This document shows, in pieces, positions 1-64,000 of a DNA stretch of 64,000 nucleotides. A program made the translations under genes and the position numbers. The stretch spans positions 4,154,001 to 4,218,000 of the forward strand of contig NZ_RAPR01000001.1 of the NCBI RefSeq assembly GCF_003610235.1, written 5' to 3'. How positions within the stretch are numbered: position 1 is the first letter of the stretch; every line of letters starts with the position of its first letter. This DNA comes from Catellatospora citrea (GTDB taxonomy: Bacteria > Actinomycetota > Actinomycetes > Mycobacteriales > Micromonosporaceae). The notes below the pieces were generated by a model that saw only the letters and a list, made by a program, of their open reading frames with translations, made no database searches and was not told the origin of the DNA.

Positions 1-979
1 TGCCGGGAATCGGCACCTGGAGGCCCACCGCGCCATGCGCCTCCGACTCGCTGCCCGGCAGCACCACGAACTCCCCGGAGGCGACCGGGCCCTTGTTGCG
101 GACGGCCAGCCGCACCGTCGCGACCCGCACCTTGGCTCCGTTGTCGAGGGTCACGACCGGTCCCCACGACACGTTCTTCAGGGACGCGACGAGGTCGATC
201 CGCTCCGTGTGCGGGGTGAACGTGGTCGGCCCGGCCAGCTGGCGCAATGCACTGCCGTCCCAGCCGTAGGTGCGGATCTGGTGCAGCTCGTAGCCTCGCG
301 GCGTGTCACAGCAGACCAGTTGGTCACTGATGTCGACGACCACACCACCGTTCGGAGCAGCGGTGACGGACGAGATCATGCCCTTGGCGAGAACGCCCAG
401 CAACACCAGCTTGCCCGCCTCGTCACGGTCGACGGCCAGTAGCTGCCCGTGCCTGACCTCGCCCGGTTGGCAGGCGATCAGCACCGCGGTCTCCGTCGCG
501 GAGTCCGCGTCCAGGTTCGTGTGCACGACCGAGACCAGACCGACCGCGCGGACCTGATCCGTTCTGCCGACGTCCTCGATCCTCGGCAGGCGAACCGATC
601 CGCTGGTGCAGTAGTCCAGGTTGCCGTCCCAGCTCGCCACCGGGATCTTCATCGTGGTGAGCTGCTGCACGGTGAACCGGCCGTCCGGACCTGTCGGCGG
701 CGGGCTCGCCGAAGCAGACGGCGACGCGCTCGGCGCGGACGAATTCGATGCCGCCACGTCCGGCGGGCCCTGGTTGCCGCGGTCCATGGAGGCGTATGCC
801 AGCGCCGGCGCGGCCAGCAACAGCACCCCCAGCACGCTGAACGCGGCGGTGGTGCGGGCCCGGCGGCGCTTGACGGTGTGCCGCACCGCACCCGTGCCGG
901 TGGCGCGTACCGACGGTGCGGCGGCCGCGGTGAAGCCCGCGAAGGCGTCGTTGATCAGGTCGTCGTCGAAGTCGGTCAT
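1..979 (-). CDS. Membrane-anchored partner of a SigE-family sigma factor (partial)
   Basis: The reading frame is open from an ATG at 979 to the left edge, so the C-terminus is missing (at least 326 residues). A basic cytoplasmic N-terminus is followed by one transmembrane segment (about residues 45-63), a Ser/Ala/Pro-rich linker and a large extracytoplasmic domain. The ATG lies one base after the stop of the upstream sigma factor gene (TGAGATG), which implies translational coupling. I see no zinc anti-sigma HxxxCxxC motif. By position and topology it is a regulator or sensor for that sigma factor, but this is inference and the extracellular domain is unrecognised. Two similar pairs occur elsewhere in the window (6180-7840 and 45606-46900). 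Confidence 0.75.
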   Translation of the reverse strand, partial: MTDFDDDLINDAFAGFTAAAAPSVRATGTGAVRHTVKRRRARTTAAFSVLGVLLLAAPALAYASMDRGNQGPPDVAASNSSAPSASPSASASPPPTGPDGRFTVQQLTTMKIPVASWDGNLDYCTSGSVRLPRIEDVGRTDQVRAVGLVSVVHTNLDADSATETAVLIACQPGEVRHGQLLAVDRDEAGKLVLLGVLAKGMISSVTAAPNGGVVVDISDQLVCCDTPRGYELHQIRTYGWDGSALRQLAGPTTFTPHTERIDLVASLKNVSWGPVVTLDNGAKVRVATVRLAVRNKGPVASGEFVVLPGSESEAHGAVGLQVPIPG

Positions 980-980
980 C

Positions 981-1511
981 TCAGTTCTCCTTCTTGAGCT
1001 GGGCGGCCAATGCGGCGCGGCCGCGGCTGAGCCAGGATTTGACGGTGCCCTCCGCGACGCCCTCCTGCGCGGCGATCTCGGCGACCGGCAGCTGCGCCAT
1101 GTAGTGCAGGACCACCGCCCGCCGCTGCTGCGCCGGGATCACGGCGAGTGCGCGGGTGAGCGCGACCCGGTCCGGATCGGGGCCCGCGGCGTGCTCCTCG
1201 CGCTGGCGGCGCAGGAAGTTCAGCGCCGTACGCCGCCGCCGGAACGTGCTCGTGGCCAGGTTCCAGGCGACCCGGCGGACCCACGCCACCGGCTCGTCGT
1301 ACCTGCTGATCCGGTTCCAGCGGGCGTACGCCCGGCAGAACGCCTCCTGTACCAGGTCCTGGGCCTCGCCGAGATCGCCCAGGTAGGCATACAGCTGAAG
1401 GCTCAACGGCGTGAACGCCGCCGCGTAGAACTCGTCGAAGTCGCGTGGCGCGGCGGATGCCGTCACGTCCGCGACCCAGACCTCCCCGTGATGCGTGGCC
1501 ATCGTGGTCAC
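981..1511 (-). CDS. SigE-family RNA polymerase sigma factor (ECF type)
   Basis: The protein of about 176 residues has the two helical blocks of ECF sigma factors. Region 2 includes LGDLGEAQDLVQEAFCRAY (core-polymerase and -10 recognition). Region 4 is a helix-turn-helix around VAEIAAQEGVAEGTVKSWLSRGR (-35 recognition). The GTG at 1511 is favoured because a GGAGG lies 9 bases upstream; an in-frame ATG at 1502 is the alternative. It is cotranscribed with the membrane protein that begins one base after its stop. The family usually handles envelope or stress responses; the regulon cannot be told from here. Confidence 0.9.
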   Translation of the reverse strand: MTTMATHHGEVWVADVTASAAPRDFDEFYAAAFTPLSLQLYAYLGDLGEAQDLVQEAFCRAYARWNRISRYDEPVAWVRRVAWNLATSTFRRRRTALNFLRRQREEHAAGPDPDRVALTRALAVIPAQQRRAVVLHYMAQLPVAEIAAQEGVAEGTVKSWLSRGRAALAAQLKKEN

Positions 1512-1683
1512 ACGGTCCTTCCTCCCCGAAGCCACCGGTTCCGATCCGGTGGACGGCACCAACACGCGGCATCGCGGGTTCCGGTTGCACCCCGATTCAC
1601 GCCGGGTGCATCGTGCCCGCCCGGTGTTCGGCGTCGCGGCTCGGAGTCTTGCGCCGCAGGTGCATACGCGGAAGGCTGCGGCC

Positions 1684-2466
1684 ATGTCCGCACACGACCG
1701 CGCCGCCGCGGCCTGCCGTCACAGCCTGCGCGCCCTCGTCAAGATCGGTGACCAGCTCACCGACGCGCAGTGGGTCGCCCCGACCGACTGTCCCGCCTGG
1801 ACCGTGGGCGACGTGTACGCCCACGTGGTGAGCCTGGAGCAGTGGATGGCCGACGGCGGCGAGGCCCCGGACGGTCCGCCGCAGCAGTTGATCGACGCCG
1901 GAGTCGCCCGGTGGCGCGGTGCCCCGCGTGCCACGGTGCTGGAAGCCCTGCACACGCTGCTGCCGGTGCGCGAACGTCAGCTCACCGACGACCTGCGGGC
2001 GGCGGACGCGCCGGGCTGGTGGGTGTGGGCGGACACGGCGGTCCCGTTCGCGGTGCAGCTGTCGGCGCGGGCGTTCGACCTGTGGGTGCACGAGCAGGAC
2101 GTGCGCCGCGCCGTGCGCCGCCCCGGCAACCTGGGTTCGGCCGGCGCGCAGGTCGCCCGGGACCTGGTCCTGCAGGCGCTGCCGCGGATCGTGGTCAAGA
2201 AGGCCGGCGCCGGGCCCGGCGTGGCGGTGCGGTTCACCACGCTGGGCGAGCTGCCCCAGGACTTCACCGTTTACGTCGACGAGCACGGCCGCGCCTCGGT
2301 GGTGCCCAGCGACGCGCACCGGTCCACCGCCCACGCCACGCTGAGCTGGGAGGCGTACGCGCTGCTCGCCTCGGGCCGCAGCACGCGCGACCGGCAGCAG
2401 GTCTGGCTCACCGGTGACATCGAGCTGGCCGAGCGCGTCCTCGACCAGTTGAACATCGCGCCCTGA
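1684..2466 (+). CDS. Mycothiol-dependent maleylpyruvate isomerase family protein
   Basis: The 260-residue protein has an N-terminal DinB-like four-helix domain with the actinobacterial signature TDCPAWTVGDVYAHVVSLE and a C-terminal SCP2-like domain (about residues 150-255). This architecture is that of maleylpyruvate isomerase-like, mycothiol-dependent enzymes, cytoplasmic metal-dependent thiol transferases. The ATG at 1684 is preceded by GGAAGG about 10 bases upstream. The true substrate is unknown, since most members are uncharacterised and maleylpyruvate is only the prototype. It is divergent from the sigma factor gene. A second, weaker relative is at 18274-19059. Confidence 0.8.
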   Translation: MSAHDRAAAACRHSLRALVKIGDQLTDAQWVAPTDCPAWTVGDVYAHVVSLEQWMADGGEAPDGPPQQLIDAGVARWRGAPRATVLEALHTLLPVRERQLTDDLRAADAPGWWVWADTAVPFAVQLSARAFDLWVHEQDVRRAVRRPGNLGSAGAQVARDLVLQALPRIVVKKAGAGPGVAVRFTTLGELPQDFTVYVDEHGRASVVPSDAHRSTAHATLSWEAYALLASGRSTRDRQQVWLTGDIELAERVLDQLNIAP

Positions 2467-2531
2467 ACAGAGCGGAGGGGCCGGGTCTCCACCCGGCCCC
2501 TCGACTCTGCATTCCTGCTCAGATCACCTGG

Positions 2532-4421
2532 TCAGGCCACGTCGAACCAGTACATGTTCTCGTCTTCGCTCCAGTTGTCGTTCATGTCGACGGCGAAGAC
2601 GCTCAACAGCACGTTGCCGGAGCCCTCGGGCGTCCAGGTGACGGTCGCCTGGCCGGTCGGGTCCGCTGCCACGAACTGGTAGTCGCCGTAGGCGAAGGAG
2701 TACTGGTAACCCTGGACCTGGGTCCAGCCCGGGGGCGGCGAGAACGTGAACGTGCCGGGAACCCCGACGCCGCCCGAGACCTGGTTGGCCGGGTAGACCT
2801 CCGAGGCGACCCTCGGAGCTCCCGAGAACCGCACGGTCGTCTGCCCCTTCGGCGAGATCCAGCCGTTGGCGCTGTGGCTGCGGACGGTCACCGTGAACCC
2901 GGTCAGGCGGTCGGCCACGAAGGTGATGGTGGCCGAGCCGTCCTCGCCCGCGGGCACCGTCTGCGTGGTGCCGTTGAGCTCGTACTCGTACTCCGTCGTG
3001 CCGACGATGCCAGGCGACGTGGAGAACCGGAGCGTCACCGGCTTGTTCCACTCGGGCTGAGCACCGACCACGGTGATCACCGGATAGCTCTGCTGCGACA
3101 GGCTGATCTGGTACCGCACCGGGGCGGAGGTGAGCCCCGCGAGGTCAACCGACCTCACCTCGAGGGTGTTGAAGGTGGCGGGCGGGTTCAGCGTCACGGT
3201 CGCGGTGCCGCCCGGCACGTCGGCGCGGACCGCGCCCGGTGCCGTGAACAGGTCCGGGCAGACCGTCTGCCCCAGCTCACCGGACGTGCACTGGCGGACA
3301 CCGGAGACACCCCAGCCGTAGACGAAGCCGGCCACGTCGGCGTCGCCGTTGCCGGAGAAGGTGAACGTGCCCGGCTCACCCAGCGGCATGTGCTCGAACG
3401 GGTCGCCCAACGGATAGTTCGACGAGGTCACCTGCGGAGCGGGCGGCAGCTTGCGGTCGGCAACGAAGTAGCAGACCTTGGACCAGGCGGACTCCTCGAA
3501 TCCGTCGCCCACCCGGGCCTGCCAGGCGTAGGTGACCCCGTCGGCGAACAGCCCGTCCGGCATCAGGACGCCGGCGGCGCGGCCGGACTGGCGACCCTCC
3601 GTCGAGCGCTCGGTGCGCGCGGCCGGGTCGGTCTTCGGCCAGACCGCGAAGTCGAATCGCAGCGCACGCTGGTCGTTGGCGTCCGTGTCGGTGCCCACCG
3701 CCTGCAGGTTGACGCCGTAGAAAGCGAGTGCCGGGTACGGCGCCTTCGTCGCGCAAGGCACCCCGCCGTTGTACAGGTTCTTGTTGTCGATCTTAGGGGC
3801 GGCGTTGAACTGCACGCCCAGCGAGACGCTGTTGTACCAGTTGAGCCGGCGGCCGTACGACGGGTCCGCCTCGTGCGCGGCCGGCACCCGCAGCACGAAC
3901 GACACCTTGCGGTCCCCCGCGGCCAGCGCCGCGTTGATCACCGCGGTGGTGTCGAAGGAGATGGTCGCCGTCGGGCAGTACTCCGGCGTGAGGATCTCGT
4001 CGACCTTGGTGATCTCGGCCGGGGCACGACGCCAGCTGGGGGTGCGACCGATCCGCTCGGTACGCCACAGCTCGATCGCGCGCTTGCCGCAGTCGGCGGC
4101 GCTGAACTCCCTGACCCGCAGTGTGCTGCCGAGGAATCGCTTGCCCTTCAGCAGCGCGAGGTCGAACGTCGCGTAGACCCGCGACGTGTGCGTCACGCCC
4201 GCCGCGTCGACCGACGAGCCGAGCGGCAGGTGCACGTCCTCGGTGTTGTCGTAGGCCTGCCCGGGGGTCGCCGAGTCGGTGTAGCCGACCTGGACCGAGG
4301 GGGCATTGTCGAAGTGCGGTGCCGCCGCCGCGGGCGTGCCGAGCACCGCGAGTCCGCTCACACCCACTGCCGCGGCCAGCACCGCGGCGCGTAAGCGCAC
4401 GCTTGTAGAACGAGTCACCAT
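2532..4421 (-). CDS. Secreted multidomain DNRLRE-like protein
   Basis: The protein has 629 residues. A Sec signal peptide (basic start, hydrophobic residues about 10-28, AAAA cleavage region) is followed by a DNRLRE-like beta domain recognised by TSRVYATFDLALLKGK and the later STLRVREF strand. Several Ig/Fn3-like beta domains follow to the C-terminus. The ATG at 4421 is chosen for its GGAGG seven bases upstream and because the signal peptide starts there; the frame runs open further upstream without meaning. No catalytic motif is visible. It is probably an extracellular structural or adhesive protein, a type common in Micromonosporaceae. Confidence 0.75.
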   Translation of the reverse strand: MVTRSTSVRLRAAVLAAAVGVSGLAVLGTPAAAAPHFDNAPSVQVGYTDSATPGQAYDNTEDVHLPLGSSVDAAGVTHTSRVYATFDLALLKGKRFLGSTLRVREFSAADCGKRAIELWRTERIGRTPSWRRAPAEITKVDEILTPEYCPTATISFDTTAVINAALAAGDRKVSFVLRVPAAHEADPSYGRRLNWYNSVSLGVQFNAAPKIDNKNLYNGGVPCATKAPYPALAFYGVNLQAVGTDTDANDQRALRFDFAVWPKTDPAARTERSTEGRQSGRAAGVLMPDGLFADGVTYAWQARVGDGFEESAWSKVCYFVADRKLPPAPQVTSSNYPLGDPFEHMPLGEPGTFTFSGNGDADVAGFVYGWGVSGVRQCTSGELGQTVCPDLFTAPGAVRADVPGGTATVTLNPPATFNTLEVRSVDLAGLTSAPVRYQISLSQQSYPVITVVGAQPEWNKPVTLRFSTSPGIVGTTEYEYELNGTTQTVPAGEDGSATITFVADRLTGFTVTVRSHSANGWISPKGQTTVRFSGAPRVASEVYPANQVSGGVGVPGTFTFSPPPGWTQVQGYQYSFAYGDYQFVAADPTGQATVTWTPEGSGNVLLSVFAVDMNDNWSEDENMYWFDVA

Positions 4422-4501
4422 GAGACCTCCCCGTGATTGCCTGCGCGGATCCGCGCATGCCGCTGGCATCATAGGGACTCGGCGCACGCCGCGCCGCCGA
4501 C

Positions 4502-5263
4502 TTACATCGGCCCCAGGTTCGGGCGCTTGGCGGTGACGGAGTCGCCGGACGAGCGGCCGGTGAGGCGGCGCTTGATCCAGGGGGCGAGGTAACGCCCGGC
4601 CCAGGCCAGGTCGTCGGCGCGGGCGGCGGGCCAGGACTTCACGGCCGGCCGGGGCGGCACGTCCCACCAGGCCGGGTCGGCCGACACGCCGAGCGCCGCG
4701 AGCACGTGGGCGGCGGTGCGCCGGTGCCCGGCCGCCGACAGGTGCAGGCGGTCGATGCTCCACAGCGCCGGGTTGGCGTACTCGTCGTCGTGCCACAGGT
4801 CGACCAGGCGAGCGCCGTTGCGGTCGGCGACCTCGCCGACCGCCTGGTTGAGGTAGCGGATGCGCGGGGCCACCAGGTTGTTGCCGGGCAGTCGCGACAT
4901 CACGTCGGCGAACCGGAACAGCAGCACGTCGGCGCCGGTGTCCCGGAGCCGGGCCACGGTCGCGTCGAAGCGCGCCATCAGGGTCGGCGGATCACACTTG
5001 CGGCGCAGCACGTCGTTGGCGCCGGCCGCGAAGCTGATCAGATCGGGTTCCATGGCCAGCGCCGGTTCGACCTGCTCGCCGACGATGCCGTCGAACAGCC
5101 GCCCGCGGATGGCGAGGTTCGCGTAGCCGAACCCGGGCCCGCTCACCTGGCTGAGCCGCCCGGCGACCAGATCCGCCCAGCCCCGGAACACCCCGTCGGC
5201 GTACGGGTCGTCCATGCCCTCCGTGAAGCTGTCCCCCAGCGCCACATACCTGCTCCAACTCAC
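4502..5263 (-). CDS. SGNH/GDSL-family hydrolase
   Basis: The 253-residue cytoplasmic-looking esterase/lipase-like enzyme carries the four SGNH blocks: VALGDSFTEG (nucleophile Ser, block I), the Gly block IRGRLF, GANDVLRR (block III Asn) and DRLHLSAAGH (block V Asp/His). The GTG at 5263 places block I about ten residues from the start, as is usual. A longer frame to 5314 would add a basic leader without a clear ribosome site. The substrate is unknown; homologues act on acyl or acetyl esters. It stands alone, with no operon partner. Confidence 0.85.
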   Translation of the reverse strand: MSWSRYVALGDSFTEGMDDPYADGVFRGWADLVAGRLSQVSGPGFGYANLAIRGRLFDGIVGEQVEPALAMEPDLISFAAGANDVLRRKCDPPTLMARFDATVARLRDTGADVLLFRFADVMSRLPGNNLVAPRIRYLNQAVGEVADRNGARLVDLWHDDEYANPALWSIDRLHLSAAGHRRTAAHVLAALGVSADPAWWDVPPRPAVKSWPAARADDLAWAGRYLAPWIKRRLTGRSSGDSVTAKRPNLGPM

Positions 5264-5367
5264 CGCGACATCTTGCCACCGCCGGGTGTACCGGCGGGTA
5301 GTGCCCTTGCGCACACCCGCGTGTGGCGCGGGGAACAGAACCCGCCGCCGCCGTGTTGGATGAGCAC

Positions 5368-6054
5368 GTGCAGATCGAGATCTATTCCGACGTCGTATGC
5401 CCCTGGTGCTGGATCGGCGAGCAGCGCCTGCTGAAGGCCCTCGACGGCGTCGCCGAGCCGGTGACGCTGACCTGGCGCGCCTTCCAGCTGGACCCGTCGG
5501 CCGAGTCCGCGCCGCTGGTGCAGTGGCTGGGCCGCCGCTACGGCGGCGAGGCCAACGCGAAGCGCATGTTCACCCAGGTGACCGAGGTCGGCCGGGGCGA
5601 GGGCCTCACCATGAACTTCGACCGCGCGATCAACGCGAACACCTTCGACGCACACCGGCTGATCTGGTGGGCCGGTCAGCGCGGCCAGCAGCGCCCGATG
5701 GTCGAGGCACTGCACCGCGCCCACTTCACCGACGGACTCGACCTCGGTGACCGTGCGACGCTGGCCACGATCGCGGCCGGTCTCGGCCACGACGAGCAGG
5801 AGATGCGCACCCTGCTCGAGTCGACCGAGGGCGTCGCCGAGGTGCAGGGCGAACTGGCCATGGGCCGCGAGCTCGGCGTCACCGGCGTGCCGATGTTCGT
5901 CTTCGCCGGCAAGTACGCCATCAGTGGTGCGCAGGATCCGTCGACGCTGCGTGAGGTGCTCGACGAGGTGCGCCGCCGCGAGGGCAGCTCGCCGCTGACC
6001 GTGCTGTCGGCCCCGAAGGGCGAGTCGTGCGACGACGACTCGTGCACCGTGTGA
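5368..6054 (+). CDS. DsbA-family (FrnE-like) thiol oxidoreductase
   Basis: The 228-residue cytoplasmic thioredoxin-fold protein has the active-site CPWC near residue 12 (SDVVCPWCWIG), an all-helical insertion with MNFDRAINANTFDAHRL, and the cis-Pro region GVTGVPMFVFAGKYAISGAQ. This is the polyketide-type/FrnE-like DsbA subfamily. The C-terminus has a second cysteine pair (SCDDDSCTV), seen in some FrnE proteins and probably redox active. The start is GTG 5368, with GGATGAG just upstream; GTG 5353 is an in-frame alternative. A strong bidirectional hairpin terminator follows 15 bases after the stop. Confidence 0.88.
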   Translation: MQIEIYSDVVCPWCWIGEQRLLKALDGVAEPVTLTWRAFQLDPSAESAPLVQWLGRRYGGEANAKRMFTQVTEVGRGEGLTMNFDRAINANTFDAHRLIWWAGQRGQQRPMVEALHRAHFTDGLDLGDRATLATIAAGLGHDEQEMRTLLESTEGVAEVQGELAMGRELGVTGVPMFVFAGKYAISGAQDPSTLREVLDEVRRREGSSPLTVLSAPKGESCDDDSCTV

Positions 6055-6068
6055 CCCGATACGCCAGC

Positions 6069-6096
6069 AAAAAGGCCCCCTGACGGGGGCCTTTTT
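6069..6096. terminator. Rho-independent terminator (bidirectional)
   Basis: A perfect 12-bp inverted repeat (AAAAAGGCCCCC / GGGGGCCTTTTT) with a TGAC loop has a T-run on each strand. It lies between the convergent DsbA-like gene and the gene at 6180-7319. Confidence 0.9.
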
Positions 6097-6110
6097 GTTC
6101 CTTTTGTCGA

Positions 6111-6126
6111 TGTTTCACGTGAAACA
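6111..6126. promoter_or_regulatory. parS: parS site (left outlier)
   Basis: TGTTTCACGTGAAACA is a perfect match to the 16-bp palindromic ParB-binding consensus. It lies between two convergent genes just after a terminator, about 47 kb from the nearest other parS (52951) and on the other side of oriC. Confidence 0.93.
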
Positions 6127-6179
6127 AGATCGTCGCTCGCCGATATGGCGCAGCGCCCTGGCGGACCGCCGTTCCCGGC

Positions 6180-7319
6180 TCAGCCGAAGACGGCCTGGAA
6201 GGGCATGGCGTTCATGAGCGCGGACTCGACGGGGATCTCGGCGATCAGCCGGCGGTCCGGGTCCAGGCGATAGAGCGTGCCGGTGTCGCCTTCGACCCGA
6301 ACGACCATCGACCCGTCCGCCTGGAACCACACCTGGTTGACCTTGCCGACCGCGAACTCGACCGGCTTACCCGTGGTCATGTCGACGACCGCGGCGACGT
6401 ACACGCGCCGGCTCGGGTCGCCGGCTCCCGTGCTCACCGCGGCGAACCGGCCGTCGGCCGACACTCCGAGCACTACCACGTCCATGTCGTGCTCGTCCCG
6501 GTAGGCGACCGAGCGGGGAGCGGTGCCGTCCGCTTCGGTGACGGTCAGCAGACCGTCACGGACCGAGCCCCGGAACGGCCCGCTGGCCAGCGTCTCCGCT
6601 TCCTTCCACGCCTGCGGCTCCATGGGCGTGAACGCTCCGCCGGCCGCGTCGACGGTGCCGACGGTCGCCGCGTTGCCGAGCTTGCCGATGAACAGCCGGC
6701 GCGAGTCGGGCGTCCACACGAGCGCGCGGCTACCGCCGCACAGCACCCCGGTGGCCAGCTTGTGCGCCTCGCCAACGCGGGTGTCGGCCACCATGAGATC
6801 GCCACTGCCGTCACTCTGGCCGGTCCCGACCACCCAGGCGACCTGGGCGCCGTCCGGCGACACCGCGACGGAGTTCCACGGGCAGTGGTCGCCCTTCTGC
6901 AGGTCGATGGTGCGCAGTCGCTCGGGGCGGATGTCCGGAGCACACGTCCCAGGGTCCGGCGTTCCGCAGCGGTAGCTCTCGTGCAGCACGTGCAGTTCGA
7001 TCTTCGTATCCCCGGCCATCCGGAGCAGGTAGTAGGCGCCCGCGACGCGAGCGGCCGCCGGGTCCGTGGGCGACACCTGACCGGAGGGTGAGACGGTAGG
7101 CGTCGTGGCAGGCTCGGCGGGCGCGCCGCCCCCGGTCATCGCGACCGCGGTGAAGCCCGCGCCGCCCAGCAGCACCAGCGACAGCGCCGACGTCACCGCC
7201 GTACGCCGCAGGCCGATCCGGCGCGAGGTCCGCAGCGCTCGATCACGCAAGTCCACCGGATTGACGTCGCCGGCCAGGTCGGCCAGGCCGGACCTCAGGT
7301 TGTCCATCGGGGCGTTCAT
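6180..7319 (-). CDS. Membrane-anchored propeller-like partner of SigE-family sigma factor
   Basis: The 379-residue protein starts with about 40 cytoplasmic residues (VNPVDLRDRALRTSRR), then one transmembrane helix (about 42-62), a Thr/Pro linker and an extracytoplasmic domain. Repeated SPDGAQVAWVV, TPDSRRLFIG and SADGRFAAVS segments suggest a TolB/WD-like beta propeller. Its ATG overlaps the stop of the sigma factor gene by an ATGA junction, so the two are translationally coupled. No zinc anti-sigma motif is seen. It is probably a sensor or anti-sigma-like partner, by inference from the pairing. Confidence 0.8.
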   Translation of the reverse strand: MNAPMDNLRSGLADLAGDVNPVDLRDRALRTSRRIGLRRTAVTSALSLVLLGGAGFTAVAMTGGGAPAEPATTPTVSPSGQVSPTDPAAARVAGAYYLLRMAGDTKIELHVLHESYRCGTPDPGTCAPDIRPERLRTIDLQKGDHCPWNSVAVSPDGAQVAWVVGTGQSDGSGDLMVADTRVGEAHKLATGVLCGGSRALVWTPDSRRLFIGKLGNAATVGTVDAAGGAFTPMEPQAWKEAETLASGPFRGSVRDGLLTVTEADGTAPRSVAYRDEHDMDVVVLGVSADGRFAAVSTGAGDPSRRVYVAAVVDMTTGKPVEFAVGKVNQVWFQADGSMVVRVEGDTGTLYRLDPDRRLIAEIPVESALMNAMPFQAVFG

Positions 7320-7840
7320 CGGGCGGCTCCGTTCACGGCGTGGAGGTCGGACAGTTCTGGGGCGATCGCACGCAGCCGGGCGAGTGCCTTGGCGGTCTGG
7401 GACTTCACGGTGCCGACCGAGACGCCGAGCACCTCGGCGGCCTCCGCCTCCGTGCGGTCCTCGAAGAAGCGCAGCACCAGCACCACGCGCTGCTTGTCGG
7501 ACAGCTTCAGCAGCGCGGCCCGCAGGCTGAGCTTGAGCGCCGAGGAACCGGAGTGGTCGCCGCCCCGGCCCCGTTCGGGCAGTTCACCCGGAAGGACCTC
7601 GGCGACCTTGCCGCGGCGCCACCAGGCGACCTGCAGGTGATACATGACCTTGCGGGTGTACGCCTCGGCGTTGCCGCTGTCGTGCAGTCGCCGCCAGGAC
7701 CGGTGGGTCCGGGCGAGCGCCGACTGCACCAGGTCTTCGGCCAGGTGCTGGTCGCCGGTGAGCAGGTAGGCGGCGCGCAGCAGCGCCGGTGAGCGGTGCC
7801 TGACGAAGCTGTCGAACTCCGCGGCATGCGAGTCGACCAC
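7316..7840 (-). CDS. SigE-family RNA polymerase sigma factor
   Basis: The protein has 174 residues. Region 2 is AAYLLTGDQHLAEDLVQSALARTHRSW and region 4 is the helix-turn-helix EAEAAEVLGVSVGTVKSQTAKALARL. The GTG at 7840 is the first start consistent with the family N-terminus (FDSFVRHRSPALLRAAYLL) and has a GGGGG stretch a few bases upstream. The sequence is close to the sigma factor at 45606-46142 (shared LLTGDQHLAEDLV and RYF/FEDRTE blocks), so the two pairs are probably paralogues. Its stop overlaps the start of the membrane partner. Confidence 0.9.
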   Translation of the reverse strand: MVDSHAAEFDSFVRHRSPALLRAAYLLTGDQHLAEDLVQSALARTHRSWRRLHDSGNAEAYTRKVMYHLQVAWWRRGKVAEVLPGELPERGRGGDHSGSSALKLSLRAALLKLSDKQRVVLVLRFFEDRTEAEAAEVLGVSVGTVKSQTAKALARLRAIAPELSDLHAVNGAAR

Positions 7841-8005
7841 GTATGCCCCCGTTGACTGAGGAGTGGCGGCAGGCGAGGTGTTCCTGCCGTAGTGACGACC
7901 TGCAAGATGCGTGCTCCGCGAAGAAGGTTGCCGCCGTAGCCGAAATCTTCTTCGTGGACTCGTTGCGTCGGTCACCAGCCCTGGTCCGCAGATCGTTTGC
8001 TCGGC

Positions 8006-8011
8006 TAAGGT
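8006..8011 (+). promoter_or_regulatory. -10 element of a probable leaderless promoter
   Basis: TAAGGT fits the actinobacterial -10 pattern TANNNT and ends exactly six bases before the GTG of the MFS gene, so transcription would begin at or next to the start codon. No Shine-Dalgarno sequence is present. Confidence 0.5.
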
Positions 8012-8017
8012 TCCCGC

Positions 8018-9304
8018 GTGAGCGAGGTAGCCGAGAAGCAGGCCGACCCCGGCACGGCCGTCGCCGCGCCGCGTCGCCGGTTCTTCATGGACACCCGGCC
8101 GCTGCGGCACCGGCCGTACCGCCGGCTCTGGACCTCGACCATCGTGACCGCCCTGGGCAGCCAGCTGACCGCGGTCGCGGTGCCCAAGCAGATCTACGAC
8201 ATGACCGGTTCCTCGGTCTGGGTCGGCATCGCCAGCATCTCCGGGCTCGCCCCGCTGATCTTGTTCGCGCTGTGGGGCGGCGCGATCGCCGACACCGTCG
8301 ACCGCCGCCGGATGCTGCTGTTCACCAACTCGGGCATCGCCCTGCTGTGCGTGGTCTTCTGGCTGCAGGCGGCGCTCGACGTGCGCTCCATCCCCCTGCT
8401 GCTGGTGCTGGTCGCCGTGCAACAGGCGCTGTTCGGCATGAACATGCCCGCCCGCACCGCCTCGGTCGCCCGGTTGGTGCCCGCCGCCGAACTGCCCGCG
8501 GCCGGGGCGCTCAACTCGACCGTGATGCAGGGCGGGCAGATCGTCGGCCCGATGCTGGCCGGGGCGCTGATCCCGGTGCTCGGCCTGCCCCTGCTGTACC
8601 TCTTCGACGCCATCGCGCTGTGCGCCGCGCTGTACGCCGTGTGGCGGCTGCCCTCGCTGCCCCCGCTGTCCGGCGTCGCCCGCCGGGCCGGCGTGGCCGA
8701 CATCGTGGCCGGTTTCCGCTACCTGGCCACCCACCGGCTGCTCATGGTGTCCATGGCCGCGGACGTCATCGCCATGGTCTTCGGCATGCCGCGGGCGCTG
8801 TTCCCGCAGCTGGCCGACACCGCGTTCCCCGGCGTGAACGAGAACTTCGCGCTCGGCATGCTCTACGCCGCCGTGCCGATCGGCGCGCTGCTCGGCGGCC
8901 TGCTTTCGGGCACCTTCTCGCACATCCGCCGGCACGGCCTGATGCTGGTCATCGCGGTCTGCGCCTGGGGCGCGGCGATCGCGGGCTTCGGGTTGAGCAG
9001 CTCACTGTGGGTGGCCGTGGTGTTCCTCGGCATCGCGGGCGTCGCCGACATGGTCTCCATGGTGTTCCGCGGCGCGATCCTGCAGGCCGCGGCGACCGAC
9101 GAGATGCGCGGCCGCATGCAGGGCGTGCACACCGTCGTGGTGGCGGGCGGCCCCCGGCTGGCCGACCTGCTGCACGGCGTGGCGGTGCCGGTGGCCGGCG
9201 CGAGTGCCGCGGTGGCGGGCGGCGGCGTGCTCGTGATCGTCGCCATGACGGTGCTCGCCCTGGCCGTGCCCGCGTTCCTGCGCTACCGCGGACCAGCCCG
9301 CTGA
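8018..9304 (+). CDS. MFS exporter (EntS/MFS_3 type)
   Basis: The 428-residue protein has about 12 hydrophobic segments. The MFS_3/EntS-type features include the N-terminal FRRLW-like HRPYRRLWTSTIVTALGSQLTAVAVPKQIYDMTGSS and the loop motif GGAIADTVDRRRML between helices 2 and 3. Relatives export enterobactin, macrolides or other small molecules by proton antiport; the substrate here is unknown. The GTG at 8018 lies six bases after a TANNNT -10 box and lacks a ribosome site, so a leaderless mRNA is likely. It is a single-gene unit. Confidence 0.85.
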   Translation: MSEVAEKQADPGTAVAAPRRRFFMDTRPLRHRPYRRLWTSTIVTALGSQLTAVAVPKQIYDMTGSSVWVGIASISGLAPLILFALWGGAIADTVDRRRMLLFTNSGIALLCVVFWLQAALDVRSIPLLLVLVAVQQALFGMNMPARTASVARLVPAAELPAAGALNSTVMQGGQIVGPMLAGALIPVLGLPLLYLFDAIALCAALYAVWRLPSLPPLSGVARRAGVADIVAGFRYLATHRLLMVSMAADVIAMVFGMPRALFPQLADTAFPGVNENFALGMLYAAVPIGALLGGLLSGTFSHIRRHGLMLVIAVCAWGAAIAGFGLSSSLWVAVVFLGIAGVADMVSMVFRGAILQAAATDEMRGRMQGVHTVVVAGGPRLADLLHGVAVPVAGASAAVAGGGVLVIVAMTVLALAVPAFLRYRGPAR

Positions 9305-9421
9305 CGAGGACGACTGAACACCCATTAAGGTGGTCCGACCGGAGCAGGCCTGGTCCGGGCGTGGCCCGCGCGGCGCGCCGGGGGCAGCGGTTCCGCCCAC
9401 CCCCTCGGAACGGAACAGCAC

Positions 9422-10279
9422 ATGCGCGTCACCCGGCGAAACAAGATCCTCCTGTCGGTGCTGGCATGCCTGCTGGTCCTGCCGGCGGTCACGGTCTTCG
9501 GACTCAACCGGTACGTCAACGACACCTCGGTGCCGCTGACGGACAGCCTTTTCCCTGAAAGCGCGCCCAAGCGACTGCTGGCGATCTTCGCGCACCCCGA
9601 CGACGAGATCACCGTGGCGGGCTCGCTGCGCCGGATGAGCGAAGAGGCCGACGCCGAGATCACCATCGCGTACCTCACCCGCGGCGAGGCGGCGAACGTG
9701 CCCAAGACCTCCCTCGCCGACCTGGCGCAGCGGCGCACGGTCGAGGCGGACAACGCCGGCAAGGTGCTCGGGGCCGACAACGTCGAGCTGTTCGACTTCC
9801 GGGACAGCGGGCTGCCCGCGGCCGATGCCGCCAAGGCGCAGGAGACCATCTCGGCCCTGATCGACGAGTACCGGCCGAGCGTCGTGATCAGCTTCGACGA
9901 CCGCGTCGGCTTCTACGGCCACCCGGACCACGCGCAGGTCGGGGTGTGGGTCAAGACCGTGCTGAACACCCGCCGGCACGCACCCGACTTCCCGGTCAAG
10001 CACTTCTACCAGGCCACCCTGCCCGAGTCGATGATCTCGGTGGCGAAGGAGCTGTCCCCCACCTTCCGCGACATGTACCCGACCGACCCCGCGCAGGGCC
10101 TGCCCGCGCCGACGGTCGCCATGACCATCGACAGCGTGGCGAGCGAGAAGCGCGCGGCGCTCGACGCGCACGTCAGCCAGGTCACCGTCCTGCAGGCCGT
10201 CCAGCCCGGCTACGACAAACTCCCCTCCTGGATCTACTTCCGCATTCTCAGCCGCGAGTACTTCACCCAGGTCTTCTGA
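9422..10279 (+). CDS. Membrane-anchored PIG-L family deacetylase
   Basis: The 285-residue protein begins with a signal-anchor helix (residues 9-27) and then the LmbE/PIG-L fold with the zinc motif AHPDDE (about residues 57-62) and the second metal His in GHPDHAQVG. The family removes N-acetyl groups from GlcNAc-containing substrates (MshB in mycothiol synthesis, Mca in detoxification). The N-terminal anchor and exported position argue against MshB itself and suggest an envelope glycan or natural-product substrate. The start is ATG 9422, with GGAACGGAACA upstream. Confidence 0.85.
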   Translation: MRVTRRNKILLSVLACLLVLPAVTVFGLNRYVNDTSVPLTDSLFPESAPKRLLAIFAHPDDEITVAGSLRRMSEEADAEITIAYLTRGEAANVPKTSLADLAQRRTVEADNAGKVLGADNVELFDFRDSGLPAADAAKAQETISALIDEYRPSVVISFDDRVGFYGHPDHAQVGVWVKTVLNTRRHAPDFPVKHFYQATLPESMISVAKELSPTFRDMYPTDPAQGLPAPTVAMTIDSVASEKRAALDAHVSQVTVLQAVQPGYDKLPSWIYFRILSREYFTQVF

Positions 10280-10285
10280 TCCGGA

Positions 10286-11221
10286 TCAGAGACCGGCGGG
10301 GTCGGTGTTGGCGCCGCAGGCGATGACGACGACCCGCTCGCCGTCGGCAGGGCGGTAGGCCCCGCTGCTCAGGGCGGCCAGCGCGGCCGCCGCCCCGTGT
10401 TCGAGCACGATGCGCCGGTCGGCCCACAGCGCCCGCCGGGCGGCCACGATGTCGTCGTCGCTCACTAGCACGCTGCGCACCCCGTCGCGCACCGCGACCG
10501 CGTACCCGATGTCGCCGACGCGGCGGGCGCCCAGCGAGTCGGCCGCGACGCCGGACACCGCGACGTCCACCGGATGCCCGGCGGCCAGCGCGGCGTGCAG
10601 GCTCGGCGCGAGTTCGGGTTCGACGCCGACCACCCGGGCCTGGCCCGCCACGGCGGTGGCGATCCCCGCCATCAGCCCGCCGCCGCCCACCGCCACCAGC
10701 ACGGTGTCGAAGCCGCCGGGGATGTCGGCCAGCAACTCCAACCCGATGGTTCCGGCCCCGGCAACCATCTCCGCCTGGTCGTACGCGTGGCAGTAGACCG
10801 CGCCCGCGTCGGCGGCGTGCTTCACCGCCGCCTCGTACGCCATCGCGTACTCGGTGCCGTGCTGCTCCACCCGCGCGCCCAGGCCGCGCAGCTTGTCGAC
10901 CTTGAACGCGGGAGCCGTCGCCGGCACGAAGATCGTCGCCGGCACCCCGCAGGCACGGGCCGCGTAGGCGACCGCCAGCCCGGCGTTGCCGCCCGACGCG
11001 GCGACGACGCCCACCGCCGGATCCAGCTCGCCGGCCTGCTGCGCCGCGAGCACCCGGTTGAGCGCACCGCGCGCCTTGAAACTGCCGGTGTGCTGCATGT
11101 ACTCGCACTTGAGCCAGCTCGTGCCGAACAGCCCGCCCGGCTCGATCGCCGCCAGCGGCGTACGCCGGAAGCGCCCGGCGATGCGCGCGGCCGCGTCGGC
11201 CACGTCGACTTTGGTGATCAT
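10286..11221 (-). CDS. Threonine/serine dehydratase-like PLP enzyme
   Basis: The 311-residue fold-type II PLP enzyme has the Schiff-base lysine in TGSFKARGA, the Asn block SGGNAGLAVAYAA and the phosphate-binding glycine loop VGGGGLMAGIA. There is no C-terminal ACT domain, so it resembles catabolic serine/threonine dehydratases or serine racemase-like proteins rather than biosynthetic IlvA. A TATGGT box ends six bases before the ATG, which suggests a leaderless transcript. Its start faces the tRNA island about 50 bases away. It converges with the PIG-L gene, leaving only six bases between their stops. Confidence 0.85.
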   Translation of the reverse strand: MITKVDVADAAARIAGRFRRTPLAAIEPGGLFGTSWLKCEYMQHTGSFKARGALNRVLAAQQAGELDPAVGVVAASGGNAGLAVAYAARACGVPATIFVPATAPAFKVDKLRGLGARVEQHGTEYAMAYEAAVKHAADAGAVYCHAYDQAEMVAGAGTIGLELLADIPGGFDTVLVAVGGGGLMAGIATAVAGQARVVGVEPELAPSLHAALAAGHPVDVAVSGVAADSLGARRVGDIGYAVAVRDGVRSVLVSDDDIVAARRALWADRRIVLEHGAAAALAALSSGAYRPADGERVVVIACGANTDPAGL

Positions 11222-11272
11222 TCGGGCACCATAACCGAGCCGTGAGAACCCACGGTGGATGACGTGAAGAAG

Positions 11273-11346
11273 AGGCCTCGCCGGGAGTCGAACCCGAGGT
11301 CATCCGTTTTGCAGACGGAGCGCCCCACCCGGGACGTCACGAAGCC
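11273..11346 (-). tRNA. tRNA-Cys (GCA), atypical D-arm
   Basis: The acceptor stem is GGCTTCG/CGAGGCC. The anticodon stem TCCGT/ACGGA holds the loop CTGCAAA (anticodon GCA). The T-arm is TCGGG-TTCGACT-CCCGG, the variable loop has 5 bases and the discriminator is U; CCA is not encoded. The D-arm does not fit the usual 4-bp stem at the normal position (best pairing GTCC/GGGC, shifted), so this is a divergent tRNA or a tRNA-like gene. It is the 3'-most member of a six-gene minus-strand array. Confidence 0.7.
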
Positions 11347-11354
11347 GAGAAACG

Positions 11355-11435
11355 TGCGGACGGGGAGATTCGAACTCCCTCAGCAGAGCACCTGGTTTAC
11401 AGCCAGGCCCGACTCTCCTACGTCGGCGCATCCGC
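11355..11435 (-). tRNA. tRNA-Tyr (GTA)
   Basis: The acceptor GCGGATG pairs with CGTCCGC. The anticodon stem CCTGG/CCAGG holds CTGTAAA (anticodon GTA). The long variable arm typical of bacterial tRNA-Tyr and the T-loop GTTCGAATC are present. Eight bases separate it from the tRNA-Cys gene. Confidence 0.88.
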
Positions 11436-11452
11436 GTGGTGTTGCCTTCGAG

Positions 11453-11526
11453 CAGCGCGGACGGGATTCGAACCCGCAACACTCCCGCTTGAAAGGCGGG
11501 TGACTCTTCCGTTCGTCCACCGCGCC
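11453..11526 (-). tRNA. tRNA-Glu (TTC)
   Basis: The acceptor GGCGCGG/CCGCGCT has a terminal G1-U72 wobble. The anticodon stem CCCGC/GCGGG holds CTTTCAA (anticodon TTC), and the T-arm is GCGGG-TTCGAAT-CCCGT. The discriminator is G. It is packed 17 bases from tRNA-Tyr and 13 bases from tRNA-Pro. Confidence 0.82.
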
Positions 11527-11539
11527 GTGGACTTGCTGG

Positions 11540-11613
11540 TCGGGATGGCCGGACTCGAACCGACGGCCTCTGCACCCCCAGTGCAGCGCGCTACCAAGCT
11601 GCGCCACATCCCG
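11540..11613 (-). tRNA. tRNA-Pro (GGG)
   Basis: The acceptor CGGGATG/CATCCCG starts with the C1 typical of tRNA-Pro. The anticodon stem CTGCA/TGCAG holds CTGGGGG (anticodon GGG), and the D-loop has the normal AGCTTGGTAGCGC. It is a canonical-looking member of the array. Confidence 0.9.
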
Positions 11614-11624
11614 TTGTCACTGCG

Positions 11625-11698
11625 TGCCCTGAGCAGGATTCGAACCTGCAACCCCCGGCTTCGTAGACCGGTGCGCTGTCCCGTTGCGCCATCAGGGC
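11625..11698 (-). tRNA. tRNA-Arg (ACG)
   Basis: The acceptor is GCCCTGA/TCAGGGC. The anticodon stem CCGGT/GCCGG holds CTACGAA (anticodon ACG), and the T-arm is CAGG-TTCGAAT-CCTG. It is packed 11 bases from each neighbour. Confidence 0.88.
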
Positions 11699-11709
11699 GG
11701 GTGGAACCG

Positions 11710-11782
11710 TGGACCCAGCCGGAGTCGAACCGGCCGCCTCCGCTTTGCAAGAGCGGCGCTCTACCAGATGAGCTATAGGCCC
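11710..11782 (-). tRNA. tRNA-Ala (TGC), island copy
   Basis: The acceptor GGGCCTA/TGGGTCC contains wobble pairs. The anticodon stem CCGCT/AGCGG holds CTTGCAA (anticodon TGC), and the D-arm AGCTCATCTGGTAGAGC is normal. It differs clearly from the conserved tRNA-Ala(TGC) at 33422-33494 although the anticodon is the same. It is the first gene of the packed array on the minus strand. Confidence 0.85.
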
Positions 11783-11849
11783 GGGTATGGGCTGCGGACC
11801 CCCATCCGCAGCCCTGGAGCTGCGGGCCCCGTGGTCCCGCAGCTCCCTG

Positions 11850-12293
11850 TCAGCGCTTGGCGAGCACCGCCCACGACGGAGTCGACGGGGCGAACCGCAG
11901 CGGCATCCGCGCCTCGGCGGGCGTACGGTCACCCTTGCGCTGATTGCAGCCGCCACAGGCGGCCACCGTGTTGAGCCAGGTGTTGCGCCCGCCCCGGGAG
12001 CTGGGCAGGACATGGTCGATGGTGTACGCCGGACCGCCGCAGTAGGCGCACCGGTGCTGGTCACGGGCGAGCACGCCGCGCCGCGACCAGGCCGGGCCGC
12101 CGTGGTAGCGCCAGCGCGTCACCACGTAGCTGACCAGGCGGACCACCTTGGGCATCGGCCAGACGCCGATGGCCTGATCGGGTTCCGCCTCGTGCACCAC
12201 CGCGACCTGCCGCCATAGCATGCGCAGGGCGTGACGCAGGCTGACCCGGTGGAGTGGGCCGAGATCGGCGTTGAGGACGAGTACTGCGTTCAT
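11850..12293 (-). CDS. HNH endonuclease
   Basis: The 147-residue protein has a conserved N-terminal region (ADLGPLHRVSLRHALRMLWRQVAVVHEAE) followed by a compact HNH nuclease domain: the zinc pair CAYCGG, the catalytic TIDHVLPSSRGG, Asn in GRNTWLNTVAAC and the second pair CGGC. The ATG at 12293 has a very strong AGGAGGTGA four bases upstream. The family is widespread in actinobacteria as a lone chromosomal gene of unknown target. Here it is sandwiched between tRNA genes on the same strand, a context that could mean DNA or tRNA-gene related activity. That role is inference. Confidence 0.9.
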   Translation of the reverse strand: MNAVLVLNADLGPLHRVSLRHALRMLWRQVAVVHEAEPDQAIGVWPMPKVVRLVSYVVTRWRYHGGPAWSRRGVLARDQHRCAYCGGPAYTIDHVLPSSRGGRNTWLNTVAACGGCNQRKGDRTPAEARMPLRFAPSTPSWAVLAKR

Positions 12294-12385
12294 CGGGTCA
12301 CCTCCTGGGAATGCTGTGATGGACAGGGAGCGGTGGCCGGCAGCGCACTGCCGTTGCGCGACAACCGCGAGCTTGCTTCATTACG

Positions 12386-12456
12386 TAGTCGATGCGGGAC
12401 TCGAACCCGCTTTCCCGCGTCGAGAGCGCGGAGGCCTACCCATAGCCGAATCGACC
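12386..12456 (-). tRNA. tRNA-Glu (CTC)
   Basis: The acceptor GGTCGAT/ATCGACT again has a G1-U72 wobble, as in the island tRNA-Glu(TTC). The anticodon stem CCGCG/CGCGG holds CTCTCGA (anticodon CTC) with G37. The variable loop is four bases and the T-arm is GCGGG-TTCGAGT-CCCGC. At 71 bases it is short. It lies upstream of the HNH gene on the same strand. Confidence 0.78.
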
Positions 12457-12580
12457 GCTGCGCCGCGAAATGCGACGCGCTTTCTCATACGTCATCCACT
12501 GTGGAGTTCTCAAGGTGCGACCCGCCGGCCGGAGCCGGGGCTTCGTGCTGTCTTCACTGCTCACAGGTGCCGGACAAAAG

Positions 12581-12614
12581 AAAACCGCCCGCTTCCGAGT
12601 CCGGAGGCGGGCGG
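12581..12614 (-). terminator. Rho-independent terminator of the 41-residue peptide gene
   Basis: Read on the minus strand, a stem of about 12 bp (CCGCCCGCCTCC / GGAAGCGGGCGG with one wobble) is followed by TTTTCTTTT. It begins 27 bases after the stop of the small gene at 12641-12766 and separates that gene from tRNA-Glu(CTC). Confidence 0.85.
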
Positions 12615-12640
12615 CGCAAGCCGCTTGTCATGGCGCTTGG

Positions 12641-12766
12641 TCAGCACCATCCGCCTCGTCCGGGGACGAGTTCCCAGCCATAACCCTCACCGCGTCGGGC
12701 GGCGGCGGGCATGGCGTTCTCGACGCACGGCGTCAGCCGCTGCATCGCGTACGAGAAGCTGCTCAT
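12641..12766 (-). CDS. 41-residue peptide of unknown function (tRNA island)
   Basis: The small gene encodes a 41-residue peptide beginning MSSFSYAMQRLTPCVENA and ending GRGGWC. GGAG lies eight bases before the ATG. On the minus strand TTGCCT and TACGGT, 18 bases apart, are a possible promoter about 50-80 bases upstream, and a strong terminator follows. This set of signals argues for a real gene despite its size. There are two cysteines, one of them C-terminal, and an Arg-Arg-Gly-Glu segment at mid-length. It could be a modified-peptide precursor, a leader or a toxin. No function is recognised, and no modifying enzyme is next to it. Confidence 0.6.
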   Translation of the reverse strand: MSSFSYAMQRLTPCVENAMPAAARRGEGYGWELVPGRGGWC

Positions 12767-12985
12767 GTCTGTCTCCGGTCCGTTTTCCCGCGGTGTCGTT
12801 CTTGGTGTGGGCATACCGTATGGGCCGCCGTATCGGTGAGGCAACCTCATTTTCCGCGCGCAATGTAAGCGCAGTTCACGGCCTATTCCGGCCCGCGGCG
12901 GCACGGTTCCTGGCCGTTCACCCGCCTGTGCCCGCCGACGCCCGGCGGTAGAAAGAGACCGGTTCTCACACGCGGAGGTGGCGGC

Positions 12986-14482
12986 ATGGCGCGGTGGCGT
13001 CCGACCCGGCGACAGGTGCTCACCCACGGCGCGACCGCGGCAGGGGCGCTGGCCGTCGGCAGTGCGGCGACGCTCGCGGTGAGCGACTGGGCCGCCGAGG
13101 GCGCGATGGCGCCGGGACCACCACCGGGCGCGCTGCTCGACGATGCCAGCCGGATCAACCCGACCGCCGTCCGCGGCGTCCTGTACGCGGCCCCGGCCCC
13201 CGACGACACCGCCCGCGTCGTCGGCCCGCTGCTGCGCCGCATCACCGCCGGGGACGACCCGGCCCTGGCCGTCGCGGGTGTGCGCCACTCGATGGGCGGG
13301 CAGAGCATGCTGGCCGGCGGCTGGGTGCTCGACACCCGACCGATGAACCAGATCTCGCTGGACAGCGCGTCCCGCGTGGTCCGCGTCGGCGCGGGCGCCA
13401 CCTGGCGCGACCTGATCCCGGTGCTCAACGCCGCCGGCTTCTCCCCCAAGGTCATGCAGTCGAACCACGACTTCTCCGTCGGCGGCTCGCTCAGCGTCAA
13501 CTGCCACGGCTGGCACACCGACCACCCGCCGATCGCCGCCACCGTCCGCGGGCTGCGCCTGCTCACCGCCGCCGGGGAGGTGGTCAGCTGCGGACCGACC
13601 GAGAACACCGAGCTGTTCGGCCTGGTGCTGGGTGGCTACGGGCTGTTCGGCGTGATCCTCGAAGCCGACCTCGACGTGTGGCCCAACGCGCGATACGTGC
13701 CGCACTTCGACAGCGTGCCCGCGCTGGACTACGTCGAGGAGTTCACCCGGCTCGTGCTCGCCCCGGACTCGACCGCGGAGATGGCGTACGGGCGGCTGTC
13801 GGTCGATCCGCGCAGTTTCCTGGAAGAGGCGGTCATCGTCCGGTTCACGCCCGAGGCCGACACCGTCGGCGCCGTGCTCCCCCTGGCCGCCCCCGACGCG
13901 TCGTCGCTGCAGCGGGCCGTGTTCCGCAACTCCGCCGGCAGCAGCCTCGGCAAGATGCTGCGCTGGACCCTGGAACGCGAAGCCGCCCCGTGGCTGGCCG
14001 GGCCGATCAGCCGCAACAGCATCCAGAACGAGCCCGCCGCCGTCTTCGCCGACCATTCCGCCGAGACCAGCGACATCCTCCACGAGTACTTCCTGCCGCA
14101 CGCCACGCTGGCCAAGTTCATCACCGCCGCCCGCGAGATCATCCAGCGCTCGGGGCAGGAACTGCTCAACGTGACCGTCCGCGACGTGCGCCGTGACACC
14201 CGCAGCGCCCTCGCGTACGCCCGCGAGGACGTGTTCGGGCTGGTCATGAACTTTCGGCAGGAGCGCACCGCGGAGGCGGACGCCCGGATGCGGACGCTGA
14301 CCCGCGAGCTTATCGAGGCGGTGCTGGAGGTGAACGGGACCTACTACCTGCCGTACCGGCTGCACGCCACCCGTGAGCAGGTGCGCCGCGCCTACCCGGG
14401 ATGGGACGCCGCGATGGCCGCCAAATCCCGGATGGATCCCCTTCCGGTCTTCCGCAACGCCCTCTTCGACGCGTACGCCTGA
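12986..14482 (+). CDS. FAD-binding oxidoreductase with Tat signal
   Basis: The 498-residue protein opens with a twin-arginine signal (TRRQVLT, then a hydrophobic stretch to about residue 35). It continues with an FAD_binding_4 (PCMH-type) domain: VAGVRHSMGGQSML, VGAGATWRDLIPVL, and the FAD-contacting VGGSLSVNCHGWHTD with GGYGLFGVI. The C-terminal part is a substrate domain. Relatives include aldonolactone, alditol and cholesterol oxidases. It is probably exported folded, with bound FAD. The start is ATG 12986, with CGGAGGTGG about eight bases upstream. Confidence 0.85.
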   Translation: MARWRPTRRQVLTHGATAAGALAVGSAATLAVSDWAAEGAMAPGPPPGALLDDASRINPTAVRGVLYAAPAPDDTARVVGPLLRRITAGDDPALAVAGVRHSMGGQSMLAGGWVLDTRPMNQISLDSASRVVRVGAGATWRDLIPVLNAAGFSPKVMQSNHDFSVGGSLSVNCHGWHTDHPPIAATVRGLRLLTAAGEVVSCGPTENTELFGLVLGGYGLFGVILEADLDVWPNARYVPHFDSVPALDYVEEFTRLVLAPDSTAEMAYGRLSVDPRSFLEEAVIVRFTPEADTVGAVLPLAAPDASSLQRAVFRNSAGSSLGKMLRWTLEREAAPWLAGPISRNSIQNEPAAVFADHSAETSDILHEYFLPHATLAKFITAAREIIQRSGQELLNVTVRDVRRDTRSALAYAREDVFGLVMNFRQERTAEADARMRTLTRELIEAVLEVNGTYYLPYRLHATREQVRRAYPGWDAAMAAKSRMDPLPVFRNALFDAYA

Positions 14483-14580
14483 CCGTCCCGGCCCGGTTCC
14501 AGCGCGCACGACCTGGCTACCCGAGGAACGAGCGGCGCACCCGAGGCCGCCACCACCCGGCACGAGTCCATGATCCGATT

Positions 14581-14586
14581 TAAGCT
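14581..14586 (+). promoter_or_regulatory. -10 element of a probable leaderless promoter
   Basis: TAAGCT fits TANNNT and ends six bases before the ATG of the methyltransferase gene. No ribosome-binding sequence lies between. Confidence 0.45.
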
Positions 14587-14592
14587 CCGGCG

Positions 14593-15360
14593 ATGAACAC
14601 GACGCCGTCGGCCCATGCCATCAGCCAGTACGCGACCACGACCGGGAACCTCACCGCCCGCATCGCCCTGCACGCCTACGGCACGAACCCGCAGAGCTGG
14701 TTCGCCTGGCTCGACGGGCGTCTCCCGCTCAGCGGCGACGTCCTCGAAGTCGGGGCCGGCACCGGCAAGCTGTGGACCCACGTCGACCACGCCGGGCGGG
14801 GCCTCAACCTCACGCTGACCGACTTCTCCCCCGCCATGTGCGAGCAACTGCGCACCATCCCCGGCGCGCAGGTCCGGCAGTGCGACGCGACCGACCTTCC
14901 GTTCGCCGACGTTGCCTTCGACACCGTCGTGGCCAACCACATGCTGTATCACCTCGACGACCCGGCCGCCGCGCTGCGCGAGTTCCGGCGGGTGCTCCGA
15001 CCGGGCGGAAGCGTCGCCGTCGCCGTCAACGGCAGCGACCACCTCGACGAGCTCAACGCGATCGGGCCGGCCATCGGCCGCCCCGAACTCACGCTGCACG
15101 CCACCCAGAACGACTTCACCGCGCAGACCGGCCCCGCGTACGTGGCCCGTCACTTCACCGGTGTCACCGTCGAGCGTTACCACTGCGACCTCGACGTCCC
15201 GACCGCCGAGCCGATCCTCGCCTACCTCGCCAGCCTGACCGGCGAACCGCTCACGCCGGCGGAGCGCTCGGCCGCCCGCGACCTCGTCCAGTCCCGGATC
15301 GACGCGGAAGGCGCCTACCGCGTCCGCAAGCACACGGTCCTGATCACCGCTTCGCGCTGA
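14593..15360 (+). CDS. Class I SAM-dependent methyltransferase
   Basis: The 255-residue protein has a Rossmann methyltransferase core: motif I VLEVGAGTGKLW, the acidic end of strand 2 in LTLTDFSPAMC, motif post-I QCDATDLPFAD and motif III VLRPGGSVAVAV (Methyltransf_11 type). The substrate is unknown; it is probably a small molecule. The ATG lies six bases after a TANNNT box, which suggests leaderless expression. It stands alone and converges with the cell-wall-binding protein gene across a hairpin. Confidence 0.85.
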   Translation: MNTTPSAHAISQYATTTGNLTARIALHAYGTNPQSWFAWLDGRLPLSGDVLEVGAGTGKLWTHVDHAGRGLNLTLTDFSPAMCEQLRTIPGAQVRQCDATDLPFADVAFDTVVANHMLYHLDDPAAALREFRRVLRPGGSVAVAVNGSDHLDELNAIGPAIGRPELTLHATQNDFTAQTGPAYVARHFTGVTVERYHCDLDVPTAEPILAYLASLTGEPLTPAERSAARDLVQSRIDAEGAYRVRKHTVLITASR

Positions 15361-15422
15361 GCCACCGGCACGCGTACCGCCTGACCTGGCAGCTCGGGCC
15401 GAGAACATCGCCGCCAAAACAC

Positions 15423-15456
15423 CGCGGGTCCGGTTCCCGAAGGAACCGGACCCGCG
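15423..15456. terminator. Bidirectional hairpin terminator
   Basis: A perfect 15-bp inverted repeat (CGCGGGTCCGGTTCC and its complement) with a CGAA loop lies between two convergent genes. There is no T-run on either strand, as is common for actinobacterial intrinsic hairpins. Confidence 0.65.
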
Positions 15457-15473
15457 AGTGACCGGACTGACGA

Positions 15474-17474
15474 TCAGCGCTGGTGGTTGTCGAGCGCCTC
15501 AGCCGCGGCCTTGATCTGGTCTGCCGTGGGCAGCGTGACGGTCGGCACCGCCGGCGCGACCCGCGCCGAACGGAGCGCGGCCGCCGGAGCGGCGCCCGGA
15601 ACGGCCGCCGGGTTCACCGAGCGGGTGAAGGCGATGCCCGGGCTGATCCACGTGCCGACGCTGTTCATCACGCCGTCGCTCACCACGGCGGCACCACCGA
15701 ACACGTAGCCCGTGTCGATCGTTCCGCTGTTGTTGTCGACGTGGAACTGGGTCGGGAAGGCCAGCGAAGCGCCGGGGGTCAGCAGCAGCGGGCCGTTGCG
15801 CGTCGCCATCATCGCACCACCGGCAAGCGCGTCCGGCCAGTTCGTGCCGGTCGCGACGCCCGCCACGCGGTGCCCACCGAAGAACACCTCGGCGACGAAG
15901 TACGACGTCTCGTAGCGGGTGCTCCCGACCAGGTCCGTGAACTGGTAGGAGTTCGACTGCAGCGCGGACGCGGCCTGGCCGCCGATCGCGTACACGTCGG
16001 TCCTGATGTCGGTGCTCGGCGCCACCACCGAGTTCAGGTAACCCCGGGTCTCCGTGGGGAGGGCGCGGTCGGCGGTCAGCACCACGACGGCCGACATGTT
16101 GCTGCCGGGCACGTTGTACGAGCCGGCGGCCGCGCCCGCGGCGAGCGCGTCCGGGAAGTTCCGGCCCGTGGCGACGAGCACCAGGTCGGGGTCCGGGGTG
16201 ATCGCCTCAGCGATCTTGACCGAGGTCTCGTACCGGTTGGTGCCCTGCCGCCGGTCGATGTTGTAGCCCATGGCCCGGATCTCGGCCTCGACGCCGGCCG
16301 AGATGGCACCGGTGCCGCCGAGGATGTACACGGTCTTGCCCGATCGGACACCCAGCACCCGCACGATCTCGGCCCGGATCTCCGGGTTGAGGCTGGTCGG
16401 CGGGGTCATCAGCAGCGGACCCGACTTGGCCGCCGCCAGGGCCGAACCGCCCAGCGCGTCGGCGAAGTTGTCCGACCGCGACAGCACCACCGACTGGGCG
16501 CCCCCGTCGGTCCACAGCGAGCGCGACACCGCCACCGCGGTGCCGAACCGGCTCGATCCGGACAGCCGGACCATCCGGTTCGCGTTCACCGGCCGGTACG
16601 CGGGATACCCGACGATGCCGGAATCGGCGGCGGCGCCGCCGTTCGCCGAAGCGGTGTACACGTTGTTGCCGCCACCGCGGGTGAAGGCGAGGGTCTGGCC
16701 GTCAGGGGACCAGGTGGGGTTACCGTCCCCGAAGGTGTTGGTGATCTGGAGGTACGAGTCGTCGGCGGAACTGGCCGGGTCGTTGACGGTCAGCACCCAG
16801 ACGTTGCCGTTGCGTACGAACGCCACCCTGGCGCCGTCCGGCGAGAACGCCGGCTCCGCCGCGTCGGTGATCAACAGCTGCTGACGCTCCTCCGGCGTGT
16901 CACCGAGCGAGTAGTTGAACAGCATCACATCGGGCGCGCTGGCTCCCGGCGCATGGCGCTGGTACACGAGCCGGCCGTCGATGGCGCCGTCCGGATTCGA
17001 GTACTCGGCGCCGTCGTTCACGGAGACCTGCTGGGCAGGCCAACCGTACGAGCTGCTGTCGGTCATGATGCGGTGCGGGCCGCCCGACGAGCGCTCGGCC
17101 CAGGCGACCGAGCCGGTGCCCCGCCAGGTCACGTGGCGCCGCTCCACCGAGGCGGTGTCCGTGTCCTCGATGTACCAGACGTTCGCCGCGTCGTTGAACC
17201 GCATGGTCAGGATGGCACCCTCGTGGCTGGCCCACAGCGCGCGGCTGCCGTCCGGCGACCACGCGACGCTTTCGACGCCGTAGTACTCGCCGTCGCTCGG
17301 CGACAGCGAACCGCCGCCCTGGAAGTTGATGTTGTACCCGTACCCTGCGGTCAGCACGGCGATGGGGCCCGGATAGCTGGCCTCGGCCGCTACCGGCAGG
17401 CCGAGTGCCGTGAGCGCGCCGACGGCCAGCACGGAGGCGGCAGCCAGCGGCTTCTTGAGAGGTTTTGCAGACAA
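15474..17474 (-). CDS. Secreted propeller protein with cell-wall-binding repeats (CWB2)
   Basis: The 666-residue protein has a Sec signal peptide (residues 1-32). An N-terminal beta-propeller region follows, with repeated SPDGSRALW, SPDGARVAFV and SPDGQTLAFT segments (TolB/PD40-like, about 35-285). Three cell-wall-binding type 2 repeats come next (GSSRFGTAVAVSRSLW, GTNRYETSVKIAEA, GSTRYETSYFVAEV, each followed by a DALAGG-type strand), about 290-610. CWB2 repeats anchor proteins non-covalently to wall polymers. The start is TTG 17474, with AGGGAG seven bases upstream. Its exact role (sensor, adhesin or structural) is unknown. Confidence 0.85.
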   Translation of the reverse strand: MSAKPLKKPLAAASVLAVGALTALGLPVAAEASYPGPIAVLTAGYGYNINFQGGGSLSPSDGEYYGVESVAWSPDGSRALWASHEGAILTMRFNDAANVWYIEDTDTASVERRHVTWRGTGSVAWAERSSGGPHRIMTDSSSYGWPAQQVSVNDGAEYSNPDGAIDGRLVYQRHAPGASAPDVMLFNYSLGDTPEERQQLLITDAAEPAFSPDGARVAFVRNGNVWVLTVNDPASSADDSYLQITNTFGDGNPTWSPDGQTLAFTRGGGNNVYTASANGGAAADSGIVGYPAYRPVNANRMVRLSGSSRFGTAVAVSRSLWTDGGAQSVVLSRSDNFADALGGSALAAAKSGPLLMTPPTSLNPEIRAEIVRVLGVRSGKTVYILGGTGAISAGVEAEIRAMGYNIDRRQGTNRYETSVKIAEAITPDPDLVLVATGRNFPDALAAGAAAGSYNVPGSNMSAVVVLTADRALPTETRGYLNSVVAPSTDIRTDVYAIGGQAASALQSNSYQFTDLVGSTRYETSYFVAEVFFGGHRVAGVATGTNWPDALAGGAMMATRNGPLLLTPGASLAFPTQFHVDNNSGTIDTGYVFGGAAVVSDGVMNSVGTWISPGIAFTRSVNPAAVPGAAPAAALRSARVAPAVPTVTLPTADQIKAAAEALDNHQR

Positions 17475-17684
17475 GGGGGAACTCCCTGAGGTGTGCGCCG
17501 AACCAGTCCCACGTGGCAGCCGCTCTAATCGGCTCCAGGGCGGCGCAGGCCCTGACTCTAGGATCAGAAATCAACCTCCGCTACCGACGATTCGGTTGAT
17601 TCGCGTTGAGACGGTTACACAATCAACGTGATAGATACAACACGGGCGGTCACGAGCGCGGCCCCGACCACGGTATGACGGAAA

Positions 17685-18026
17685 TCAACAGCTGGCAGAC
17701 CTGGGCACTTCCGGGTAGACAGCCGTGAAGTCCACCCGCGCAAAAAAGTCGCCGTCGCCGGCAGCAACCACCTCGCCGAACTCAACGCGATCGGGCCCGC
17801 TCGTTGCGGAACGACCAGCGGCCGCAGCCCGGCAGCGATGCAGCCAGCGCGCAGCCGAAGGAACGACGAAGACCATCACGGCCAGGAGCCCCAGGCCGAT
17901 GGCCCAGAATGCCCAGCCCGCAGCCCGGGGAAAGAGCCGATCGGCACCGATGGCCAGGGCGACCAGTACCACCAGCTCGACCAGGCGCATCCGCCGGCCT
18001 TCAAGGTCCGGCCCGTCGTCAGCCAT
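17685..18026 (-). CDS. Small two-TM membrane protein
   Basis: The 113-residue frame starts at ATG 18026, with GGGGGGA six bases upstream. Two hydrophobic segments (RLVELVVLVALAIGADRLF and WAFWAIGLGLLAVMVFVV) are followed by a basic, then acidic soluble tail. No family is recognised. Composition and the ribosome site favour a real gene; a longer frame to 18134 lacks these signals. It could be spurious. Confidence 0.5.
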   Translation of the reverse strand: MADDGPDLEGRRMRLVELVVLVALAIGADRLFPRAAGWAFWAIGLGLLAVMVFVVPSAARWLHRCRAAAAGRSATSGPDRVEFGEVVAAGDGDFFARVDFTAVYPEVPRSASC

Positions 18027-18273
18027 CGTTCCCCCCGCCGATTGTGCCGGGAACTGTAGCGATCGCTGCCCGACGTGTCGACCAGAAGACCGGTGATGTC
18101 GGTCGCATAAGAGCAGCTCCGCCCGCGTAGGCACGCCACGCGCGGACCGAGCTCGGTCGAATCACGGGCGACGAACGCCGGTGGCTGATGCGAAGTGACA
18201 GCCGTCCGGCCGCTGGCGGGACGGACCACGTGGCCGCTGGCTCGACGGAGTGGAGATCGCATGTCGTCGGTTG

Positions 18274-19059
18274 TCACACGGACGGGTCCCATGCTGCGAG
18301 CTGATCGAAGATATGACGGTCGCCTTCGAACTTCAGCGAATCCAGCGGTATGCGGCCGTAGAAGAACAGGACCAGGTCACTGGCCGTGCCCCGGGCGGAG
18401 GCGTCGGCAGGGTCGGGGTCCTCGCCTGCAGCGGGCGCGAGACGCGCGACCTGTGCGCCGTCGCGGGAAAGCCGAAGGCGCCAGGAGTGGCCCTCGGTGG
18501 CGTGGTAATCGACGATGGCGGGTTCGTATGGCCAGGCGACCGTCGTCGCGCAGAGGGTGAACTGGCAGTCGTCGAAACCGTCGAGGGCGACCTCGTCCGA
18601 TAGCGGCTGCGGGGCACCCACCGTGAGCTGGGCGTCGTAGGTGTGCACCGCGATCTCGGGAACCTGTCGCCGCGCCCAGGCACCAGAGGTTTGCGGTGAC
18701 GGCGAGTCCCCCCACCACGTCCAACAACCGCGGTCCGGGCCGGCCTCACGCAGCGCACTCGTCAGCTGCTCGACGGACTCGGTCCACCAGGCCAGGAGAG
18801 CCTCGCGTTCCCGAGGCGCACCCATGCCGTCGTCCCAAGCCGACTTGTCCGGAGGCGCGTCCGCGGGCCCTGCGGTGACGATGGCGGCTGATTTGCGGCG
18901 GCCCATTCCCACGTGTTGCACGAGATCGAACAGCGTCCGCTCGGGAGAGGTCGGCACCAGCGCGTCGAGGCTGGGCGCCGCGGCGACCGCAGCGCGGAAG
19001 GCGGCCGACCGTTCGTTGATCAGCCGCAGATGATCAGGGAACGTGAGATCTTTGTGCAC
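18274..19059 (-). CDS. Mycothiol-dependent maleylpyruvate isomerase-like protein
   Basis: The protein of about 261 residues has a DinB-like N-terminal helical domain (LTFPDHLRLINERSAAF, ERTLFDLVQHVGMGRR with the metal-ligand His) and the middle segment WARRQVPEIAVHTYDAQLTVG that gives further metal-site residues. A C-terminal SCP2-like part follows. The family is the actinobacterial TIGR03083-type mycothiol-dependent enzymes of unknown substrate. The GTG at 19059 has no clear ribosome site; TAGAAA lies five bases upstream and might be a leaderless -10 box. It is the last chromosomal gene before the integrated element. Confidence 0.75.
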   Translation of the reverse strand: MHKDLTFPDHLRLINERSAAFRAAVAAAPSLDALVPTSPERTLFDLVQHVGMGRRKSAAIVTAGPADAPPDKSAWDDGMGAPREREALLAWWTESVEQLTSALREAGPDRGCWTWWGDSPSPQTSGAWARRQVPEIAVHTYDAQLTVGAPQPLSDEVALDGFDDCQFTLCATTVAWPYEPAIVDYHATEGHSWRLRLSRDGAQVARLAPAAGEDPDPADASARGTASDLVLFFYGRIPLDSLKFEGDRHIFDQLAAWDPSV

Positions 19060-19219
19060 ACGGCTTTCTAACACTGTGCTCCGACGACCGGACAGCGAAT
19101 TTCGCAGCCGACGCGGCGGCCACCGGAAGCCGTCTGAGTGGCTGACTTTTGATCTTCCTGACCCGGAAAACGAAACTGGCCACTCGCCGAATGACGGCGG
19201 TGACCAGCTTGGGCAGTGA

Positions 19220-19262
19220 GTGGAGCCTAGGAGAATCGAACTCCTAACCCCCGCCTTGCAAA
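19220..19262. repeat. attL: attL: duplicated 3' half of tRNA-Ala
   Basis: These 43 bases are identical to 33421-33463. The match stops at 19263 (C versus G in the tRNA), so no functional tRNA is encoded here. It is the left attachment site of the AICE. Confidence 0.95.
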
Positions 19263-19357
19263 CTTGAAGCACATAGTCGGGCGAGGCATGCCGACGCAGA
19301 GGGGCTGCGGATATCGTCTGCCGTTGTCAGCGCCAGCACCCCGACGTCGACCGCCTT

Positions 19358-19377
19358 GGCTGTACGGCTGGCTGTAC
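19358..19377 (+). repeat. Left arm-type repeats (integrase binding)
   Basis: Two direct copies of GGCTGTAC start at 19358 and 19370, 12 bases apart. The same pair with the same spacing is near the right end (33370 and 33382). Such paired short repeats inside both ends are typical of tyrosine-integrase or Xis arm sites. Confidence 0.6.
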
Positions 19378-19489
19378 TGCCAGTCATCATCGACCGATCG
19401 AACGCCGACACACCCGCCGCGCGTCTGTGCAGTCGCCCTACGACGGAAACTCGGTAAGCCATCGGCGCACATCGCGGTTAACCTTGGCC

Positions 19490-20101
19490 GTGATTTACGA
19501 ATCCTGGCCATGGCGCGAGGAGCTTCTTCGCGCCTGCGCGCGGCTCCAGAAGCGCAAAACTCAGCAGCGATGGACTGAACGCACCCACTTCTTGGTCGAG
19601 CGGGACCTCATGGTGAGCGCCTACGCGGTTCGCAGACTGAACGAGGCTCGGAAGATCTCCGACCAGCTGAGGGCTAGCACCTGGAAAGCACGTGAACACA
19701 CGCTCGTGGGACGCGTACCGGACATCATGCACGACCGCTTTTGGGAGTCGTACGAACTAGAGCAGTTCAAGACAATCCAGATGCCTCTGACAAAGGTTTT
19801 GAACCAGATAATCCACAGTTGGGTGTTTGTTCTTTCCTGGACCGAAGATGAGAAGTTTGACGGGATCTTTGTTTCAGCCGAAAACAGTCGGCAAAAGTGC
19901 CTGTACTTCATTCACATCGATACTCTAATCCGTATGTTTCGCGCCGTAGGCGAGGATGACATCGTCCACCTGGAGATGCGCCGCAACGCTGAGGGCCAAC
20001 TTGAAGTGACGCGTGCACTTTCGGCGCGCGAGGCGCAGGCGCTACCCACTGACGCAGCGAGTGTCCGTGTGGTTAATGTACCCAGCGCCCGCAACGGCTG
20101 A
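19490..20101 (+). CDS. Conserved hypothetical AICE cargo protein
   Basis: The protein of about 203 residues has no recognised domain. Visible blocks are THFLVERDLMVSAYAVRRLNEARKIS near the N-terminus, TKVLNQIIHSWVFVLSW in the middle and YFIHIDTLIRMFRAVGEDDIVHLEM near the C-terminus, a mixed alpha/beta protein without membrane segments. Codon use is less GC-rich than the chromosome, suggesting recent transfer. The start is uncertain: GTG 19490 is used, and the frame stays open to 19427. It converges on the HEPN/Toprim gene with 28 bases between the stops, so it could be its partner or an independent cargo gene. Confidence 0.65.
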   Translation: MIYESWPWREELLRACARLQKRKTQQRWTERTHFLVERDLMVSAYAVRRLNEARKISDQLRASTWKAREHTLVGRVPDIMHDRFWESYELEQFKTIQMPLTKVLNQIIHSWVFVLSWTEDEKFDGIFVSAENSRQKCLYFIHIDTLIRMFRAVGEDDIVHLEMRRNAEGQLEVTRALSAREAQALPTDAASVRVVNVPSARNG

Positions 20102-20129
20102 AGGCTGAACGCTTCATCCCATCCGTGGC

Positions 20130-21482
20130 TCACCAAAGATCGTCGGATTCAGTATGAGAATTAGCCCTCACCCTAGCCGGTATAAGGGGTGACATAGAGG
20201 TGGATGCAGGACCAAGGGTCACGGGGAGTGCACGCATAATCTTGTCGACCAGCGCAGTCGCGCAGTCAATGACTTCTGGCCTTAGCGTCTTGTCCTTTAG
20301 CCCGTCCACGATGGCCTGCTGCACGGCTCGCTTTTCGACAAGCTCCCCTTGATAATCACCTACAGCTGGCATGAAAGACTTCCACCTCACGGGGGGAAGG
20401 TATCCAGTTGCCATACGCATGATCTCGCTGCCGAACATGAATTCGATCGAGCAAGCACGACCATTCACATCTTCATCGCGACTTCCAGAGGGACCGAGCG
20501 TTGGATACGAGCGCGCAAATTCCACTTCGGGCAAGCGCATGACTCGAAAGGTTTCAGGTAGTGATGACTTAAGAAGCTGCCGTTCTGCATCGCGCCCAGC
20601 GCAATCATTATCCAGAACCGAAATTACCCGGTTCATGACTCCGGCCGCAGCCAGGCCCCTCGTTAAGCTGACAACCCGATCGGTTCCTCCTGGCGCATCT
20701 GTTGCGCTGAAGTCCAAGAACGCAAAGTAGTCCACTATGTCGGGCCTGACCAGCTCGAATGCCTTCCGAATTAGCTGTGAGTCTGAACTACCTTCAGTAA
20801 TCACGATAATTCGACCACTCGACGATGTTTGTCGTCGAAGTCGGCGCTCCGCCGTTTGAGACGGCAGCTCATCCGGCTCCATCCAGCCACCCATGATGAG
20901 CTTTGTCAGGTTCAGCTTCACGACCGCGTCGCGTCGAATACCCCTCAACATGAGCGACAATGCGAACCTTGGATCGTCATAGCACTCGATGATGCTTTCC
21001 CAGGCACTTCCATAGAAACTTTCAGCACTGCCGTACGGATGCATCTGATGGTTGAGCCAACCGTCAGTTGATTTAGCCCAGGAGATAACCTTGTCAAGTA
21101 GCTTCGGCATTGGAAGCGATTCATGTACCAGCCACTTACTTCTGAGGAGGCCTTGATTGTCCTCGTCTTCATCCCCCTCAGGAACATCGCTCTCGGCAGT
21201 CTCGTATTCCAAGAACTTAAGCGCCTCGGACCTCACCAAATCGGGATCGAAGCCAGTCAGACTTAGCCTGGAGCGAAGCGTAGTGACCGAAACGGCATAA
21301 CCAGTCATATTCTCGAACTTGGTGGAATATTCGTGGCTCTCACGGCTAGCGTACTCATCTAGGAGGTCTTGGTGATGGTACCTATCCGACTCACGAAACA
21401 GCGTCATCAGTTCGTCGGGCAGATAGTTCTTACCCAGCGATAAAGTCACTCTGCCAGCGGTCAAGAACCAGTATTCTCCCAC
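20130..21482 (-). CDS. HEPN/Toprim-like nuclease-type protein (candidate defence gene)
   Basis: The protein has 450 residues. Its N-terminal half begins GEYWFLTAGRVTLSLGKNYLPDELMTLF and resembles the HEPN/Toprim-associated N-terminal domain. The C-terminal half is a Toprim fold with IIVITEGSSDS (Glu about 230) and VISVLDNDCAGRD (Asp 291 and Asp 293), the metal-binding E and DxD of Toprim nucleases and primases. The GTG start has AAGGAG upstream. Proteins of this kind are predicted anti-phage nucleases. It is third in a minus-strand run behind the GntR and HAD genes (49 bases after the HAD stop). GC content is low for the window. The family call is from memory of motifs. Confidence 0.7.
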   Translation of the reverse strand: MGEYWFLTAGRVTLSLGKNYLPDELMTLFRESDRYHHQDLLDEYASRESHEYSTKFENMTGYAVSVTTLRSRLSLTGFDPDLVRSEALKFLEYETAESDVPEGDEDEDNQGLLRSKWLVHESLPMPKLLDKVISWAKSTDGWLNHQMHPYGSAESFYGSAWESIIECYDDPRFALSLMLRGIRRDAVVKLNLTKLIMGGWMEPDELPSQTAERRLRRQTSSSGRIIVITEGSSDSQLIRKAFELVRPDIVDYFAFLDFSATDAPGGTDRVVSLTRGLAAAGVMNRVISVLDNDCAGRDAERQLLKSSLPETFRVMRLPEVEFARSYPTLGPSGSRDEDVNGRACSIEFMFGSEIMRMATGYLPPVRWKSFMPAVGDYQGELVEKRAVQQAIVDGLKDKTLRPEVIDCATALVDKIMRALPVTLGPASTSMSPLIPARVRANSHTESDDLW

Positions 21483-21531
21483 TCAAACTCCTTCGTTACC
21501 CGCACCATCTGCGAGACGGGCTTGCGGCTAG

Positions 21532-22230
21532 CTAGACCGGACGCCTGAGGAGCGCCTGAGCGATCTCCTGCATGCTTTCCACTACGGCATCCGCACCGGC
21601 CGCAGCGAGGCTGGCCACTTTGTCTTGTCGATTGGCATAGCCGATCACGGGTACACCGGCAGCACGTGCACCTTCGACGTCAGTGATTGAGTCGCCGACG
21701 AGCACACAGTCTTCCGGTGCGACACCGAACGAGCGTGCAGCGCGGAGGATCGGTGCCGGGTTGGGCTTCATGAGGTGAGGCTCAGCGAACGCCCGGCCGA
21801 CAATTGCGAGAACGAAGCCATCCAGTTGTCGCTGTTCGAGATACTTAGATATCGCGGCCGCCGAGTTGTTGCTCACGATGATAATTCCCAACCCGACCTC
21901 AGCCGCAGCAAGGATCACCTCAGAACCGGAGGGGGTTGGTTCTGCGGAATCAACCGCTCGCAACTCGGCAGCACAGAGAGCTTCCTCGATTGTTTGGAGT
22001 TCGGATGGCGAACCGTTCGCTCCGACCCAGCGAAGCACTTCCAGAGGATCACGTTCTTGTGCCAGGAATACTGGGACAACCAGCGAAGTTTCGCGGATGA
22101 GCCTTACCAGCTCGTTCGCGATGACTGGTGCCGGGTACCCAGCAAAAATGCTGCACACTGGTCCGTCAAAGTCCAGCAGTAGTCGCCGACTCGGCCCAAG
22201 CAGATTGGCGAGCAAGATCGACTTGGTCAT
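21532..22230 (-). CDS. HAD-family hydrolase
   Basis: The 232-residue HAD phosphatase has motif I RLLLDFDGPVC (nucleophile Asp), motif II Ser/Asn in IIIVSNNSAAA, the motif III Lys in MKPNPAPILRAA and motif IV VGDSITDVEGARAAG. It resembles the phosphoglycolate/beta-phosphoglucomutase-type subgroup; the substrate is unknown. Its ATG overlaps the stop of the GntR gene (ATGA), so the two are coupled. AICEs often pair the GntR repressor with a small hydrolase, whose role in element biology is not established. Confidence 0.88.
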   Translation of the reverse strand: MTKSILLANLLGPSRRLLLDFDGPVCSIFAGYPAPVIANELVRLIRETSLVVPVFLAQERDPLEVLRWVGANGSPSELQTIEEALCAAELRAVDSAEPTPSGSEVILAAAEVGLGIIIVSNNSAAAISKYLEQRQLDGFVLAIVGRAFAEPHLMKPNPAPILRAARSFGVAPEDCVLVGDSITDVEGARAAGVPVIGYANRQDKVASLAAAGADAVVESMQEIAQALLRRPV

Positions 22231-23093
22231 GCGGTGTACTCGTACGCGATTGTGCTCCACATTGACTCAAACCATGCCTTGGAGGACTCCACGAACTGCG
22301 TTGCGTGCGATGCGTCCTCGTCGGTGATCGCGTAATGAAACAGAGGAACGTCCTTGCCCAGGAGATCGAAGATTGAAATCGGCTCACCATTGATCGAGAC
22401 AGGACGCTCGACCACAGGGTAGTAGCCGAAGAACACCTCGTCTGAGTTGAGCACATACAGCTTGAAGAGTGGCGCGGCCTTGTGCATCCGGACCTCTACG
22501 GTTGCCGACCGCACGAGCCCAAGAGCGCCGATTTCGGTGACCTGCTCCACGATCGCGTCCACTGCGCGTCGCGTGATGCGGTCTGCGCGCTCACGTACCG
22601 CCGGATCGTCGGTCTTCGTCTCAGCGCGAGCTGGCAGCGCCATCGGCGCGCTCATATCGGGGATCAGTAGCCGGATCGCGATCGTCTCCGGCGCAGTGCT
22701 GCCATCGCGGATCTTGTCCAGCGCCCCGGCGATTGCGTTGCGTAGCGTCTCGCCTGAGAAACCAGCAAAGTCCACGGTCACATTTGGCCGGCCGAACGCT
22801 TCCTCGACGTGCGGCCCCAGTTCCCTGGCCTTCTGCGTTTGAGCGCGAACGTAGGCACCGCTGCCTTGCCTGCTCACGATCAGGCGTTCGCTGCGCAGGA
22901 TCTCCATCGCCCGCTTTACGGTCTCGCGTGCAACTCCGTAGCGCGCTGACAGCTCCGGCTGAGACGGCAGCTTGTCGCCTGGAGTAAGCCGTCGCGTAAG
23001 TATCGCTGCCCGCAGTTTGTTCGCGATCTGCTGAGACGACTGCGTGGGGTCGTCCGGGTCTAGCTCGCCGAGAAAGTCAAGGTTCGTAGCCAC
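22227..23093 (-). CDS. GntR-family repressor (KorSA-like)
   Basis: The 288-residue protein has an N-terminal winged helix-turn-helix of the GntR type (SSQQIANKLRAAILT, PGDKLPSQPELSARYGVARETVKRAMEIL) and a long C-terminal ligand-type domain. In pSAM2-type elements the equivalent KorSA silences replication and transfer genes. The GTG at 23093 fits better than the TTG at 23120. Palindromic GGCTAGCC sites lie directly upstream (23111-23202) and again at 25353-25370, probably its operators, so it would be autoregulated and control the rightward operon. Confidence 0.88.
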   Translation of the reverse strand: MATNLDFLGELDPDDPTQSSQQIANKLRAAILTRRLTPGDKLPSQPELSARYGVARETVKRAMEILRSERLIVSRQGSGAYVRAQTQKARELGPHVEEAFGRPNVTVDFAGFSGETLRNAIAGALDKIRDGSTAPETIAIRLLIPDMSAPMALPARAETKTDDPAVRERADRITRRAVDAIVEQVTEIGALGLVRSATVEVRMHKAAPLFKLYVLNSDEVFFGYYPVVERPVSINGEPISIFDLLGKDVPLFHYAITDEDASHATQFVESSKAWFESMWSTIAYEYTA

Positions 23094-23110
23094 CCCAGAA
23101 CCATAACGCT

Positions 23111-23202
23111 GACTAGCCAAGTTAGGAAAGTTGCGCTCTGAGTCTTGACTTGGCTAGCCAGGCTAACCTACGGTTCCTCTTGACCGACCTGGCTAGCCAG
23201 GT
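23111..23202. promoter_or_regulatory. Operator/promoter region with GGCTAGCC palindromes
   Basis: There is a half site GACTAGCCAAG at 23111, a palindrome CTTGGCTAGCCAGG at 23149-23162 and a perfect 16-bp palindrome ACCTGGCTAGCCAGGT at 23187-23202. The middle site sits inside a possible rightward promoter (TTGACT ending at 23150, TACGGT about 18 bases later), where a repressor would block initiation. This suits divergent control by the GntR protein. Confidence 0.65.
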
Positions 23203-23557
23203 TGGCCGCCAGCTCGGAAGAGTCCGGACGGCGGGGTGGCTTTGGCTGCGCCGTACGCAACGACGTACCGGTGCGACTTGTGCCTTGAGAACTTCACAGC
23301 GACAGGAAGACAGCGCGAGCGAGGCCGTGAGCGGCATGCCGGTGAACCGGTAACCCTGCATTGAGCTGCACCACTGAGCCGACCCCGGTAGATCCCGGGC
23401 GAGTAGGGCGAGCGAGCGGATAGCGAGCGCTGAAGCACTTCCACCCGGCCGAACGTGGCCGGGTTCTGCTCTTGGCTTTGCCGGGGCGCGGCCCCAGGCC
23501 TGGAAAACCGGACCGCGCCCCTTTCACCCATCCCTAGCAGGAAAGAGGTGTACCGCC

Positions 23558-23734
23558 ATGCTCTCATCTCTGGCTTCCTCGGTGCGGATCAGCACCAAGC
23601 GCAGCGCCGTCTGGCGCACCTGCGCGTGCGGCGAACTCGCCCCGATGTCTCCCACCTGCGACCGCTGCGACAAGTGCAGCTCTGGTCGTTCCTCGCGCCG
23701 CACGGTTGCGGCGCGTCCCCGTGGAAGGAACTGA
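23558..23734 (+). CDS. Small zinc-ribbon-like AICE protein
   Basis: The 58-residue frame begins at ATG 23558, with GGAAAGAGG about nine bases upstream. Cysteines are arranged as TCACGELAPMSPTCDRCDKC (C-x-C, then C-x2-C-x2-C), a likely zinc ribbon, followed by a basic tail. It heads the rightward operon and ends seven bases before the DUF6284-like gene. The function is unknown. Confidence 0.6.
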   Translation: MLSSLASSVRISTKRSAVWRTCACGELAPMSPTCDRCDKCSSGRSSRRTVAARPRGRN

Positions 23735-23741
23735 GCCACCG

Positions 23742-24020
23742 ATGGACCTGGACGACGTTTACGAGACCGGCCCGACCGATGCGGAACTTGCCGCGATCGA
23801 GCTGGAGTGGCCGCTGATCGCGGCCGAACTGGAGCTGACCAGCGCCGAGATCACGGTGCTGACCGCCAACAACCCAACCGAGCTGGACTGGCGCAGGCTG
23901 CGCCGCGCCGAGCGCCAGCGGCTGCGCGCCCTGGCCGACCTGCTCGACCTAACCGCCGCCGGGCTGCACGCCCCGGCCGTCGACGGGAGGTGCGGCCATG
24001 TCGCTACACGGGCAGCTTGA
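23742..24020 (+). CDS. DUF6284-like protein
   Basis: The 92-residue acidic helical protein begins MDLDDVYETGPTDAELAAIE. It resembles DUF6284, a small family found in actinomycete elements near transfer genes. The C-terminal half is Arg/Leu-rich (RRLRRAERQRLRALADLLDL). The ATG at 23742 is just inside the operon and the 3' end overlaps the next gene by 23 bases. The role is unknown. Confidence 0.7.
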   Translation: MDLDDVYETGPTDAELAAIELEWPLIAAELELTSAEITVLTANNPTELDWRRLRRAERQRLRALADLLDLTAAGLHAPAVDGRCGHVATRAA

Positions 24021-24303
24021 CCTGTTCACCGGTGCGACCGTCGACCGGCCCGCGCCGCCTGCGGTGGTACGGCGGGCGGTCAAAGCGCTGCTGGAGCCGG
24101 GGCAGGTCCGCTACGCCTCGTTCGGTGGCAAGCGCGACTGTGACGACTGCTGGCAGGCGCAGGCCGACGCGAACGCGGCCGGTAAGCCGGTGCCGCTGCG
24201 GCGCCGGGCGACCAGCAGCCGTGAGACCACCGGCGGCAAGGCCTACCTGTGCGAGCTGCACAAGCTCGACCGCCAGTCCACGGACAAGGAGGTCGAGGTC
24301 TGA
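23998..24303 (+). CDS. Hypothetical AICE protein
   Basis: The 101-residue protein starts with SLHGQLDLFTGATVD and carries a possible metal site (RDCDDCWQAQAD and the later YLCELHKLD). It overlaps the genes on both sides (ATG inside DUF6284, stop sharing bases with the next ATG), so it belongs to a tightly coupled operon. No family is recognised. Confidence 0.65.
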   Translation: MSLHGQLDLFTGATVDRPAPPAVVRRAVKALLEPGQVRYASFGGKRDCDDCWQAQADANAAGKPVPLRRRATSSRETTGGKAYLCELHKLDRQSTDKEVEV

Positions 24304-24644
24304 TGGCCCGCACTCGCATCGGCCGCGCGATCGGCGAGATCTCGCGGGCGCGGTCGCGCGGTGAGGTCACCGCCGAGCAGGCCGCTGCCCTGACTCGCGC
24401 GCTGCGCAACCAGCAGCGCGACGCGCTCTACCGCGCGGCGCTGGACACCGCTGCCGCGCCGGGCGATCCGGTGCGGGTGCGGCTGATCGGCCGCACCGGC
24501 GACGTCGCCAACCTGCTGACCGTCCTGGACGACGCGGTGACCCTGAGCGGCGTCTCCGAGCCCTACCCGACATCCCGGCCCGGTGTGGTGCGCGTGTACG
24601 CGACCGCCGAGCGCCGCTTTCCCCTCACTGGAGGTTCCCGATGA
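24303..24644 (+). CDS. Hypothetical AICE protein
   Basis: The 113-residue protein begins with a basic helical segment (RTRIGRAIGEISRARSRGEVTAEQAAALTRAL) and continues with a mixed alpha/beta part (RVRLIGRTGDVANLLTVLDD). The start is TGATG-coupled to the upstream stop, and the stop overlaps the DUF2637 gene start. No function is recognised. The arrangement suggests a transfer or spread accessory protein. Confidence 0.65.
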   Translation: MARTRIGRAIGEISRARSRGEVTAEQAAALTRALRNQQRDALYRAALDTAAAPGDPVRVRLIGRTGDVANLLTVLDDAVTLSGVSEPYPTSRPGVVRVYATAERRFPLTGGSR

Positions 24645-25354
24645 GCAGCAAGGCTAAAACCTTCGCGTCCCGGCTGGGCGCGACCACCGTTGCCGGCGTC
24701 GCCGGGTTCGCTTCCTACCAGCACATCCACGACGTGGCGCTGAAGGCCGGTGAGACCGCGACGGTCGCGATCATCTACCCCCTGGCGATCGACGGTCTGA
24801 TCATCGTCGGGTCGATGGCGATGCTGGCCGACAAGTCCGAGGGCCGGTTGCCCCGGTTCTCGGCGCGGGTCGCCATCGCAGTCGGCGTGATCGCGACGCT
24901 CGCGGCCAACGTCGCCTCGGCGCACCCGACGCTGATGTCCCGGCTGGTCGCCGCGATGCCCGCTGTGGCGTTCATGATCGCAGTGGAGGTGCTGTCGCGC
25001 ACCGGCAAGCCCAAGCCCGCCGAGCAGCCCACCCCGGCCCCCGCGCCGGTCCTGGCAGCCCCGGTGCTGACCGTCCCCAGGCCCGCCCCGGTGACCGCCG
25101 AGCAGGCCCCGGCCCCGGCCGCCGCGCGCCGGGTTCGGCCGGTGTCCGCGCCGCCCGCGCCGGTCACCTCGACGGCCGAGCAGGTCACGCGGCTGGCCGC
25201 GCGGCACCCGGAACTGACGGCCAAGCAGATCGGCGACCGGCTCGGGATCTCCGACCGGACCGCGCGGCGCTACATGCCCAAGCCGACCGAGGACCAGCGG
25301 ACGGCTGACCGGCCCGGCACCCCCGCCGACCTGCCCGTTCCGGCGCTGGTCTGA
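24641..25354 (+). CDS. DUF2637 membrane protein (spread-type)
   Basis: The 237-residue protein has four hydrophobic segments in its first 125 residues, including the family-typical SYQHIHDVA and YPLAIDGLIIVGSMAML of DUF2637. A Pro/Ala linker and a C-terminal helix-turn-helix (ELTAKQIGDRLGISDRTARRYMP) follow. DUF2637 proteins of conjugative actinomycete plasmids resemble Spd proteins that help intramycelial spread. The helix-turn-helix tail suggests DNA contact as well. It is coupled to the upstream gene by overlap. Confidence 0.82.
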   Translation: MSSKAKTFASRLGATTVAGVAGFASYQHIHDVALKAGETATVAIIYPLAIDGLIIVGSMAMLADKSEGRLPRFSARVAIAVGVIATLAANVASAHPTLMSRLVAAMPAVAFMIAVEVLSRTGKPKPAEQPTPAPAPVLAAPVLTVPRPAPVTAEQAPAPAAARRVRPVSAPPAPVTSTAEQVTRLAARHPELTAKQIGDRLGISDRTARRYMPKPTEDQRTADRPGTPADLPVPALV

Positions 25355-25370
25355 CCGGGCTAGCCCGGTC
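25353..25370. promoter_or_regulatory. Second GGCTAGCC-type palindrome (candidate GntR operator)
   Basis: GACCGGGCTAGCCCGGTC is a perfect 18-bp palindrome at the stop codon of the DUF2637 gene. Its centre ACC-GGCTAGCC-GGT matches the operator-like palindrome at 23187-23202. It lies upstream of the small gene at 25563 and the traB-like gene. It could also act as a terminator hairpin. Confidence 0.5.
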
Positions 25371-25562
25371 AACTACACCGCCTCGCTGTTCGCCTCCGTC
25401 CGGGCCGGGCTCATCACCCCGGCCCGGAGCGGTGGCCGCCAGACCGGCGACACGCGGGACACGGCATGGCTTCTCTAGGGACAGGCCGTGTCCCGCTACC
25501 CCTCACAGAAGGAGCGCACCAAGTATGTCCAGCACCTTCACCCCGGACAGCGGGGGTGGGTC

Positions 25563-25817
25563 GTGAGTGACCAGCAGCCGTGCGGGCAGTGTCCGGCGCT
25601 GCACGCCGAGATCTCCCGCCAGCGCGCCGTGATCGACCAGCTTCAGCAGATCTGCACGTGGCTGTCCGACCGACTCGCCGAGCTGCGCGGCGCGGTAGCC
25701 GCCGCTGAAGCGCTGATGCGCGAGCAGGCCGAGCAGCCCACTATGCCGCGCGGCCGACTGCTGACCCAGTTGCACGAACGCCTGATCACCGCCCTGCTCG
25801 ACGCTGACCGGAGGTAG
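25563..25817 (+). CDS. Small coiled-coil AICE protein
   Basis: The 84-residue protein from GTG 25563 (preceded by GGGGGTGG) is mostly helical (HAEISRQRAVIDQLQQICTWLSDRLAELRGAV), with an N-terminal CGQC pair. It ends four bases before the translocase gene. No family is recognised. The frame is open to 25488, but that start has no ribosome site. Confidence 0.6.
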   Translation: MSDQQPCGQCPALHAEISRQRAVIDQLQQICTWLSDRLAELRGAVAAAEALMREQAEQPTMPRGRLLTQLHERLITALLDADRR

Positions 25818-25821
25818 CGCC

Positions 25822-27888
25822 ATGGCACTGACCCCTGTTGTCTTCAACGACGACGACGAGCCCACCCAGCGCACGGTGCCCGGCCAGGCCGCGCCCGTCG
25901 ATGCCGAGTCCTACACCGTCTACCGGCCCGACCAGGGCGCGCCCGTCGACGAGCCGGAAAGCGCCGCCGCGTCGATGACGTGGTCGGACGTGACCAGCCG
26001 TACCCGGCGCGTGCCGCTGGTGCCCGCCTGGATGCTGTCGGCCGACACCCGGCGCGCCACGGTCCGCGCCCTGGCCAACGATGTCGGCTACTACGCGGCG
26101 TTTCACGCGCTGCGCGGCCCGAAGTACGGGCTGAAGATGGCCTTCTATGCCCCGCGCGGGGCATGGCGGATCGCCCGGCGGGCGCTGGTCTGGGCGCAGG
26201 CGGAGGAGGGCAACTGGAAGCTTCGCCAGCACGCCGCCGACCACAACGACGCCTACACCTGGCAGTCGCTCAACCGCACCCGCGCCAAGGAGTCCAAGCC
26301 CCGATGGATGCTGCTCGGCGCGGCCGGCACGGCCGCGTGTATGGGTGGTGTGGTGCTGGAGCTGTCCGGGGCGGTCCCGCCGATCGGCTGGTACGCCGCG
26401 GCCGCGGGCGCGGTCGCCATTGCGGCGCAGGCGGGCAAGCCCGCCGACCGGCCGATCACCGACCGGGTGTCGAACACCCCGAAGTTCACCAAGCTCACCG
26501 CCGAGCAGGTCCGGGCGGCGCTGGTATCGCTGCGGCTGGCCGGGTTGACCGACCCCGCCCAGGTCGACTTCCCCTCGCCGATCCACCGCGACGGTCCGGG
26601 CTGGCTGGCCAGGGTGAACCTGCCGCTGGGCATGGAGGCGGTCAAGGCCATCGAGAAGCGCGCCGCGCTGTCCTCGGCGCTGCGGCTGCCCGTCGACCAG
26701 GTCTGGCCGTCCGCCGGTCCGGAGCACGCGGGACAGCTCGACCTGTGGGTCGGCTACCAGCCCGCGTCGAAGATGGGCAAGCCCCGCTGGTCGCTGCTGG
26801 CCGACAACGCCGTCACCAGCGTGTTCACTGAAGCGGAGTTCGCCAGCGACGAGCGCCAGCGGCCGGTCAAGACCACCGGTTTCGCCCGCTCGTTCCTGGT
26901 CGGCGGCCAGCCCGGATCGGGTAAGAGCTACGCCGGGCGGTCCCTCGCCCTGGCCTGGTCCCTGGATCCCACGGTGGAGTTCAAGATTGCCGAGTTCAAA
27001 GGGACCGGCGATTTCCTGGACTTCGAGCCGCTGTGCTCCACGTACGTCGTCGGTGTCGACGACGAAGCGCTGCGCCAGGGCGGGGCGATCCTGGCGTGGG
27101 CGCTGGCTGAGGCGGAGCGGCGCGGTAAGCGCATCCTGGCCGCGAAGAAGGCCGGACTCGCTCCGGAGGGCAAGGTCACGCCGGAACTGGCGCGCAAGCC
27201 CGGGTCCGGGCTGCACCCGATCGTCATCATCTTCGACGAGGTCCACGAGCTGTTCGGTGCCGACAAGGACGCCGCCGACGCGGCAGAGCGGCTGATCAAG
27301 CGGGCGCGCGCTTTGGGCATCATCGTGGTCCTGCTCACCCAGATCCCGGACAAGACCAGCTTGCCGCCCAACATCACCCGGTGCGTGACCAACCGGTGGT
27401 GCCTGTCGGTGCAGGGCCAAGTCGAAAACGACATGATCCTCGGCACCGGGGCGTACAAGCGCGGGATCACCGGCACCGTGTACCGGCCGGTCGACGACTC
27501 GGGCTGGGGAGTCATGACCGGCGGCCGGTCGCCCGTTTCGATCCTGTCCCAGTACCCCACCCCGCAGCAGGCCGCATCGATCATCGCCCGCGCCATCGCC
27601 CTGCGCGGCGGCAAGCAGCCGGTCGGCACAGACCTGCCGCAAGCCCGCGACCTGCTCGCTGACCTAGTCGCCGTGTCCGGCGAGCACGGCCAGCACTGGT
27701 CGGTAGCCGCCCCAGCGCTGACCGAGCGTTGGCCTGCAGCGTACCCGTCGATCACGGCTGAGGCGCTGTCGGACATGGCACGCGCCCTCGGTGTCCCGTC
27801 ACAGGGAGTGAAGATCTCCGGGAAGGTGCTCAAGGGCTACCGGCGCGCCGATGTCGCCGAGATCCTCGCCCAGCGGGCGCACCCGTAG
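25822..27888 (+). CDS. FtsK/SpoIIIE-type conjugative translocase (TraB/TraSA-like)
   Basis: The 688-residue protein has an N-terminal region with two hydrophobic segments (about 170-205) and a P-loop motor domain. Walker A is VGGQPGSGKSY (about residue 360), Walker B is PIVIIFDEVHELF, and LLTQIPDKTSLPPNI is an arginine-finger/sensor-like block. The C-terminus is helix-turn-helix-like (ALSDMARALGVPSQGVKISGKVLKGY). In Streptomyces-type conjugation a single hexameric TraB pumps double-stranded DNA between hyphae after binding clt repeats. It sits four bases after the small coiled-coil gene, and a repeat cluster follows directly. Confidence 0.92.
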   Translation: MALTPVVFNDDDEPTQRTVPGQAAPVDAESYTVYRPDQGAPVDEPESAAASMTWSDVTSRTRRVPLVPAWMLSADTRRATVRALANDVGYYAAFHALRGPKYGLKMAFYAPRGAWRIARRALVWAQAEEGNWKLRQHAADHNDAYTWQSLNRTRAKESKPRWMLLGAAGTAACMGGVVLELSGAVPPIGWYAAAAGAVAIAAQAGKPADRPITDRVSNTPKFTKLTAEQVRAALVSLRLAGLTDPAQVDFPSPIHRDGPGWLARVNLPLGMEAVKAIEKRAALSSALRLPVDQVWPSAGPEHAGQLDLWVGYQPASKMGKPRWSLLADNAVTSVFTEAEFASDERQRPVKTTGFARSFLVGGQPGSGKSYAGRSLALAWSLDPTVEFKIAEFKGTGDFLDFEPLCSTYVVGVDDEALRQGGAILAWALAEAERRGKRILAAKKAGLAPEGKVTPELARKPGSGLHPIVIIFDEVHELFGADKDAADAAERLIKRARALGIIVVLLTQIPDKTSLPPNITRCVTNRWCLSVQGQVENDMILGTGAYKRGITGTVYRPVDDSGWGVMTGGRSPVSILSQYPTPQQAASIIARAIALRGGKQPVGTDLPQARDLLADLVAVSGEHGQHWSVAAPALTERWPAAYPSITAEALSDMARALGVPSQGVKISGKVLKGYRRADVAEILAQRAHP

Positions 27889-27891
27889 ACC

Positions 27892-28001
27892 GGTAACTCT
27901 GCCGGTAACGGCACGGGCAGGGGTAACGCCGCCGTTACCCCTGCCGTTACCCCTCCATCCCTACCGCTACCTGCCACGACGCTGACCAGGTAACGGGTAA
28001 C
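27892..28001. repeat. GGTAAC repeat cluster with inverted repeat (candidate clt/cis site)
   Basis: Seven copies of GGTAAC or its complement occur: 27892, 27903, 27922, 27934 (inverted), 27946 (inverted), 27989 and 27996. A 13-bp perfect inverted repeat (27916-27928 and 27933-27945, loop CCGC) sits in the middle. The stretch is non-coding and directly follows the translocase gene, where clt-type transfer loci are often found. The function is inferred. Confidence 0.6.
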
Positions 28002-28045
28002 GCCATGCCCAAAACAGGCCCTGAAACCGCCCGTGGAGGCACCCC

Positions 28046-28315
28046 GTGACACCCGAACTGATCGTTACCGCCACCCCTATAGCCGCAACGCTTATCTATG
28101 TCTCGCTGTGCTGGATCCGTCCGTTCGGACGCTGCCACGCCTGCAAGGGCACCGGCATCCGACGCACCATCCTGCTACGCAAAGTGACCACCTGCCGCCG
28201 CTGCAAGGGCTCCCGGCTGCGCCTGCGGGTCGGCCGCCGCGTCTACAACGCGTTCCACAACGCCAACACCGAAGCGGCCCGCACCGCCCGCGCCAAGAAC
28301 GGCGGCGCGTCATGA
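28046..28315 (+). CDS. Small AICE protein with TM segment and CxxC zinc motifs
   Basis: The 89-residue protein from GTG 28046 has one N-terminal hydrophobic helix (LIVTATPIAATLIYVSLCW) and then CHACKGTG and CRRCKGSR, two CxxCxG-type motifs as in DnaJ zinc fingers. The tail is basic. It probably sits at the membrane with a cytoplasmic zinc module. It heads the replication operon and overlaps the next gene by four bases. Confidence 0.7.
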   Translation: MTPELIVTATPIAATLIYVSLCWIRPFGRCHACKGTGIRRTILLRKVTTCRRCKGSRLRLRVGRRVYNAFHNANTEAARTARAKNGGAS

Positions 28316-28653
28316 CCCGCGCGCTCACCACCGGCCAACGCACGATCCGCCCCGACAACGAGAAGCGCTGCCCATCGTGGTGCGCCCGCGCGCACCACTG
28401 CACCGCCCGACGCCTGCCCGGCGGAGAACACGCCTCCCGACCGGAGGTATGGGTCACCGACGTCGGCCGGTTCATCGCCACCCGCTACCGCGACCAGCGC
28501 GGAAACGACCGGGTAGAGCTGCGCGTCGTGCTTGCCCTGGCCGACGACGAGCAGGTAGCCCAAGCACAGGCACGACACCTGGTGGCCGTGACCCGCGTAG
28601 TCGTCGACCGCGTCTTCGGCCCGGCCCCCGGCCAGCAGGAGCGCCAACCATGA
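28312..28653 (+). CDS. DUF6907-like protein
   Basis: The 113-residue protein has a short Cys/His region (KRCPSWCARAHHCTARR) followed by a beta-rich part (EVWVTDVGRFIATRY, RVELRVVLALADDEQVAQAQARHLVAVTR). The layout resembles DUF6907, common in actinomycete elements next to replication genes. ATGA overlaps on both sides show tight coupling. The function is unknown. Confidence 0.65.
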   Translation: MTRALTTGQRTIRPDNEKRCPSWCARAHHCTARRLPGGEHASRPEVWVTDVGRFIATRYRDQRGNDRVELRVVLALADDEQVAQAQARHLVAVTRVVVDRVFGPAPGQQERQP

Positions 28654-29588
28654 CCACACCAACCCCAAGTGCAGAAAGGCCGCCTCCGGCGGCTCACTCC
28701 TTGTTGGCGGCTGCGCTCCGCTACGCCGCCAACGGCTGGCCCGTGTTCCTGCTCGGCCGGTCCAAGCGGCCCGTCGCGCTGTGTGCCACCTGCGAGACGG
28801 CCCGGCGCGACAAGACCCCACACGACCCGCAGGCCTGCGCCTGCCTGACGTGCCACGGGTTCTACGCCGCCACCACCGACCCCAACCGCCTCACCGCGAT
28901 GGTGGCCGCCGTACCGCGCGGGCTTCTGGCTATCCGCACCGGCTCGCCCTCCGGGCTGGTCGCTGTCGACGTCGACACCGGCCACGGCGGCATGGCGTCG
29001 CTACGCGACCTGATCGCGCAAGGGGTGACTCCGCCGACCAGGTACGTGCGCACCGGATCGGGCGGACTGCACCTGTACTACCGCCACCCTGGCCGCCCGG
29101 TGCCGTGCGACCAGAGCACACGGCTCGGCCCCGGCATCGACGTCCGCGCTGACGGCGGCTACGTCGTCGCACCACCCTCACGGCACCCGGTCACCGGAAT
29201 CCCCTACCTCTGGGCCGACGAGGGCGCGCCGGTGATGGATATGGCCCCCGCGCTGGTGGCCGCCTGCGTCGCCGAGATCCGGCGACCCGCGCCCGTACGT
29301 CCTGCCGGCCAACCGATGACCCCGCGCAGCGGGGGGGCCATATCCCATCCCGACCTGCTCATGTCCGCGCTGGTCGCCCGCATCCGCTCGGCCCCGGACG
29401 GACGCCGACGCGTGACGCTGTACGGCTGCGCCCGCGGCGCCGCACTCATCGTCGCCGCAGGCCACCTCACCAGCACCGACGCCTATGACGCTCTCGTGTC
29501 TGCCTGCGACGCCGCAGGCTGGCCGTGGGCCAAGTCCACCCCCAACGCCATCCGAGACGGATTCGCCGCAGAAGGAGTGACACTGTGA
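28650..29588 (+). CDS. Bifunctional primase/polymerase (Prim-Pol, AICE replication)
   Basis: The 312-residue protein has the archaeo-eukaryotic primase Prim-Pol fold: ALRYAANGWPVFLL at the N-terminus, the catalytic LVAVDVDTGHGG (DxD) and the His block RTGSGGLHLYYRH, then GIDVRADGGYVVAPPS. A zinc-like Cys cluster (CATCETARR, CACLTC) lies between. Prim-Pol proteins replace RepSA in one AICE class and, with an adjacent ATPase, drive replication after excision. Its ATG and stop overlap both neighbours. Confidence 0.9.
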   Translation: MTTPTPSAERPPPAAHSLLAAALRYAANGWPVFLLGRSKRPVALCATCETARRDKTPHDPQACACLTCHGFYAATTDPNRLTAMVAAVPRGLLAIRTGSPSGLVAVDVDTGHGGMASLRDLIAQGVTPPTRYVRTGSGGLHLYYRHPGRPVPCDQSTRLGPGIDVRADGGYVVAPPSRHPVTGIPYLWADEGAPVMDMAPALVAACVAEIRRPAPVRPAGQPMTPRSGGAISHPDLLMSALVARIRSAPDGRRRVTLYGCARGAALIVAAGHLTSTDAYDALVSACDAAGWPWAKSTPNAIRDGFAAEGVTL

Positions 29589-30910
29589 CCCGACCGAAGA
29601 AGGACCGGCCCGCCGTCGACGGCGCGGCCCTGCTCGACCGCCTGCGCGCCACTATCGCGCAGTACGTCATCCTGCCCAGTGGCGAATCCCTCGACGCCGT
29701 AGTCCTGTGGATCGCCGCGACCTACGCCCTCCCGGCGTGGGCGTGCGCGCCCCGGCTGGTCATTCGCGCACCGGAGAAGCGCTGCGGCAAGTCCCGGCTG
29801 CTCGACCTGGTCGAAGCCGCCTGCCACAACCCCCTCATCACCGTCAACGCCTCGCCCGCGGCGGTGTACCGGGCGATCGGCACCGACAACCCGCCTACCC
29901 TGCTCATCGACGAGTACGACACCATCTTCGGCCCCGCCGCCGCGGGCTCATCCGAAGACCTCCGCGGCCTGCTCAACGCAGGTCACCAGCGCAACCGGCC
30001 CGCCCTGCGCTACGACGCCAACACCCAGCGCGTGGAGAAGATCGCCACGTTCGCGATGGCAGCCATGGCCGGTATTGGCGCGGCCCCCGACACCATCGAG
30101 GACCGGGCCGTGGTCGTGCACATGCGCCGCCGCGCCGGTCGCGAGAAGGTCAAGCCGTGGCGCATCATGCGCGACCGCCCGATGGTGGAGGCCATCGGCG
30201 CAGAGCTGAGCGCCTGGCTGCTCGGCAACCTCGATGTACTGCGCGCAGCCGAGCCGATCATGCCGGTGGAGGACCGGGCAGCCGACACGTGGGAACCGCT
30301 CATCGCGCTGGCGGACCTCGCCGGAGGCGACTGGCCCATCCGGGCACGCACGGCCGCCGTCACGCTCACCGGGGCGAAGGAGGAGAACGGCGCGACCAGC
30401 GACCGCGTGCGGCTGCTGACCGACTGCCGCAGCATCTTCACCACGGCCGACGCCGACGCGCTGCCCACCGCCGACATCATCGCCCAGCTCCGCGCCATGG
30501 ACGAGTCGCCCTGGCCCGACATCACCCCGCACCGGCTCGGCGTGATGCTGCGTGAGTTCGAGGTCCGCTCGGCAGGCAACATCCGCTTCCCGACCGGGCA
30601 GGCGAAGGGCTACACCCGAGCGTCCTTCGCCGACGCGTGGGACCGCTACTGCGCCCCCGATGTCCCGCGCAGGGAGGGGGAACCGTCCCAACCGTCCCAA
30701 CCGTCCCCGCCCAGCTCAGAGGCGGGACGGTTCCCGGGCTGGGACGGTTCCAACCGTCCCACGAAAACAACCGTCCCGGGGCTGACCAGCGATGGGACGG
30801 TTGGGACGGTTGGGACGGTTACCCCCCTTCCTACGGGACATCTGACCCCACCCGCACATGCCCACCTGCGAATCGTCCGACCGGACGAGAGTGCCACCGG
30901 CACCGAGTAG
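29585..30910 (+). CDS. DUF3631 ATPase (replication helicase-like)
   Basis: The 441-residue protein begins with GTG 29585 overlapping the primase stop. The P-loop ATPase has Walker A APEKRCGKSRLL (about residues 60-71), Walker B TLLIDEYDTIF and a sensor region, then the DUF3631 C-terminal helical domain (DITPHRLGVMLREFEVRS). In this AICE type it is thought to act as the replicative helicase or loader. The last 80 residues are low complexity because they are read through a set of 9-bp repeats (30681-30820), probably the origin embedded in the gene. Confidence 0.85.
   Translation: MTRPKKDRPAVDGAALLDRLRATIAQYVILPSGESLDAVVLWIAATYALPAWACAPRLVIRAPEKRCGKSRLLDLVEAACHNPLITVNASPAAVYRAIGTDNPPTLLIDEYDTIFGPAAAGSSEDLRGLLNAGHQRNRPALRYDANTQRVEKIATFAMAAMAGIGAAPDTIEDRAVVVHMRRRAGREKVKPWRIMRDRPMVEAIGAELSAWLLGNLDVLRAAEPIMPVEDRAADTWEPLIALADLAGGDWPIRARTAAVTLTGAKEENGATSDRVRLLTDCRSIFTTADADALPTADIIAQLRAMDESPWPDITPHRLGVMLREFEVRSAGNIRFPTGQAKGYTRASFADAWDRYCAPDVPRREGEPSQPSQPSPPSSEAGRFPGWDGSNRPTKTTVPGLTSDGTVGTVGTVTPLPTGHLTPPAHAHLRIVRPDESATGTE
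30681..30820. repeat. Iteron-like array of ten 9-bp repeats (candidate AICE origin)
   Basis: AACCGTCCC occurs at 30681, 30690, 30699, 30752 and 30769. Its complement GGGACGGTT occurs at 30724, 30741, 30794, 30803 and 30812. Three tandem copies stand at each end in opposite orientation, and inverted pairs lie in the middle. Such symmetry is not expected of coding sequence and fits initiator-binding iterons. It is inside the 3' end of the DUF3631 gene. Confidence 0.75.
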
Positions 30911-31051
30911 CGCCGCCATTCCGCCCGCTGAGAGCGCGACAGAGGCATCACGCATGCCCAGACATCGGCCGAGTACAGATCTTGGCTCTGTCGTGCGCTC
31001 AGCGGGCTTTATTGATGACTACCGATCGCTGTTGTCAACAGGAGGCATGTC

Positions 31052-31282
31052 ATGACCACCCCCACGGTTCCCGTCAAGCCGACCAGCCCGAGAGGCGTTG
31101 CCGCCTTGGAAAAGCGCAGCGTACGACCCGCAGAGGCCGCCGAACTGCTCGGCATCTGCCGCGACACGGTGTACGTCCTGATGCGCGCCGGACGACTCCG
31201 CTCCGTCAAAGCGGGCCGCGCCCGCCTGATCCCCGTCACCGCAATCGAAGACTTCCTTACCAACGAAGAGGTAATGGCATGA
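31052..31282 (+). CDS. xis: Excisionase-type helix-turn-helix protein (Xis)
   Basis: The 76-residue MerR-like excisionase has the helix-turn-helix RPAEAAELLGICRDTVYVLMRAGRLRSVKAGRARLIPVTAIEDFL (given as a span, about residues 24-70). The ATG at 31052 has AGGAGG just upstream. The stop overlaps the integrase start. It should direct excision together with Int, and overexpression would favour the circular form. Confidence 0.88.
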   Translation: MTTPTVPVKPTSPRGVAALEKRSVRPAEAAELLGICRDTVYVLMRAGRLRSVKAGRARLIPVTAIEDFLTNEEVMA

Positions 31283-32421
31283 GTGGCAAGGGTCGCCGTG
31301 GGCACGGCGAAGGATCGGTGTACGAGCAGCGCCCCGGCCTCTGGGCGGCTGTGGTTGACCTCGGTTGGGTCGATGGCAAGCGTCGCCGTAAGTACGTGTA
31401 CGCCACCAGCGAGGCTGAGGCCATCAGGAAGCGTGACGAGCTGCGCCGCGCGCTCCAGCTCGGCGTAAACCTCGCGGCTCCGCCTCGCACGCTCAAGGAG
31501 TGGCTGACGGAGTGGCTCGCGGAGAAGACGCGAGACGGCTCAACCAAGCCGACCACACACGCGCGTTACCGGCAGGTCATCGAGGGCCACCTGATCCCGC
31601 ACCTCGGCAGGATCAAACTCGACAAGCTGGCACCGCGCGACGTGCAACGCATGGTCGCGCAGCTACGCGACAAGATGGCCGCTGCGTCGGTGGTGAAGAT
31701 TCACGCCGTGCTGCGCGTCGCGCTGGCTGACGCGCTCCGGCTCGACCTGGTGGAGCGCAACGCAGCCAAAGCGGCGAAGCTGCCGACCCTCGGCCGAACC
31801 GAGCGTCGCCCGCTCACGCCGGCCGAAGCGCGGAAGCTGCTCGCCGAGGTGTCCGGCGACCGCCTGGAGGCGTTCTTCATCCTGGCGCTGACGACTGGGT
31901 TGCGTCGAGGGGAGCTACTCGGCCTGCGCTGGATCGATGTGGAGACCGACGAGAAGGTGCTCTTCGTGCGACAAACGCTCCAACGGGTCGGCGGCAAGCT
32001 CCAGATCGTCTCGCCGAAGACCCACCGATCGGCGCGGCCCGTGCCCCTGGCCCGACTCGCCTGCGAAGCTCTAGCGCGTCACCGTGAGGTGCAAGACCGG
32101 GAAATGGCGGCTGTAGACGAGCTGTGGCGTGACTCCGGCCTGGTCTTCGCCAACACGCTGGGCGGACCGATGGAACCGCGAAACGTAAACAGACGGTTCG
32201 AGCAGGCGCGCAAGGGCGCAGGCCTGGAATGGCTCCGGCTGCACGATCTCCGGCACGCGTTCGCGACGTTCCTGCTCCACGACGGGCAGGAACTGCGGAC
32301 CGTTATGGACCTGCTCGGCCATTCTACGATCCGGCTCACGGCCGACACCTATGGGCATGTCCTGCCGGCGAAGGCCCGCGACGCAGCGGACGGCATAGAC
32401 CGAATCATGAGCGAAGAATAA
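31279..32421 (+). CDS. int: Tyrosine recombinase integrase
   Basis: The 380-residue protein has an N-terminal arm-binding beta domain (GEGSVYEQRPGLWAAVVDLG), a SAM-like core-binding domain (about 70-160) and the catalytic domain: Arg in TTGLRRGELLGLRW, Lys/beta region SPKTHRSARPVPL, LHDLRHAFAT (H-x-x-R), GHSTIRLTADTYGH (His and the nucleophile Tyr). It is coupled to xis. It lies about 1 kb from attR in the tRNA-Ala gene, its target. Confidence 0.95.
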   Translation: MSGKGRRGHGEGSVYEQRPGLWAAVVDLGWVDGKRRRKYVYATSEAEAIRKRDELRRALQLGVNLAAPPRTLKEWLTEWLAEKTRDGSTKPTTHARYRQVIEGHLIPHLGRIKLDKLAPRDVQRMVAQLRDKMAAASVVKIHAVLRVALADALRLDLVERNAAKAAKLPTLGRTERRPLTPAEARKLLAEVSGDRLEAFFILALTTGLRRGELLGLRWIDVETDEKVLFVRQTLQRVGGKLQIVSPKTHRSARPVPLARLACEALARHREVQDREMAAVDELWRDSGLVFANTLGGPMEPRNVNRRFEQARKGAGLEWLRLHDLRHAFATFLLHDGQELRTVMDLLGHSTIRLTADTYGHVLPAKARDAADGIDRIMSEE

Positions 32422-32424
32422 ATT

Positions 32425-32464
32425 CGATGGCACCGGTGCCGCTTGCTGGGCACCGGTGCCATCG
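32425..32464. terminator. Hairpin terminator after int
   Basis: A perfect 16-bp inverted repeat (CGATGGCACCGGTGCC and complement) with an 8-base loop lies four bases after the int stop and before the convergent gene at 32510. There is no T-run. Confidence 0.6.
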
Positions 32465-32509
32465 ACGTTGGGTGCCAACCCCTTACCCGCAAAAGCACCA
32501 GACGTCCTG

Positions 32510-33271
32510 TCATACGCCGATCTTTGAGTTCTGCGGCTCAACGGTGGTGCGCTGGCGGTTGTTCATGGCAGAGGTGGCAGGTGGCAGAGGATCCAGCTGG
32601 GAGACATCTGCGGGAAGGCCCGCGAAATGCAAACTCAGCATCGCCTGGAGCCTCGCCTTCAACGAAGGGTCTTCCACCTCGCGCATCAAGTCGACTGCGT
32701 CGTCGGTACGCCGGTCGTCGCGGAGCTTGTCGAAGAAGGCGCTCATCGTGGCCTGCGCACGCTTGTCCTGCACAAAGAAGAGAGCCGCTACCGCTTCCAC
32801 AACCGCACCAGCAACCAGCGGAACTACAGTCACTTCGAGTGAGCTGCCGGTAGCCGCCATCCCGACCCCAACCAGGATCACCACGAATCCAAGCGACGCT
32901 GCGGCAAGGCTAACCCGGAAGCTTATCTTCGACTGCGAGAGGCCCTGAACTGCGTACTCCTGGAGGAGCAGGTAGCGCCGGTTGTCTTTCTCGGCAGCTT
33001 GACGCAAGCGTTCTAGTTCACCTTCCAGCGCCGCAAGACGCTCCGCTGTCCTAGTGTCAGCGCCATCCATGAGATCACGAACGACAGCTGCGATTTCGAC
33101 AATGCGCTCGGGCTGGTGACCCTGTTTCGAGAGCCGTGTTCGAAGATCATCCGCCGCCGCTTGAGCCGAGCGACTATAGGCCCGCTGCGTGAATAGCGTC
33201 ACAAGAAGAGCGGAGAAGCCTCCGGCAAGCGCGGCCAAAACCCCAAGCCAGTCTGACAACTGCGTCGGCAT
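32510..33271 (-). CDS. Probable TRADD-N-associated two-TM protein (AICE cargo)
   Basis: The 253-residue protein has one N-terminal transmembrane helix (about 8-28) and a coiled coil (about 35-98). A segment LLLQEYAVQGLSQSKISFRV leads into two further transmembrane helices (about 116-138 and 144-166) and a cytoplasmic tail. The block before and in the TM pair resembles the TRADD-N-associated two-TM domain described in predicted bacterial conflict systems. The family assignment is from memory. It sits alone between int and attR in the opposite orientation, a typical cargo position. An immunity effector or sensor is possible. Confidence 0.6.
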   Translation of the reverse strand: MPTQLSDWLGVLAALAGGFSALLVTLFTQRAYSRSAQAAADDLRTRLSKQGHQPERIVEIAAVVRDLMDGADTRTAERLAALEGELERLRQAAEKDNRRYLLLQEYAVQGLSQSKISFRVSLAAASLGFVVILVGVGMAATGSSLEVTVVPLVAGAVVEAVAALFFVQDKRAQATMSAFFDKLRDDRRTDDAVDLMREVEDPSLKARLQAMLSLHFAGLPADVSQLDPLPPATSAMNNRQRTTVEPQNSKIGV

Positions 33272-33369
33272 GTTGAGAGGCTATCCAGCACAGACCCCTG
33301 ACGCCTTCGGACGTCGACCTCTTGTTACCAACGCCTAGAGACGACGTTTACCGAAGATCAGCTACTCTG

Positions 33370-33389
33370 GGCTGTACGTATGGCTGTAC
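33370..33389 (+). repeat. Right arm-type repeats (integrase binding)
   Basis: Two direct GGCTGTAC copies at 33370 and 33382 repeat the sequence and the 12-base spacing seen at the left end. They lie about 30 bases inside attR. Confidence 0.6.
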
Positions 33390-33420
33390 TGACTTGATCC
33401 ACGCAAACAAGTGTTGCCTG

Positions 33421-33463
33421 GTGGAGCCTAGGAGAATCGAACTCCTAACCCCCGCCTTGCAAA
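33421..33463. repeat. attR: attR within tRNA-Ala
   Basis: This 43-bp block is identical to attL (19220-19262) and covers the 3' half of the intact tRNA-Ala gene, so integration preserved the tRNA. Confidence 0.95.
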
Positions 33464-33494
33464 GGCGGTGCTCTGCCAATTGAGCTAAGGCCCC
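33422..33494 (-). tRNA. tRNA-Ala (TGC), AICE target
   Basis: The acceptor is GGGGCCT/AGGCTCC. The anticodon stem CCGCC/GGCGG holds TTTGCAA (anticodon TGC), the D-arm is AGCTCAATTGGCAGAGC and the T-arm is AGGAG-TTCGATT-CTCCT. This is the conserved copy downstream of gyrA with tRNA-Ile, as in most actinobacteria. CCA is not encoded. Confidence 0.96.
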
Positions 33495-33519
33495 GAGGGA
33501 CGGGCTCGGCCCGTCTAAC

Positions 33520-33648
33520 TCAGCGGAGATCCGGTGCGGTGGTGGCCTCGTGCCACAGCGCCCGCTCGTCGTTGGCCGCCCGCAGCTTCTTGGCGACCAG
33601 TGCGACCGCCACGCCGACTCCGGCGACGATCAGCAACTTCTTCCACAT
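33520..33648 (-). CDS. DLW-39 family small membrane protein
   Basis: The 42-residue peptide MWKKLLIVAGVGVAVALVAKK... has one transmembrane helix and a short tail with ERALWHEATTAP, matching the DLW-39 family, a tiny conserved actinobacterial protein encoded between tRNA-Ile and tRNA-Ala downstream of gyrA. AAGGTG lies upstream of the ATG at 33648. Its function is not known. Confidence 0.82.
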   Translation of the reverse strand: MWKKLLIVAGVGVAVALVAKKLRAANDERALWHEATTAPDLR

Positions 33649-33672
33649 GATGAGCACCTTAACGCTCGGGAG

Positions 33673-33746
33673 TGGGGCTAGCTGGAATCGAACCAGCGAC
33701 CTCAGAGTTATCAGCTCTGCGCTCTAACCGACTGAGCTATAGCCCC
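33673..33746 (-). tRNA. tRNA-Ile (GAT)
   Basis: The acceptor is GGGGCTA/TAGCCCC. The anticodon stem CAGAG/CTCTG holds CTGATAA (anticodon GAT), the D-arm is AGCTCAGTCGGTTAGAGC and the T-arm is GCTGG-TTCGATT-CCAGC. It is the conserved gyrA-proximal tRNA. Confidence 0.97.
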
Positions 33747-34006
33747 GCGCGACAACGAACCTTACCGCACCCCTGACGCCACTTCCAAACCGGTATCCCC
33801 TCCCGCGTGGCGTGTCCCGCAGCGGTCGCCGGCCGACCGTGAAGATCGTCGTTTGATGCCGGAACCTGTGGTTCGACCCGCGGTTCTGACCCGAAACGGC
33901 GATCTTGCCCCCCGGCCACCGGCGCGGACGGGGCAGGGCGCCGGTGGGCGGGCACACCACAGCGGTCCGAGGGCGAGCCGCGGACCGCTGTGGGTGTGGC
34001 GTGAGG

Positions 34007-34792
34007 TCAGTCGCGCTCGGCGAGCGTGATCTCGACGCCGCCGACCAGGTCGGCACAGACGTTGTAGATGAACGCACCCAGGGTCATCAGCGCGGTGAAA
34101 AGCACCACGTTGATCGCACCCAGGATGGCCGAGGTCCCGATCACCGCGCCGGCGCTGATGCGGAAGTCTCCCGCGCTGCCGTTCGAGGCGAAAAGGTCGG
34201 CCAGGGTCGTGTTCAGCGAGGTGAACACGCCCATCGCGTCCAGCGCCAGGTACAGCACCGAGGTGGCGACCACGATGACGACCAGGAGCACGAAGGACAC
34301 GGCGAAGGAGAACTTCATGACCGACCACGGGTCGATGCGCTTGATGCTCAACCGGGCGCGGCGCGGACCGCGCGAGGCGGCCGAGCCGGCACTGGTGCGC
34401 GCCGCGCGCACGGCTTCGGTGACGCGCACCGCGCCGGCACTGGCGCTGTTGACCACCGAGCGCAGCGTCGAGGTGCCTGCCGCGGCCCGCCCGGTGGCCG
34501 TGGTCGGCCGGCCGGCGGTCGCGATGGCGCCCGTGGGCTCCGAGTCCGGGGCGGGCATGCCCGCCGGCCGGGTGAAGGTGCCGGTGGTGGTCGTGGCGGC
34601 AGCGGCGGTGCTGCCGGCCGACTCGTCACCCCCGGTCGCGGACCGGGCCGGGGTCGGCTCGGACTGATCAGCGGGGACTGTCGCGCGGCCTACGGCCGCC
34701 CGGCCGGTCGACGAGGCGGCGTCGCCGCCGTCCTTCTCGACCGGACTCGCCGGAGCCCCCGCGGTCTCCGACATCGCCTGTGTCTCCGTCAT
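34007..34792 (-). CDS. DUF3566 domain membrane protein
   Basis: The 261-residue protein has a long Ala/Thr/Pro-rich disordered N-terminus (about 1-150) and then the DUF3566 domain: RARLSIKRIDPWSVMKFSFAVSFVLLVVIVVA (TM 1) and ALMTLGAFIYNVCADLVGGVEITLAE (TM 2). It corresponds by position to the gene after gyrA in mycobacteria and streptomycetes. It lies three bases after gyrA and is probably cotranscribed. The role is poorly known, with suggested links to the cell envelope and growth. Confidence 0.9.
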   Translation of the reverse strand: MTETQAMSETAGAPASPVEKDGGDAASSTGRAAVGRATVPADQSEPTPARSATGGDESAGSTAAAATTTTGTFTRPAGMPAPDSEPTGAIATAGRPTTATGRAAAGTSTLRSVVNSASAGAVRVTEAVRAARTSAGSAASRGPRRARLSIKRIDPWSVMKFSFAVSFVLLVVIVVATSVLYLALDAMGVFTSLNTTLADLFASNGSAGDFRISAGAVIGTSAILGAINVVLFTALMTLGAFIYNVCADLVGGVEITLAERD

Positions 34793-34795
34793 GCA

Positions 34796-37288
34796 CTAGT
34801 CCTGTTCGTCCGGCTCATCGGCATTGCGGGCAATGGCGACGAGGGTTACGCCTTCTGGGAGGTCCATCAGCTTGACACCCATTGTGTTCCGATCGCGCGT
34901 CCGCCGCACGGGCTTCACCGGAGTTCGGATAACTCCGCCGTTGCTCGTGATAGCGAAGAGCTCGTCTTCCGGGCTGATAACGACCGCACCCACCAGTCCG
35001 CCACGGCGTTCGGTGATCTTTGCGGTCAGTACGCCCTTTCCGCCCCGGCCCTGGACCGGGTACTCGTCGATCGGGGTGCGCTTGGCGTAGCCGCCGTTGG
35101 TCGCCACGAGGACGTCCATACCGTCCCGGACCACCTCCATGGCCAGCAGCTCGTCGCCGTCGCCGAAGCGCATGCCGATGACACCCGACGTGGCACGGCC
35201 CATGGGGCGCAACGCGTCGTCGGTGGCATTGAAGCGGATGGCCTGCGCCTGCTTGCTGACGAGCAGCAGGTCGTCCTCCGCGGCGATCAGTGCGGCGCCG
35301 ACGAGCTCGTCGTCGTCGCGCAGGTTGATCGCGATGATGCCGCCGCTGCGGTTGGAGTCGAACTCCCCGAGCGCGGTCTTCTTGACCAGGCCGTTCTTCG
35401 TGGCCAGCACCAGGTAGGGCGCGACCTCGTAGTTCTGGATCTCGATGACCTGTGCGATCTGCTCGTCCGGCTGGAAGGCCAGCAGGTTCGCCACGTGCTG
35501 GCCCTTCGCGATGCGCGAGGCCTCGGGGAACTCGTACGCCTTGGCGCGGTAGACCCGGCCCTTGTTCGTGAAGAACAGGATCCAGTCGTGCGTGGAGCAC
35601 ACGAAGAAGTGGCTGACGATGTCGTCCTGGCGCAGCGTGGCCCCGGAGACGCCCTTGCCGCCCCGCTTCTGCGAGCGGTACAGGTCAACCTTTGTCCGTT
35701 TGGCGTACCCGGTACGGGTGATGGTCACCACGACGTCCTCGCGCGCGATGAGGTCCTCCATGGAGACCTCGCCGTCGAACGGGATGATCTTCGTGCGCCG
35801 GTCGTCGCCCCACTTGGCCACGATCTCGCCGAGCTCGTCGGAGATGATCTTCCGCTGCCGCTCGGGCTTGGCCAGGATGTCCTTGAGATCGGCGATCTCG
35901 ATCTCGATCCGGGCCAGCTCGTCGATGATCTTCTGACGCTCCAGCGCGGCCAGCCGGCGCAGCTGCATGTCGAGGATCGCGGTCGCCTGGATCTCGTCGA
36001 CGTCCAGCAGCGCCATGAGGCCGGTCTTCGACTCCTCCGCGCTCGGCGCGCGGCGGATCAGGGCGATGACCTCGTCCAGCATGTCCAGCGCCTTGACCAG
36101 ACCGCGCAGGATGTGGGCCCGCTCCTCGGCCTTGCGCAGGCGGAAGGCCGTCCGTCGCTGGATGACCTCCATCTGGTGGCTGACGTAGTACATGAGGAAC
36201 TGGGCGAGGTTCAGCGTGCGGGGCACGCCGTCGACCAGCGCCAGCATGTTCGCGCCGAAGGTCTCCTGCAGCTGGGTGTGCTTGTAGAGGTTGTTCAGCA
36301 CCACCTTGGCCACGGCGTCGCGCTTGAGCACGAGCACCAGGCGCATGCCGGTGCGGCCGGACGACTCCTCGCGGATGTCCGCGATGCCGCCCAGCTTGCC
36401 CTCCTTGACCAGCTCGGCGACGCGCTCGGCGAGGTTGTCCGGGTTCACCTGGTACGGCAGCTCGGTGACGACGAGGCAGGCGCGACCCTTCTTGTCCTCC
36501 TCGACCTCGACCACGGCCCGCATCCGGATCGAGCCGCGACCGGTGCGGTACGCCTCCTCGATCGTGCTGGTGCCGACGATCAGACCGCGGGTCGGGAAGT
36601 CCGGGCCCTTGACGATCTGGAGCGCGGCCTCGAGCACCTCGGCCTCGGTGGCCTCGGGGTTGTCCAGGCACCACTGGACGGCCTTGCCGATCTCGCGCAG
36701 GTTGTGCGGCGGGATCTTGGTGGCCATGCCGACCGCGATGCCCTCAGAGCCGTTGACCAGCAGGTTCGGGAACCGGGCCGGCAGGATCGTCGGCTCCTGG
36801 TTGCGGCCGTCGTAGTTCGGAATGAAGTCGACGGTGTCCTCGTCGATGTCGCGCAGCAGCTCCATCGCGAGCGGGAACAGCCGGCACTCGGTGTACCGCA
36901 TGGCGGCGGCGGGGTCGTTGCCCGGCGAGCCGAAGTTGCCGTTGCCGTCGATCAGCGGGTAGCGCAGCGACCACGGCTGGGCCATGCGCACCAGCGAGTC
37001 GTAGATCGCGGTGTCGCCGTGCGGGTGGTAGTTACCCATCACCTCGCCGACGACGCGGGCGCACTTGAAGTAGCCGCGGTCGGGGCGGAAGCCACCGTCG
37101 TACATCGCGTACAGGATCTTGCGGTGCACCGGCTTGAGGCCGTCGCGCACGTCCGGCAGCGCTCGGCCGACGATGACGCTCATGGCGTAGTCGAGGTACG
37201 AGCGCTGCATCTCCACCTCGAGCCCGACGGGCTCGATGCGGCCGTGCACGCCGACCTCTTCCGGCTGAGTGTCAGGAGTCTCGCTCAC
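34796..37288 (-). CDS. gyrA: DNA gyrase subunit A
   Basis: The 830-residue protein has full GyrA architecture: N-terminal breakage-reunion domain with the catalytic Tyr132 in [10 protein letters not shown], the quinolone pocket [10 protein letters not shown] (Thr93 at the position of E. coli Ser83, Asp97 at that of Asp87), a coiled-coil tower, and a C-terminal beta pinwheel with the GyrA-box QKRGGKG. GTG 37288 is the start. It introduces negative supercoils with GyrB. A 148-base gap with two perfect DnaA boxes separates it from gyrB, unlike tightly coupled gyrBA operons. Confidence 0.98.
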
Positions 37289-37327
37289 TGTTCAAAACTC
37301 TTTTCCTGCGTATGAAGCTGAGGAAGC

Positions 37328-37391
37328 TGTGGATAACGCTGTGGATCAGGGCCCGACCTGTGGATAAACAGTATGTCTATCCACAGGTCGG
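37328..37391. promoter_or_regulatory. DnaA boxes between gyrB and gyrA
   Basis: Two perfect DnaA boxes read TGTGGATAA at 37328-37336 and 37359-37367. The second is the left arm of a 14-bp inverted repeat (37353-37366 and 37378-37391) whose right arm carries CTATCCACA. They lie in the probable gyrA promoter region. DnaA binding could regulate gyrA or titrate DnaA. Confidence 0.75.
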
Positions 37392-37436
37392 TAATATCCT
37401 GGCCTTAGATGCCCAAACTCAGACATCCCTCCCGGA

Positions 37437-39847
<2,411 letters not shown>

Positions 39848-40402
39848 ATGGGTCTGGACAACGTCGCGGTGCAGTGGCCGGCCACCGGCCGCTTCTACGA
39901 CCCGGTGGCGCCCGCGGAATTCGTCGACTTCGCCGACCTGGCCGAACAGCCGAGCACCGCCGCCCCGACCGCTGCCCTGGCGGGTCACATCGCCCGCACC
40001 GGCACGGTCCGCGCCACGGCGTACACCGAGGTCGTCGATCTGCTGCTCGGGCTCAAGGGCGTGCTCTACGCCACCGAGGCCGCCGAGGAGGACGAGGACC
40101 CGGTCATCGACCCCGACGGCTGCGCCTGGATCGCCGGCGGCCTGGAGAAGTTCGTCGCGGGGCACGCGCCGCACGGCGACACCGTCACGTTCGACAGCGT
40201 CGCCGCGGTGCTTCGTGCCGCACTGACCGATTCCCGACTGCCGGAGCAGCAGCTGCGGTGGCTCGAGCAGCGCCTGGAAGCGCTGCGCGAGGAGACCGAC
40301 GGCGACCCGCAGTGGAGTTTCCCGCTGTCGGAGTTCGGGGTGCTGGCCCAGTTCTACCGCCGCTGCGCCGACCGCGGGTTCGCCGTCTACGCCGAGTCCT
40401 GA
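39848..40402 (+). CDS. Hypothetical cytoplasmic protein
   Basis: The 184-residue acidic, mostly helical protein has no TM segment and no recognised domain. Blocks such as ALAGHIARTGTVRATAYTEVVDLLLGLKGVLYATEAAEEDEDP and PLSEFGVLAQFYRRCADRGFAVYAES (described here as spans) suggest a conserved family-specific protein. GAGAGG lies shortly before the ATG. Its 3' end overlaps that of the convergent gene by 16 bases. Confidence 0.7.
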   Translation: MGLDNVAVQWPATGRFYDPVAPAEFVDFADLAEQPSTAAPTAALAGHIARTGTVRATAYTEVVDLLLGLKGVLYATEAAEEDEDPVIDPDGCAWIAGGLEKFVAGHAPHGDTVTFDSVAAVLRAALTDSRLPEQQLRWLEQRLEALREETDGDPQWSFPLSEFGVLAQFYRRCADRGFAVYAES

Positions 40403-40971
40403 CCGTCCGGGCGGGCCTCGTCCTGCCCCTCGGTCGCGGGTCCGACGTCCGCCTGCCCGGCACTGGCAGCAGCGGGCGACGCCGACCTGCGGCGCAGCAC
40501 CCACCAGAGCGCCAGCCCGGCGAGCAGCACCACCGCGCCGCCACCGAGCAGCGCGGTGACCGGCACGTCGCCCTCCAGCTCCACCTCAGGAGCGGCGCCG
40601 AGCAGCTCGTTGCCCGAACACAGGCTGGTCTGGCCGTCGCGGCTGTAGATCAGGTAGCGGTTGCCCTCGACGAAGTCGAAGCCGCAGCTCGGGCCCTCGA
40701 TGGCGGTCTTCACCTCGACGTGGCCCGTCGCGCTCCCCTTGCGCACCTGCTCGACGGTGAGCCGGGCGGTCATCAGGTCGCCGCTCGACATGCTGAACGC
40801 AGGCCGGTCGACGTCGACGACCACCCCGACGAACACCAGGTCGGCCCACGCGGTGTTCTCCGCCGTGTTCGGCTCGGCGCAACTGCACGCGCACGCCGTG
40901 CCCGACGGTCCGACCACCAGCACCGAGGTCAGCACCATCAACGCCGCGAAATGTCCCCAGAGTCTCCGCAT
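40387..40971 (-). CDS. Secreted, C-terminally anchored NTR/TIMP-like protein
   Basis: The 194-residue protein has a signal peptide (to about residue 28). It then has an N-terminal Cys pattern CACSCAEPNTAE typical of NTR/TIMP-like folds, a beta domain with two more cysteines (GPSCGFDFVEG, SLCSGNELLG), a C-terminal TM helix (ALLGGGAVVLLAGLALWWVL) and a basic stop-transfer RRR. It would be displayed outside the membrane. The function is unknown. The start at ATG 40971 matches the signal peptide. Confidence 0.75.
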   Translation of the reverse strand: MRRLWGHFAALMVLTSVLVVGPSGTACACSCAEPNTAENTAWADLVFVGVVVDVDRPAFSMSSGDLMTARLTVEQVRKGSATGHVEVKTAIEGPSCGFDFVEGNRYLIYSRDGQTSLCSGNELLGAAPEVELEGDVPVTALLGGGAVVLLAGLALWWVLRRRSASPAAASAGQADVGPATEGQDEARPDGQDSA

Positions 40972-41140
40972 GGCCCTCAGATGCCCCACCCGCCACCCCG
41001 GTTCCAAAGATCCACCGATCACCACGCGGTCGGCGTCGCTCCGGCCGCGTGGTGATCGGTGTCCCGTGTCCAGATGTCCAGCCTGACCTGAGCTCCCGAC
41101 CTGAAACAGCGATCATCGCCGTAGGCCCGGACGGGGCGGC

Positions 41141-41192
41141 GTTAAGAAGGGCACCTTCCTCTACGCATAGCGATAAGAAGGTGCCCTTCCTT
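41141..41192. repeat. REP-like inverted repeat element
   Basis: Two arms containing GAAGGGCACCTT and AAGGTGCCCTTC flank a 20-base spacer with CTCTACGCATAGCGA. Similar interspersed elements with AAGGGCNCCTTC arms are frequent in Micromonosporaceae genomes, to my recollection. It lies between the convergent ends of no annotated pair and may also act as a terminator for the DUF721 gene. Confidence 0.55.
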
Positions 41193-41266
41193 CGGTCGGG
41201 GCGGGGTGCGCCGCAGCGCCGGGTGGCGCAGGGGCGCAGCGTGGGGCGGGTAGTCGGGGTGGGAGG

Positions 41267-41797
41267 TCAGCCGTAGGTGTCGCCGGGGCCGGTGCCGCGG
41301 ACGCGTTTGCGGCCGTGGGTCCAGGAGGGGGCGGTGGGGCCGTGGATGTGGAGTTTGGTGACGACGTTGTTGCCCACGGTGCCGGCGATGCGGGTGAGAA
41401 TGGTGCGGGCGAGCAGGCGCAGCTGGGTCGCCCAGGCCGTGGACTCGGCCTCGACCGTCAGCTCGCCGTTCTCCAGCTTCACCGGGCGGCTGTGCGCGGC
41501 GATGTCGGGGCCGACGCACTTCTCCCACTCGCCGAACACGGTCGCCTCGGCTGTCGGGCGCTGCCAGCCGCGCGCCTTCATCAGGCGGGACAGCACGTCG
41601 CCGAGCTTGGCCGGATCGCGCGGGTCGGGTCCGGGGCCCGAGTAGCCGCGCGGCCGGTAGCGGGCCGGGCTGTCGCCCTTGGCCCGGGCGTCCGCCGCGG
41701 CCTGGTGGCGGGCCGCGCGTTTCTTGAGGGCCGCGTCCAGCGCGGCCCGCGCCAGCTCCGGGCCGTTCTGCTCCGCGGGGGGTACGGCATCAGCCAC
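41267..41797 (-). CDS. DUF721 family protein (DciA-like helicase loader)
   Basis: The 176-residue protein has a charged N-terminal region (about 1-75) and then the DUF721 domain, [44 protein letters not shown]...[17 protein letters not shown] (blocks). DciA, the ancestral loader or partner of replicative helicase DnaB, contains this KH-like domain. The conserved place next to recF near oriC supports a replication role. Its ATG overlaps the recF stop by eight bases. Confidence 0.85.
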
Positions 41798-42896
41798 GGT
41801 TCACCTCCCCGGGTGTCACGAAGTATCGCGCGCCGCGCAGCGCGGCGGGCACGTCGGCCTCCACCGCACACGTGATGATCACCTGGGCGGCGTCGCCGAT
41901 GAGCTGGGCCAGCCGTTCGCGCCGGCCGGTGTCCAGCTCGGCGAACACGTCGTCGAGGACCAGCACCGGCTCGATGCCGTCGGCCCGCAGCAGGCTGTAG
42001 CCGGCCAGCCGGAGCGCGAGCGCGTACGACCACGACTCGCCGTGGCTGGCATAGCCCTTCACGGGCAGGTCGCCGAGCCGCAGCACCAGGTCGTCGCGGT
42101 GCGGCCCGGCCAGCGTGGTGCCCCGGGCGATCTCGTCGGCGCGCACCTCGGCCAGCGCGGCCAGCATCGCCTCCGGCGTCGGCTCGGGCACCGAGGCGCG
42201 GTAATCCGCGACCGCCTTGCCCATTCCGGCGCTGACCTGCTGGTAGGCGTCCTCAAGGTAGGGCGCGAGCTGCTCGACGAGGGAGAGCCGGGCGCGCAGC
42301 AGCTGCGCCCCGTGCTCGGCGAGGTGGGTGTCCCACACTTCGAGGGTGCTCAGGTCGCCGCCGCGCGCCCCGCCGACCTTGCGGCTGAGGTACGCGGTGC
42401 GCAGCAGGGCGTTGCGCTGCTTGAGCACCCGGTCGTAGTCGGCCCGGACCGCCGCGAACCGGGGCTGCCGGGCCGTGAGCAGGTCGTCGAGGTAGCGCCG
42501 CCGCTGGTCGGGATCACCGCGGACCAGGGACAGGTCCTCCGGCGCGAACAGCACCAGCCGCAGCGCGCCGAGGATGTCGCGGGGACGGCGGGCCGGGGAC
42601 CGGCCGAGCCGGGCCCGGTTGGCCTTGCCCGGCACGATCTCCAGCTCGACCAGCAGCTCGCGGCGCTCGTGCACGATCGCGCAGCGGATCACCCCGGTGC
42701 TCGCGCCGACCCGCACCAGCGGGGCGTCGGTGGAGACCCGGTGGCTGGCCAGCGTGGCGACGTAGCCCAGCGCCTCGACCAGGTTGGTCTTGCCCACCCC
42801 GTTCGGGCCGATCAGCACGTTCGGCCCCGGCTCGAGGTCGACGCCCACCCGTGGGTACGAGCGGACGTCGACGAGTTCGAGCCTTCTGACGTACAA
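41790..42896 (-). CDS. recF: DNA replication and repair protein RecF
   Basis: The 368-residue SMC-like ATPase has Walker [13 protein letters not shown] (about 30-37), the middle arm domain ([14 protein letters not shown]), the ABC signature region [14 protein letters not shown] and Walker [15 protein letters not shown]. It helps load RecA at gaps. The start TTG 42896 gives the family-typical [13 protein letters not shown] start and nearly abuts the gnd stop (TGA-G-TTG); a GTG at 42926 inside gnd is the alternative. Confidence 0.95.
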
Positions 42897-42897
42897 C

Positions 42898-43773
42898 TCA
42901 GCCGGCCTGCTGCACGGCGTGTCCACCGAACTGGTTGCGCAGCGCGGCGATCGCCTTCATGGCCGGGGAGTCGTCCTGGCGGGACTCGAAGCGGGCGAAC
43001 AGCGCCGCGGAGATGACGTGCATCGGCACCGCGAGGCGGATCGCCTCCTCGACGGTCCAGCGGCCCTCGCCGGTGTCGTCGGCGTAGCCCTTCAGCTTCT
43101 CCAGGTGCGCGTCGTCGGTGAGCGCGAGGTCCATCAGGTCGAGCAGCCAGGACCGGATGACCGTGCCCTCCCGCCACGACCGGAACACGCCCGGCACGTT
43201 GGTGACCAGCTCGGAGGCCTCCAGCAGCTCGAAGCCCTCGGCGTAGGCGTGCATCAGGCCGTACTCGATGCCGTTGTGCACCATCTTGGCGTAGTGGCCG
43301 GCGCCGACCGGGCCGGCGTGCACGAACCCGAACTCGCCGGCCGGCTTGAGCGTGTCGAAGATCGGCATCATCCGGGCGACGTTCTCGTCGGAACCGCCGA
43401 CCATCAGGCCGTAGCCGTTGTCCTTGCCCCAGACGCCGCCGGACACGCCGACGTCCATGTAGCCGATGCCCCGCGTGCTCAGCCGGCCGGCGCGCGGGCC
43501 GTCCGAGGAGAAGCGCGAGTTCCCACCGTCGATGATCAGGTCACCGGGGCTGAGCAGCGGGGCCAGCTCGTCGATGGTGGCCTCGGTGACGCCCGCGGGC
43601 ACCATGACCCATATCGCGCGCGGGGCCGCCAGCTTGGCGACGAGGTCGGCCAGGTTCTCGGCGTCGGACAGTGCCGGGTTGCGGTCGTATCCGACGACGT
43701 CGTGACCCGCCTCGCGCAGGCGGTCACGCATGTTGCCGCCCATCTTGCCGAGTCCGACCAGACCGAGCTGCAT
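42898..43773 (-). CDS. gnd: 6-phosphogluconate dehydrogenase (decarboxylating, short form)
   Basis: The 291-residue protein has the NAD(P) Rossmann start [14 protein letters not shown], the substrate loop [32 protein letters not shown] and catalytic Lys/Asn in [16 protein letters not shown]. It is the short NAD-preferring GndA type (about 300 residues instead of 470) that actinobacteria carry between dnaN and recF. It converts 6-phosphogluconate to ribulose 5-phosphate, CO2 and reduced cofactor. Confidence 0.95.
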
Positions 43774-43810
43774 GTCTTCCCCCTTGGTGCGTTGGAGCCT
43801 GGCCGCTGTG

Positions 43811-44959
43811 TCAGCGGCCCACCCTGATCGGCATGATCAGGTAGCGGAACCCGGGAATCGCCGCACCGTCGGCGTCGGCGGGGGTGATCACCGCGGGCTT
43901 GAACGGGTCGTTGAACGAGAACACCGCGGTCGGCGCGCCGAGCGCGGCCAGGCCCTCGATGAGGTACTGCGGGTTGAAGGCGATCGTCATCGACTCACCG
44001 GTGAAGGTGGCGTCCATCGCCTCGCTCGCCCGTGCCTCTTCGGTGCCGCCGGCCTCGACCACGAGACCATCCTCGCTGAAGCTCAACCGCACCGGCGTGG
44101 CTTTCTCGGCGACGAGCGACACGCGCTTGACGACCTCGACCAGCGCCGAGACGGTGACCCGGGCCTCGGAGGCGTAGCTGGGCGCGAACAGCGAGCGCAC
44201 CGGCGGGTACGACTGGCCGTCGAGCAGGCGGCTGGTGGTCCGGCGGGAGCCGCCGACCTTCGAACCGCCCAGGAAGCCGATCATGCCCTCGCCCGCGCCG
44301 CCACTCGCCAGCGCGATGGTGACGTCGCCACCGGTCGGGCCGAGCGTCTTGGCGGTGTCGGCCAGGGTGCGCGCCGGGACGAGCGCGTTGACGCTGATCT
44401 CCGGGTCGTCCGGCGTCCAGGTGATCTCCCGGATGGCCAGCCGGTAGCGGTCCGTGGCGAGCAGAGCCAGGGTGTCCCCGGACAGCTCCAGCCGCACGCC
44501 CGTCATCATCGGCAGGGTCTCGTCGCGCCCGGCCGCGATGGCGACCTGGGACACGGCCGAGGCGAACACCGCGGCGTCGACGCGGCCCGCGCTGGCGGGC
44601 AGCTCCGGCAGGGTCGGGTAGTCCTCGACCGGCATCGTCGGCAGGGTGAACCGGGCGCTGCCGCAGACCAGCTCCAGGTGCGCGCCGACGGCGGCGATCT
44701 CCACCGGCTTGGCCGGCAGGGCCTTGGTGATCTCGGCGAGCAGGCGGCCGGAGACCAGGGTCGCGCCGTCCGCGTCGGCCTGCACCTCCACGTCCACCTG
44801 GTTGGAGACCTCGTAGTCGAAGCCGGAGACGTGCAGGCGGCCGTCGGCGACCCGCAGCATCACGCCCGCGAGGACCGGCACCGAGGGCCGGCTCGGAAGG
44901 CTCTTGGCGGTCCAGGCCACGGCGTCGGCGAGCGCGTCACGCTCTACCCGAAACTTCAT
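43811..44959 (-). CDS. dnaN: DNA polymerase III beta sliding clamp
   Basis: The 382-residue protein has three beta-clamp domains: MKFRVERDALADAVAW at the start, the middle block TDRYRLAIREITW and the terminal FRYLIMPIRVGR that forms part of the partner-binding pocket. The start is ATG 44959, with GGAGGG seven bases upstream; the longer frame to 44980 is not needed. It is the processivity clamp of replication and faces away from oriC. Confidence 0.98.
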   Translation of the reverse strand: MKFRVERDALADAVAWTAKSLPSRPSVPVLAGVMLRVADGRLHVSGFDYEVSNQVDVEVQADADGATLVSGRLLAEITKALPAKPVEIAAVGAHLELVCGSARFTLPTMPVEDYPTLPELPASAGRVDAAVFASAVSQVAIAAGRDETLPMMTGVRLELSGDTLALLATDRYRLAIREITWTPDDPEISVNALVPARTLADTAKTLGPTGGDVTIALASGGAGEGMIGFLGGSKVGGSRRTTSRLLDGQSYPPVRSLFAPSYASEARVTVSALVEVVKRVSLVAEKATPVRLSFSEDGLVVEAGGTEEARASEAMDATFTGESMTIAFNPQYLIEGLAALGAPTAVFSFNDPFKPAVITPADADGAAIPGFRYLIMPIRVGR

Positions 44960-45065
44960 CTTCAGCCCTCCTGTGGTCACGTCGATGCTGCCAAGCTGAC
45001 CACTGAAACCTTAGGACCTCCGAGCGATCTCCCCTCGGCGACCCCTGTGGATCGGCGGCGGCCGA

Positions 45066-45525
45066 GCATCCACAACTTCCCGAACCCCGATGATTTCTTG
45101 ATTTCTCTCTTAGAGATAACTCCCGTCTTCATCATCGGTGCTGTGGAAACTGTGGATTAACGCCGTTACCCCTGGTCAGCACGCATGCAGGGCTGTGGAG
45201 GAGCGGTGGACGGGCGGTGGATAACCGGCCGAGTTCTCCACAGCCGGAGCTTCGTCCCCATGTTGTCCACCGGCGTCCACAGGTTATCCACCGGCAATCC
45301 CCAGTGGTTCTCCCCAAACTGTGGACACAGGCCATCCACGTTCTCCACAGCGATATCCACCGATCATGGCCCGCTGTCCACGGATCAAGGGCTCCGTCCA
45401 CACCGGCGTCCACACTCTTTCCACAGCAAGATTTTTGGCGGAATCTCTGTCCACATCCGTCCACAGCGGATCCACAGGCAATCCACCGGGTTATCCACGG
45501 AGTTATCCACGATCACTGTGGACAA
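45066..45525. other. oriC: Chromosomal origin of replication (oriC)
   Basis: About 25 TCCAC/GTGGA-centred DnaA-box-like sites lie in 460 bases, in both orientations. Near-perfect ones include TTATCCACC (45283), TTATCCACG (45491, 45503), TTGTCCACC (45263) and TTCTCCACA (45235, 45341). An AT-rich stretch (about 45089-45120, GATGATTTCTTGATTTCTCT...) next to the left boxes is a candidate unwinding element. It lies upstream of dnaN, as in streptomycetes, but is separated from dnaA by a sigma factor pair. Confidence 0.93.
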
Positions 45526-45605
45526 CGGGCAACCTTTCGCCTCCGCGGGCGACTTACTGGGGGCGTACCCGGCACGGAACACCCCTACCCACAAGGCGGA
45601 TCACG

Positions 45606-46142
45606 ATGGACGCATCGCGCGCCGAAGAGTTCGAGGCGTTCGTCCGGGGGCGGACACCGGCGCTGCTGCGAGCGGCGTATCTGCTCACCGGTGACCAGCA
45701 TCTGGCGGAGGATCTCGTCAATGACGCCCTGATCCGCACCCACCAGGTGTGGCACCGCCTGCGCGACAGCAGCCCGGAGGCGTACACCCGCAAGATCATG
45801 TATCACCTGCAGATCTCGTGGTGGCGTCGCCGCAAGCGCTCCCCGGAGCGGCTGACCGACCTGCCGCCCGAGCCCGGCGCGGGTCTGCGGCACGCCGTCG
45901 ACGAGCAGGCGCGGGCCGTCACCCGGCTCGCTCTGCAGGATGCGCTCGGCCACCTCGGCGCCCGCCAGCGTGCCGTGCTCGTACTGCGCTACTTCGAGGA
46001 CCGGACCGAGTCGGAGGTCGCCGAGCTGCTCGGCGTGACGGTCGGCACGGTCAAGTCGCAGTCGTCCAAGGCCCTGGCCCGGCTGCGCACGGTCGCGCCG
46101 CATCTGCTCGACTCCCCGATCAGCGACAGGAAGCTGCGATGA
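45606..46142 (+). CDS. SigE-family sigma factor between oriC and dnaA
   Basis: The 178-residue protein has region 2 PALLRAAYLLTGDQHLAEDLVNDALIRTHQVW and region 4 ESEVAELLGVTVGTVKSQSSKALARL (as blocks). It closely resembles the sigma factor at 7316-7840. The ATG at 45606 has AAGGCGG upstream. It is transcribed away from oriC toward the end of dnaA. Its stop overlaps the membrane partner start (ATGA). A sigma factor in this position is unusual; it could respond to initiation or merely be inserted. Confidence 0.92.
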   Translation: MDASRAEEFEAFVRGRTPALLRAAYLLTGDQHLAEDLVNDALIRTHQVWHRLRDSSPEAYTRKIMYHLQISWWRRRKRSPERLTDLPPEPGAGLRHAVDEQARAVTRLALQDALGHLGARQRAVLVLRYFEDRTESEVAELLGVTVGTVKSQSSKALARLRTVAPHLLDSPISDRKLR

Positions 46143-46900
46143 ACGACTTCTTCCGCGCCGGACTCGCCGACCTCGCGGTACAGGTCGAGCCCGTCGACCT
46201 GTACCCCCGGGTGCTCGTCGCCTCCCGCCGTCGGACCCGGCGCAGAACGGCCGCGGCGCTCGTCGCCGTCGCGGTGCTCTCCGGCGGCACGGTCGCCGCG
46301 ACGACGCTGTACACCGGGCGGTCGGCGAGTCCGGTGGTCACGTCCTCCGCGTCGGCCACCGCTTCCGGGACCGCCCTGCCGTCCCCCACCGCGGCCGGGT
46401 CCGTGCCGACCGTCGACGTCGGCAACTCTTCCTTCGAGTTGCCGGAACTGGTGCTGTGCCCGGCGGGCCGGCGGACCTTCGTCGACGGCGTCGAGAAGGA
46501 CCCTCCTTATAACCGGCTGTCCGTCTCCGAGCTGTCGCCGCCGGTGCGCGCCGATCTCGACGGGGTGCCCGGCGACGAGCTGGTGGTTCTGGTCAGCTGC
46601 CGGATCGACGGGATCTTCACGCGCGATCAGCTGCTGGCGCTGACCGTCGCCGACGGCACGCTCCGCCCGCTCGGCTTCGTGCTCGATCCGGCCACTTTCG
46701 CGTTCGGGCCGTGGATCGACCCCGCGCAGGTGTCGGTGCGCGGGGACGTGGTCACGGTGCGGGTCGAAGGCCGTGGCAACGACGACGGGGCCGCGCACAT
46801 CCAGCCCGAGGTGCGCGGGTTCGCGTACCGTGATGGGGCTTTCGTCCAGGTCAGCGGGCCGACGCACCCGCCGCCGCCGCTGCCCCCTAGATCTGCTTGA
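46139..46900 (+). CDS. Membrane-anchored partner of the oriC-proximal sigma factor
   Basis: The 253-residue protein has a cytoplasmic start (NDFFRAGLADLAVQVEPVDLYPRVLVASRRR) much like that of the 6180-7319 protein. One TM helix (about 40-57), a Ser/Thr/Ala linker and an extracytoplasmic domain with two cysteines (VLCPAGRR, VSCRIDG) and a Pro-rich tail follow. There is no zinc anti-sigma motif. It overlaps the convergent 3' end of dnaA by 14 bases. Confidence 0.82.
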   Translation: MNDFFRAGLADLAVQVEPVDLYPRVLVASRRRTRRRTAAALVAVAVLSGGTVAATTLYTGRSASPVVTSSASATASGTALPSPTAAGSVPTVDVGNSSFELPELVLCPAGRRTFVDGVEKDPPYNRLSVSELSPPVRADLDGVPGDELVVLVSCRIDGIFTRDQLLALTVADGTLRPLGFVLDPATFAFGPWIDPAQVSVRGDVVTVRVEGRGNDDGAAHIQPEVRGFAYRDGAFVQVSGPTHPPPPLPPRSA

Positions 46901-48515
46901 TGCGGTTGGTGAGTTCGGCGATCTGGTTGTAGAGGGAGCGCCGCTCCGCCATCTGCTGCCGGATCTTGCGGTCGGCGTGCATGACCGTGGTGTGGTCGCG
47001 GCCGCCGAAGGCCTGCCCGATCCGGGGCAGCGAGAGGTCGGTCAGCTCGCGGCACAGATACATGGCCACCTGCCGCGCGTTGACCAGCACCCGGGAGCGC
47101 GAGTGGCCGCGCAGGTCCTCCAGGCTGACGCCGAAGTACTCCGAGGTCGACAGCATGATCTGGTCGGCGGTGATCTCCGGTGCGGCGTCGTCGGGGATGA
47201 AGTCGCGCAGCACCTCCTCCGCGATCGACAGCTTGACCTGCTCGCGGCTGAGGTTGGCGTACGCCGTGACGCGGATCAGCGCGCCCTCGAGTTCGCGGAT
47301 CGAGTTCGACACCCGGGAGGCGATGAACTCCAGCACGTCGGCCGGGGCGTGCAGGCGCTCCTGGGCGGCCTTCTTCTGCAGGATCGCGATGCGGGTCTCG
47401 AGGTCCGGCGGCTGGATGTCGGCCAGCAGGCCCCACTCGAACCGGGTGCGCAGCCGGTCCTCCAGCGTCGACAGCGCCTTGGGCGAGCGGTCGGAGGTGA
47501 TGACGATCTGCTTGTTCGCGTTGTGCAGGGTGTTGAAGGTGTGGAAGAACTCCTCCTGGGTCCGGTCGCGCTTCTCCAGGAACTGGATGTCGTCGATCAG
47601 GAGGATGTCCACGTCGCGGTAGCGGCGCTGGAACGCGCTGGCCTTGTCGTCGCGGATCGAGTTGATGAAGTCGTTGGTGAACTCCTCGGTCGACACGTAC
47701 CGGACGCTGCGGGCGTGGCCGAGCTCCTGGGCGTAGTGGCCGATCGCGTGGAGCAGGTGGGTCTTGCCCAGCCCCGAGCCGCCGTAGATGAACAGCGGGT
47801 TGTACGCCTTCGCCGGGGACTCGGCGACCGCCACCGACGCGGCGTGCGCGAACCGGTTGGAGGAGCCGATGACGAAGGTCTCGAAGCGGTACTTCGGGTT
47901 CAGCTTGTTGCCGCCGGCGTCGTTCGCGGCCGAGCCGGGTGTGGCGCCGGGACGGCGCTCCCGTTCCTCGCGCACCGCCGCGAGCGGGTGCGGCACGGCG
48001 CGGCTGTCCATCGGGCCGGTGCCCCGGCCGGGGCCGGAGTCGGAGGGTCCGTCGCGGTCGGCGGTGCGCAGCACGGCGGCGCGCACCGGGGCGACCTCGG
48101 GGTGCCGCGGCACCGGGACGGCGAACAGCGCGTCCTCGCCGTCGGCGGCGGGCGCCACGACGGGGTGCTCGGTGGGCGGCGGGGTGTAGACGGGCGCGGT
48201 GTACGCCACCGGGGTGTATTCGGTGGGCGGCGGGGGCGGCGGCGTCGGGCGGGCCGCGGACTCGTCCGGGGGCCGCACCTTCACGGCCACCTGCACCGGC
48301 CGACCCATGATCCGGGACAGCGTGTCGGTGATGGCGGTGCGCAGCTTCGTCTCGATGATGTCGCGGATGAACGCGTCCGGCACGCTCAGCAGCACGAGGT
48401 CGTCGACCACCGCGAGGGCCTGGGTGAGCCGCAGGTACGCGCGGTGCTGCGCCGAGACGATCTCGTCGGCCAGCTCGTCGGTGGCAGCCAGCCACACGGC
48501 GTTGAGGTCGCTCAC
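46887..48515 (-). CDS. dnaA: Chromosomal replication initiator protein DnaA
   Basis: The 542-residue protein has domain I (1-80, DnaB/partner contact) and a long Pro-rich domain II (about 85-205) typical of high-GC actinobacteria. The AAA+ domain III has Walker A YGGSGLGKTHLLHAIG (245-252) and Walker B DILLIDDIQFLE. Domain IV carries the DNA-binding signature GRDHTTVMHADRKI. The GTG at 48515 is the start. It binds the boxes in oriC and, probably, those upstream of its own gene. Confidence 0.98.
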   Translation of the reverse strand: MSDLNAVWLAATDELADEIVSAQHRAYLRLTQALAVVDDLVLLSVPDAFIRDIIETKLRTAITDTLSRIMGRPVQVAVKVRPPDESAARPTPPPPPPTEYTPVAYTAPVYTPPPTEHPVVAPAADGEDALFAVPVPRHPEVAPVRAAVLRTADRDGPSDSGPGRGTGPMDSRAVPHPLAAVREERERRPGATPGSAANDAGGNKLNPKYRFETFVIGSSNRFAHAASVAVAESPAKAYNPLFIYGGSGLGKTHLLHAIGHYAQELGHARSVRYVSTEEFTNDFINSIRDDKASAFQRRYRDVDILLIDDIQFLEKRDRTQEEFFHTFNTLHNANKQIVITSDRSPKALSTLEDRLRTRFEWGLLADIQPPDLETRIAILQKKAAQERLHAPADVLEFIASRVSNSIRELEGALIRVTAYANLSREQVKLSIAEEVLRDFIPDDAAPEITADQIMLSTSEYFGVSLEDLRGHSRSRVLVNARQVAMYLCRELTDLSLPRIGQAFGGRDHTTVMHADRKIRQQMAERRSLYNQIAELTNRIKQI

Positions 48516-48673
48516 CTGTCAGCCTCGTTCATGCGCTCGACCCTTCGATTCCGTGTAGCGGGGGCTCGGTTCCGCACCGGGCTGCCCGTCAGCTCCCGCA
48601 CGACGGCTCCGATCAATGACGGTGTAATCACGGTCCGTGGTTTTCCCCCGGGTTATCCCCCGAATCAACGAGG

Positions 48674-48899
48674 TTCTCCACAAGTTATCCACAGGCTGTG
48701 TGTCGATCGGTATCCGGGGTCCGGCTGGTGTGGGTCGCCCTATCCGGCGCAAGAGCGCCTGCAACACGGCCCACCGTGCCGAACGAGCCACCTTATTGCC
48801 CGGTTTTGCGGTAACCGCCACAATTAATGGGCAGCGCCGTCAGTCGGGCACTCCGGCACGCTAACAGGGTTATCCACAGGCGTCCACCTGTTGTCCACA
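48674..48899. promoter_or_regulatory. DnaA boxes upstream of dnaA
   Basis: TTATCCACA occurs at 48685-48693 and 48870-48878 (both perfect), with TTCTCCACA at 48674 and TTGTCCACA at 48891-48899, and TTATCCCC nearby. They lie in the 668-base region between dnaA and rpmH and fit autorepression of dnaA. The rest of this region shows no gene; TTGGCG and TACCCT at about 48988-49016 could be an rpmH promoter. Confidence 0.75.
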
Positions 48900-49183
48900 G
48901 CTTCACTCTCGGTGAGTGTTGATAACGACACTGTCGGTTGCCACCGAGCGCTCGCTGTTGACACGATGAGTGAGCTGCGAAGAGTTCTTGGCGGACATCG
49001 ACCGCACGTGTACCCTGGAGCGGTTGCTCCATCACCCTCTGCTAGGGTGTCGGTTGCGGCGTCCGCCCTGACTCAGACAAGATCGAGATCCTTCGTCCCG
49101 ATCCTGCCGTCAACCGGGCGGTGCATCCGCGAGAAGCTAGAACATCCCCGCTCAAGGGCGGGGCGATCCCCAGGAGACCTGAC

Positions 49184-49321
49184 GTGAGCAAGCGCACGTA
49201 CCAGCCGAACAACCGTCGGCGCGCGAAGACCCACGGCTTCCGGCTGCGTATGCGCACCCGCGCCGGGCGCGCGGTGCTGTCGTCGCGCCGGGGCAAGGGC
49301 CGCGCCCGCCTGGCGGTCTGA
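49184..49321 (+). CDS. rpmH: 50S ribosomal protein L34
   Basis: The 45-residue basic protein [31 protein letters not shown]... is a typical L34, with GTG start and AGGAGACC eight bases upstream. It heads the rightward rpmH-rnpA-yidD-yidC-jag-rsmG operon, divergent from dnaA. Confidence 0.98.
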
Positions 49322-49340
49322 GACCCCGGACGGGCCTCGG

Positions 49341-49784
49341 ATGCTGCCAGCTGCGCACAGGTTGAGGCGAAGCGCTGACTTCGCCGCCGCCGTGCGGGCC
49401 GGCCGCCGAGCCGGTCGTGGCGCCGTGGTGGTGCACCTGACGGTGCCCGCAACGGCAACCGAACATGAAACGGCGTGGCAGGGAGACGCTCCCGGCCACG
49501 CCGTTGTCGTGCCCGGGCAGGTCTCACAGGCGGGTTTCGTGGTCTCCAAGGCGGTGGGGAACGCGGTGACCCGCAACACGGTGAAGCGCCGGCTGCGTCA
49601 TCTGGCGGCCGACCGGTTGGGTCGGCTGCCCGCCGGGGCCACCGTGGTGGTGCGCGCGCTGCCGCAGGCGGCGTCCGCCTCGTACGAACAACTGGGTCGG
49701 GACCTTGACGGCGCGCTCGCCGCGGCGCTCAAGCGCGACCCCGGCCAGGCCTCGCGCCGCAGGTCAACGGGGGGTAAGCCATGA
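49341..49784 (+). CDS. rnpA: Ribonuclease P protein component
   Basis: The 147-residue basic protein begins [24 protein letters not shown]. The RNA-binding signature is [16 protein letters not shown], with an insertion (about 30-55) longer than in most RnpA. It binds the M1 RNA to process tRNA 5' ends. It overlaps yidD by four bases. Confidence 0.96.
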
Positions 49785-50065
49785 CGCAGCCGTCGCGACC
49801 CACGACACTCGCCGGGCGCGTGCTGGCCCTACCCATCATCGCGTACCGTCGTTGGGTGAGTCCGGGCCTGCCTGCCCGTTGCCGGTTCTACCCGTCTTGC
49901 AGCGCGTACGCGCTGGAGGCGATAGCGCTCCACGGCGCGCCGCGGGGGTTCTGGCTGACGGTCAAGCGGCTCGGTCGCTGCCATCCCTTTCACCCGGGCG
50001 GATATGACCCTGTGCCACCCAACACCCGCCGCAGTACTGATGTGACTGGAGCAACACCCTCATGA
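49781..50065 (+). CDS. yidD: Membrane protein insertion efficiency factor YidD
   Basis: The 94-residue protein has an amphipathic N-terminal helix and the signature [23 protein letters not shown] (block) with [15 protein letters not shown]. It aids YidC-dependent insertion. ATG overlaps link it to rnpA and yidC. Confidence 0.97.
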
Positions 50066-50934
50066 TGGACTGGATCTACACGATCGTCTCGAAGGTCCTG
50101 CTGCTATGGCACAGTCTCTTCGACAAACTCTGGGGCGACGGCACGTGGCTCGCCACCAACTGGGACTGGGTCCTGGCGATCGTGTTCCTGGTGCTGACGG
50201 TGCGGGTGTTGCTGTTCCCGCTGTTCATCAAGCAGATCCGCTCGCAGCGGGCGATGCAGACCCTCCAGCCGCAGCTCAAGGCGCTGCAGGAGAAGCACAA
50301 GGGTGACAAGGAAACCCTTCAGCGCGAGATGATGGAGCTGTACCGGCGGGAGAAGGCCAACCCGCTGATGGGCTGCCTGCCGTTGCTGATCCAGATGCCG
50401 ATCTTCTTCGGCGTGTTCCACGTCATCAAGCGCCTGGGCACGGGCACCGTCGACGAGACCCTCTACGGGTGGACCGCGGCCCAGTTCCAGAGCGGCATGT
50501 CCGCCGACCTGTTCGGCGTCTCCATCGGCGCGACCTTCCGTGACGGCGGCACCGCCGCCGTGCTCTGCGGCATCCTCGGCGTCGTAATGATCATCACGAC
50601 CTACATGACCAGCCGCCAGATGATCCTGAAGACCGGCTGGTCCGAGGACCCCACCCAGAAGATGATGCAGAAGCTGATGCTGTACGGCATCCCGGCGACG
50701 CTGATCATCTCCGCCGTGGCCTTCCCGCTGGGTCTGATCATCTACTGGACCACGACGAACCTCTTCACCCTCGGCCAGCAGATGTGGGTGCTGAAGAAGT
50801 ACCCGCCGCCGAAGATGGGCGGAAAGCCGGAGCCGAAGGTCGTCGACCCGGAGGTCGCCAAGGCGCTCGCGCCGAAGGTGGGCGCCAAGCCGACCAACGC
50901 CAAGCGCAAGACGGTGAAGAAGAACGTCGGCTGA
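50062..50934 (+). CDS. yidC: Membrane protein insertase YidC
   Basis: The 290-residue protein has five hydrophobic segments and no large N-terminal periplasmic domain, as in Gram-positive YidC. The conserved [31 protein letters not shown] block contains the functional Arg in the membrane groove. [20 protein letters not shown] and a basic C-terminal tail follow. The start is ATG 50062 or the next ATG at 50065. Confidence 0.96.
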
Positions 50935-51012
50935 GCTGAGCCAGGGTCGCCTGCCCACCCCTGCGGCGACCCGCCGGCTGACTGCCACCCCCACACAGAC
51001 CTGCTCGTGATC

Positions 51013-51034
51013 CCCGCGCCTCACGGCGCGGGGC
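51013..51034 (+). terminator. Hairpin between yidC and jag
   Basis: CCCCGCGCC-TCAC-GGCGCGGGG is a 9-bp perfect stem. A T-run (GGGGTTTTGAT) comes about 12 bases later, so it is a weak or attenuating terminator inside the operon. Confidence 0.4.
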
Positions 51035-51076
51035 CGATCACGGGGTTTTGATCGGACCGAACACCCGGAGAAGAAC

Positions 51077-51658
51077 GTGACCGACCAGACTGAGCTGGAC
51101 GACGTGGCAGTCGAAGACCTCGCCGAGACCGAGGACGGCGCGGCCGAGACCGAGGAGGGCGCCGACGAGGCCGCCACTCCCAAGCGCAAGGCCACCAGCG
51201 ACGCCGACCTGTTCCGCCAGAGCGAGATCGCGGCGGACTACATCGAGGGCCTGCTGGACATCCTGGACGCCGACGGCGACATCGACGAGCTGGTCTCCGC
51301 CGGCCGCCCGGTCGTCGAGGTGGTCGGCAGCCGCCTGCAGTCCCTCGTCGGCCCGCGCGGGGCGACCCTGGAGGCCCTGCAGGAGCTGACCCGCCTGGCG
51401 ATCTTCAAGCAGACCGGCGAGCCGAGCCGGCTGCTGCTGGACGTCGGCGGCTACCGCGACCAGCGCCGCAAGGAGCTGGGCGCGCTGGCCAAGAACGCGG
51501 TGGAGAAGGTCAAGCAGCACGGCGAGGCCGTCAAGCTGGAGCCGATGTCCGCCTTCGAGCGCAAGTGCGTGCACGACGTGGTCAACGCCGCGGCGGGGGT
51601 GCAGAGCGAGTCCGAGGGCGTCGAGCCCAACCGCCGGATCGTGGTACGTCCGGCGTGA
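51077..51658 (+). CDS. jag: Jag/KhpB-type RNA-binding protein (KH-R3H)
   Basis: The 193-residue protein has an acidic N-terminus, a KH domain ([19 protein letters not shown]...[25 protein letters not shown], as blocks) and an R3H domain ([33 protein letters not shown]). The start is GTG 51077 after GGAGAAG. It probably binds small or messenger RNAs and influences envelope functions. Its stop overlaps the rsmG start (GTGA). Confidence 0.93.
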
Positions 51659-52401
51659 GTTCCGACGACGTGACGGAGCCGGTCATCCCCGACGGGGTGA
51701 CCGGCTCCGTGCTCTCCCCCGACCTTCGTCCGGCCGCCGAGGCGCTGTTCGGCGACCGGCTCGACACCGCCACGCGTTACGTGGCGCTGCTGGCCACCGA
51801 CGGCGTGGTGCGCGGCCTGATCGGCCCGCGCGAGGCCCCGCGGCTGTGGGACCGGCACCTGCTGAACTGCGCCGCCGTGGCCGAGCTGATTTCCCCGTCC
51901 GCCACGGTCGTCGACGTGGGCTCCGGAGCGGGTCTGCCCGGTATCGTGCTCGCAGTGGCTAGACCGGATATTTCGGTCATTCTGGTTGAACCACTGGCAC
52001 GTCGGACCGCCTTCCTGGAGGAGGCGGTGGCGGCCCTCGGCCTGACCGGCCAGGTCACCGTGGTACGCGGCCGCGCGGAGGAGCAGATCGGCCTGCTCAG
52101 CGCGGACGTGGTCACCGCTCGCGCGGTGGCGCCGCTGGACCGGCTGGCGGGCTGGTGTCTGCCGCTGGCCTCACCGGGCGGCCGCCTGCTGGCGCTCAAG
52201 GGGATGTCCGCCGCCGACGAGATCGTGGAGCACGGCGACGCCGTCGCCCGGCTCGGCGGCGGAACGCCCGTGATCCACCAGTGCGGCGTCGGGCTGATCG
52301 ATCCGCCGACCACCGTGGTGGAGATCGTCCGGGAGCGTGAAGTCGTGCCGAAGACTGCCAAGCCGTCCCGGCGGGCAGGGCGCGGAGGACGCCGGCGCTG
52401 A
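51655..52401 (+). CDS. rsmG: 16S rRNA (guanine527-N7)-methyltransferase
   Basis: The 248-residue protein has SAM motif [36 protein letters not shown], and the GidB-type [23 protein letters not shown] with LLALKG. It methylates G527 of 16S rRNA, whose loss gives low-level streptomycin resistance. GTG 51655 is coupled to jag; the longer frame is not favoured. Confidence 0.95.
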
Positions 52402-52921
52402 GCGGTGCGCCCTCCGCTCACGGAGAGGGCGCACGACGATGGGTGTCCTACAAACCGACGGTGCCGGTGCGTCCGCCCCGGCCGACCTGCCGTACCCCCG
52501 TACCTATGCGGGCATGTTCCCCGGGGCGGGCGCGGCCATCCGCTCGCCCCTGTCCGGCGCGGTGCTGGCGACCGGCACGCCACCCGCACGGCGGGTCATG
52601 CGTGCCGCCCCCGCCGCGCCCGTCGCCGGGGGTTGGCCGGGTGCTTCCGCGGCACAGCGACGACTCGGATGTCGCATGTCACTCGTGCCGGGATTCTTGG
52701 TGTATGTCCAGCCAGAAGGCGGTCTCGGGCGTGCCCAACCGGACGACTGTGGTAGCTTCCGTCGCCCGACCGCCGTAGGCTGGCCGCGCGTCGATAATGT
52801 GGACCCGACTGTCGCGGGTGCGGTCGTTGCACCGCCGGCAGAGACGCCAGCGCGCGCCGGACCGGCCGGCGCAGCCATCCGATCCGATGCGGGCAGGGAT
52901 GACACGGTGCAGGAATACGGC
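52402..52921. other. Region between rsmG and parA
   Basis: About 520 bases contain no separate gene I can support. The parA frame remains open through it to 52337, so a longer ParA (from ATG 52438) cannot be excluded. The translation there is low-complexity Ala/Pro/Gly without conserved blocks, so I treat it as leader and promoter sequence. Confidence 0.5.
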
Positions 52922-54193
52922 ATGAGCCTCCCCCAGGGCTCTTACGGCGTTGTTTCACGTGAAACATCAACCCCGGCGCAGCGAGGCGCCGCCAACCCGG
53001 GCTCCGGTATGAGGCCGACCGTCGCGAACACGTATACGTCTAGCGCGGCGGACTCCTACCCGGTGCCCAGTGGTCCGGCGAGTCCTGACGCGACCGGTTT
53101 CCGCGCGACGGCCTCGGTGCCGCCACCGGGGAGCAGTGTGCCGCCCGCGGAGTTCTCATCGGCTCCGCACGGCGCCACCGGCTACGTGCCGGTGTCCGCT
53201 CCCCCGGCCAACCGGCCGCCGTCGCCCCGCCCTCAACCCAGTTCTACGCATGTCGCGGGTGAGGATCAGAGTGCGACCGCGTACGGTGCTTCTGACGCGA
53301 ACACGACAGCGTCCGGTAGTTCGGAGGACCCACCGTTGGCCATGGAAGCGATGCGCGCCGTACAGATCCTGAACCCGAGCGGCGAGGTGACCATGCCTCG
53401 CCCGACCCGGCAGCGTGTCATGTGCGTCGCCAACCAGAAGGGCGGCGTGGGTAAGACCACCACGACCGTGAACCTTGCGGTGGCCCTGGCCCTGCACGGC
53501 AACCGTGTCCTGGTGGTCGACCTCGACCCGCAGGGCAACGCCTCGACCGGACTCAACGTGCCGCACCACGCGGGCGTTCCGGACGTCTACGACTGTCTGA
53601 TCGACCAGGTGCCGATGGAGGAGGTGGCGCAGGCGGTCGAGGGCATCCCGAACCTCTACTGCGTGCCGGCCACCATCGACCTCGCCGGCGCCGAGATCGA
53701 GCTCGTCTCCGTGGTCGCCCGCGAGTCGCGGCTCGGCCGCGCGATCCAGGGTTTCCCGATGGAGTTCGACTACGTCTTCATCGACTGTCCCCCGTCGCTG
53801 GGCCTGCTCACGGTCAACGCGCTGTGCGCCGCCCAGGAGGTGCTCATCCCGATCCAGTGCGAGTACTACGCGCTGGAGGGTCTCAACCAGCTCCTGAACA
53901 ACATCAACCTGGTGAAGGCCCACCTCAACCCGAACCTGGACGTGTCCACGATCCTGCTGACCATGTACGACCGCCGCACCCGCCTCGCGGACGCGGTCGA
54001 GCAGGACGTGCGCAACCACTTCGGGGAGAAGGTGCTGACCTCTGTCATCCCCCGCAACGTGCGCGTCTCCGAGGCACCGAGTTACGGCCAGTCGGTCATG
54101 ACTTATGATCCCGGTTCGCGCGGAGCCACCAGTTACTTCGAGGCCGCGCAGGAGATCGCCGAGCGCGGCGCGAAGATCGGAGTTGCGGCATGA
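52922..54193 (+). CDS. parA: Chromosome partitioning ATPase ParA
   Basis: The 423-residue protein has a long disordered N-terminus (about 1-155) and the ParA/MinD fold with deviant Walker [36 protein letters not shown], Walker [18 protein letters not shown] and [13 protein letters not shown]. The start at ATG 52922 has AGGAA seven bases upstream; GTG 52907 is an alternative. A parS site is read in frame as VSRET near residue 12, an arrangement also seen in mycobacterial ParA. ParA moves ParB-parS complexes along the nucleoid. Confidence 0.95.
52951..52966. promoter_or_regulatory. parS: parS site inside parA
   Basis: A perfect TGTTTCACGTGAAACA lies in the 5' coding part of parA, translated as V-V-S-R-E-T. 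ParB bound here could also affect parAB expression. Confidence 0.95.
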
Positions 54194-54233
54194 CCACGCG
54201 GAACAGCATCACCGCGGAAGGCGAGGCGCCGGT

Positions 54234-55280
54234 ATGACCCCGCCCCCCGTTCGCAAGGGAGGCCTCGGCCGTGGTCTCGGCGCGCTGATCCCGTCGGCCC
54301 CGGTCGCGCCTGCGGCCCCTACGGCGGCCCCAGTGCCGGCGCAGGCCGCTCCGGTCGAGGTCATGCCGGTCTCCGCTCCCCCGGCCACCACGGCCGCTGT
54401 GGAGGCCCCACAGGTGCCACAGGCCGTGGAGATGCCTCCCCCGGCGCAGGTCTCGGACCTGGCACCCGTGCCCGGTGCGCGGTTCGCGGAGATCCCGGTC
54501 GGCTCGATCGTGCCCAACGCGAAGCAGCCGCGGCAGATCTTCGACGACGAGATGCTCGACGAACTGAAGATCTCCATCCAGGAGGTCGGCTTCCTGCAGC
54601 CGATCGTCGTCCGCGAGCTCGGCCAGGACAAGTACGAACTCGTCATGGGCGAGCGGCGCTGGCGTGCCGCCCAGGCCGTCGGCAAGGAGATGATCCCGGC
54701 GATCGTGCGGGACACCCGCGACGACGCCATGCTGCGCGACGCCCTGCTGGAGAACATCCACCGGGCACAGCTGAACCCCCTGGAAGAGGCTGCGGCATAC
54801 CAGCAGTTGCTGGAGGAGTTCGGCGCCACGCACGACGAGCTGGCCAAGAAGATCGGCCGCAGCCGGCCGCAGATCTCCAACACCATCCGCCTGCTGAACC
54901 TGCCCCCGCAGGTGCAGAAGCGGGTCGCCGCCGGGGTGCTCTCCGCGGGCCACGCGCGGGCGCTGCTCAGCCTCGACCAGGCCGACGCCCAGGACAAGCT
55001 GGCGACCCGCATCGTCGCCGAAGGCCTTTCGGTGCGGGCGACCGAGGAGTTGGTGACGCTCGCCAACGCCGAGGGTGAGGCGAAGCAGCCCGCCGCCAAG
55101 CGGCGCGCCAAGCCGCACGCCCCGGCGCTGGTCGATCTGGCCGATCGGTTGTCGGACCGGTTCGACACCAAGGTGAAGGTCGACATCGGTCGGAGCAAGG
55201 GCAAGATCACGATAGAGTTCGCGACGGTAGACGACCTGGAGCGGATTGTCGGGATCATCGGCGTGGAACAGCAAGAATAG
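54234..55280 (+). CDS. parB: Chromosome partitioning protein ParB (CTPase)
   Basis: The 348-residue protein has an N-terminal ParA-stimulating segment ([14 protein letters not shown]), a Pro/Ala linker, the CTP-binding domain ([57 protein letters not shown], as blocks) and helix-turn-helix [23 protein letters not shown] for parS. The dimerisation domain is at the C-terminus. ATG 54234 is used. It loads at parS and spreads as a clamp. Confidence 0.96.
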
Positions 55281-55294
55281 ACTAGGTTAATGAA

Positions 55295-55325
55295 GCGGGT
55301 CGCCCTGATGGGCGGCCCGCTTTTC
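55295..55325 (+). terminator. Rho-independent terminator after parB
   Basis: An 11-bp stem GCGGGTCGCCC/GGGCGGCCCGC with a TGAT loop is followed by TTTTCTGT. It ends the rpmH-parB transcription block. Confidence 0.9.
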
Positions 55326-55461
55326 TGTCTCCGGGCAGTTGTGATGTCGGCGGCGACTGTCGGCCGTCCGCGCATGCGGGCAGGTTCTCGCGTGCCGACC
55401 GTGCAGGGGTGTCGAGTCCGTCGCGATCCTGGGCGGGCGACCTGATGTGCTCGAATACTGT

Positions 55462-55578
55462 CGGGTGCTCGGGTGCTCGGGTGCTCGGGTGCTCGGGTGC
55501 TCGGGTGCTCGGGTGCTCGGGTGCTCGGGTGCTCGGGTGCTCGGGTGTCGGGTGTCGGGTGTCGGGTGGTCGGGTGGT
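55462..55578 (+). repeat. Tandem 7-8 bp repeat array after parB
   Basis: Ten perfect copies of CGGGTGCT (8 bp) from 55462 are followed by three copies of CGGGTGT (7 bp) and two of CGGGTGGT. Such an array is prone to slippage, so copy number probably varies between strains. Confidence 0.95.
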
Positions 55579-56087
55579 CGGGCCGGGTGGATGGCGACTG
55601 GCGGCACGCGGTTACGGCGGCCGGGCATGGTTCGGCGGTGTCGGCCGGTCGATCATCACCGCCGGGTGGCTGAGGCTTGATCCCCGGTCTTCCGATACTG
55701 GGGCTCGGCACGGTCTCGGTTCCTTGCCGGCGATCGCCTTCGTTGGCTGAGTCGGCCACCCGGCTTGGCGTCACCGTGGCCGGTGCGGCCGCGACCGATG
55801 CGGGACTCGCAGGGGTGCCGCCCGGCGAAGCTGGTTCCGTGCCGACAGACCGGTTTGATGCCGGATTGGCCGGGCCGGTGAACCATCAAGAGGCCCACGT
55901 CCGAGACCTTGAAGCCCGGGGATGCCGTTCCGTGCGACCCGACCTCGGTGCGTTCAATCCGGCGTGCTCCCGTTCTGGCGTGCCTCCGCCTCGGACCGGT
56001 CGGGCGTGCCGCGGACCCGACGTGGCCCCAGCTGCGCACGTAGGAGCCCTCGGTTTCGGGCTGGCCCCGTGGGTGGTCCAAGGTCTC

Positions 56088-56193
56088 GTGTGCGGTCCAG
56101 GTCCGTGGGCGGTCCGGGTCTTGTGTGCGGTCCAGGTCCGTAGGCGGTCCGGGTCTCTCGCGTGTGGTCCAGGTCCGTGCGCGGTCCAGGTCT
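56088..56193 (+). repeat. Imperfect 35-37 bp tandem repeats
   Basis: Three diverged copies each contain GCGGTCCAGGTCCGT or a close variant (starting near 56091, 56126 and 56163). No function is recognised. Confidence 0.7.
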
Positions 56194-56885
56194 TGGGCGA
56201 GGTGGCGTGCCGCCTTCGGCAGGCGGGCCTGTTCCGTCCATCCTCTGCACGGGGTACGGAGTCGCTGACTTCTCCCCGACTGCCCAGCGGCTGTCCACTC
56301 ACGCTACGACATGGTGTTGAGAAGTGCCGCTCTTGCTGTTCCCATCGGTGTGCGCTGAGCGCAGTCAGGGTCCTTGCGTGACCGGCGCTCCCGCAGCCGG
56401 GTGGACAGGCGTAAGGGCGCGCGGCCGGCGGAGCCGGAATTGCTCGCCCGGAGGCCCCAAGTGGTGGACGGCGACCGGGCTCCCATGTCGCGGCCGGCCG
56501 ACGTACGCATCCCTGTCTCAACCGGCTCCCGCTCCACGAGTCTCCTTGGACGAAGGCACATGTTAGGAGTCAGGCACCGCTGACCGGCACGTGCCCGGGA
56601 AGGTGAGTCATGGCCCGGGCGAGCATTCGCGGCCCACGAGTTACCGCGGCGTTGGACCGATGCTCGGTGACCACGTGGCCTGCCTTCCGGCCGGGCCAAT
56701 GGCTTTCAGTGCGCCACGCGGCGGCGTCAGCCCCGGGGGTGGGTGAACCTCCCAGTTCCGGGGCGGCCGACTACATCTCCGCAACCAAGGAGCGCCGTCA
56801 CGTCCTACTGGGCGGAAGAGTGAGCGATTCGCGAACGGCAGCCGAGAACGGCAGACCAGTGTTGGTGGCGATACCGAGGACGCGA

Positions 56886-56901
56886 TGTTTCACGTGAAAC
56901 A
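56886..56901. promoter_or_regulatory. parS: parS site
   Basis: Perfect TGTTTCACGTGAAACA in the gene-free region, the first of six. Confidence 0.95.
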
Positions 56902-57669
56902 GGGAGATCGTCTTCAGCACGAACGTCGAGGCGACTTCGCCCGAAGACCGGTTGATGCTGGGGCGCTGGGCGCGTTGCACAACGCCGGACTTGGTGCGCC
57001 GCGGACCTCGATGCGGGACTGTCGTCCAGGGAGCGGCGCGGCCGGTGCGTTGCGGTGTCAGCCGTTGTCCGAACGTGGCTGCTTCGAAGGCGGTGGCGAC
57101 GATCGGCCTTCGGCTTTGGGTCGACGTCGACGGGGAGGGCGAACCCGCTTGACGACGTCAAGCGGTCGAAACCCTTCGACATGCCCCCACGCCTCGGCTG
57201 GCGTGCGTCGGCACCGAGCGCCCGGACTGTGTTGCCAGGCGGGTGGGAGTCTCAGGCGCCGGAGTTGCATGTGTGGCAGATGTGTGAAGGCCGCCCGGGC
57301 ACGCGTCCGACCCTACTGAGAGATCCGTCATGACTCTGCCGCGAGTGCGGGCACCCGGGGGCAACCAGGCGGCGTTCCGTCGTTGGAGGCACGATCATCT
57401 TCGACAACATGCGCCACGTGGGGAGTCGAGTACTGCGGGCGGCAGAGTCCGCCATTCCAGGGCATCAACTGCCGCGTACGCCGTTCCACGATGGTCGGCT
57501 GCGGATTGCCTCAGCCGTCCGCCCGCCGCGCCCCGGCCCCGCCCCGTGGCGTTGGTGGTGGCGTTCATGCGCAGCGGGCCGTGTGCCAGGAGTGGCCGGC
57601 GAGGACTGTTGGTCGGGGCTCGGGAATGCCGCATCGCGTGGAGCCCCTGAGATTCAGTGACGATCTCTT

Positions 57670-57685
57670 GGTTTCACGTGAAACG
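57670..57685. promoter_or_regulatory. parS: parS site
   Basis: GGTTTCACGTGAAACG: perfect 14-bp core GTTTCACGTGAAAC with variant end bases. Confidence 0.92.
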
Positions 57686-59416
57686 TCGACCCGGGCGGCT
57701 TCGTGCACGACGGTGTGCTTGTGGAGCGGACCCCACGCGACGGGAGTTGCTCGGCATCAGGGTGCCGCGTCGGCCACCACGTGGGGCCGCCCTCGGGAGA
57801 AGGCGGCGATCTGCCATCGCGATGGTGCTCGCTCGGTGATGCCCGAGCCGGCGGGTCGCGGCTCTCGAAGGTGCCGGCAGCCGAGAGCGGGTGCGGTGCG
57901 GCATCAGATCACGACCGGTGTCGTGACGGGCGACAGTGCCGCTGTGTCTTGGCGTGAGGTCGGCCCTCTGGGTGCCATCGGGCGGCCACGTCGCCGACCC
58001 GACGCGCGGCTACGTCTCCATTCCGCCACGGGCGCGCCGGGTCCGTGAGCGCACCCACGGGCAACAGTTCGGCTGCGTGTAGCGGGCCGCCATCCTGACG
58101 CGAGCGGGTACTGCGCCACACCGGTGAGGAGTAGGTCGTGGAGCGCTAAGAGCCACGGTGCGGTTGGTGCAACTGGAGGACGGGTGCTGGGGTGTGTGGA
58201 TCCCGAAGTCGAGGCGGATGGTGTTCGGCGTGGCCGTCGCAGGGAGGGCGGCGGGCTGTTCAAAGCCAGCGACTGGATGCGCGATGTTCCCGTGGGCCAG
58301 AGGGGCGTGCCCGTGGTCCGGCCTTCGGTCCGACACCCGGTAGGCACTGACCGGCGTTCTCGCATCGCCATCGCAGACTGGGTGTTCGACCCTGCCGGCC
58401 ACGCCATCGAGGCGGCCGACCGGTGCTGGGTAAGCGCGCGGGACGCGGCCTACACGTGAACCCGCAACTGCCTCCATGCAGTCGGCTGGGTCGTACGCCC
58501 CAACCACTGCAGCGAGGTTGCAGACCGAGGGTGTCCGTACCCGGGGCAGGCTGGAGTGGCTTCGTCGCCCCGGTTCCGAGCCCCGTCCGGCGACCAGGTT
58601 CAGATGCTCGGACGAACGCAAGGGCACTGGGGACACCTGAGGACGAGGGCACGGGGAGCAGCCGCCCCGACCGTCGGTCGCTCGGCGCACATGCCTTTGG
58701 TCTTGTCCGGTTCGCCGACTCGGTCAGCCAGCGCGTTGCGTCGGCGAGGCGACGCGGTGTCGCGGCACGCATCCTGCGCCGCGCATCCGCGTACGGCGGA
58801 TGCCGGTTGTGAATGCCGGGACGATGCAGGACTGCGGCGATGGGTTCTGCAACGAGGCGGTCGGCCGAACTCACTCCCCCGTCGTGTACGTGTCAGCCTG
58901 GCGCTGCCGGCACCGAAGACGGAAGCCAGTGCGGGTCTGGCAGCCGTGCCCACGAGCGCCGGAAGGTCGCGGCGGCTGCAGGTGTACTGCTTCACCGAAA
59001 CGAACAACGCGGTCAGCGACTCGATCTGCGGCAACCCGATCCGGGCGGCGCTATCCACGAACGCATGTTCTTGCCACGCCGTGGCTGCGGTGACCAGTTG
59101 CTGGGCCACACTGCCGGCGTGGCAGCTGGGCGGTGCAGACGACTTTGAGAAGTCGACGGAACATCGGCGCAGTACTCCAGGAAACCGGCGACCACGTACG
59201 TGCAGACCCGAGTGGCACCCAGGTGCTGTTACGTCAGTCAAGCGCGCTTGCGGCTTCGGATGTATGGCGGTTGGTCCTGGAGGGGCGGCACGTAGGTGAG
59301 TGCCTTCGCATGGGACCGTCGCGGACTTCGGAGGCGCAGGCCACCCCGGTCCTGAGTGGGTTGGCAACCCGAAACGGTAGTTCGAGGAAACCGCGGCGTG
59401 GCACTGGCGCGTGCGC

Positions 59417-59432
59417 TGTTTCACGTGAAACA
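59417..59432. promoter_or_regulatory. parS: parS site
   Basis: Perfect TGTTTCACGTGAAACA. Confidence 0.95.
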
Positions 59433-60754
59433 CGATGATCGCGTTTGTGGCCCCGGACGTTCTGGGTAACCGGCATCGCCGGTTCGCGGAGAGTTGTCCT
59501 TAGACCCCTGTCGCTCCCGGCTAGAACGCAATGTGGGGTGCGCAGCGTGACTAGCGACTTTGGCCCGGTCCGCCAGTGAGGCGTGCGAAACGCCCGCAGA
59601 TAGGCGGCCTAGCCGCGCAATGAAGTCGACGGCAGGTCGCCCTGGACGTGAGGACCGCACGGGCGAACGTGTGTGGACGCGGTTGGGGGCAACTCACGGG
59701 ATGCCGGCGATCGCCCGAGTAGCGCGAGTAGCGGAACCGTCGACGCGCCGGGGTGCGCATGAAATTCGCGGTGGCTGTTTGGTGGCATGGGCGACCGCGC
59801 GGCGGATCGTCAACTGCACGCCATCATGAATTCGTCGGCTCCGGGCAGTTCGTCGGCATGAGCACTCGCCCCGTGGCCGCGAAGTCTCCTCGACCGCGGA
59901 AGTGAGGCGCTGGCGCTGGAGCCCGGCCGAACCGGCCGCGAGTACGTCGGTGGGTGCTCATAGTCCTGAGAGCTAGAGCCTTGGTGGCGGACGGGTGTGG
60001 CATCGGCGGCACGCGCGACTAGAGAAAGTCCGACCCTGCGCGGTGCGTGCGGGGCAGGGGGCGTCCGACCGGAGCGCTGCGGAATGTGAGCGATCGAGAA
60101 GCAAACGTCGGGCTTTTCCGACGACGAGCCCGGTGCCGCGGATCAGCCCTGCGATGGGTCAGGCGAAGACGCCGAGCATCGAGGTGCAGGGCAAGGTGCT
60201 ACGGGCGCCGGCAGTCCAACACGTCAGGGGTTTCGGTCGGCGCCTGTTCCTGCCTTCAGGCCCGGTGCGGTCACGTCGGTCTGCGCCAGTGTGCGTGGAC
60301 GAGCGCGGAGGAGGACCGAGGGAAGCGGCACGACGGCGTGCGATGGCATCGCGTGGGGCACCAGTCTGCATGACGGATTGTTGTGGTGTCCGTCTAGGTG
60401 GCAAGCCGACCTGGCGCGCGACGCATGCTTCGTGGTCGGGACTCTCCTCCCGATGAGTGCGGCCGGCGGGTGTCGTCAGTTTCCGAGGGATGCGACGGTG
60501 GCGAGTCTTCCAGGTGCCCGACAGCCTTGCCGTCATGCCTCAGGCAAGCTCGACTGCGTCGACTCTGGCTGTTCGGGTTCGGGCCCTTGAGGTGCTGTGG
60601 CTGGTCGAGGGTTCCCCGGCTCGGCGCGCCCATTCCTGGCTCGGCGGAACCTTCACGGGCCGGTCGTTCATCATGCGAGGCCCACTCTGACCCGGCCGAG
60701 TCCGCGGTGGCGTCTCAGGCCAGAGCACACTCCCCCACGAGACCGTCAGATCGT

Positions 60755-60770
60755 GGTTTCACGTGAAACC
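60755..60770. promoter_or_regulatory. parS: parS site
   Basis: GGTTTCACGTGAAACC: perfect 14-bp core with a symmetric G/C at the ends. Confidence 0.93.
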
Positions 60771-60916
60771 ACTAGCACCGATGGCGTGCCACGCGACGAT
60801 GGCCGTCAGGCCGCGTGCGACGGCCGGCCCTGGTCCCCGCGGCCGGCGCGCGGGCACGACGCGGCACCGCAACAGGACGAGCAGTGTCCGCTGCCAACCT
60901 CAGTCGTTGAGTCTCG

Positions 60917-60965
60917 CCCGACGCCCGACGCCCGACGCCCGACGCCCGACGCCCGACGCCCGACG
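60917..60965 (+). repeat. Tandem 7-bp repeat array
   Basis: Seven perfect copies of CCCGACG lie 147 bases right of a parS site. They are in phase-free, non-coding sequence. Confidence 0.95.
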
Positions 60966-61347
60966 CGTCGTGTCTGGTGCAGGGCCGCGTCAGTCACGGG
61001 CGAGCTCCGGCGGACAGTGCGGTAGCGATGCTGCTAGCCGCAGCGTTGCGGAGTCGCTGGGCTCCGCCAGTCCGTCGCAGATTGGCCGACCCACGTGGAC
61101 CACATGAAGCACCAGCGGTGGGCCACCATGTCGTCAGGCGGGGCGGCCCACCGCCTTCCCGACAACGACCCGGCCCTGTCGATGCCACCGTGTGAACCTG
61201 CGTGCGGATGTCGCTGCCTGAGAACAAGCGGCACGTTCTCCGCCGGCACCATGCGTCCACGCATGCTGGCCGGACTGTGTGAGGCTCAGCCGCCGTCACG
61301 ACCGGAATAGTGCTGGATGCGCCACCACCACCGGAGCCGATCAGTTG

Positions 61348-61379
61348 CTCTCCGGCTCTCCGGCTCTCCGGCTCTCCGG
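61348..61379 (+). repeat. Tandem 8-bp repeat array
   Basis: Four perfect copies of CTCTCCGG. This is the third short-unit array in the gene-free region. Confidence 0.95.
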
Positions 61380-61802
61380 CTGCCGTTGACGCCGATCCCA
61401 TGGGTCGAGCGCTGTCGGGATCTCGGCACACGTGGGCCGGTGACGGTGGCTGGAGTGCTCGCCTCCTTCCAACGCCAACCCCGGCACCGGCCCGGTTGCC
61501 GAACCTGAACAGGGACTGTGCCGACGGTGCCCTGTTCCAGCGGTGGCGCCGGCCCAGTCTTCGTAGAAGGGCAACACGCCCAGGCACTTCTGCTGCGCTC
61601 AGCGCACCGGCCCCTGCCGACGTCTGGCACCAGCCGACGACCACGACCTCCGGCGGACCTGCCTCAACCCTCGCTGCCGCACCCCACTGACGGCCGCAGG
61701 ACGGGCGTGTTCGCCACGGGCCTGGGCCAGGTTCCGGGACGCCTGGGCGGTGATGAACGGGTGACGAGCGGGTGACGGGCGGCCGTACACAGGTCCAGGA
61801 AG

Positions 61803-62098
61803 TTATCCACAACCCGCATGCCCAAGGTCAACGATCTCCACCGGCCCACCCAAGTGCGAGGAAGGTCACGTATCCGCTGTCCACAGCCCTGGACCGTCCG
61901 ATTTCCACAGCCGAAAGCAAGTTATCCACAGGCCTTGTTTCACGTGAAACCACCGTCACGGGCGAGCCGAATCCATGTACTGCCAACGGGATCAGCACGT
62001 GAACAGATGTGACACCGGTCTGCGCGATGCCGGAGTAACGGGGGTCACCATGCCACATTCCACAGGCACACCTCCGCCTATCCACAAAGTTATCCACA
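61803..62098. promoter_or_regulatory. DnaA-box cluster interleaved with parS
   Basis: Perfect TTATCCACA occurs at 61803-61811, 61922-61930 and 62090-62098, with CTATCCACA at 62078-62086. Weaker TCCACAG sites are near 61878, 61903, 62058 and 62141. Two parS sites (61936, 62116) lie within 20 bases of perfect boxes. It is about 16.5 kb from oriC and distinct from it. Confidence 0.85.
61936..61951. promoter_or_regulatory. parS: parS site next to a DnaA box
   Basis: TGTTTCACGTGAAACC, perfect 14-bp core, begins six bases after a perfect DnaA box. Confidence 0.93.
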
Positions 62099-62115
62099 GG
62101 CACCCTGTGGGCTGT

Positions 62116-62131
62116 GGTTTCACGTGAAACC
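62116..62131. promoter_or_regulatory. parS: parS site next to a DnaA box
   Basis: GGTTTCACGTGAAACC, perfect 14-bp core, begins 18 bases after a perfect DnaA box and 77 bases before the next gene. Confidence 0.93.
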
Positions 62132-62180
62132 AGCCCGGGTGAATCCACAGCCGGGGGGAGACAGGACCGCCTGGCTGGGC

Positions 62181-62186
62181 TAGATT
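62181..62186 (+). promoter_or_regulatory. -10 element of a probable leaderless promoter
   Basis: TAGATT fits TANNNT and ends six bases before GTG 62193. There is no Shine-Dalgarno sequence. Confidence 0.55.
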
Positions 62187-62192
62187 CTGCAG

Positions 62193-62798
62193 GTGGCCGA
62201 TACCCCCATGCCCCTTCCCGGCTTCACTGCTTGGCCCTCGTTCCCGTTCGAGGGCGACTTGAAGATCAAGCATCTTGACCCGCCGGTGGACGCCGAGCCT
62301 GCCCGCAAGGGTGAGGACTCGGCCGACTGCACGGCTTGCACCGCACCCGACGATGCCTACATCTGGGTGAACGAGCGCTGGCGCGTGCGCACCATGGACC
62401 GGCCCACGGGCCTGCCGATGGTGCTCATGCTGGAGCCTCGGTCCCACCTCGATCTGGGTGACCTGCCGAACCTCCTCGCCGCCGAGCTCGGCGTGATGAC
62501 GGTGCGGCTCGAGCGGGCCATCCGTTCGCTGGACAACGTGGCACGGGTCCACGTCTACCGGTGGGGCGACGGGGCCGCGCACCTCCATGTGTGGTTCATG
62601 GCTCGCCCGGTCGGGCAGCTGCAACTGCGCGGCACGTTCCTGCCGCTGTGGGACGACATCCTGCCGCCGATCGCCGAGGACCAGTGGCGAGAGAGTCTCG
62701 CCCACGTCGCGGCGTGGCTCGCGGAGTTCGGTGGCACGCCGTTGGCGCAGCCGCCACGGATCGACTGGCAGGCGCCGGCGAAGTTGACCGACTCCTGA
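62193..62798 (+). CDS. HIT-like superfamily protein
   Basis: The 201-residue protein has a zinc-like CTACTAPDD early and the block RVHVYRWGDGAAHLHVWFMARPVG, where H-x-H-x-W resembles the HIT/GalT histidine triad strand. LMLEPRSHLDLGDLPNLLAAELG is the usual preceding helix. It is probably a nucleotide-binding hydrolase or transferase-like protein; the exact reaction is unknown. GTG 62193 follows a TANNNT box by six bases (leaderless). It is the first gene right of the parS region. Confidence 0.75.
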   Translation: MADTPMPLPGFTAWPSFPFEGDLKIKHLDPPVDAEPARKGEDSADCTACTAPDDAYIWVNERWRVRTMDRPTGLPMVLMLEPRSHLDLGDLPNLLAAELGVMTVRLERAIRSLDNVARVHVYRWGDGAAHLHVWFMARPVGQLQLRGTFLPLWDDILPPIAEDQWRESLAHVAAWLAEFGGTPLAQPPRIDWQAPAKLTDS

Positions 62799-62904
62799 CG
62801 CTCTCGACGGCGACATGCCTCAGCGAGCTGCACCGCCCTAGGTTCGTCACGACCGGTGCGTCGGGCTCGACGAGGATTGGCACCAGAAGACGGCGACATA
62901 AAGC

Positions 62905-62938
62905 GAAGCGCCCGGGTTCATGAGAACCCGGGCGCTTC
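62905..62938. terminator. Bidirectional hairpin terminator
   Basis: A perfect 15-bp inverted repeat (GAAGCGCCCGGGTTC and complement) with an ATGA loop lies between the convergent HIT-like and ligase genes. Confidence 0.75.
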
Positions 62939-62959
62939 ACTGTCGAAGGGCGGTGCCGA

Positions 62960-63937
62960 TCAGCCGCGCTCGGCCGCCTGCATGACCAGGCGGGCGATCA
63001 CGTCGCCCAGGTCGAGCCCGCCGGCCTGCACCGCCATCGGGAGGAGGGACGTCTCGGTCATACCCGGGGCGACGTTGACCTCGAGGACCGTGCACTCCCC
63101 CGACGGCGCCACGATCAGGTCGACCCGGGACACGTCGCGCAGGCCCAGCGCCTGGTGCGCGGCCAGTGCCGTCTTGACCACCTCGGCGCTCGTCTCCGCC
63201 GACAACCGGGCGGGCGTGTGCCAGGTGGTCAGGCCGGCGGTGTACCGGGCCGCGTAGTCGTACACCCCGTTACTGGGCACGATCTCGACGGGCGGCAGCG
63301 CGAACGGTCCTTCGCCGAGGTCGAGCACTGAGACCGCTACGTCGACTCCCTCGACGTAGCGTTCTACCAGGGCGGTCTGGTCGTACGCGAAGCACCCGAC
63401 CATCGCGGCCGGCAGCGCGGAGGCGTCGCGGACCACCGCGGCGCCCAGCCCTGAGCCGCCCTGGGCGGGCTTGACCATCAGAGGCAGGCCGAGCCTGTCG
63501 ACGATGCGCTCCAGCACGGCGACGGCACCGAGTTCGGAGAAGCGGTCGTGCGGCAGGGCGACCCACTCGGGGGTGGGGATGCCGCACTCGACGAACACCG
63601 CCTTCGCGGACGGCTTGTCCCAGGCGAGCCGGGCCGAGCGCGCGTCGGGACCGACGTAGGGCACGCCGCACAGGTCCAGCACGCCGCGCAGTGAGCCGTC
63701 CTCGCCGGTGGAGCCGTGCAGGGCGATGAACACCGCGTCCGGCGGGTCGGACTTCAGTGCGGGCAGCAGCGCCACGTCGGCGTCGAGCATCTCCGCCTCG
63801 ACGCCGACGGCGCGCAGGGCGTCCAGCACCCGGCGGCCCGAACGGAGCGAGACGTCACGTTCGTAGGACAGGCCGCCCGCCAGCACCAGGCAGCGGAGAT
63901 CGGCTCGGACGACAGGCGCGGTGGACGGTGCGGTCAC
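62960..63937 (-). CDS. D-alanine--D-alanine ligase family protein
   Basis: The 325-residue ATP-grasp enzyme has LVLAGGLSYERDVSLRSGRRV at the N-terminus, VFIALHGSTGEDGSLRGVLDLCGVPYVG, the ATP-binding PLMVKPAQGGSGLGA, VERYVEGVDVAVSVL and the metal-binding VLEVNVAPGMTETSL (blocks). It would join two D-alanines for peptidoglycan, though some relatives have other specificities and the main Ddl may lie elsewhere. The start is GTG 63937, with GAGG directly before it and CATGAT six bases upstream as a possible -10. Confidence 0.85.
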   Translation of the reverse strand: MTAPSTAPVVRADLRCLVLAGGLSYERDVSLRSGRRVLDALRAVGVEAEMLDADVALLPALKSDPPDAVFIALHGSTGEDGSLRGVLDLCGVPYVGPDARSARLAWDKPSAKAVFVECGIPTPEWVALPHDRFSELGAVAVLERIVDRLGLPLMVKPAQGGSGLGAAVVRDASALPAAMVGCFAYDQTALVERYVEGVDVAVSVLDLGEGPFALPPVEIVPSNGVYDYAARYTAGLTTWHTPARLSAETSAEVVKTALAAHQALGLRDVSRVDLIVAPSGECTVLEVNVAPGMTETSLLPMAVQAGGLDLGDVIARLVMQAAERG

Positions 63938-64000
63938 CCTCGAATCATGCCAAGTCGGGACCGGGCGCGTGCGCGCCGGGCCTCGGCAGGTCGGTGACCG

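Follow-up and report, generated by a model that had tools for sequence, protein, structure and literature searches.

Six parS sites in a gene-free spacer beside parB suggest a regional centromere in Catellatospora citrea

In the 64,000-nucleotide stretch of the Catellatospora citrea genome analyzed here (the window), parB is followed by approximately 7 kb of filler DNA in which six parS sites are found. We consider this spacer to be probably a regional centromere of the ParABS system, with a probability of about 0.7. The best reading of the sequence is that the spacer would act as a dedicated platform for the loading of ParB, with selection acting on the sites rather than on the intervening sequence, and little is conserved between species save the six parS sites and one block at the end of the spacer. 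It looks like a bacterial centromere made of anchors in interchangeable filler. A first-pass annotation had suggested a dedicated centromere-like stretch, and this suggestion gained support from a site number that was constant in nine genomes despite turnover of the filler.

ParA and ParB are encoded next to the spacer, the N, HTH, and C domains all being present in ParB, and dnaA and dnaN are close by (Table 1). The ParA-type ATPase domain occupies residues 360-611, approximately, of its open reading frame, and therefore the start of parA lies well inside that frame. At the other end, the spacer is bounded by P0002, which was matched in 146 of 150 family genomes. P0002 had no Pfam or NCBIfam match, and the weak match obtained in the PDB was to a histidine-triad protein (E 0.048).

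Table 1. The parB-P0002 spacer and surrounding features, with positions in the window
Feature	Position	Strand	Evidence or remark
Eighth parS, about 48 kb from parB	6112..6125	none	exact match; AAGATCGTC directly after
dnaN	43811..44980
DnaA boxes between dnaN and dnaA (putative oriC)	45151..45517
dnaA	46887..48515
ORF containing parA	52337..54193	+	Pfam AAA_31 (6e-60), CbiA
Seventh parS, upstream of parA domain	52952..52965	none	exact match
parB	54234..55280	+	Pfam ParB_N, HTH_ParB, ParB_C
Gene-free parB-P0002 spacer, 6912 bp	55281..62192	none	no positive codon score; Pfam and Rfam empty
Terminator-like hairpin, 13-pair stem including one G-T, then T run	55293..55325	+	read from sequence
8-bp tandem repeat, 15.6 copies	55461..55582	none
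17/35-bp tandem repeat	56067..56195	none
parS site 1	56887..56900	none	exact match
GATC box, 5 bp from parS site 1	56906..56909	none
GATC box, 5 bp from parS site 2, opposite side	57662..57665	none
parS site 2	57671..57684	none	exact match
parS site 3	59418..59431	none	exact match
GATC box, 5 bp from parS site 3	59437..59440	none
parS site 4	60756..60769	none	exact match; GATC at 3 bp instead of 5
7-bp tandem repeat, 7.4 copies	60915..60966	none	39.6 copies in G087
8-bp tandem repeat, 4.4 copies	61347..61381	none
Conserved distal block with parS sites 5 and 6 and DnaA boxes	61781..62192	none	conservation profile
DnaA-box cluster	61803..62098	+	TTATCCACA at 61803, 61922, 62090; CTATCCACA at 62078
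parS site 5, 6 bp after DnaA box	61937..61950	none	exact match
parS site 6	62117..62130	none	exact match
P0002, conserved 201-aa gene bounding spacer, outward-reading	62193..62798	+
ddl (D-Ala-D-Ala ligase)	62960..63937	-	Pfam

An exact-match scan for GTTTCACGTGAAAC confirmed the six parS sites between parB and P0002, as well as the spacings given in the first-pass annotation, which are 784, 1747, 1338, 1181, and 180 bp. The whole 9.33-Mb genome contains eight exact sites, all of them within the window, and a backwards control pattern of parS had no match genome-wide. When up to three mismatches were allowed, nine matches were obtained in the window, compared to an average of 1.16 and a maximum of 4 in 100 shuffles, so the parS core is commoner than chance. 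The spacing of the sites was no more regular than random placement.

The description of nearly 7 kb as having no supportable gene was borne out. When codon usage was modeled on the genes of the window itself, no open reading frame of the spacer scored positive, the best being -7.3, compared to 21 to 622 for the called genes. At thresholds of 20 and 25, best sub-segment scoring of open frames revealed no coding segment in the spacer; at 15, a single segment of 66 bp was obtained. Ten of the longer open reading frames had no Pfam match above the cut-off (an Ogr_Delta match, E 0.043, fell below it and was disregarded), and neither Rfam families at the gathering threshold nor tRNAs were found in the spacer. 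The gene-free run is 6.97 kb here, whereas the longest in 400 kb elsewhere in the same genome, sampled as 20 stretches of 20 kb each, was 1297 bp. The genome had been called compact; at 9.33 Mb it is not compact in size, and approximately 86% of the sample scored as coding.

Comparison within the genus revealed that the sites are kept while the filler turns over. Among the 11 same-genus assemblies, two (G016 and G051) have parB and P0002 on different contigs. The nine unbroken spacers are 6.9-8.4 kb in length and contain exactly six parS sites each, accounting for 54 of the 73 exact sites in those genomes. In G087, all 84 parS bases are unchanged, fourfold-degenerate codon sites differ by 9-11%, and the filler is 74-76% identical; filler therefore changes faster than fourfold sites in the nearest pair. 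With G129, at a fourfold difference of 17.5-19%, 3% of the filler was alignable and the alignable intergenic gaps were 80-97% identical. Across 20 pairs from the genus with a fourfold-site divergence of 15-30%, the median alignable filler was also 3%. Regions outside the spacer can fail to align with relatives too, namely a 241-bp gap (41026-41266) and a gene-bearing stretch at approximately 16-33 kb. Of the indels in the filler, 109 of 125 were not multiples of three. No genes lie between the sites in the window, and two of the nine same-genus spacers have a gene or gene-like frame in their first 1.2 kb or so: a MazG-domain gene near the parB end in G109, and in G133, near the same end, a 161-residue gene-like frame with a score of 18.8 and no Pfam match.

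The distal block, unlike the filler, is 95% identical to that of G087 and 92% identical to that of G129. Exact DnaA boxes at -389, -270, and -102 from P0002 are found in six of the nine same-genus spacers, and in the other three the last two boxes are at most 2 bp from the -270 and -102 places. A general extra motif in the filler was rejected by an 8-mer count that masked the final 420 bp and the sequence flanking each parS and excluded the close relative G087; no 8-mer exceeded the shuffle level, save two adjoining the parB stop. The half-parS GTTTCAC did not occur in the filler, compared to 3.7 expected, a weak depletion.

The first-pass annotation had proposed comparing the parB-ddl interval across the Micromonosporaceae. 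Run from parB to the 201-residue gene before ddl, the comparison strengthened the proposal, since in addition to the six sites and the filler turnover described above it revealed spacers of at least 2 kb without a scoring frame in 11 genera of the family. We used 121 of 150 family genomes; the 29 left out comprised four that lacked a full-length ParB match, one that lacked P0002, 11 in which parB and P0002 had their best matches on different contigs, two in which these matches were widely separated on a single contig, and 11 more from genus g12. The interval ranged from 0.1 to 8.4 kb, varying widely between and within genera. No frame scored above 20 in 106 of the 121 spacers; six of these 106 share a frame of approximately 190 residues found by homology, and some other family spacers carry genes. 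Spacer length correlated with parS number, with a Spearman coefficient of 0.82 for the 106 spacers and 0.81 for 34 genus means. A binary paired test of long or short spacers against parS number gave no support, having just six pairs on starred branches and no power, and was replaced by independent contrasts, which gave r of 0.43-0.47 in 105 rows once spacers with a scoring frame and the long-branch row G037 were dropped. With seven doubtful spacers dropped, the Spearman values were 0.84 and 0.85, and the contrasts gave r of 0.40-0.44 (98 rows). In g31, four spacers of 3.3-4.8 kb contain just one or two exact parS sites each, plus near-matches.

It could instead be that selection acts on the parS sites alone, with the filler as junk whose length and emptiness have no function. 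Such filler would grow by slippage of short tandem repeats along with old gene loss, and would persist as genes landing under ParB were silenced and useless. Tandem repeats indeed make up 7.1% of spacers of at least 2 kb without a scoring frame, compared to 0.57% of control DNA taken from the window and two relatives. Spacer length in the genus has a standard deviation of 554 bp, approximately the spread expected from indel drift free of constraint, the filler is motif-free, and spacer length differs widely even within genera. Nonetheless, parS number rises with length after phylogenetic correction, which would be unexpected of pure junk; all nine unbroken spacers of the genus have at least six sites and at least 6.9 kb; and no gene-free run exceeded 1.3 kb in the 400-kb sample. 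We regard the junk explanation as unlikely.

The genes near the parB end in G109 and G133 indicate that coding is possible there, and the spacer might encode unrecognized products, either short proteins or a long RNA of a structured or regulatory kind, with parS incidental. A hidden gene was rejected on the codon scores, the Pfam search with ten of the longer open reading frames, the Rfam search, the homology comparison, and the frameshifting indels, and the filler is mostly unalignable with G129; we judge such content to be highly improbable. The split contigs of G016 and G051 suggest breaks within the spacer, as might be found with an assembly artefact or a strain-specific insertion. That nine genomes agree on site number and layout makes this barely credible, as does the lack of a second genomic copy; the other genome matches amount to one 74-bp stretch of 76% identity, by which a copied repeat or mobile element was also ruled out.

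In the regional centromere that we favor, ParB would load at each parS as a CTP clamp and slide into the flanks. At spacings of 0.2-1.75 kb, the footprints would merge into one continuous ParB domain approximately 10-17 kb from the DnaA-box cluster of the putative oriC, and this domain would serve ParA-driven segregation and SMC loading, while the filler would be a track of neutral sequence. Transcription would be kept low by the hairpin that follows parB and by P0002, which reads outward, and the distal DnaA boxes may couple the platform to replication initiation.

Both the hairpin and the orientation of P0002 fit with ParB sliding clear of transcription, the purpose that the first-pass annotation had suggested the stretch may have. 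Part of the hairpin was also present in a computed listing. A strict rule without G-T pairs, which the hairpin of the window would fail, gave terminator-like hairpins no more than 150 bp from parB at 25 of 121 loci, compared to 3 of 605 shuffles. Matches to an E. coli-type promoter, a poor model for Catellatospora, numbered one in the spacer compared to 0.4 by chance. Counterpoints to a transcription-clear purpose are the gene or gene-like frame in two of the nine same-genus spacers and the genes in other family spacers. In one study, a sliding model that leaves transcription out of account fits ParB profiles, and the authors state that the F plasmid may differ (PMC10387095). One parS is enough for wild-type-like growth of C. 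glutamicum (PMC7083940), and thus an array is not strictly needed.

In Catellatospora and some other genera, a GATC is located exactly 5 bp from interior parS sites. A box general to actinobacteria was rejected, as none of 455 flanks in 76 loci (L133-L208) had it at that offset. We raise tentatively, and with the odds against it, a fuller proposal from these patterns. In the Micromonosporaceae, the regional centromere would be set by site number without filler sequence, and in Catellatospora and some kin GATC would be a second element of parS, its center 14 bp from the parS center (roughly one turn of the helix past the half-site, on either side or both). This element would be read by ParB or a partner at interior sites only, the two distal sites being without it. 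To our knowledge, no GATC box for ParB has been described, and among the matches listed from the openly licensed literature, nothing concerned a box beside chromosomal parS.

C. glutamicum has 10 parS sites in 35 kb, nine of them intergenic (PMC7083940), which fits the first-pass statement that actinobacterial parS sites lie mostly inside or between genes; Streptomyces venezuelae has 16-17 (PMC12511625). Both resemble C. citrea in ParA, ParB, the parS core, and several sites near the origin. The sites of C. glutamicum are spread over 35 kb, whereas most here are in one 7-kb gene-free tract with fast-changing filler. At 41 loci of other families (L168-L208), the measured gap after parB was 14-1163 bp, none above 1.2 kb (the longest, at L206, ends at a contig end), and parS was present in three. 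Among the matches listed from the openly licensed literature, nothing concerned parS arrays or gene-free centromeres in Micromonosporaceae. The distribution of parS was reportedly surveyed by Livny et al. in 2007.

Plasmid centromeres are likewise dedicated non-coding DNA beside a partition operon. The sopC of F is a regular short tandem array, whereas the sites here are 0.2-1.75 kb apart, and parS of P1 has box A and box B, so that a second box by the palindrome would resemble the GATC box. By analogy only, eukaryotic regional centromeres also surround a conserved function with tandem repeats and fast-diverging filler, but the determinant here is the sequence-specific parS rather than a chromatin state.

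The spacer offers a natural experiment on the requirements of a ParB centromere: related species have kept the anchors but differ in most of the filler, which has been replaced. It allows tests of whether quiet DNA is required for ParB to spread, and of which number and distances of parS are required. Chromosomal parS would gain a new component in the GATC box, and the end block of DnaA boxes and parS is a candidate link from replication initiation to segregation. As near-neutral DNA beside an actinobacterial origin, the filler may also provide a gauge of mutation.

The 6912-bp spacer between parB and a conserved gene encoding a 201-residue protein was found to hold six exact parS sites, numbered 1 to 6 from parB, and only two further exact copies occur in the genome (9.33 Mb, 4 contigs). 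The first-pass annotation had described a large gene-free region loaded with six parS sites, and both parts of that description were borne out. Coding potential was scored with a codon model trained on the called genes of the window itself, with a threshold of 20; the best spacer ORF scored -7.3, compared to 21 to 622 for called genes. Twenty 20-kb control stretches of this genome scored as 85.6% coding, and their longest run without genes was 1297 bp, versus 6966 bp at the spacer. Ten of the longer spacer ORFs had no Pfam match above the cut-off, and Rfam and ARAGORN gave no match in the spacer. A second stretch of the window also scores as weakly coding and its region did not align to two close relatives; because it is set among plausible genes, it appears to consist of acquired genes with unusual codon usage. 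The 201-aa gene was matched in 146 of 150 Micromonosporaceae genomes and has no family in either Pfam or NCBIfam; a weak PDB match and the motif HLHVWF suggest a histidine-triad relative.

Features of the window, contig positions 4154001-4218000, discussed in the text
Feature	Coordinates	Strand	Remarks
Exact parS	6112		outside the spacer
Maleylpyruvate-isomerase-family protein	18274-19272	-	neighbour of weakly coding stretch
Weakly coding stretch	18658-22277		3.6 kb
HEPN/Toprim N-terminal domain protein	20130-21482	-	neighbour of weakly coding stretch
GntR-type regulator	22227-23120	-	neighbour of weakly coding stretch
DnaA boxes	37328-37377		exact or one-mismatch
Gap	41026-41266		241 bp
dnaN-dnaA gap	44980-46887		1.9 kb
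DnaA-like boxes	45151-45517		one mismatch each
DnaA boxes	48674-48917		exact or one-mismatch
Exact parS	52952		outside the spacer
parB	54234-55280		then terminator-like hairpin
Spacer			6912 bp, from parB (hairpin directly after) to 201-aa gene
201-aa gene	62193-62798		next gene ddl

The comparison of this interval across Micromonosporaceae, which the first-pass annotation had proposed, revealed that within the genus the sites are kept while most of the filler between them has changed. Eleven genomes of the genus were available, our own included, and in nine of these parB and the 201-aa gene share a contig. All nine spacers, 6.9-8.4 kb long, carry exactly six exact parS; the interval between sites 5 and 6 is 179-180 bp in each, the other distances shift, and whole genomes of the genus (11/11) have 7 to 9 exact sites. 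Against the congener G087, fourfold-degenerate sites differ by 11% in parB and 9% in the 201-aa gene, and identity is 93% over aligned gene bases, 93% over the dnaN-dnaA gap and 95% over the distal 412 bp, versus 76% in the filler (74% by global alignment of the whole spacer). Against the congener G129, at 17.5-19% fourfold difference, alignable intergenic gaps are 80-97% identical and 3% of the filler can be aligned; the alignable spacer parts lie around parS sites, at tandem repeats and in the distal block. The other six same-genus genomes align over 251 to 678 of the 6912 bases. Poor alignment is not confined to the spacer: the gene-bearing stretch at about 16-33 kb fails against both G087 and G129, with an apparent difference in gene content. 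The 241-bp gap fails against G129, and to G087 it shows 76% identity across 44% of its length.

Of the 125 spacer indels separating our genome from G087, 109 are not multiples of three. Given random signs, these indels predict a standard deviation in length difference of 343 bp, or 524-703 bp when scaled to fourfold divergences of 0.25-0.45. The between-pair spread in the genus is about 783 bp, and the length spread is therefore about that expected from drift and lends no support to selection on length; the shortest of the nine spacers is not below 6.9 kb. The high third-position GC of called genes (0.82-0.98) suggests constraint on synonymous sites as well, and the filler (68.5% GC) may thus simply be diverging at a near-neutral rate. 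Tandem repeats make up 7.1% of family spacers of at least 2 kb without a scoring ORF, versus 0.57% of control DNA, which suggests growth by slippage.

At the family scale, spacers were measured in 121 of 150 genomes, our own included; the shortest was 101 bp and the longest 8.4 kb, and exact parS numbered 0 to 12. No ORF scored above 20 in 106 of the 121, by a model imperfect in that it places a 161-aa gene-like ORF of the congener G133 at 18.8, just under threshold, and misses an ORF of about 190 aa found by homology in several deep-branching genera. This conserved ORF is found within the spacer, on either strand, at loci L116 and L118-L128 (genera g5, g8, g12, g14, g15 and g26). Forty of the 106 spacers, from 11 genera, are at least 2 kb long. 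Spacer length and parS number are correlated (Spearman 0.82 over the 106 genomes, 0.81 over 34 genus means), and independent contrasts (n=104) gave 0.43 for parS number against log length and 0.47 against length. The ~190-aa ORF is common to six of the 106 spacers (L121, L122, L124, L125, L126 and L128); without these and G133 the values were 0.84 (99 genomes), 0.85 (30 genus means), and 0.40 and 0.44 for the contrasts (n=97). A binary paired test of long against short spacers on well-supported branches, with only 6 pairs, gave the link no support. Since at least 10 changes are needed on the tree (FastTree, two proteins, several long branches), the long or short state has, as judged from these sequences, switched several times. 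Four g31 spacers of 3.3-4.8 kb are exceptions, with just 1-2 exact parS. A one-mismatch form, GTTTCCCGTGAAAC, recurs in both orientations at g31 loci L059, L053, L099 and L092 and is a possible variant parS. Genome G026 (locus L120, genus g26) has 47 exact parS, 12 of them inside a gene-bearing 5.8-kb spacer, versus 0-15 in the 149 other family genomes searched. At 41 actinobacterial loci from outside the family (L168-L208), parB was followed by a gap of 14-1163 bp, the longest (L206) being cut by a contig end, and three gaps held parS.

Among same-genus flanks, 29 of 108 have a GATC box starting at exactly the sixth base out from parS (0.52 expected), a more extreme value than for any other 4-mer and offset (26 offsets); because the flanks share part of their ancestry, the counts are not independent. 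On either side, the box is found at site 1 in seven of nine genomes, at sites 2 and 3 in eight each, at site 4 in two, and at sites 5 and 6 in none; both flanks of four sites carry it. It is kept while most surrounding bases change, and GATC is not enriched in the filler generally (280 observed, 298 expected). The parS-GATC composite occurs in 32 of 354 family genomes, including all 11 of the genus (3-4 copies each), g39 (3/4), g7 (4/5), g17 (1/1) and g19 (1/1), and, mostly as single copies in large genera, g29 (8 genomes), g4 (2), g12 (1) and g24 (1). Genera g39, g17 and g19 group with the window's genus in a supported clade, and g7 lies outside it; the box is absent from g10 and adjacent g16, and none of the 455 flanks from 76 named loci had GATC at this offset. 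The centre-to-centre distance of 14 bp would place the box roughly a helical turn outside the parS half-site.

Of the 121 spacers, 77 (from 20 of 39 genera) contain one or more exact DnaA boxes at the distal end, in the last 400 bp before the 201-aa gene, versus 3 of 535 400-bp pieces further inside the spacers; the median distance between a DnaA box and its closest parS is 22 bp (n=130 boxes). All nine spacers of the window's genus keep the last two boxes in position to within 2 bp, and six of them have the first. In all seven genomes measured from the short-spacer genus g44, this end carries a single parS with two or three DnaA boxes, and the block may therefore be the earlier core, with the long spacer a later addition.

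From work elsewhere, ParB is known to load onto parS as a sliding CTP clamp, and sites 0.2-1.75 kb apart should therefore yield a single merged ParB domain. Roadblocks are reported to halt sliding in vitro, and dimer recruitment to bypass them (PMC9242446); a sliding model is described as matching an in vivo ParB profile without transcription (PMC10387095). A quiet track might help ParB but may not be required, and robustness through redundancy, as proposed for Corynebacterium glutamicum (PMC7083940), explains the number of sites just as well. The reason for the emptiness is the least secure part of our reading. What is new is that the filler is empty and interchangeable, together with the GATC box and the end block of DnaA boxes and parS. 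The spacer is a real form of a known kind of centromere, found at this length so far only in this family.
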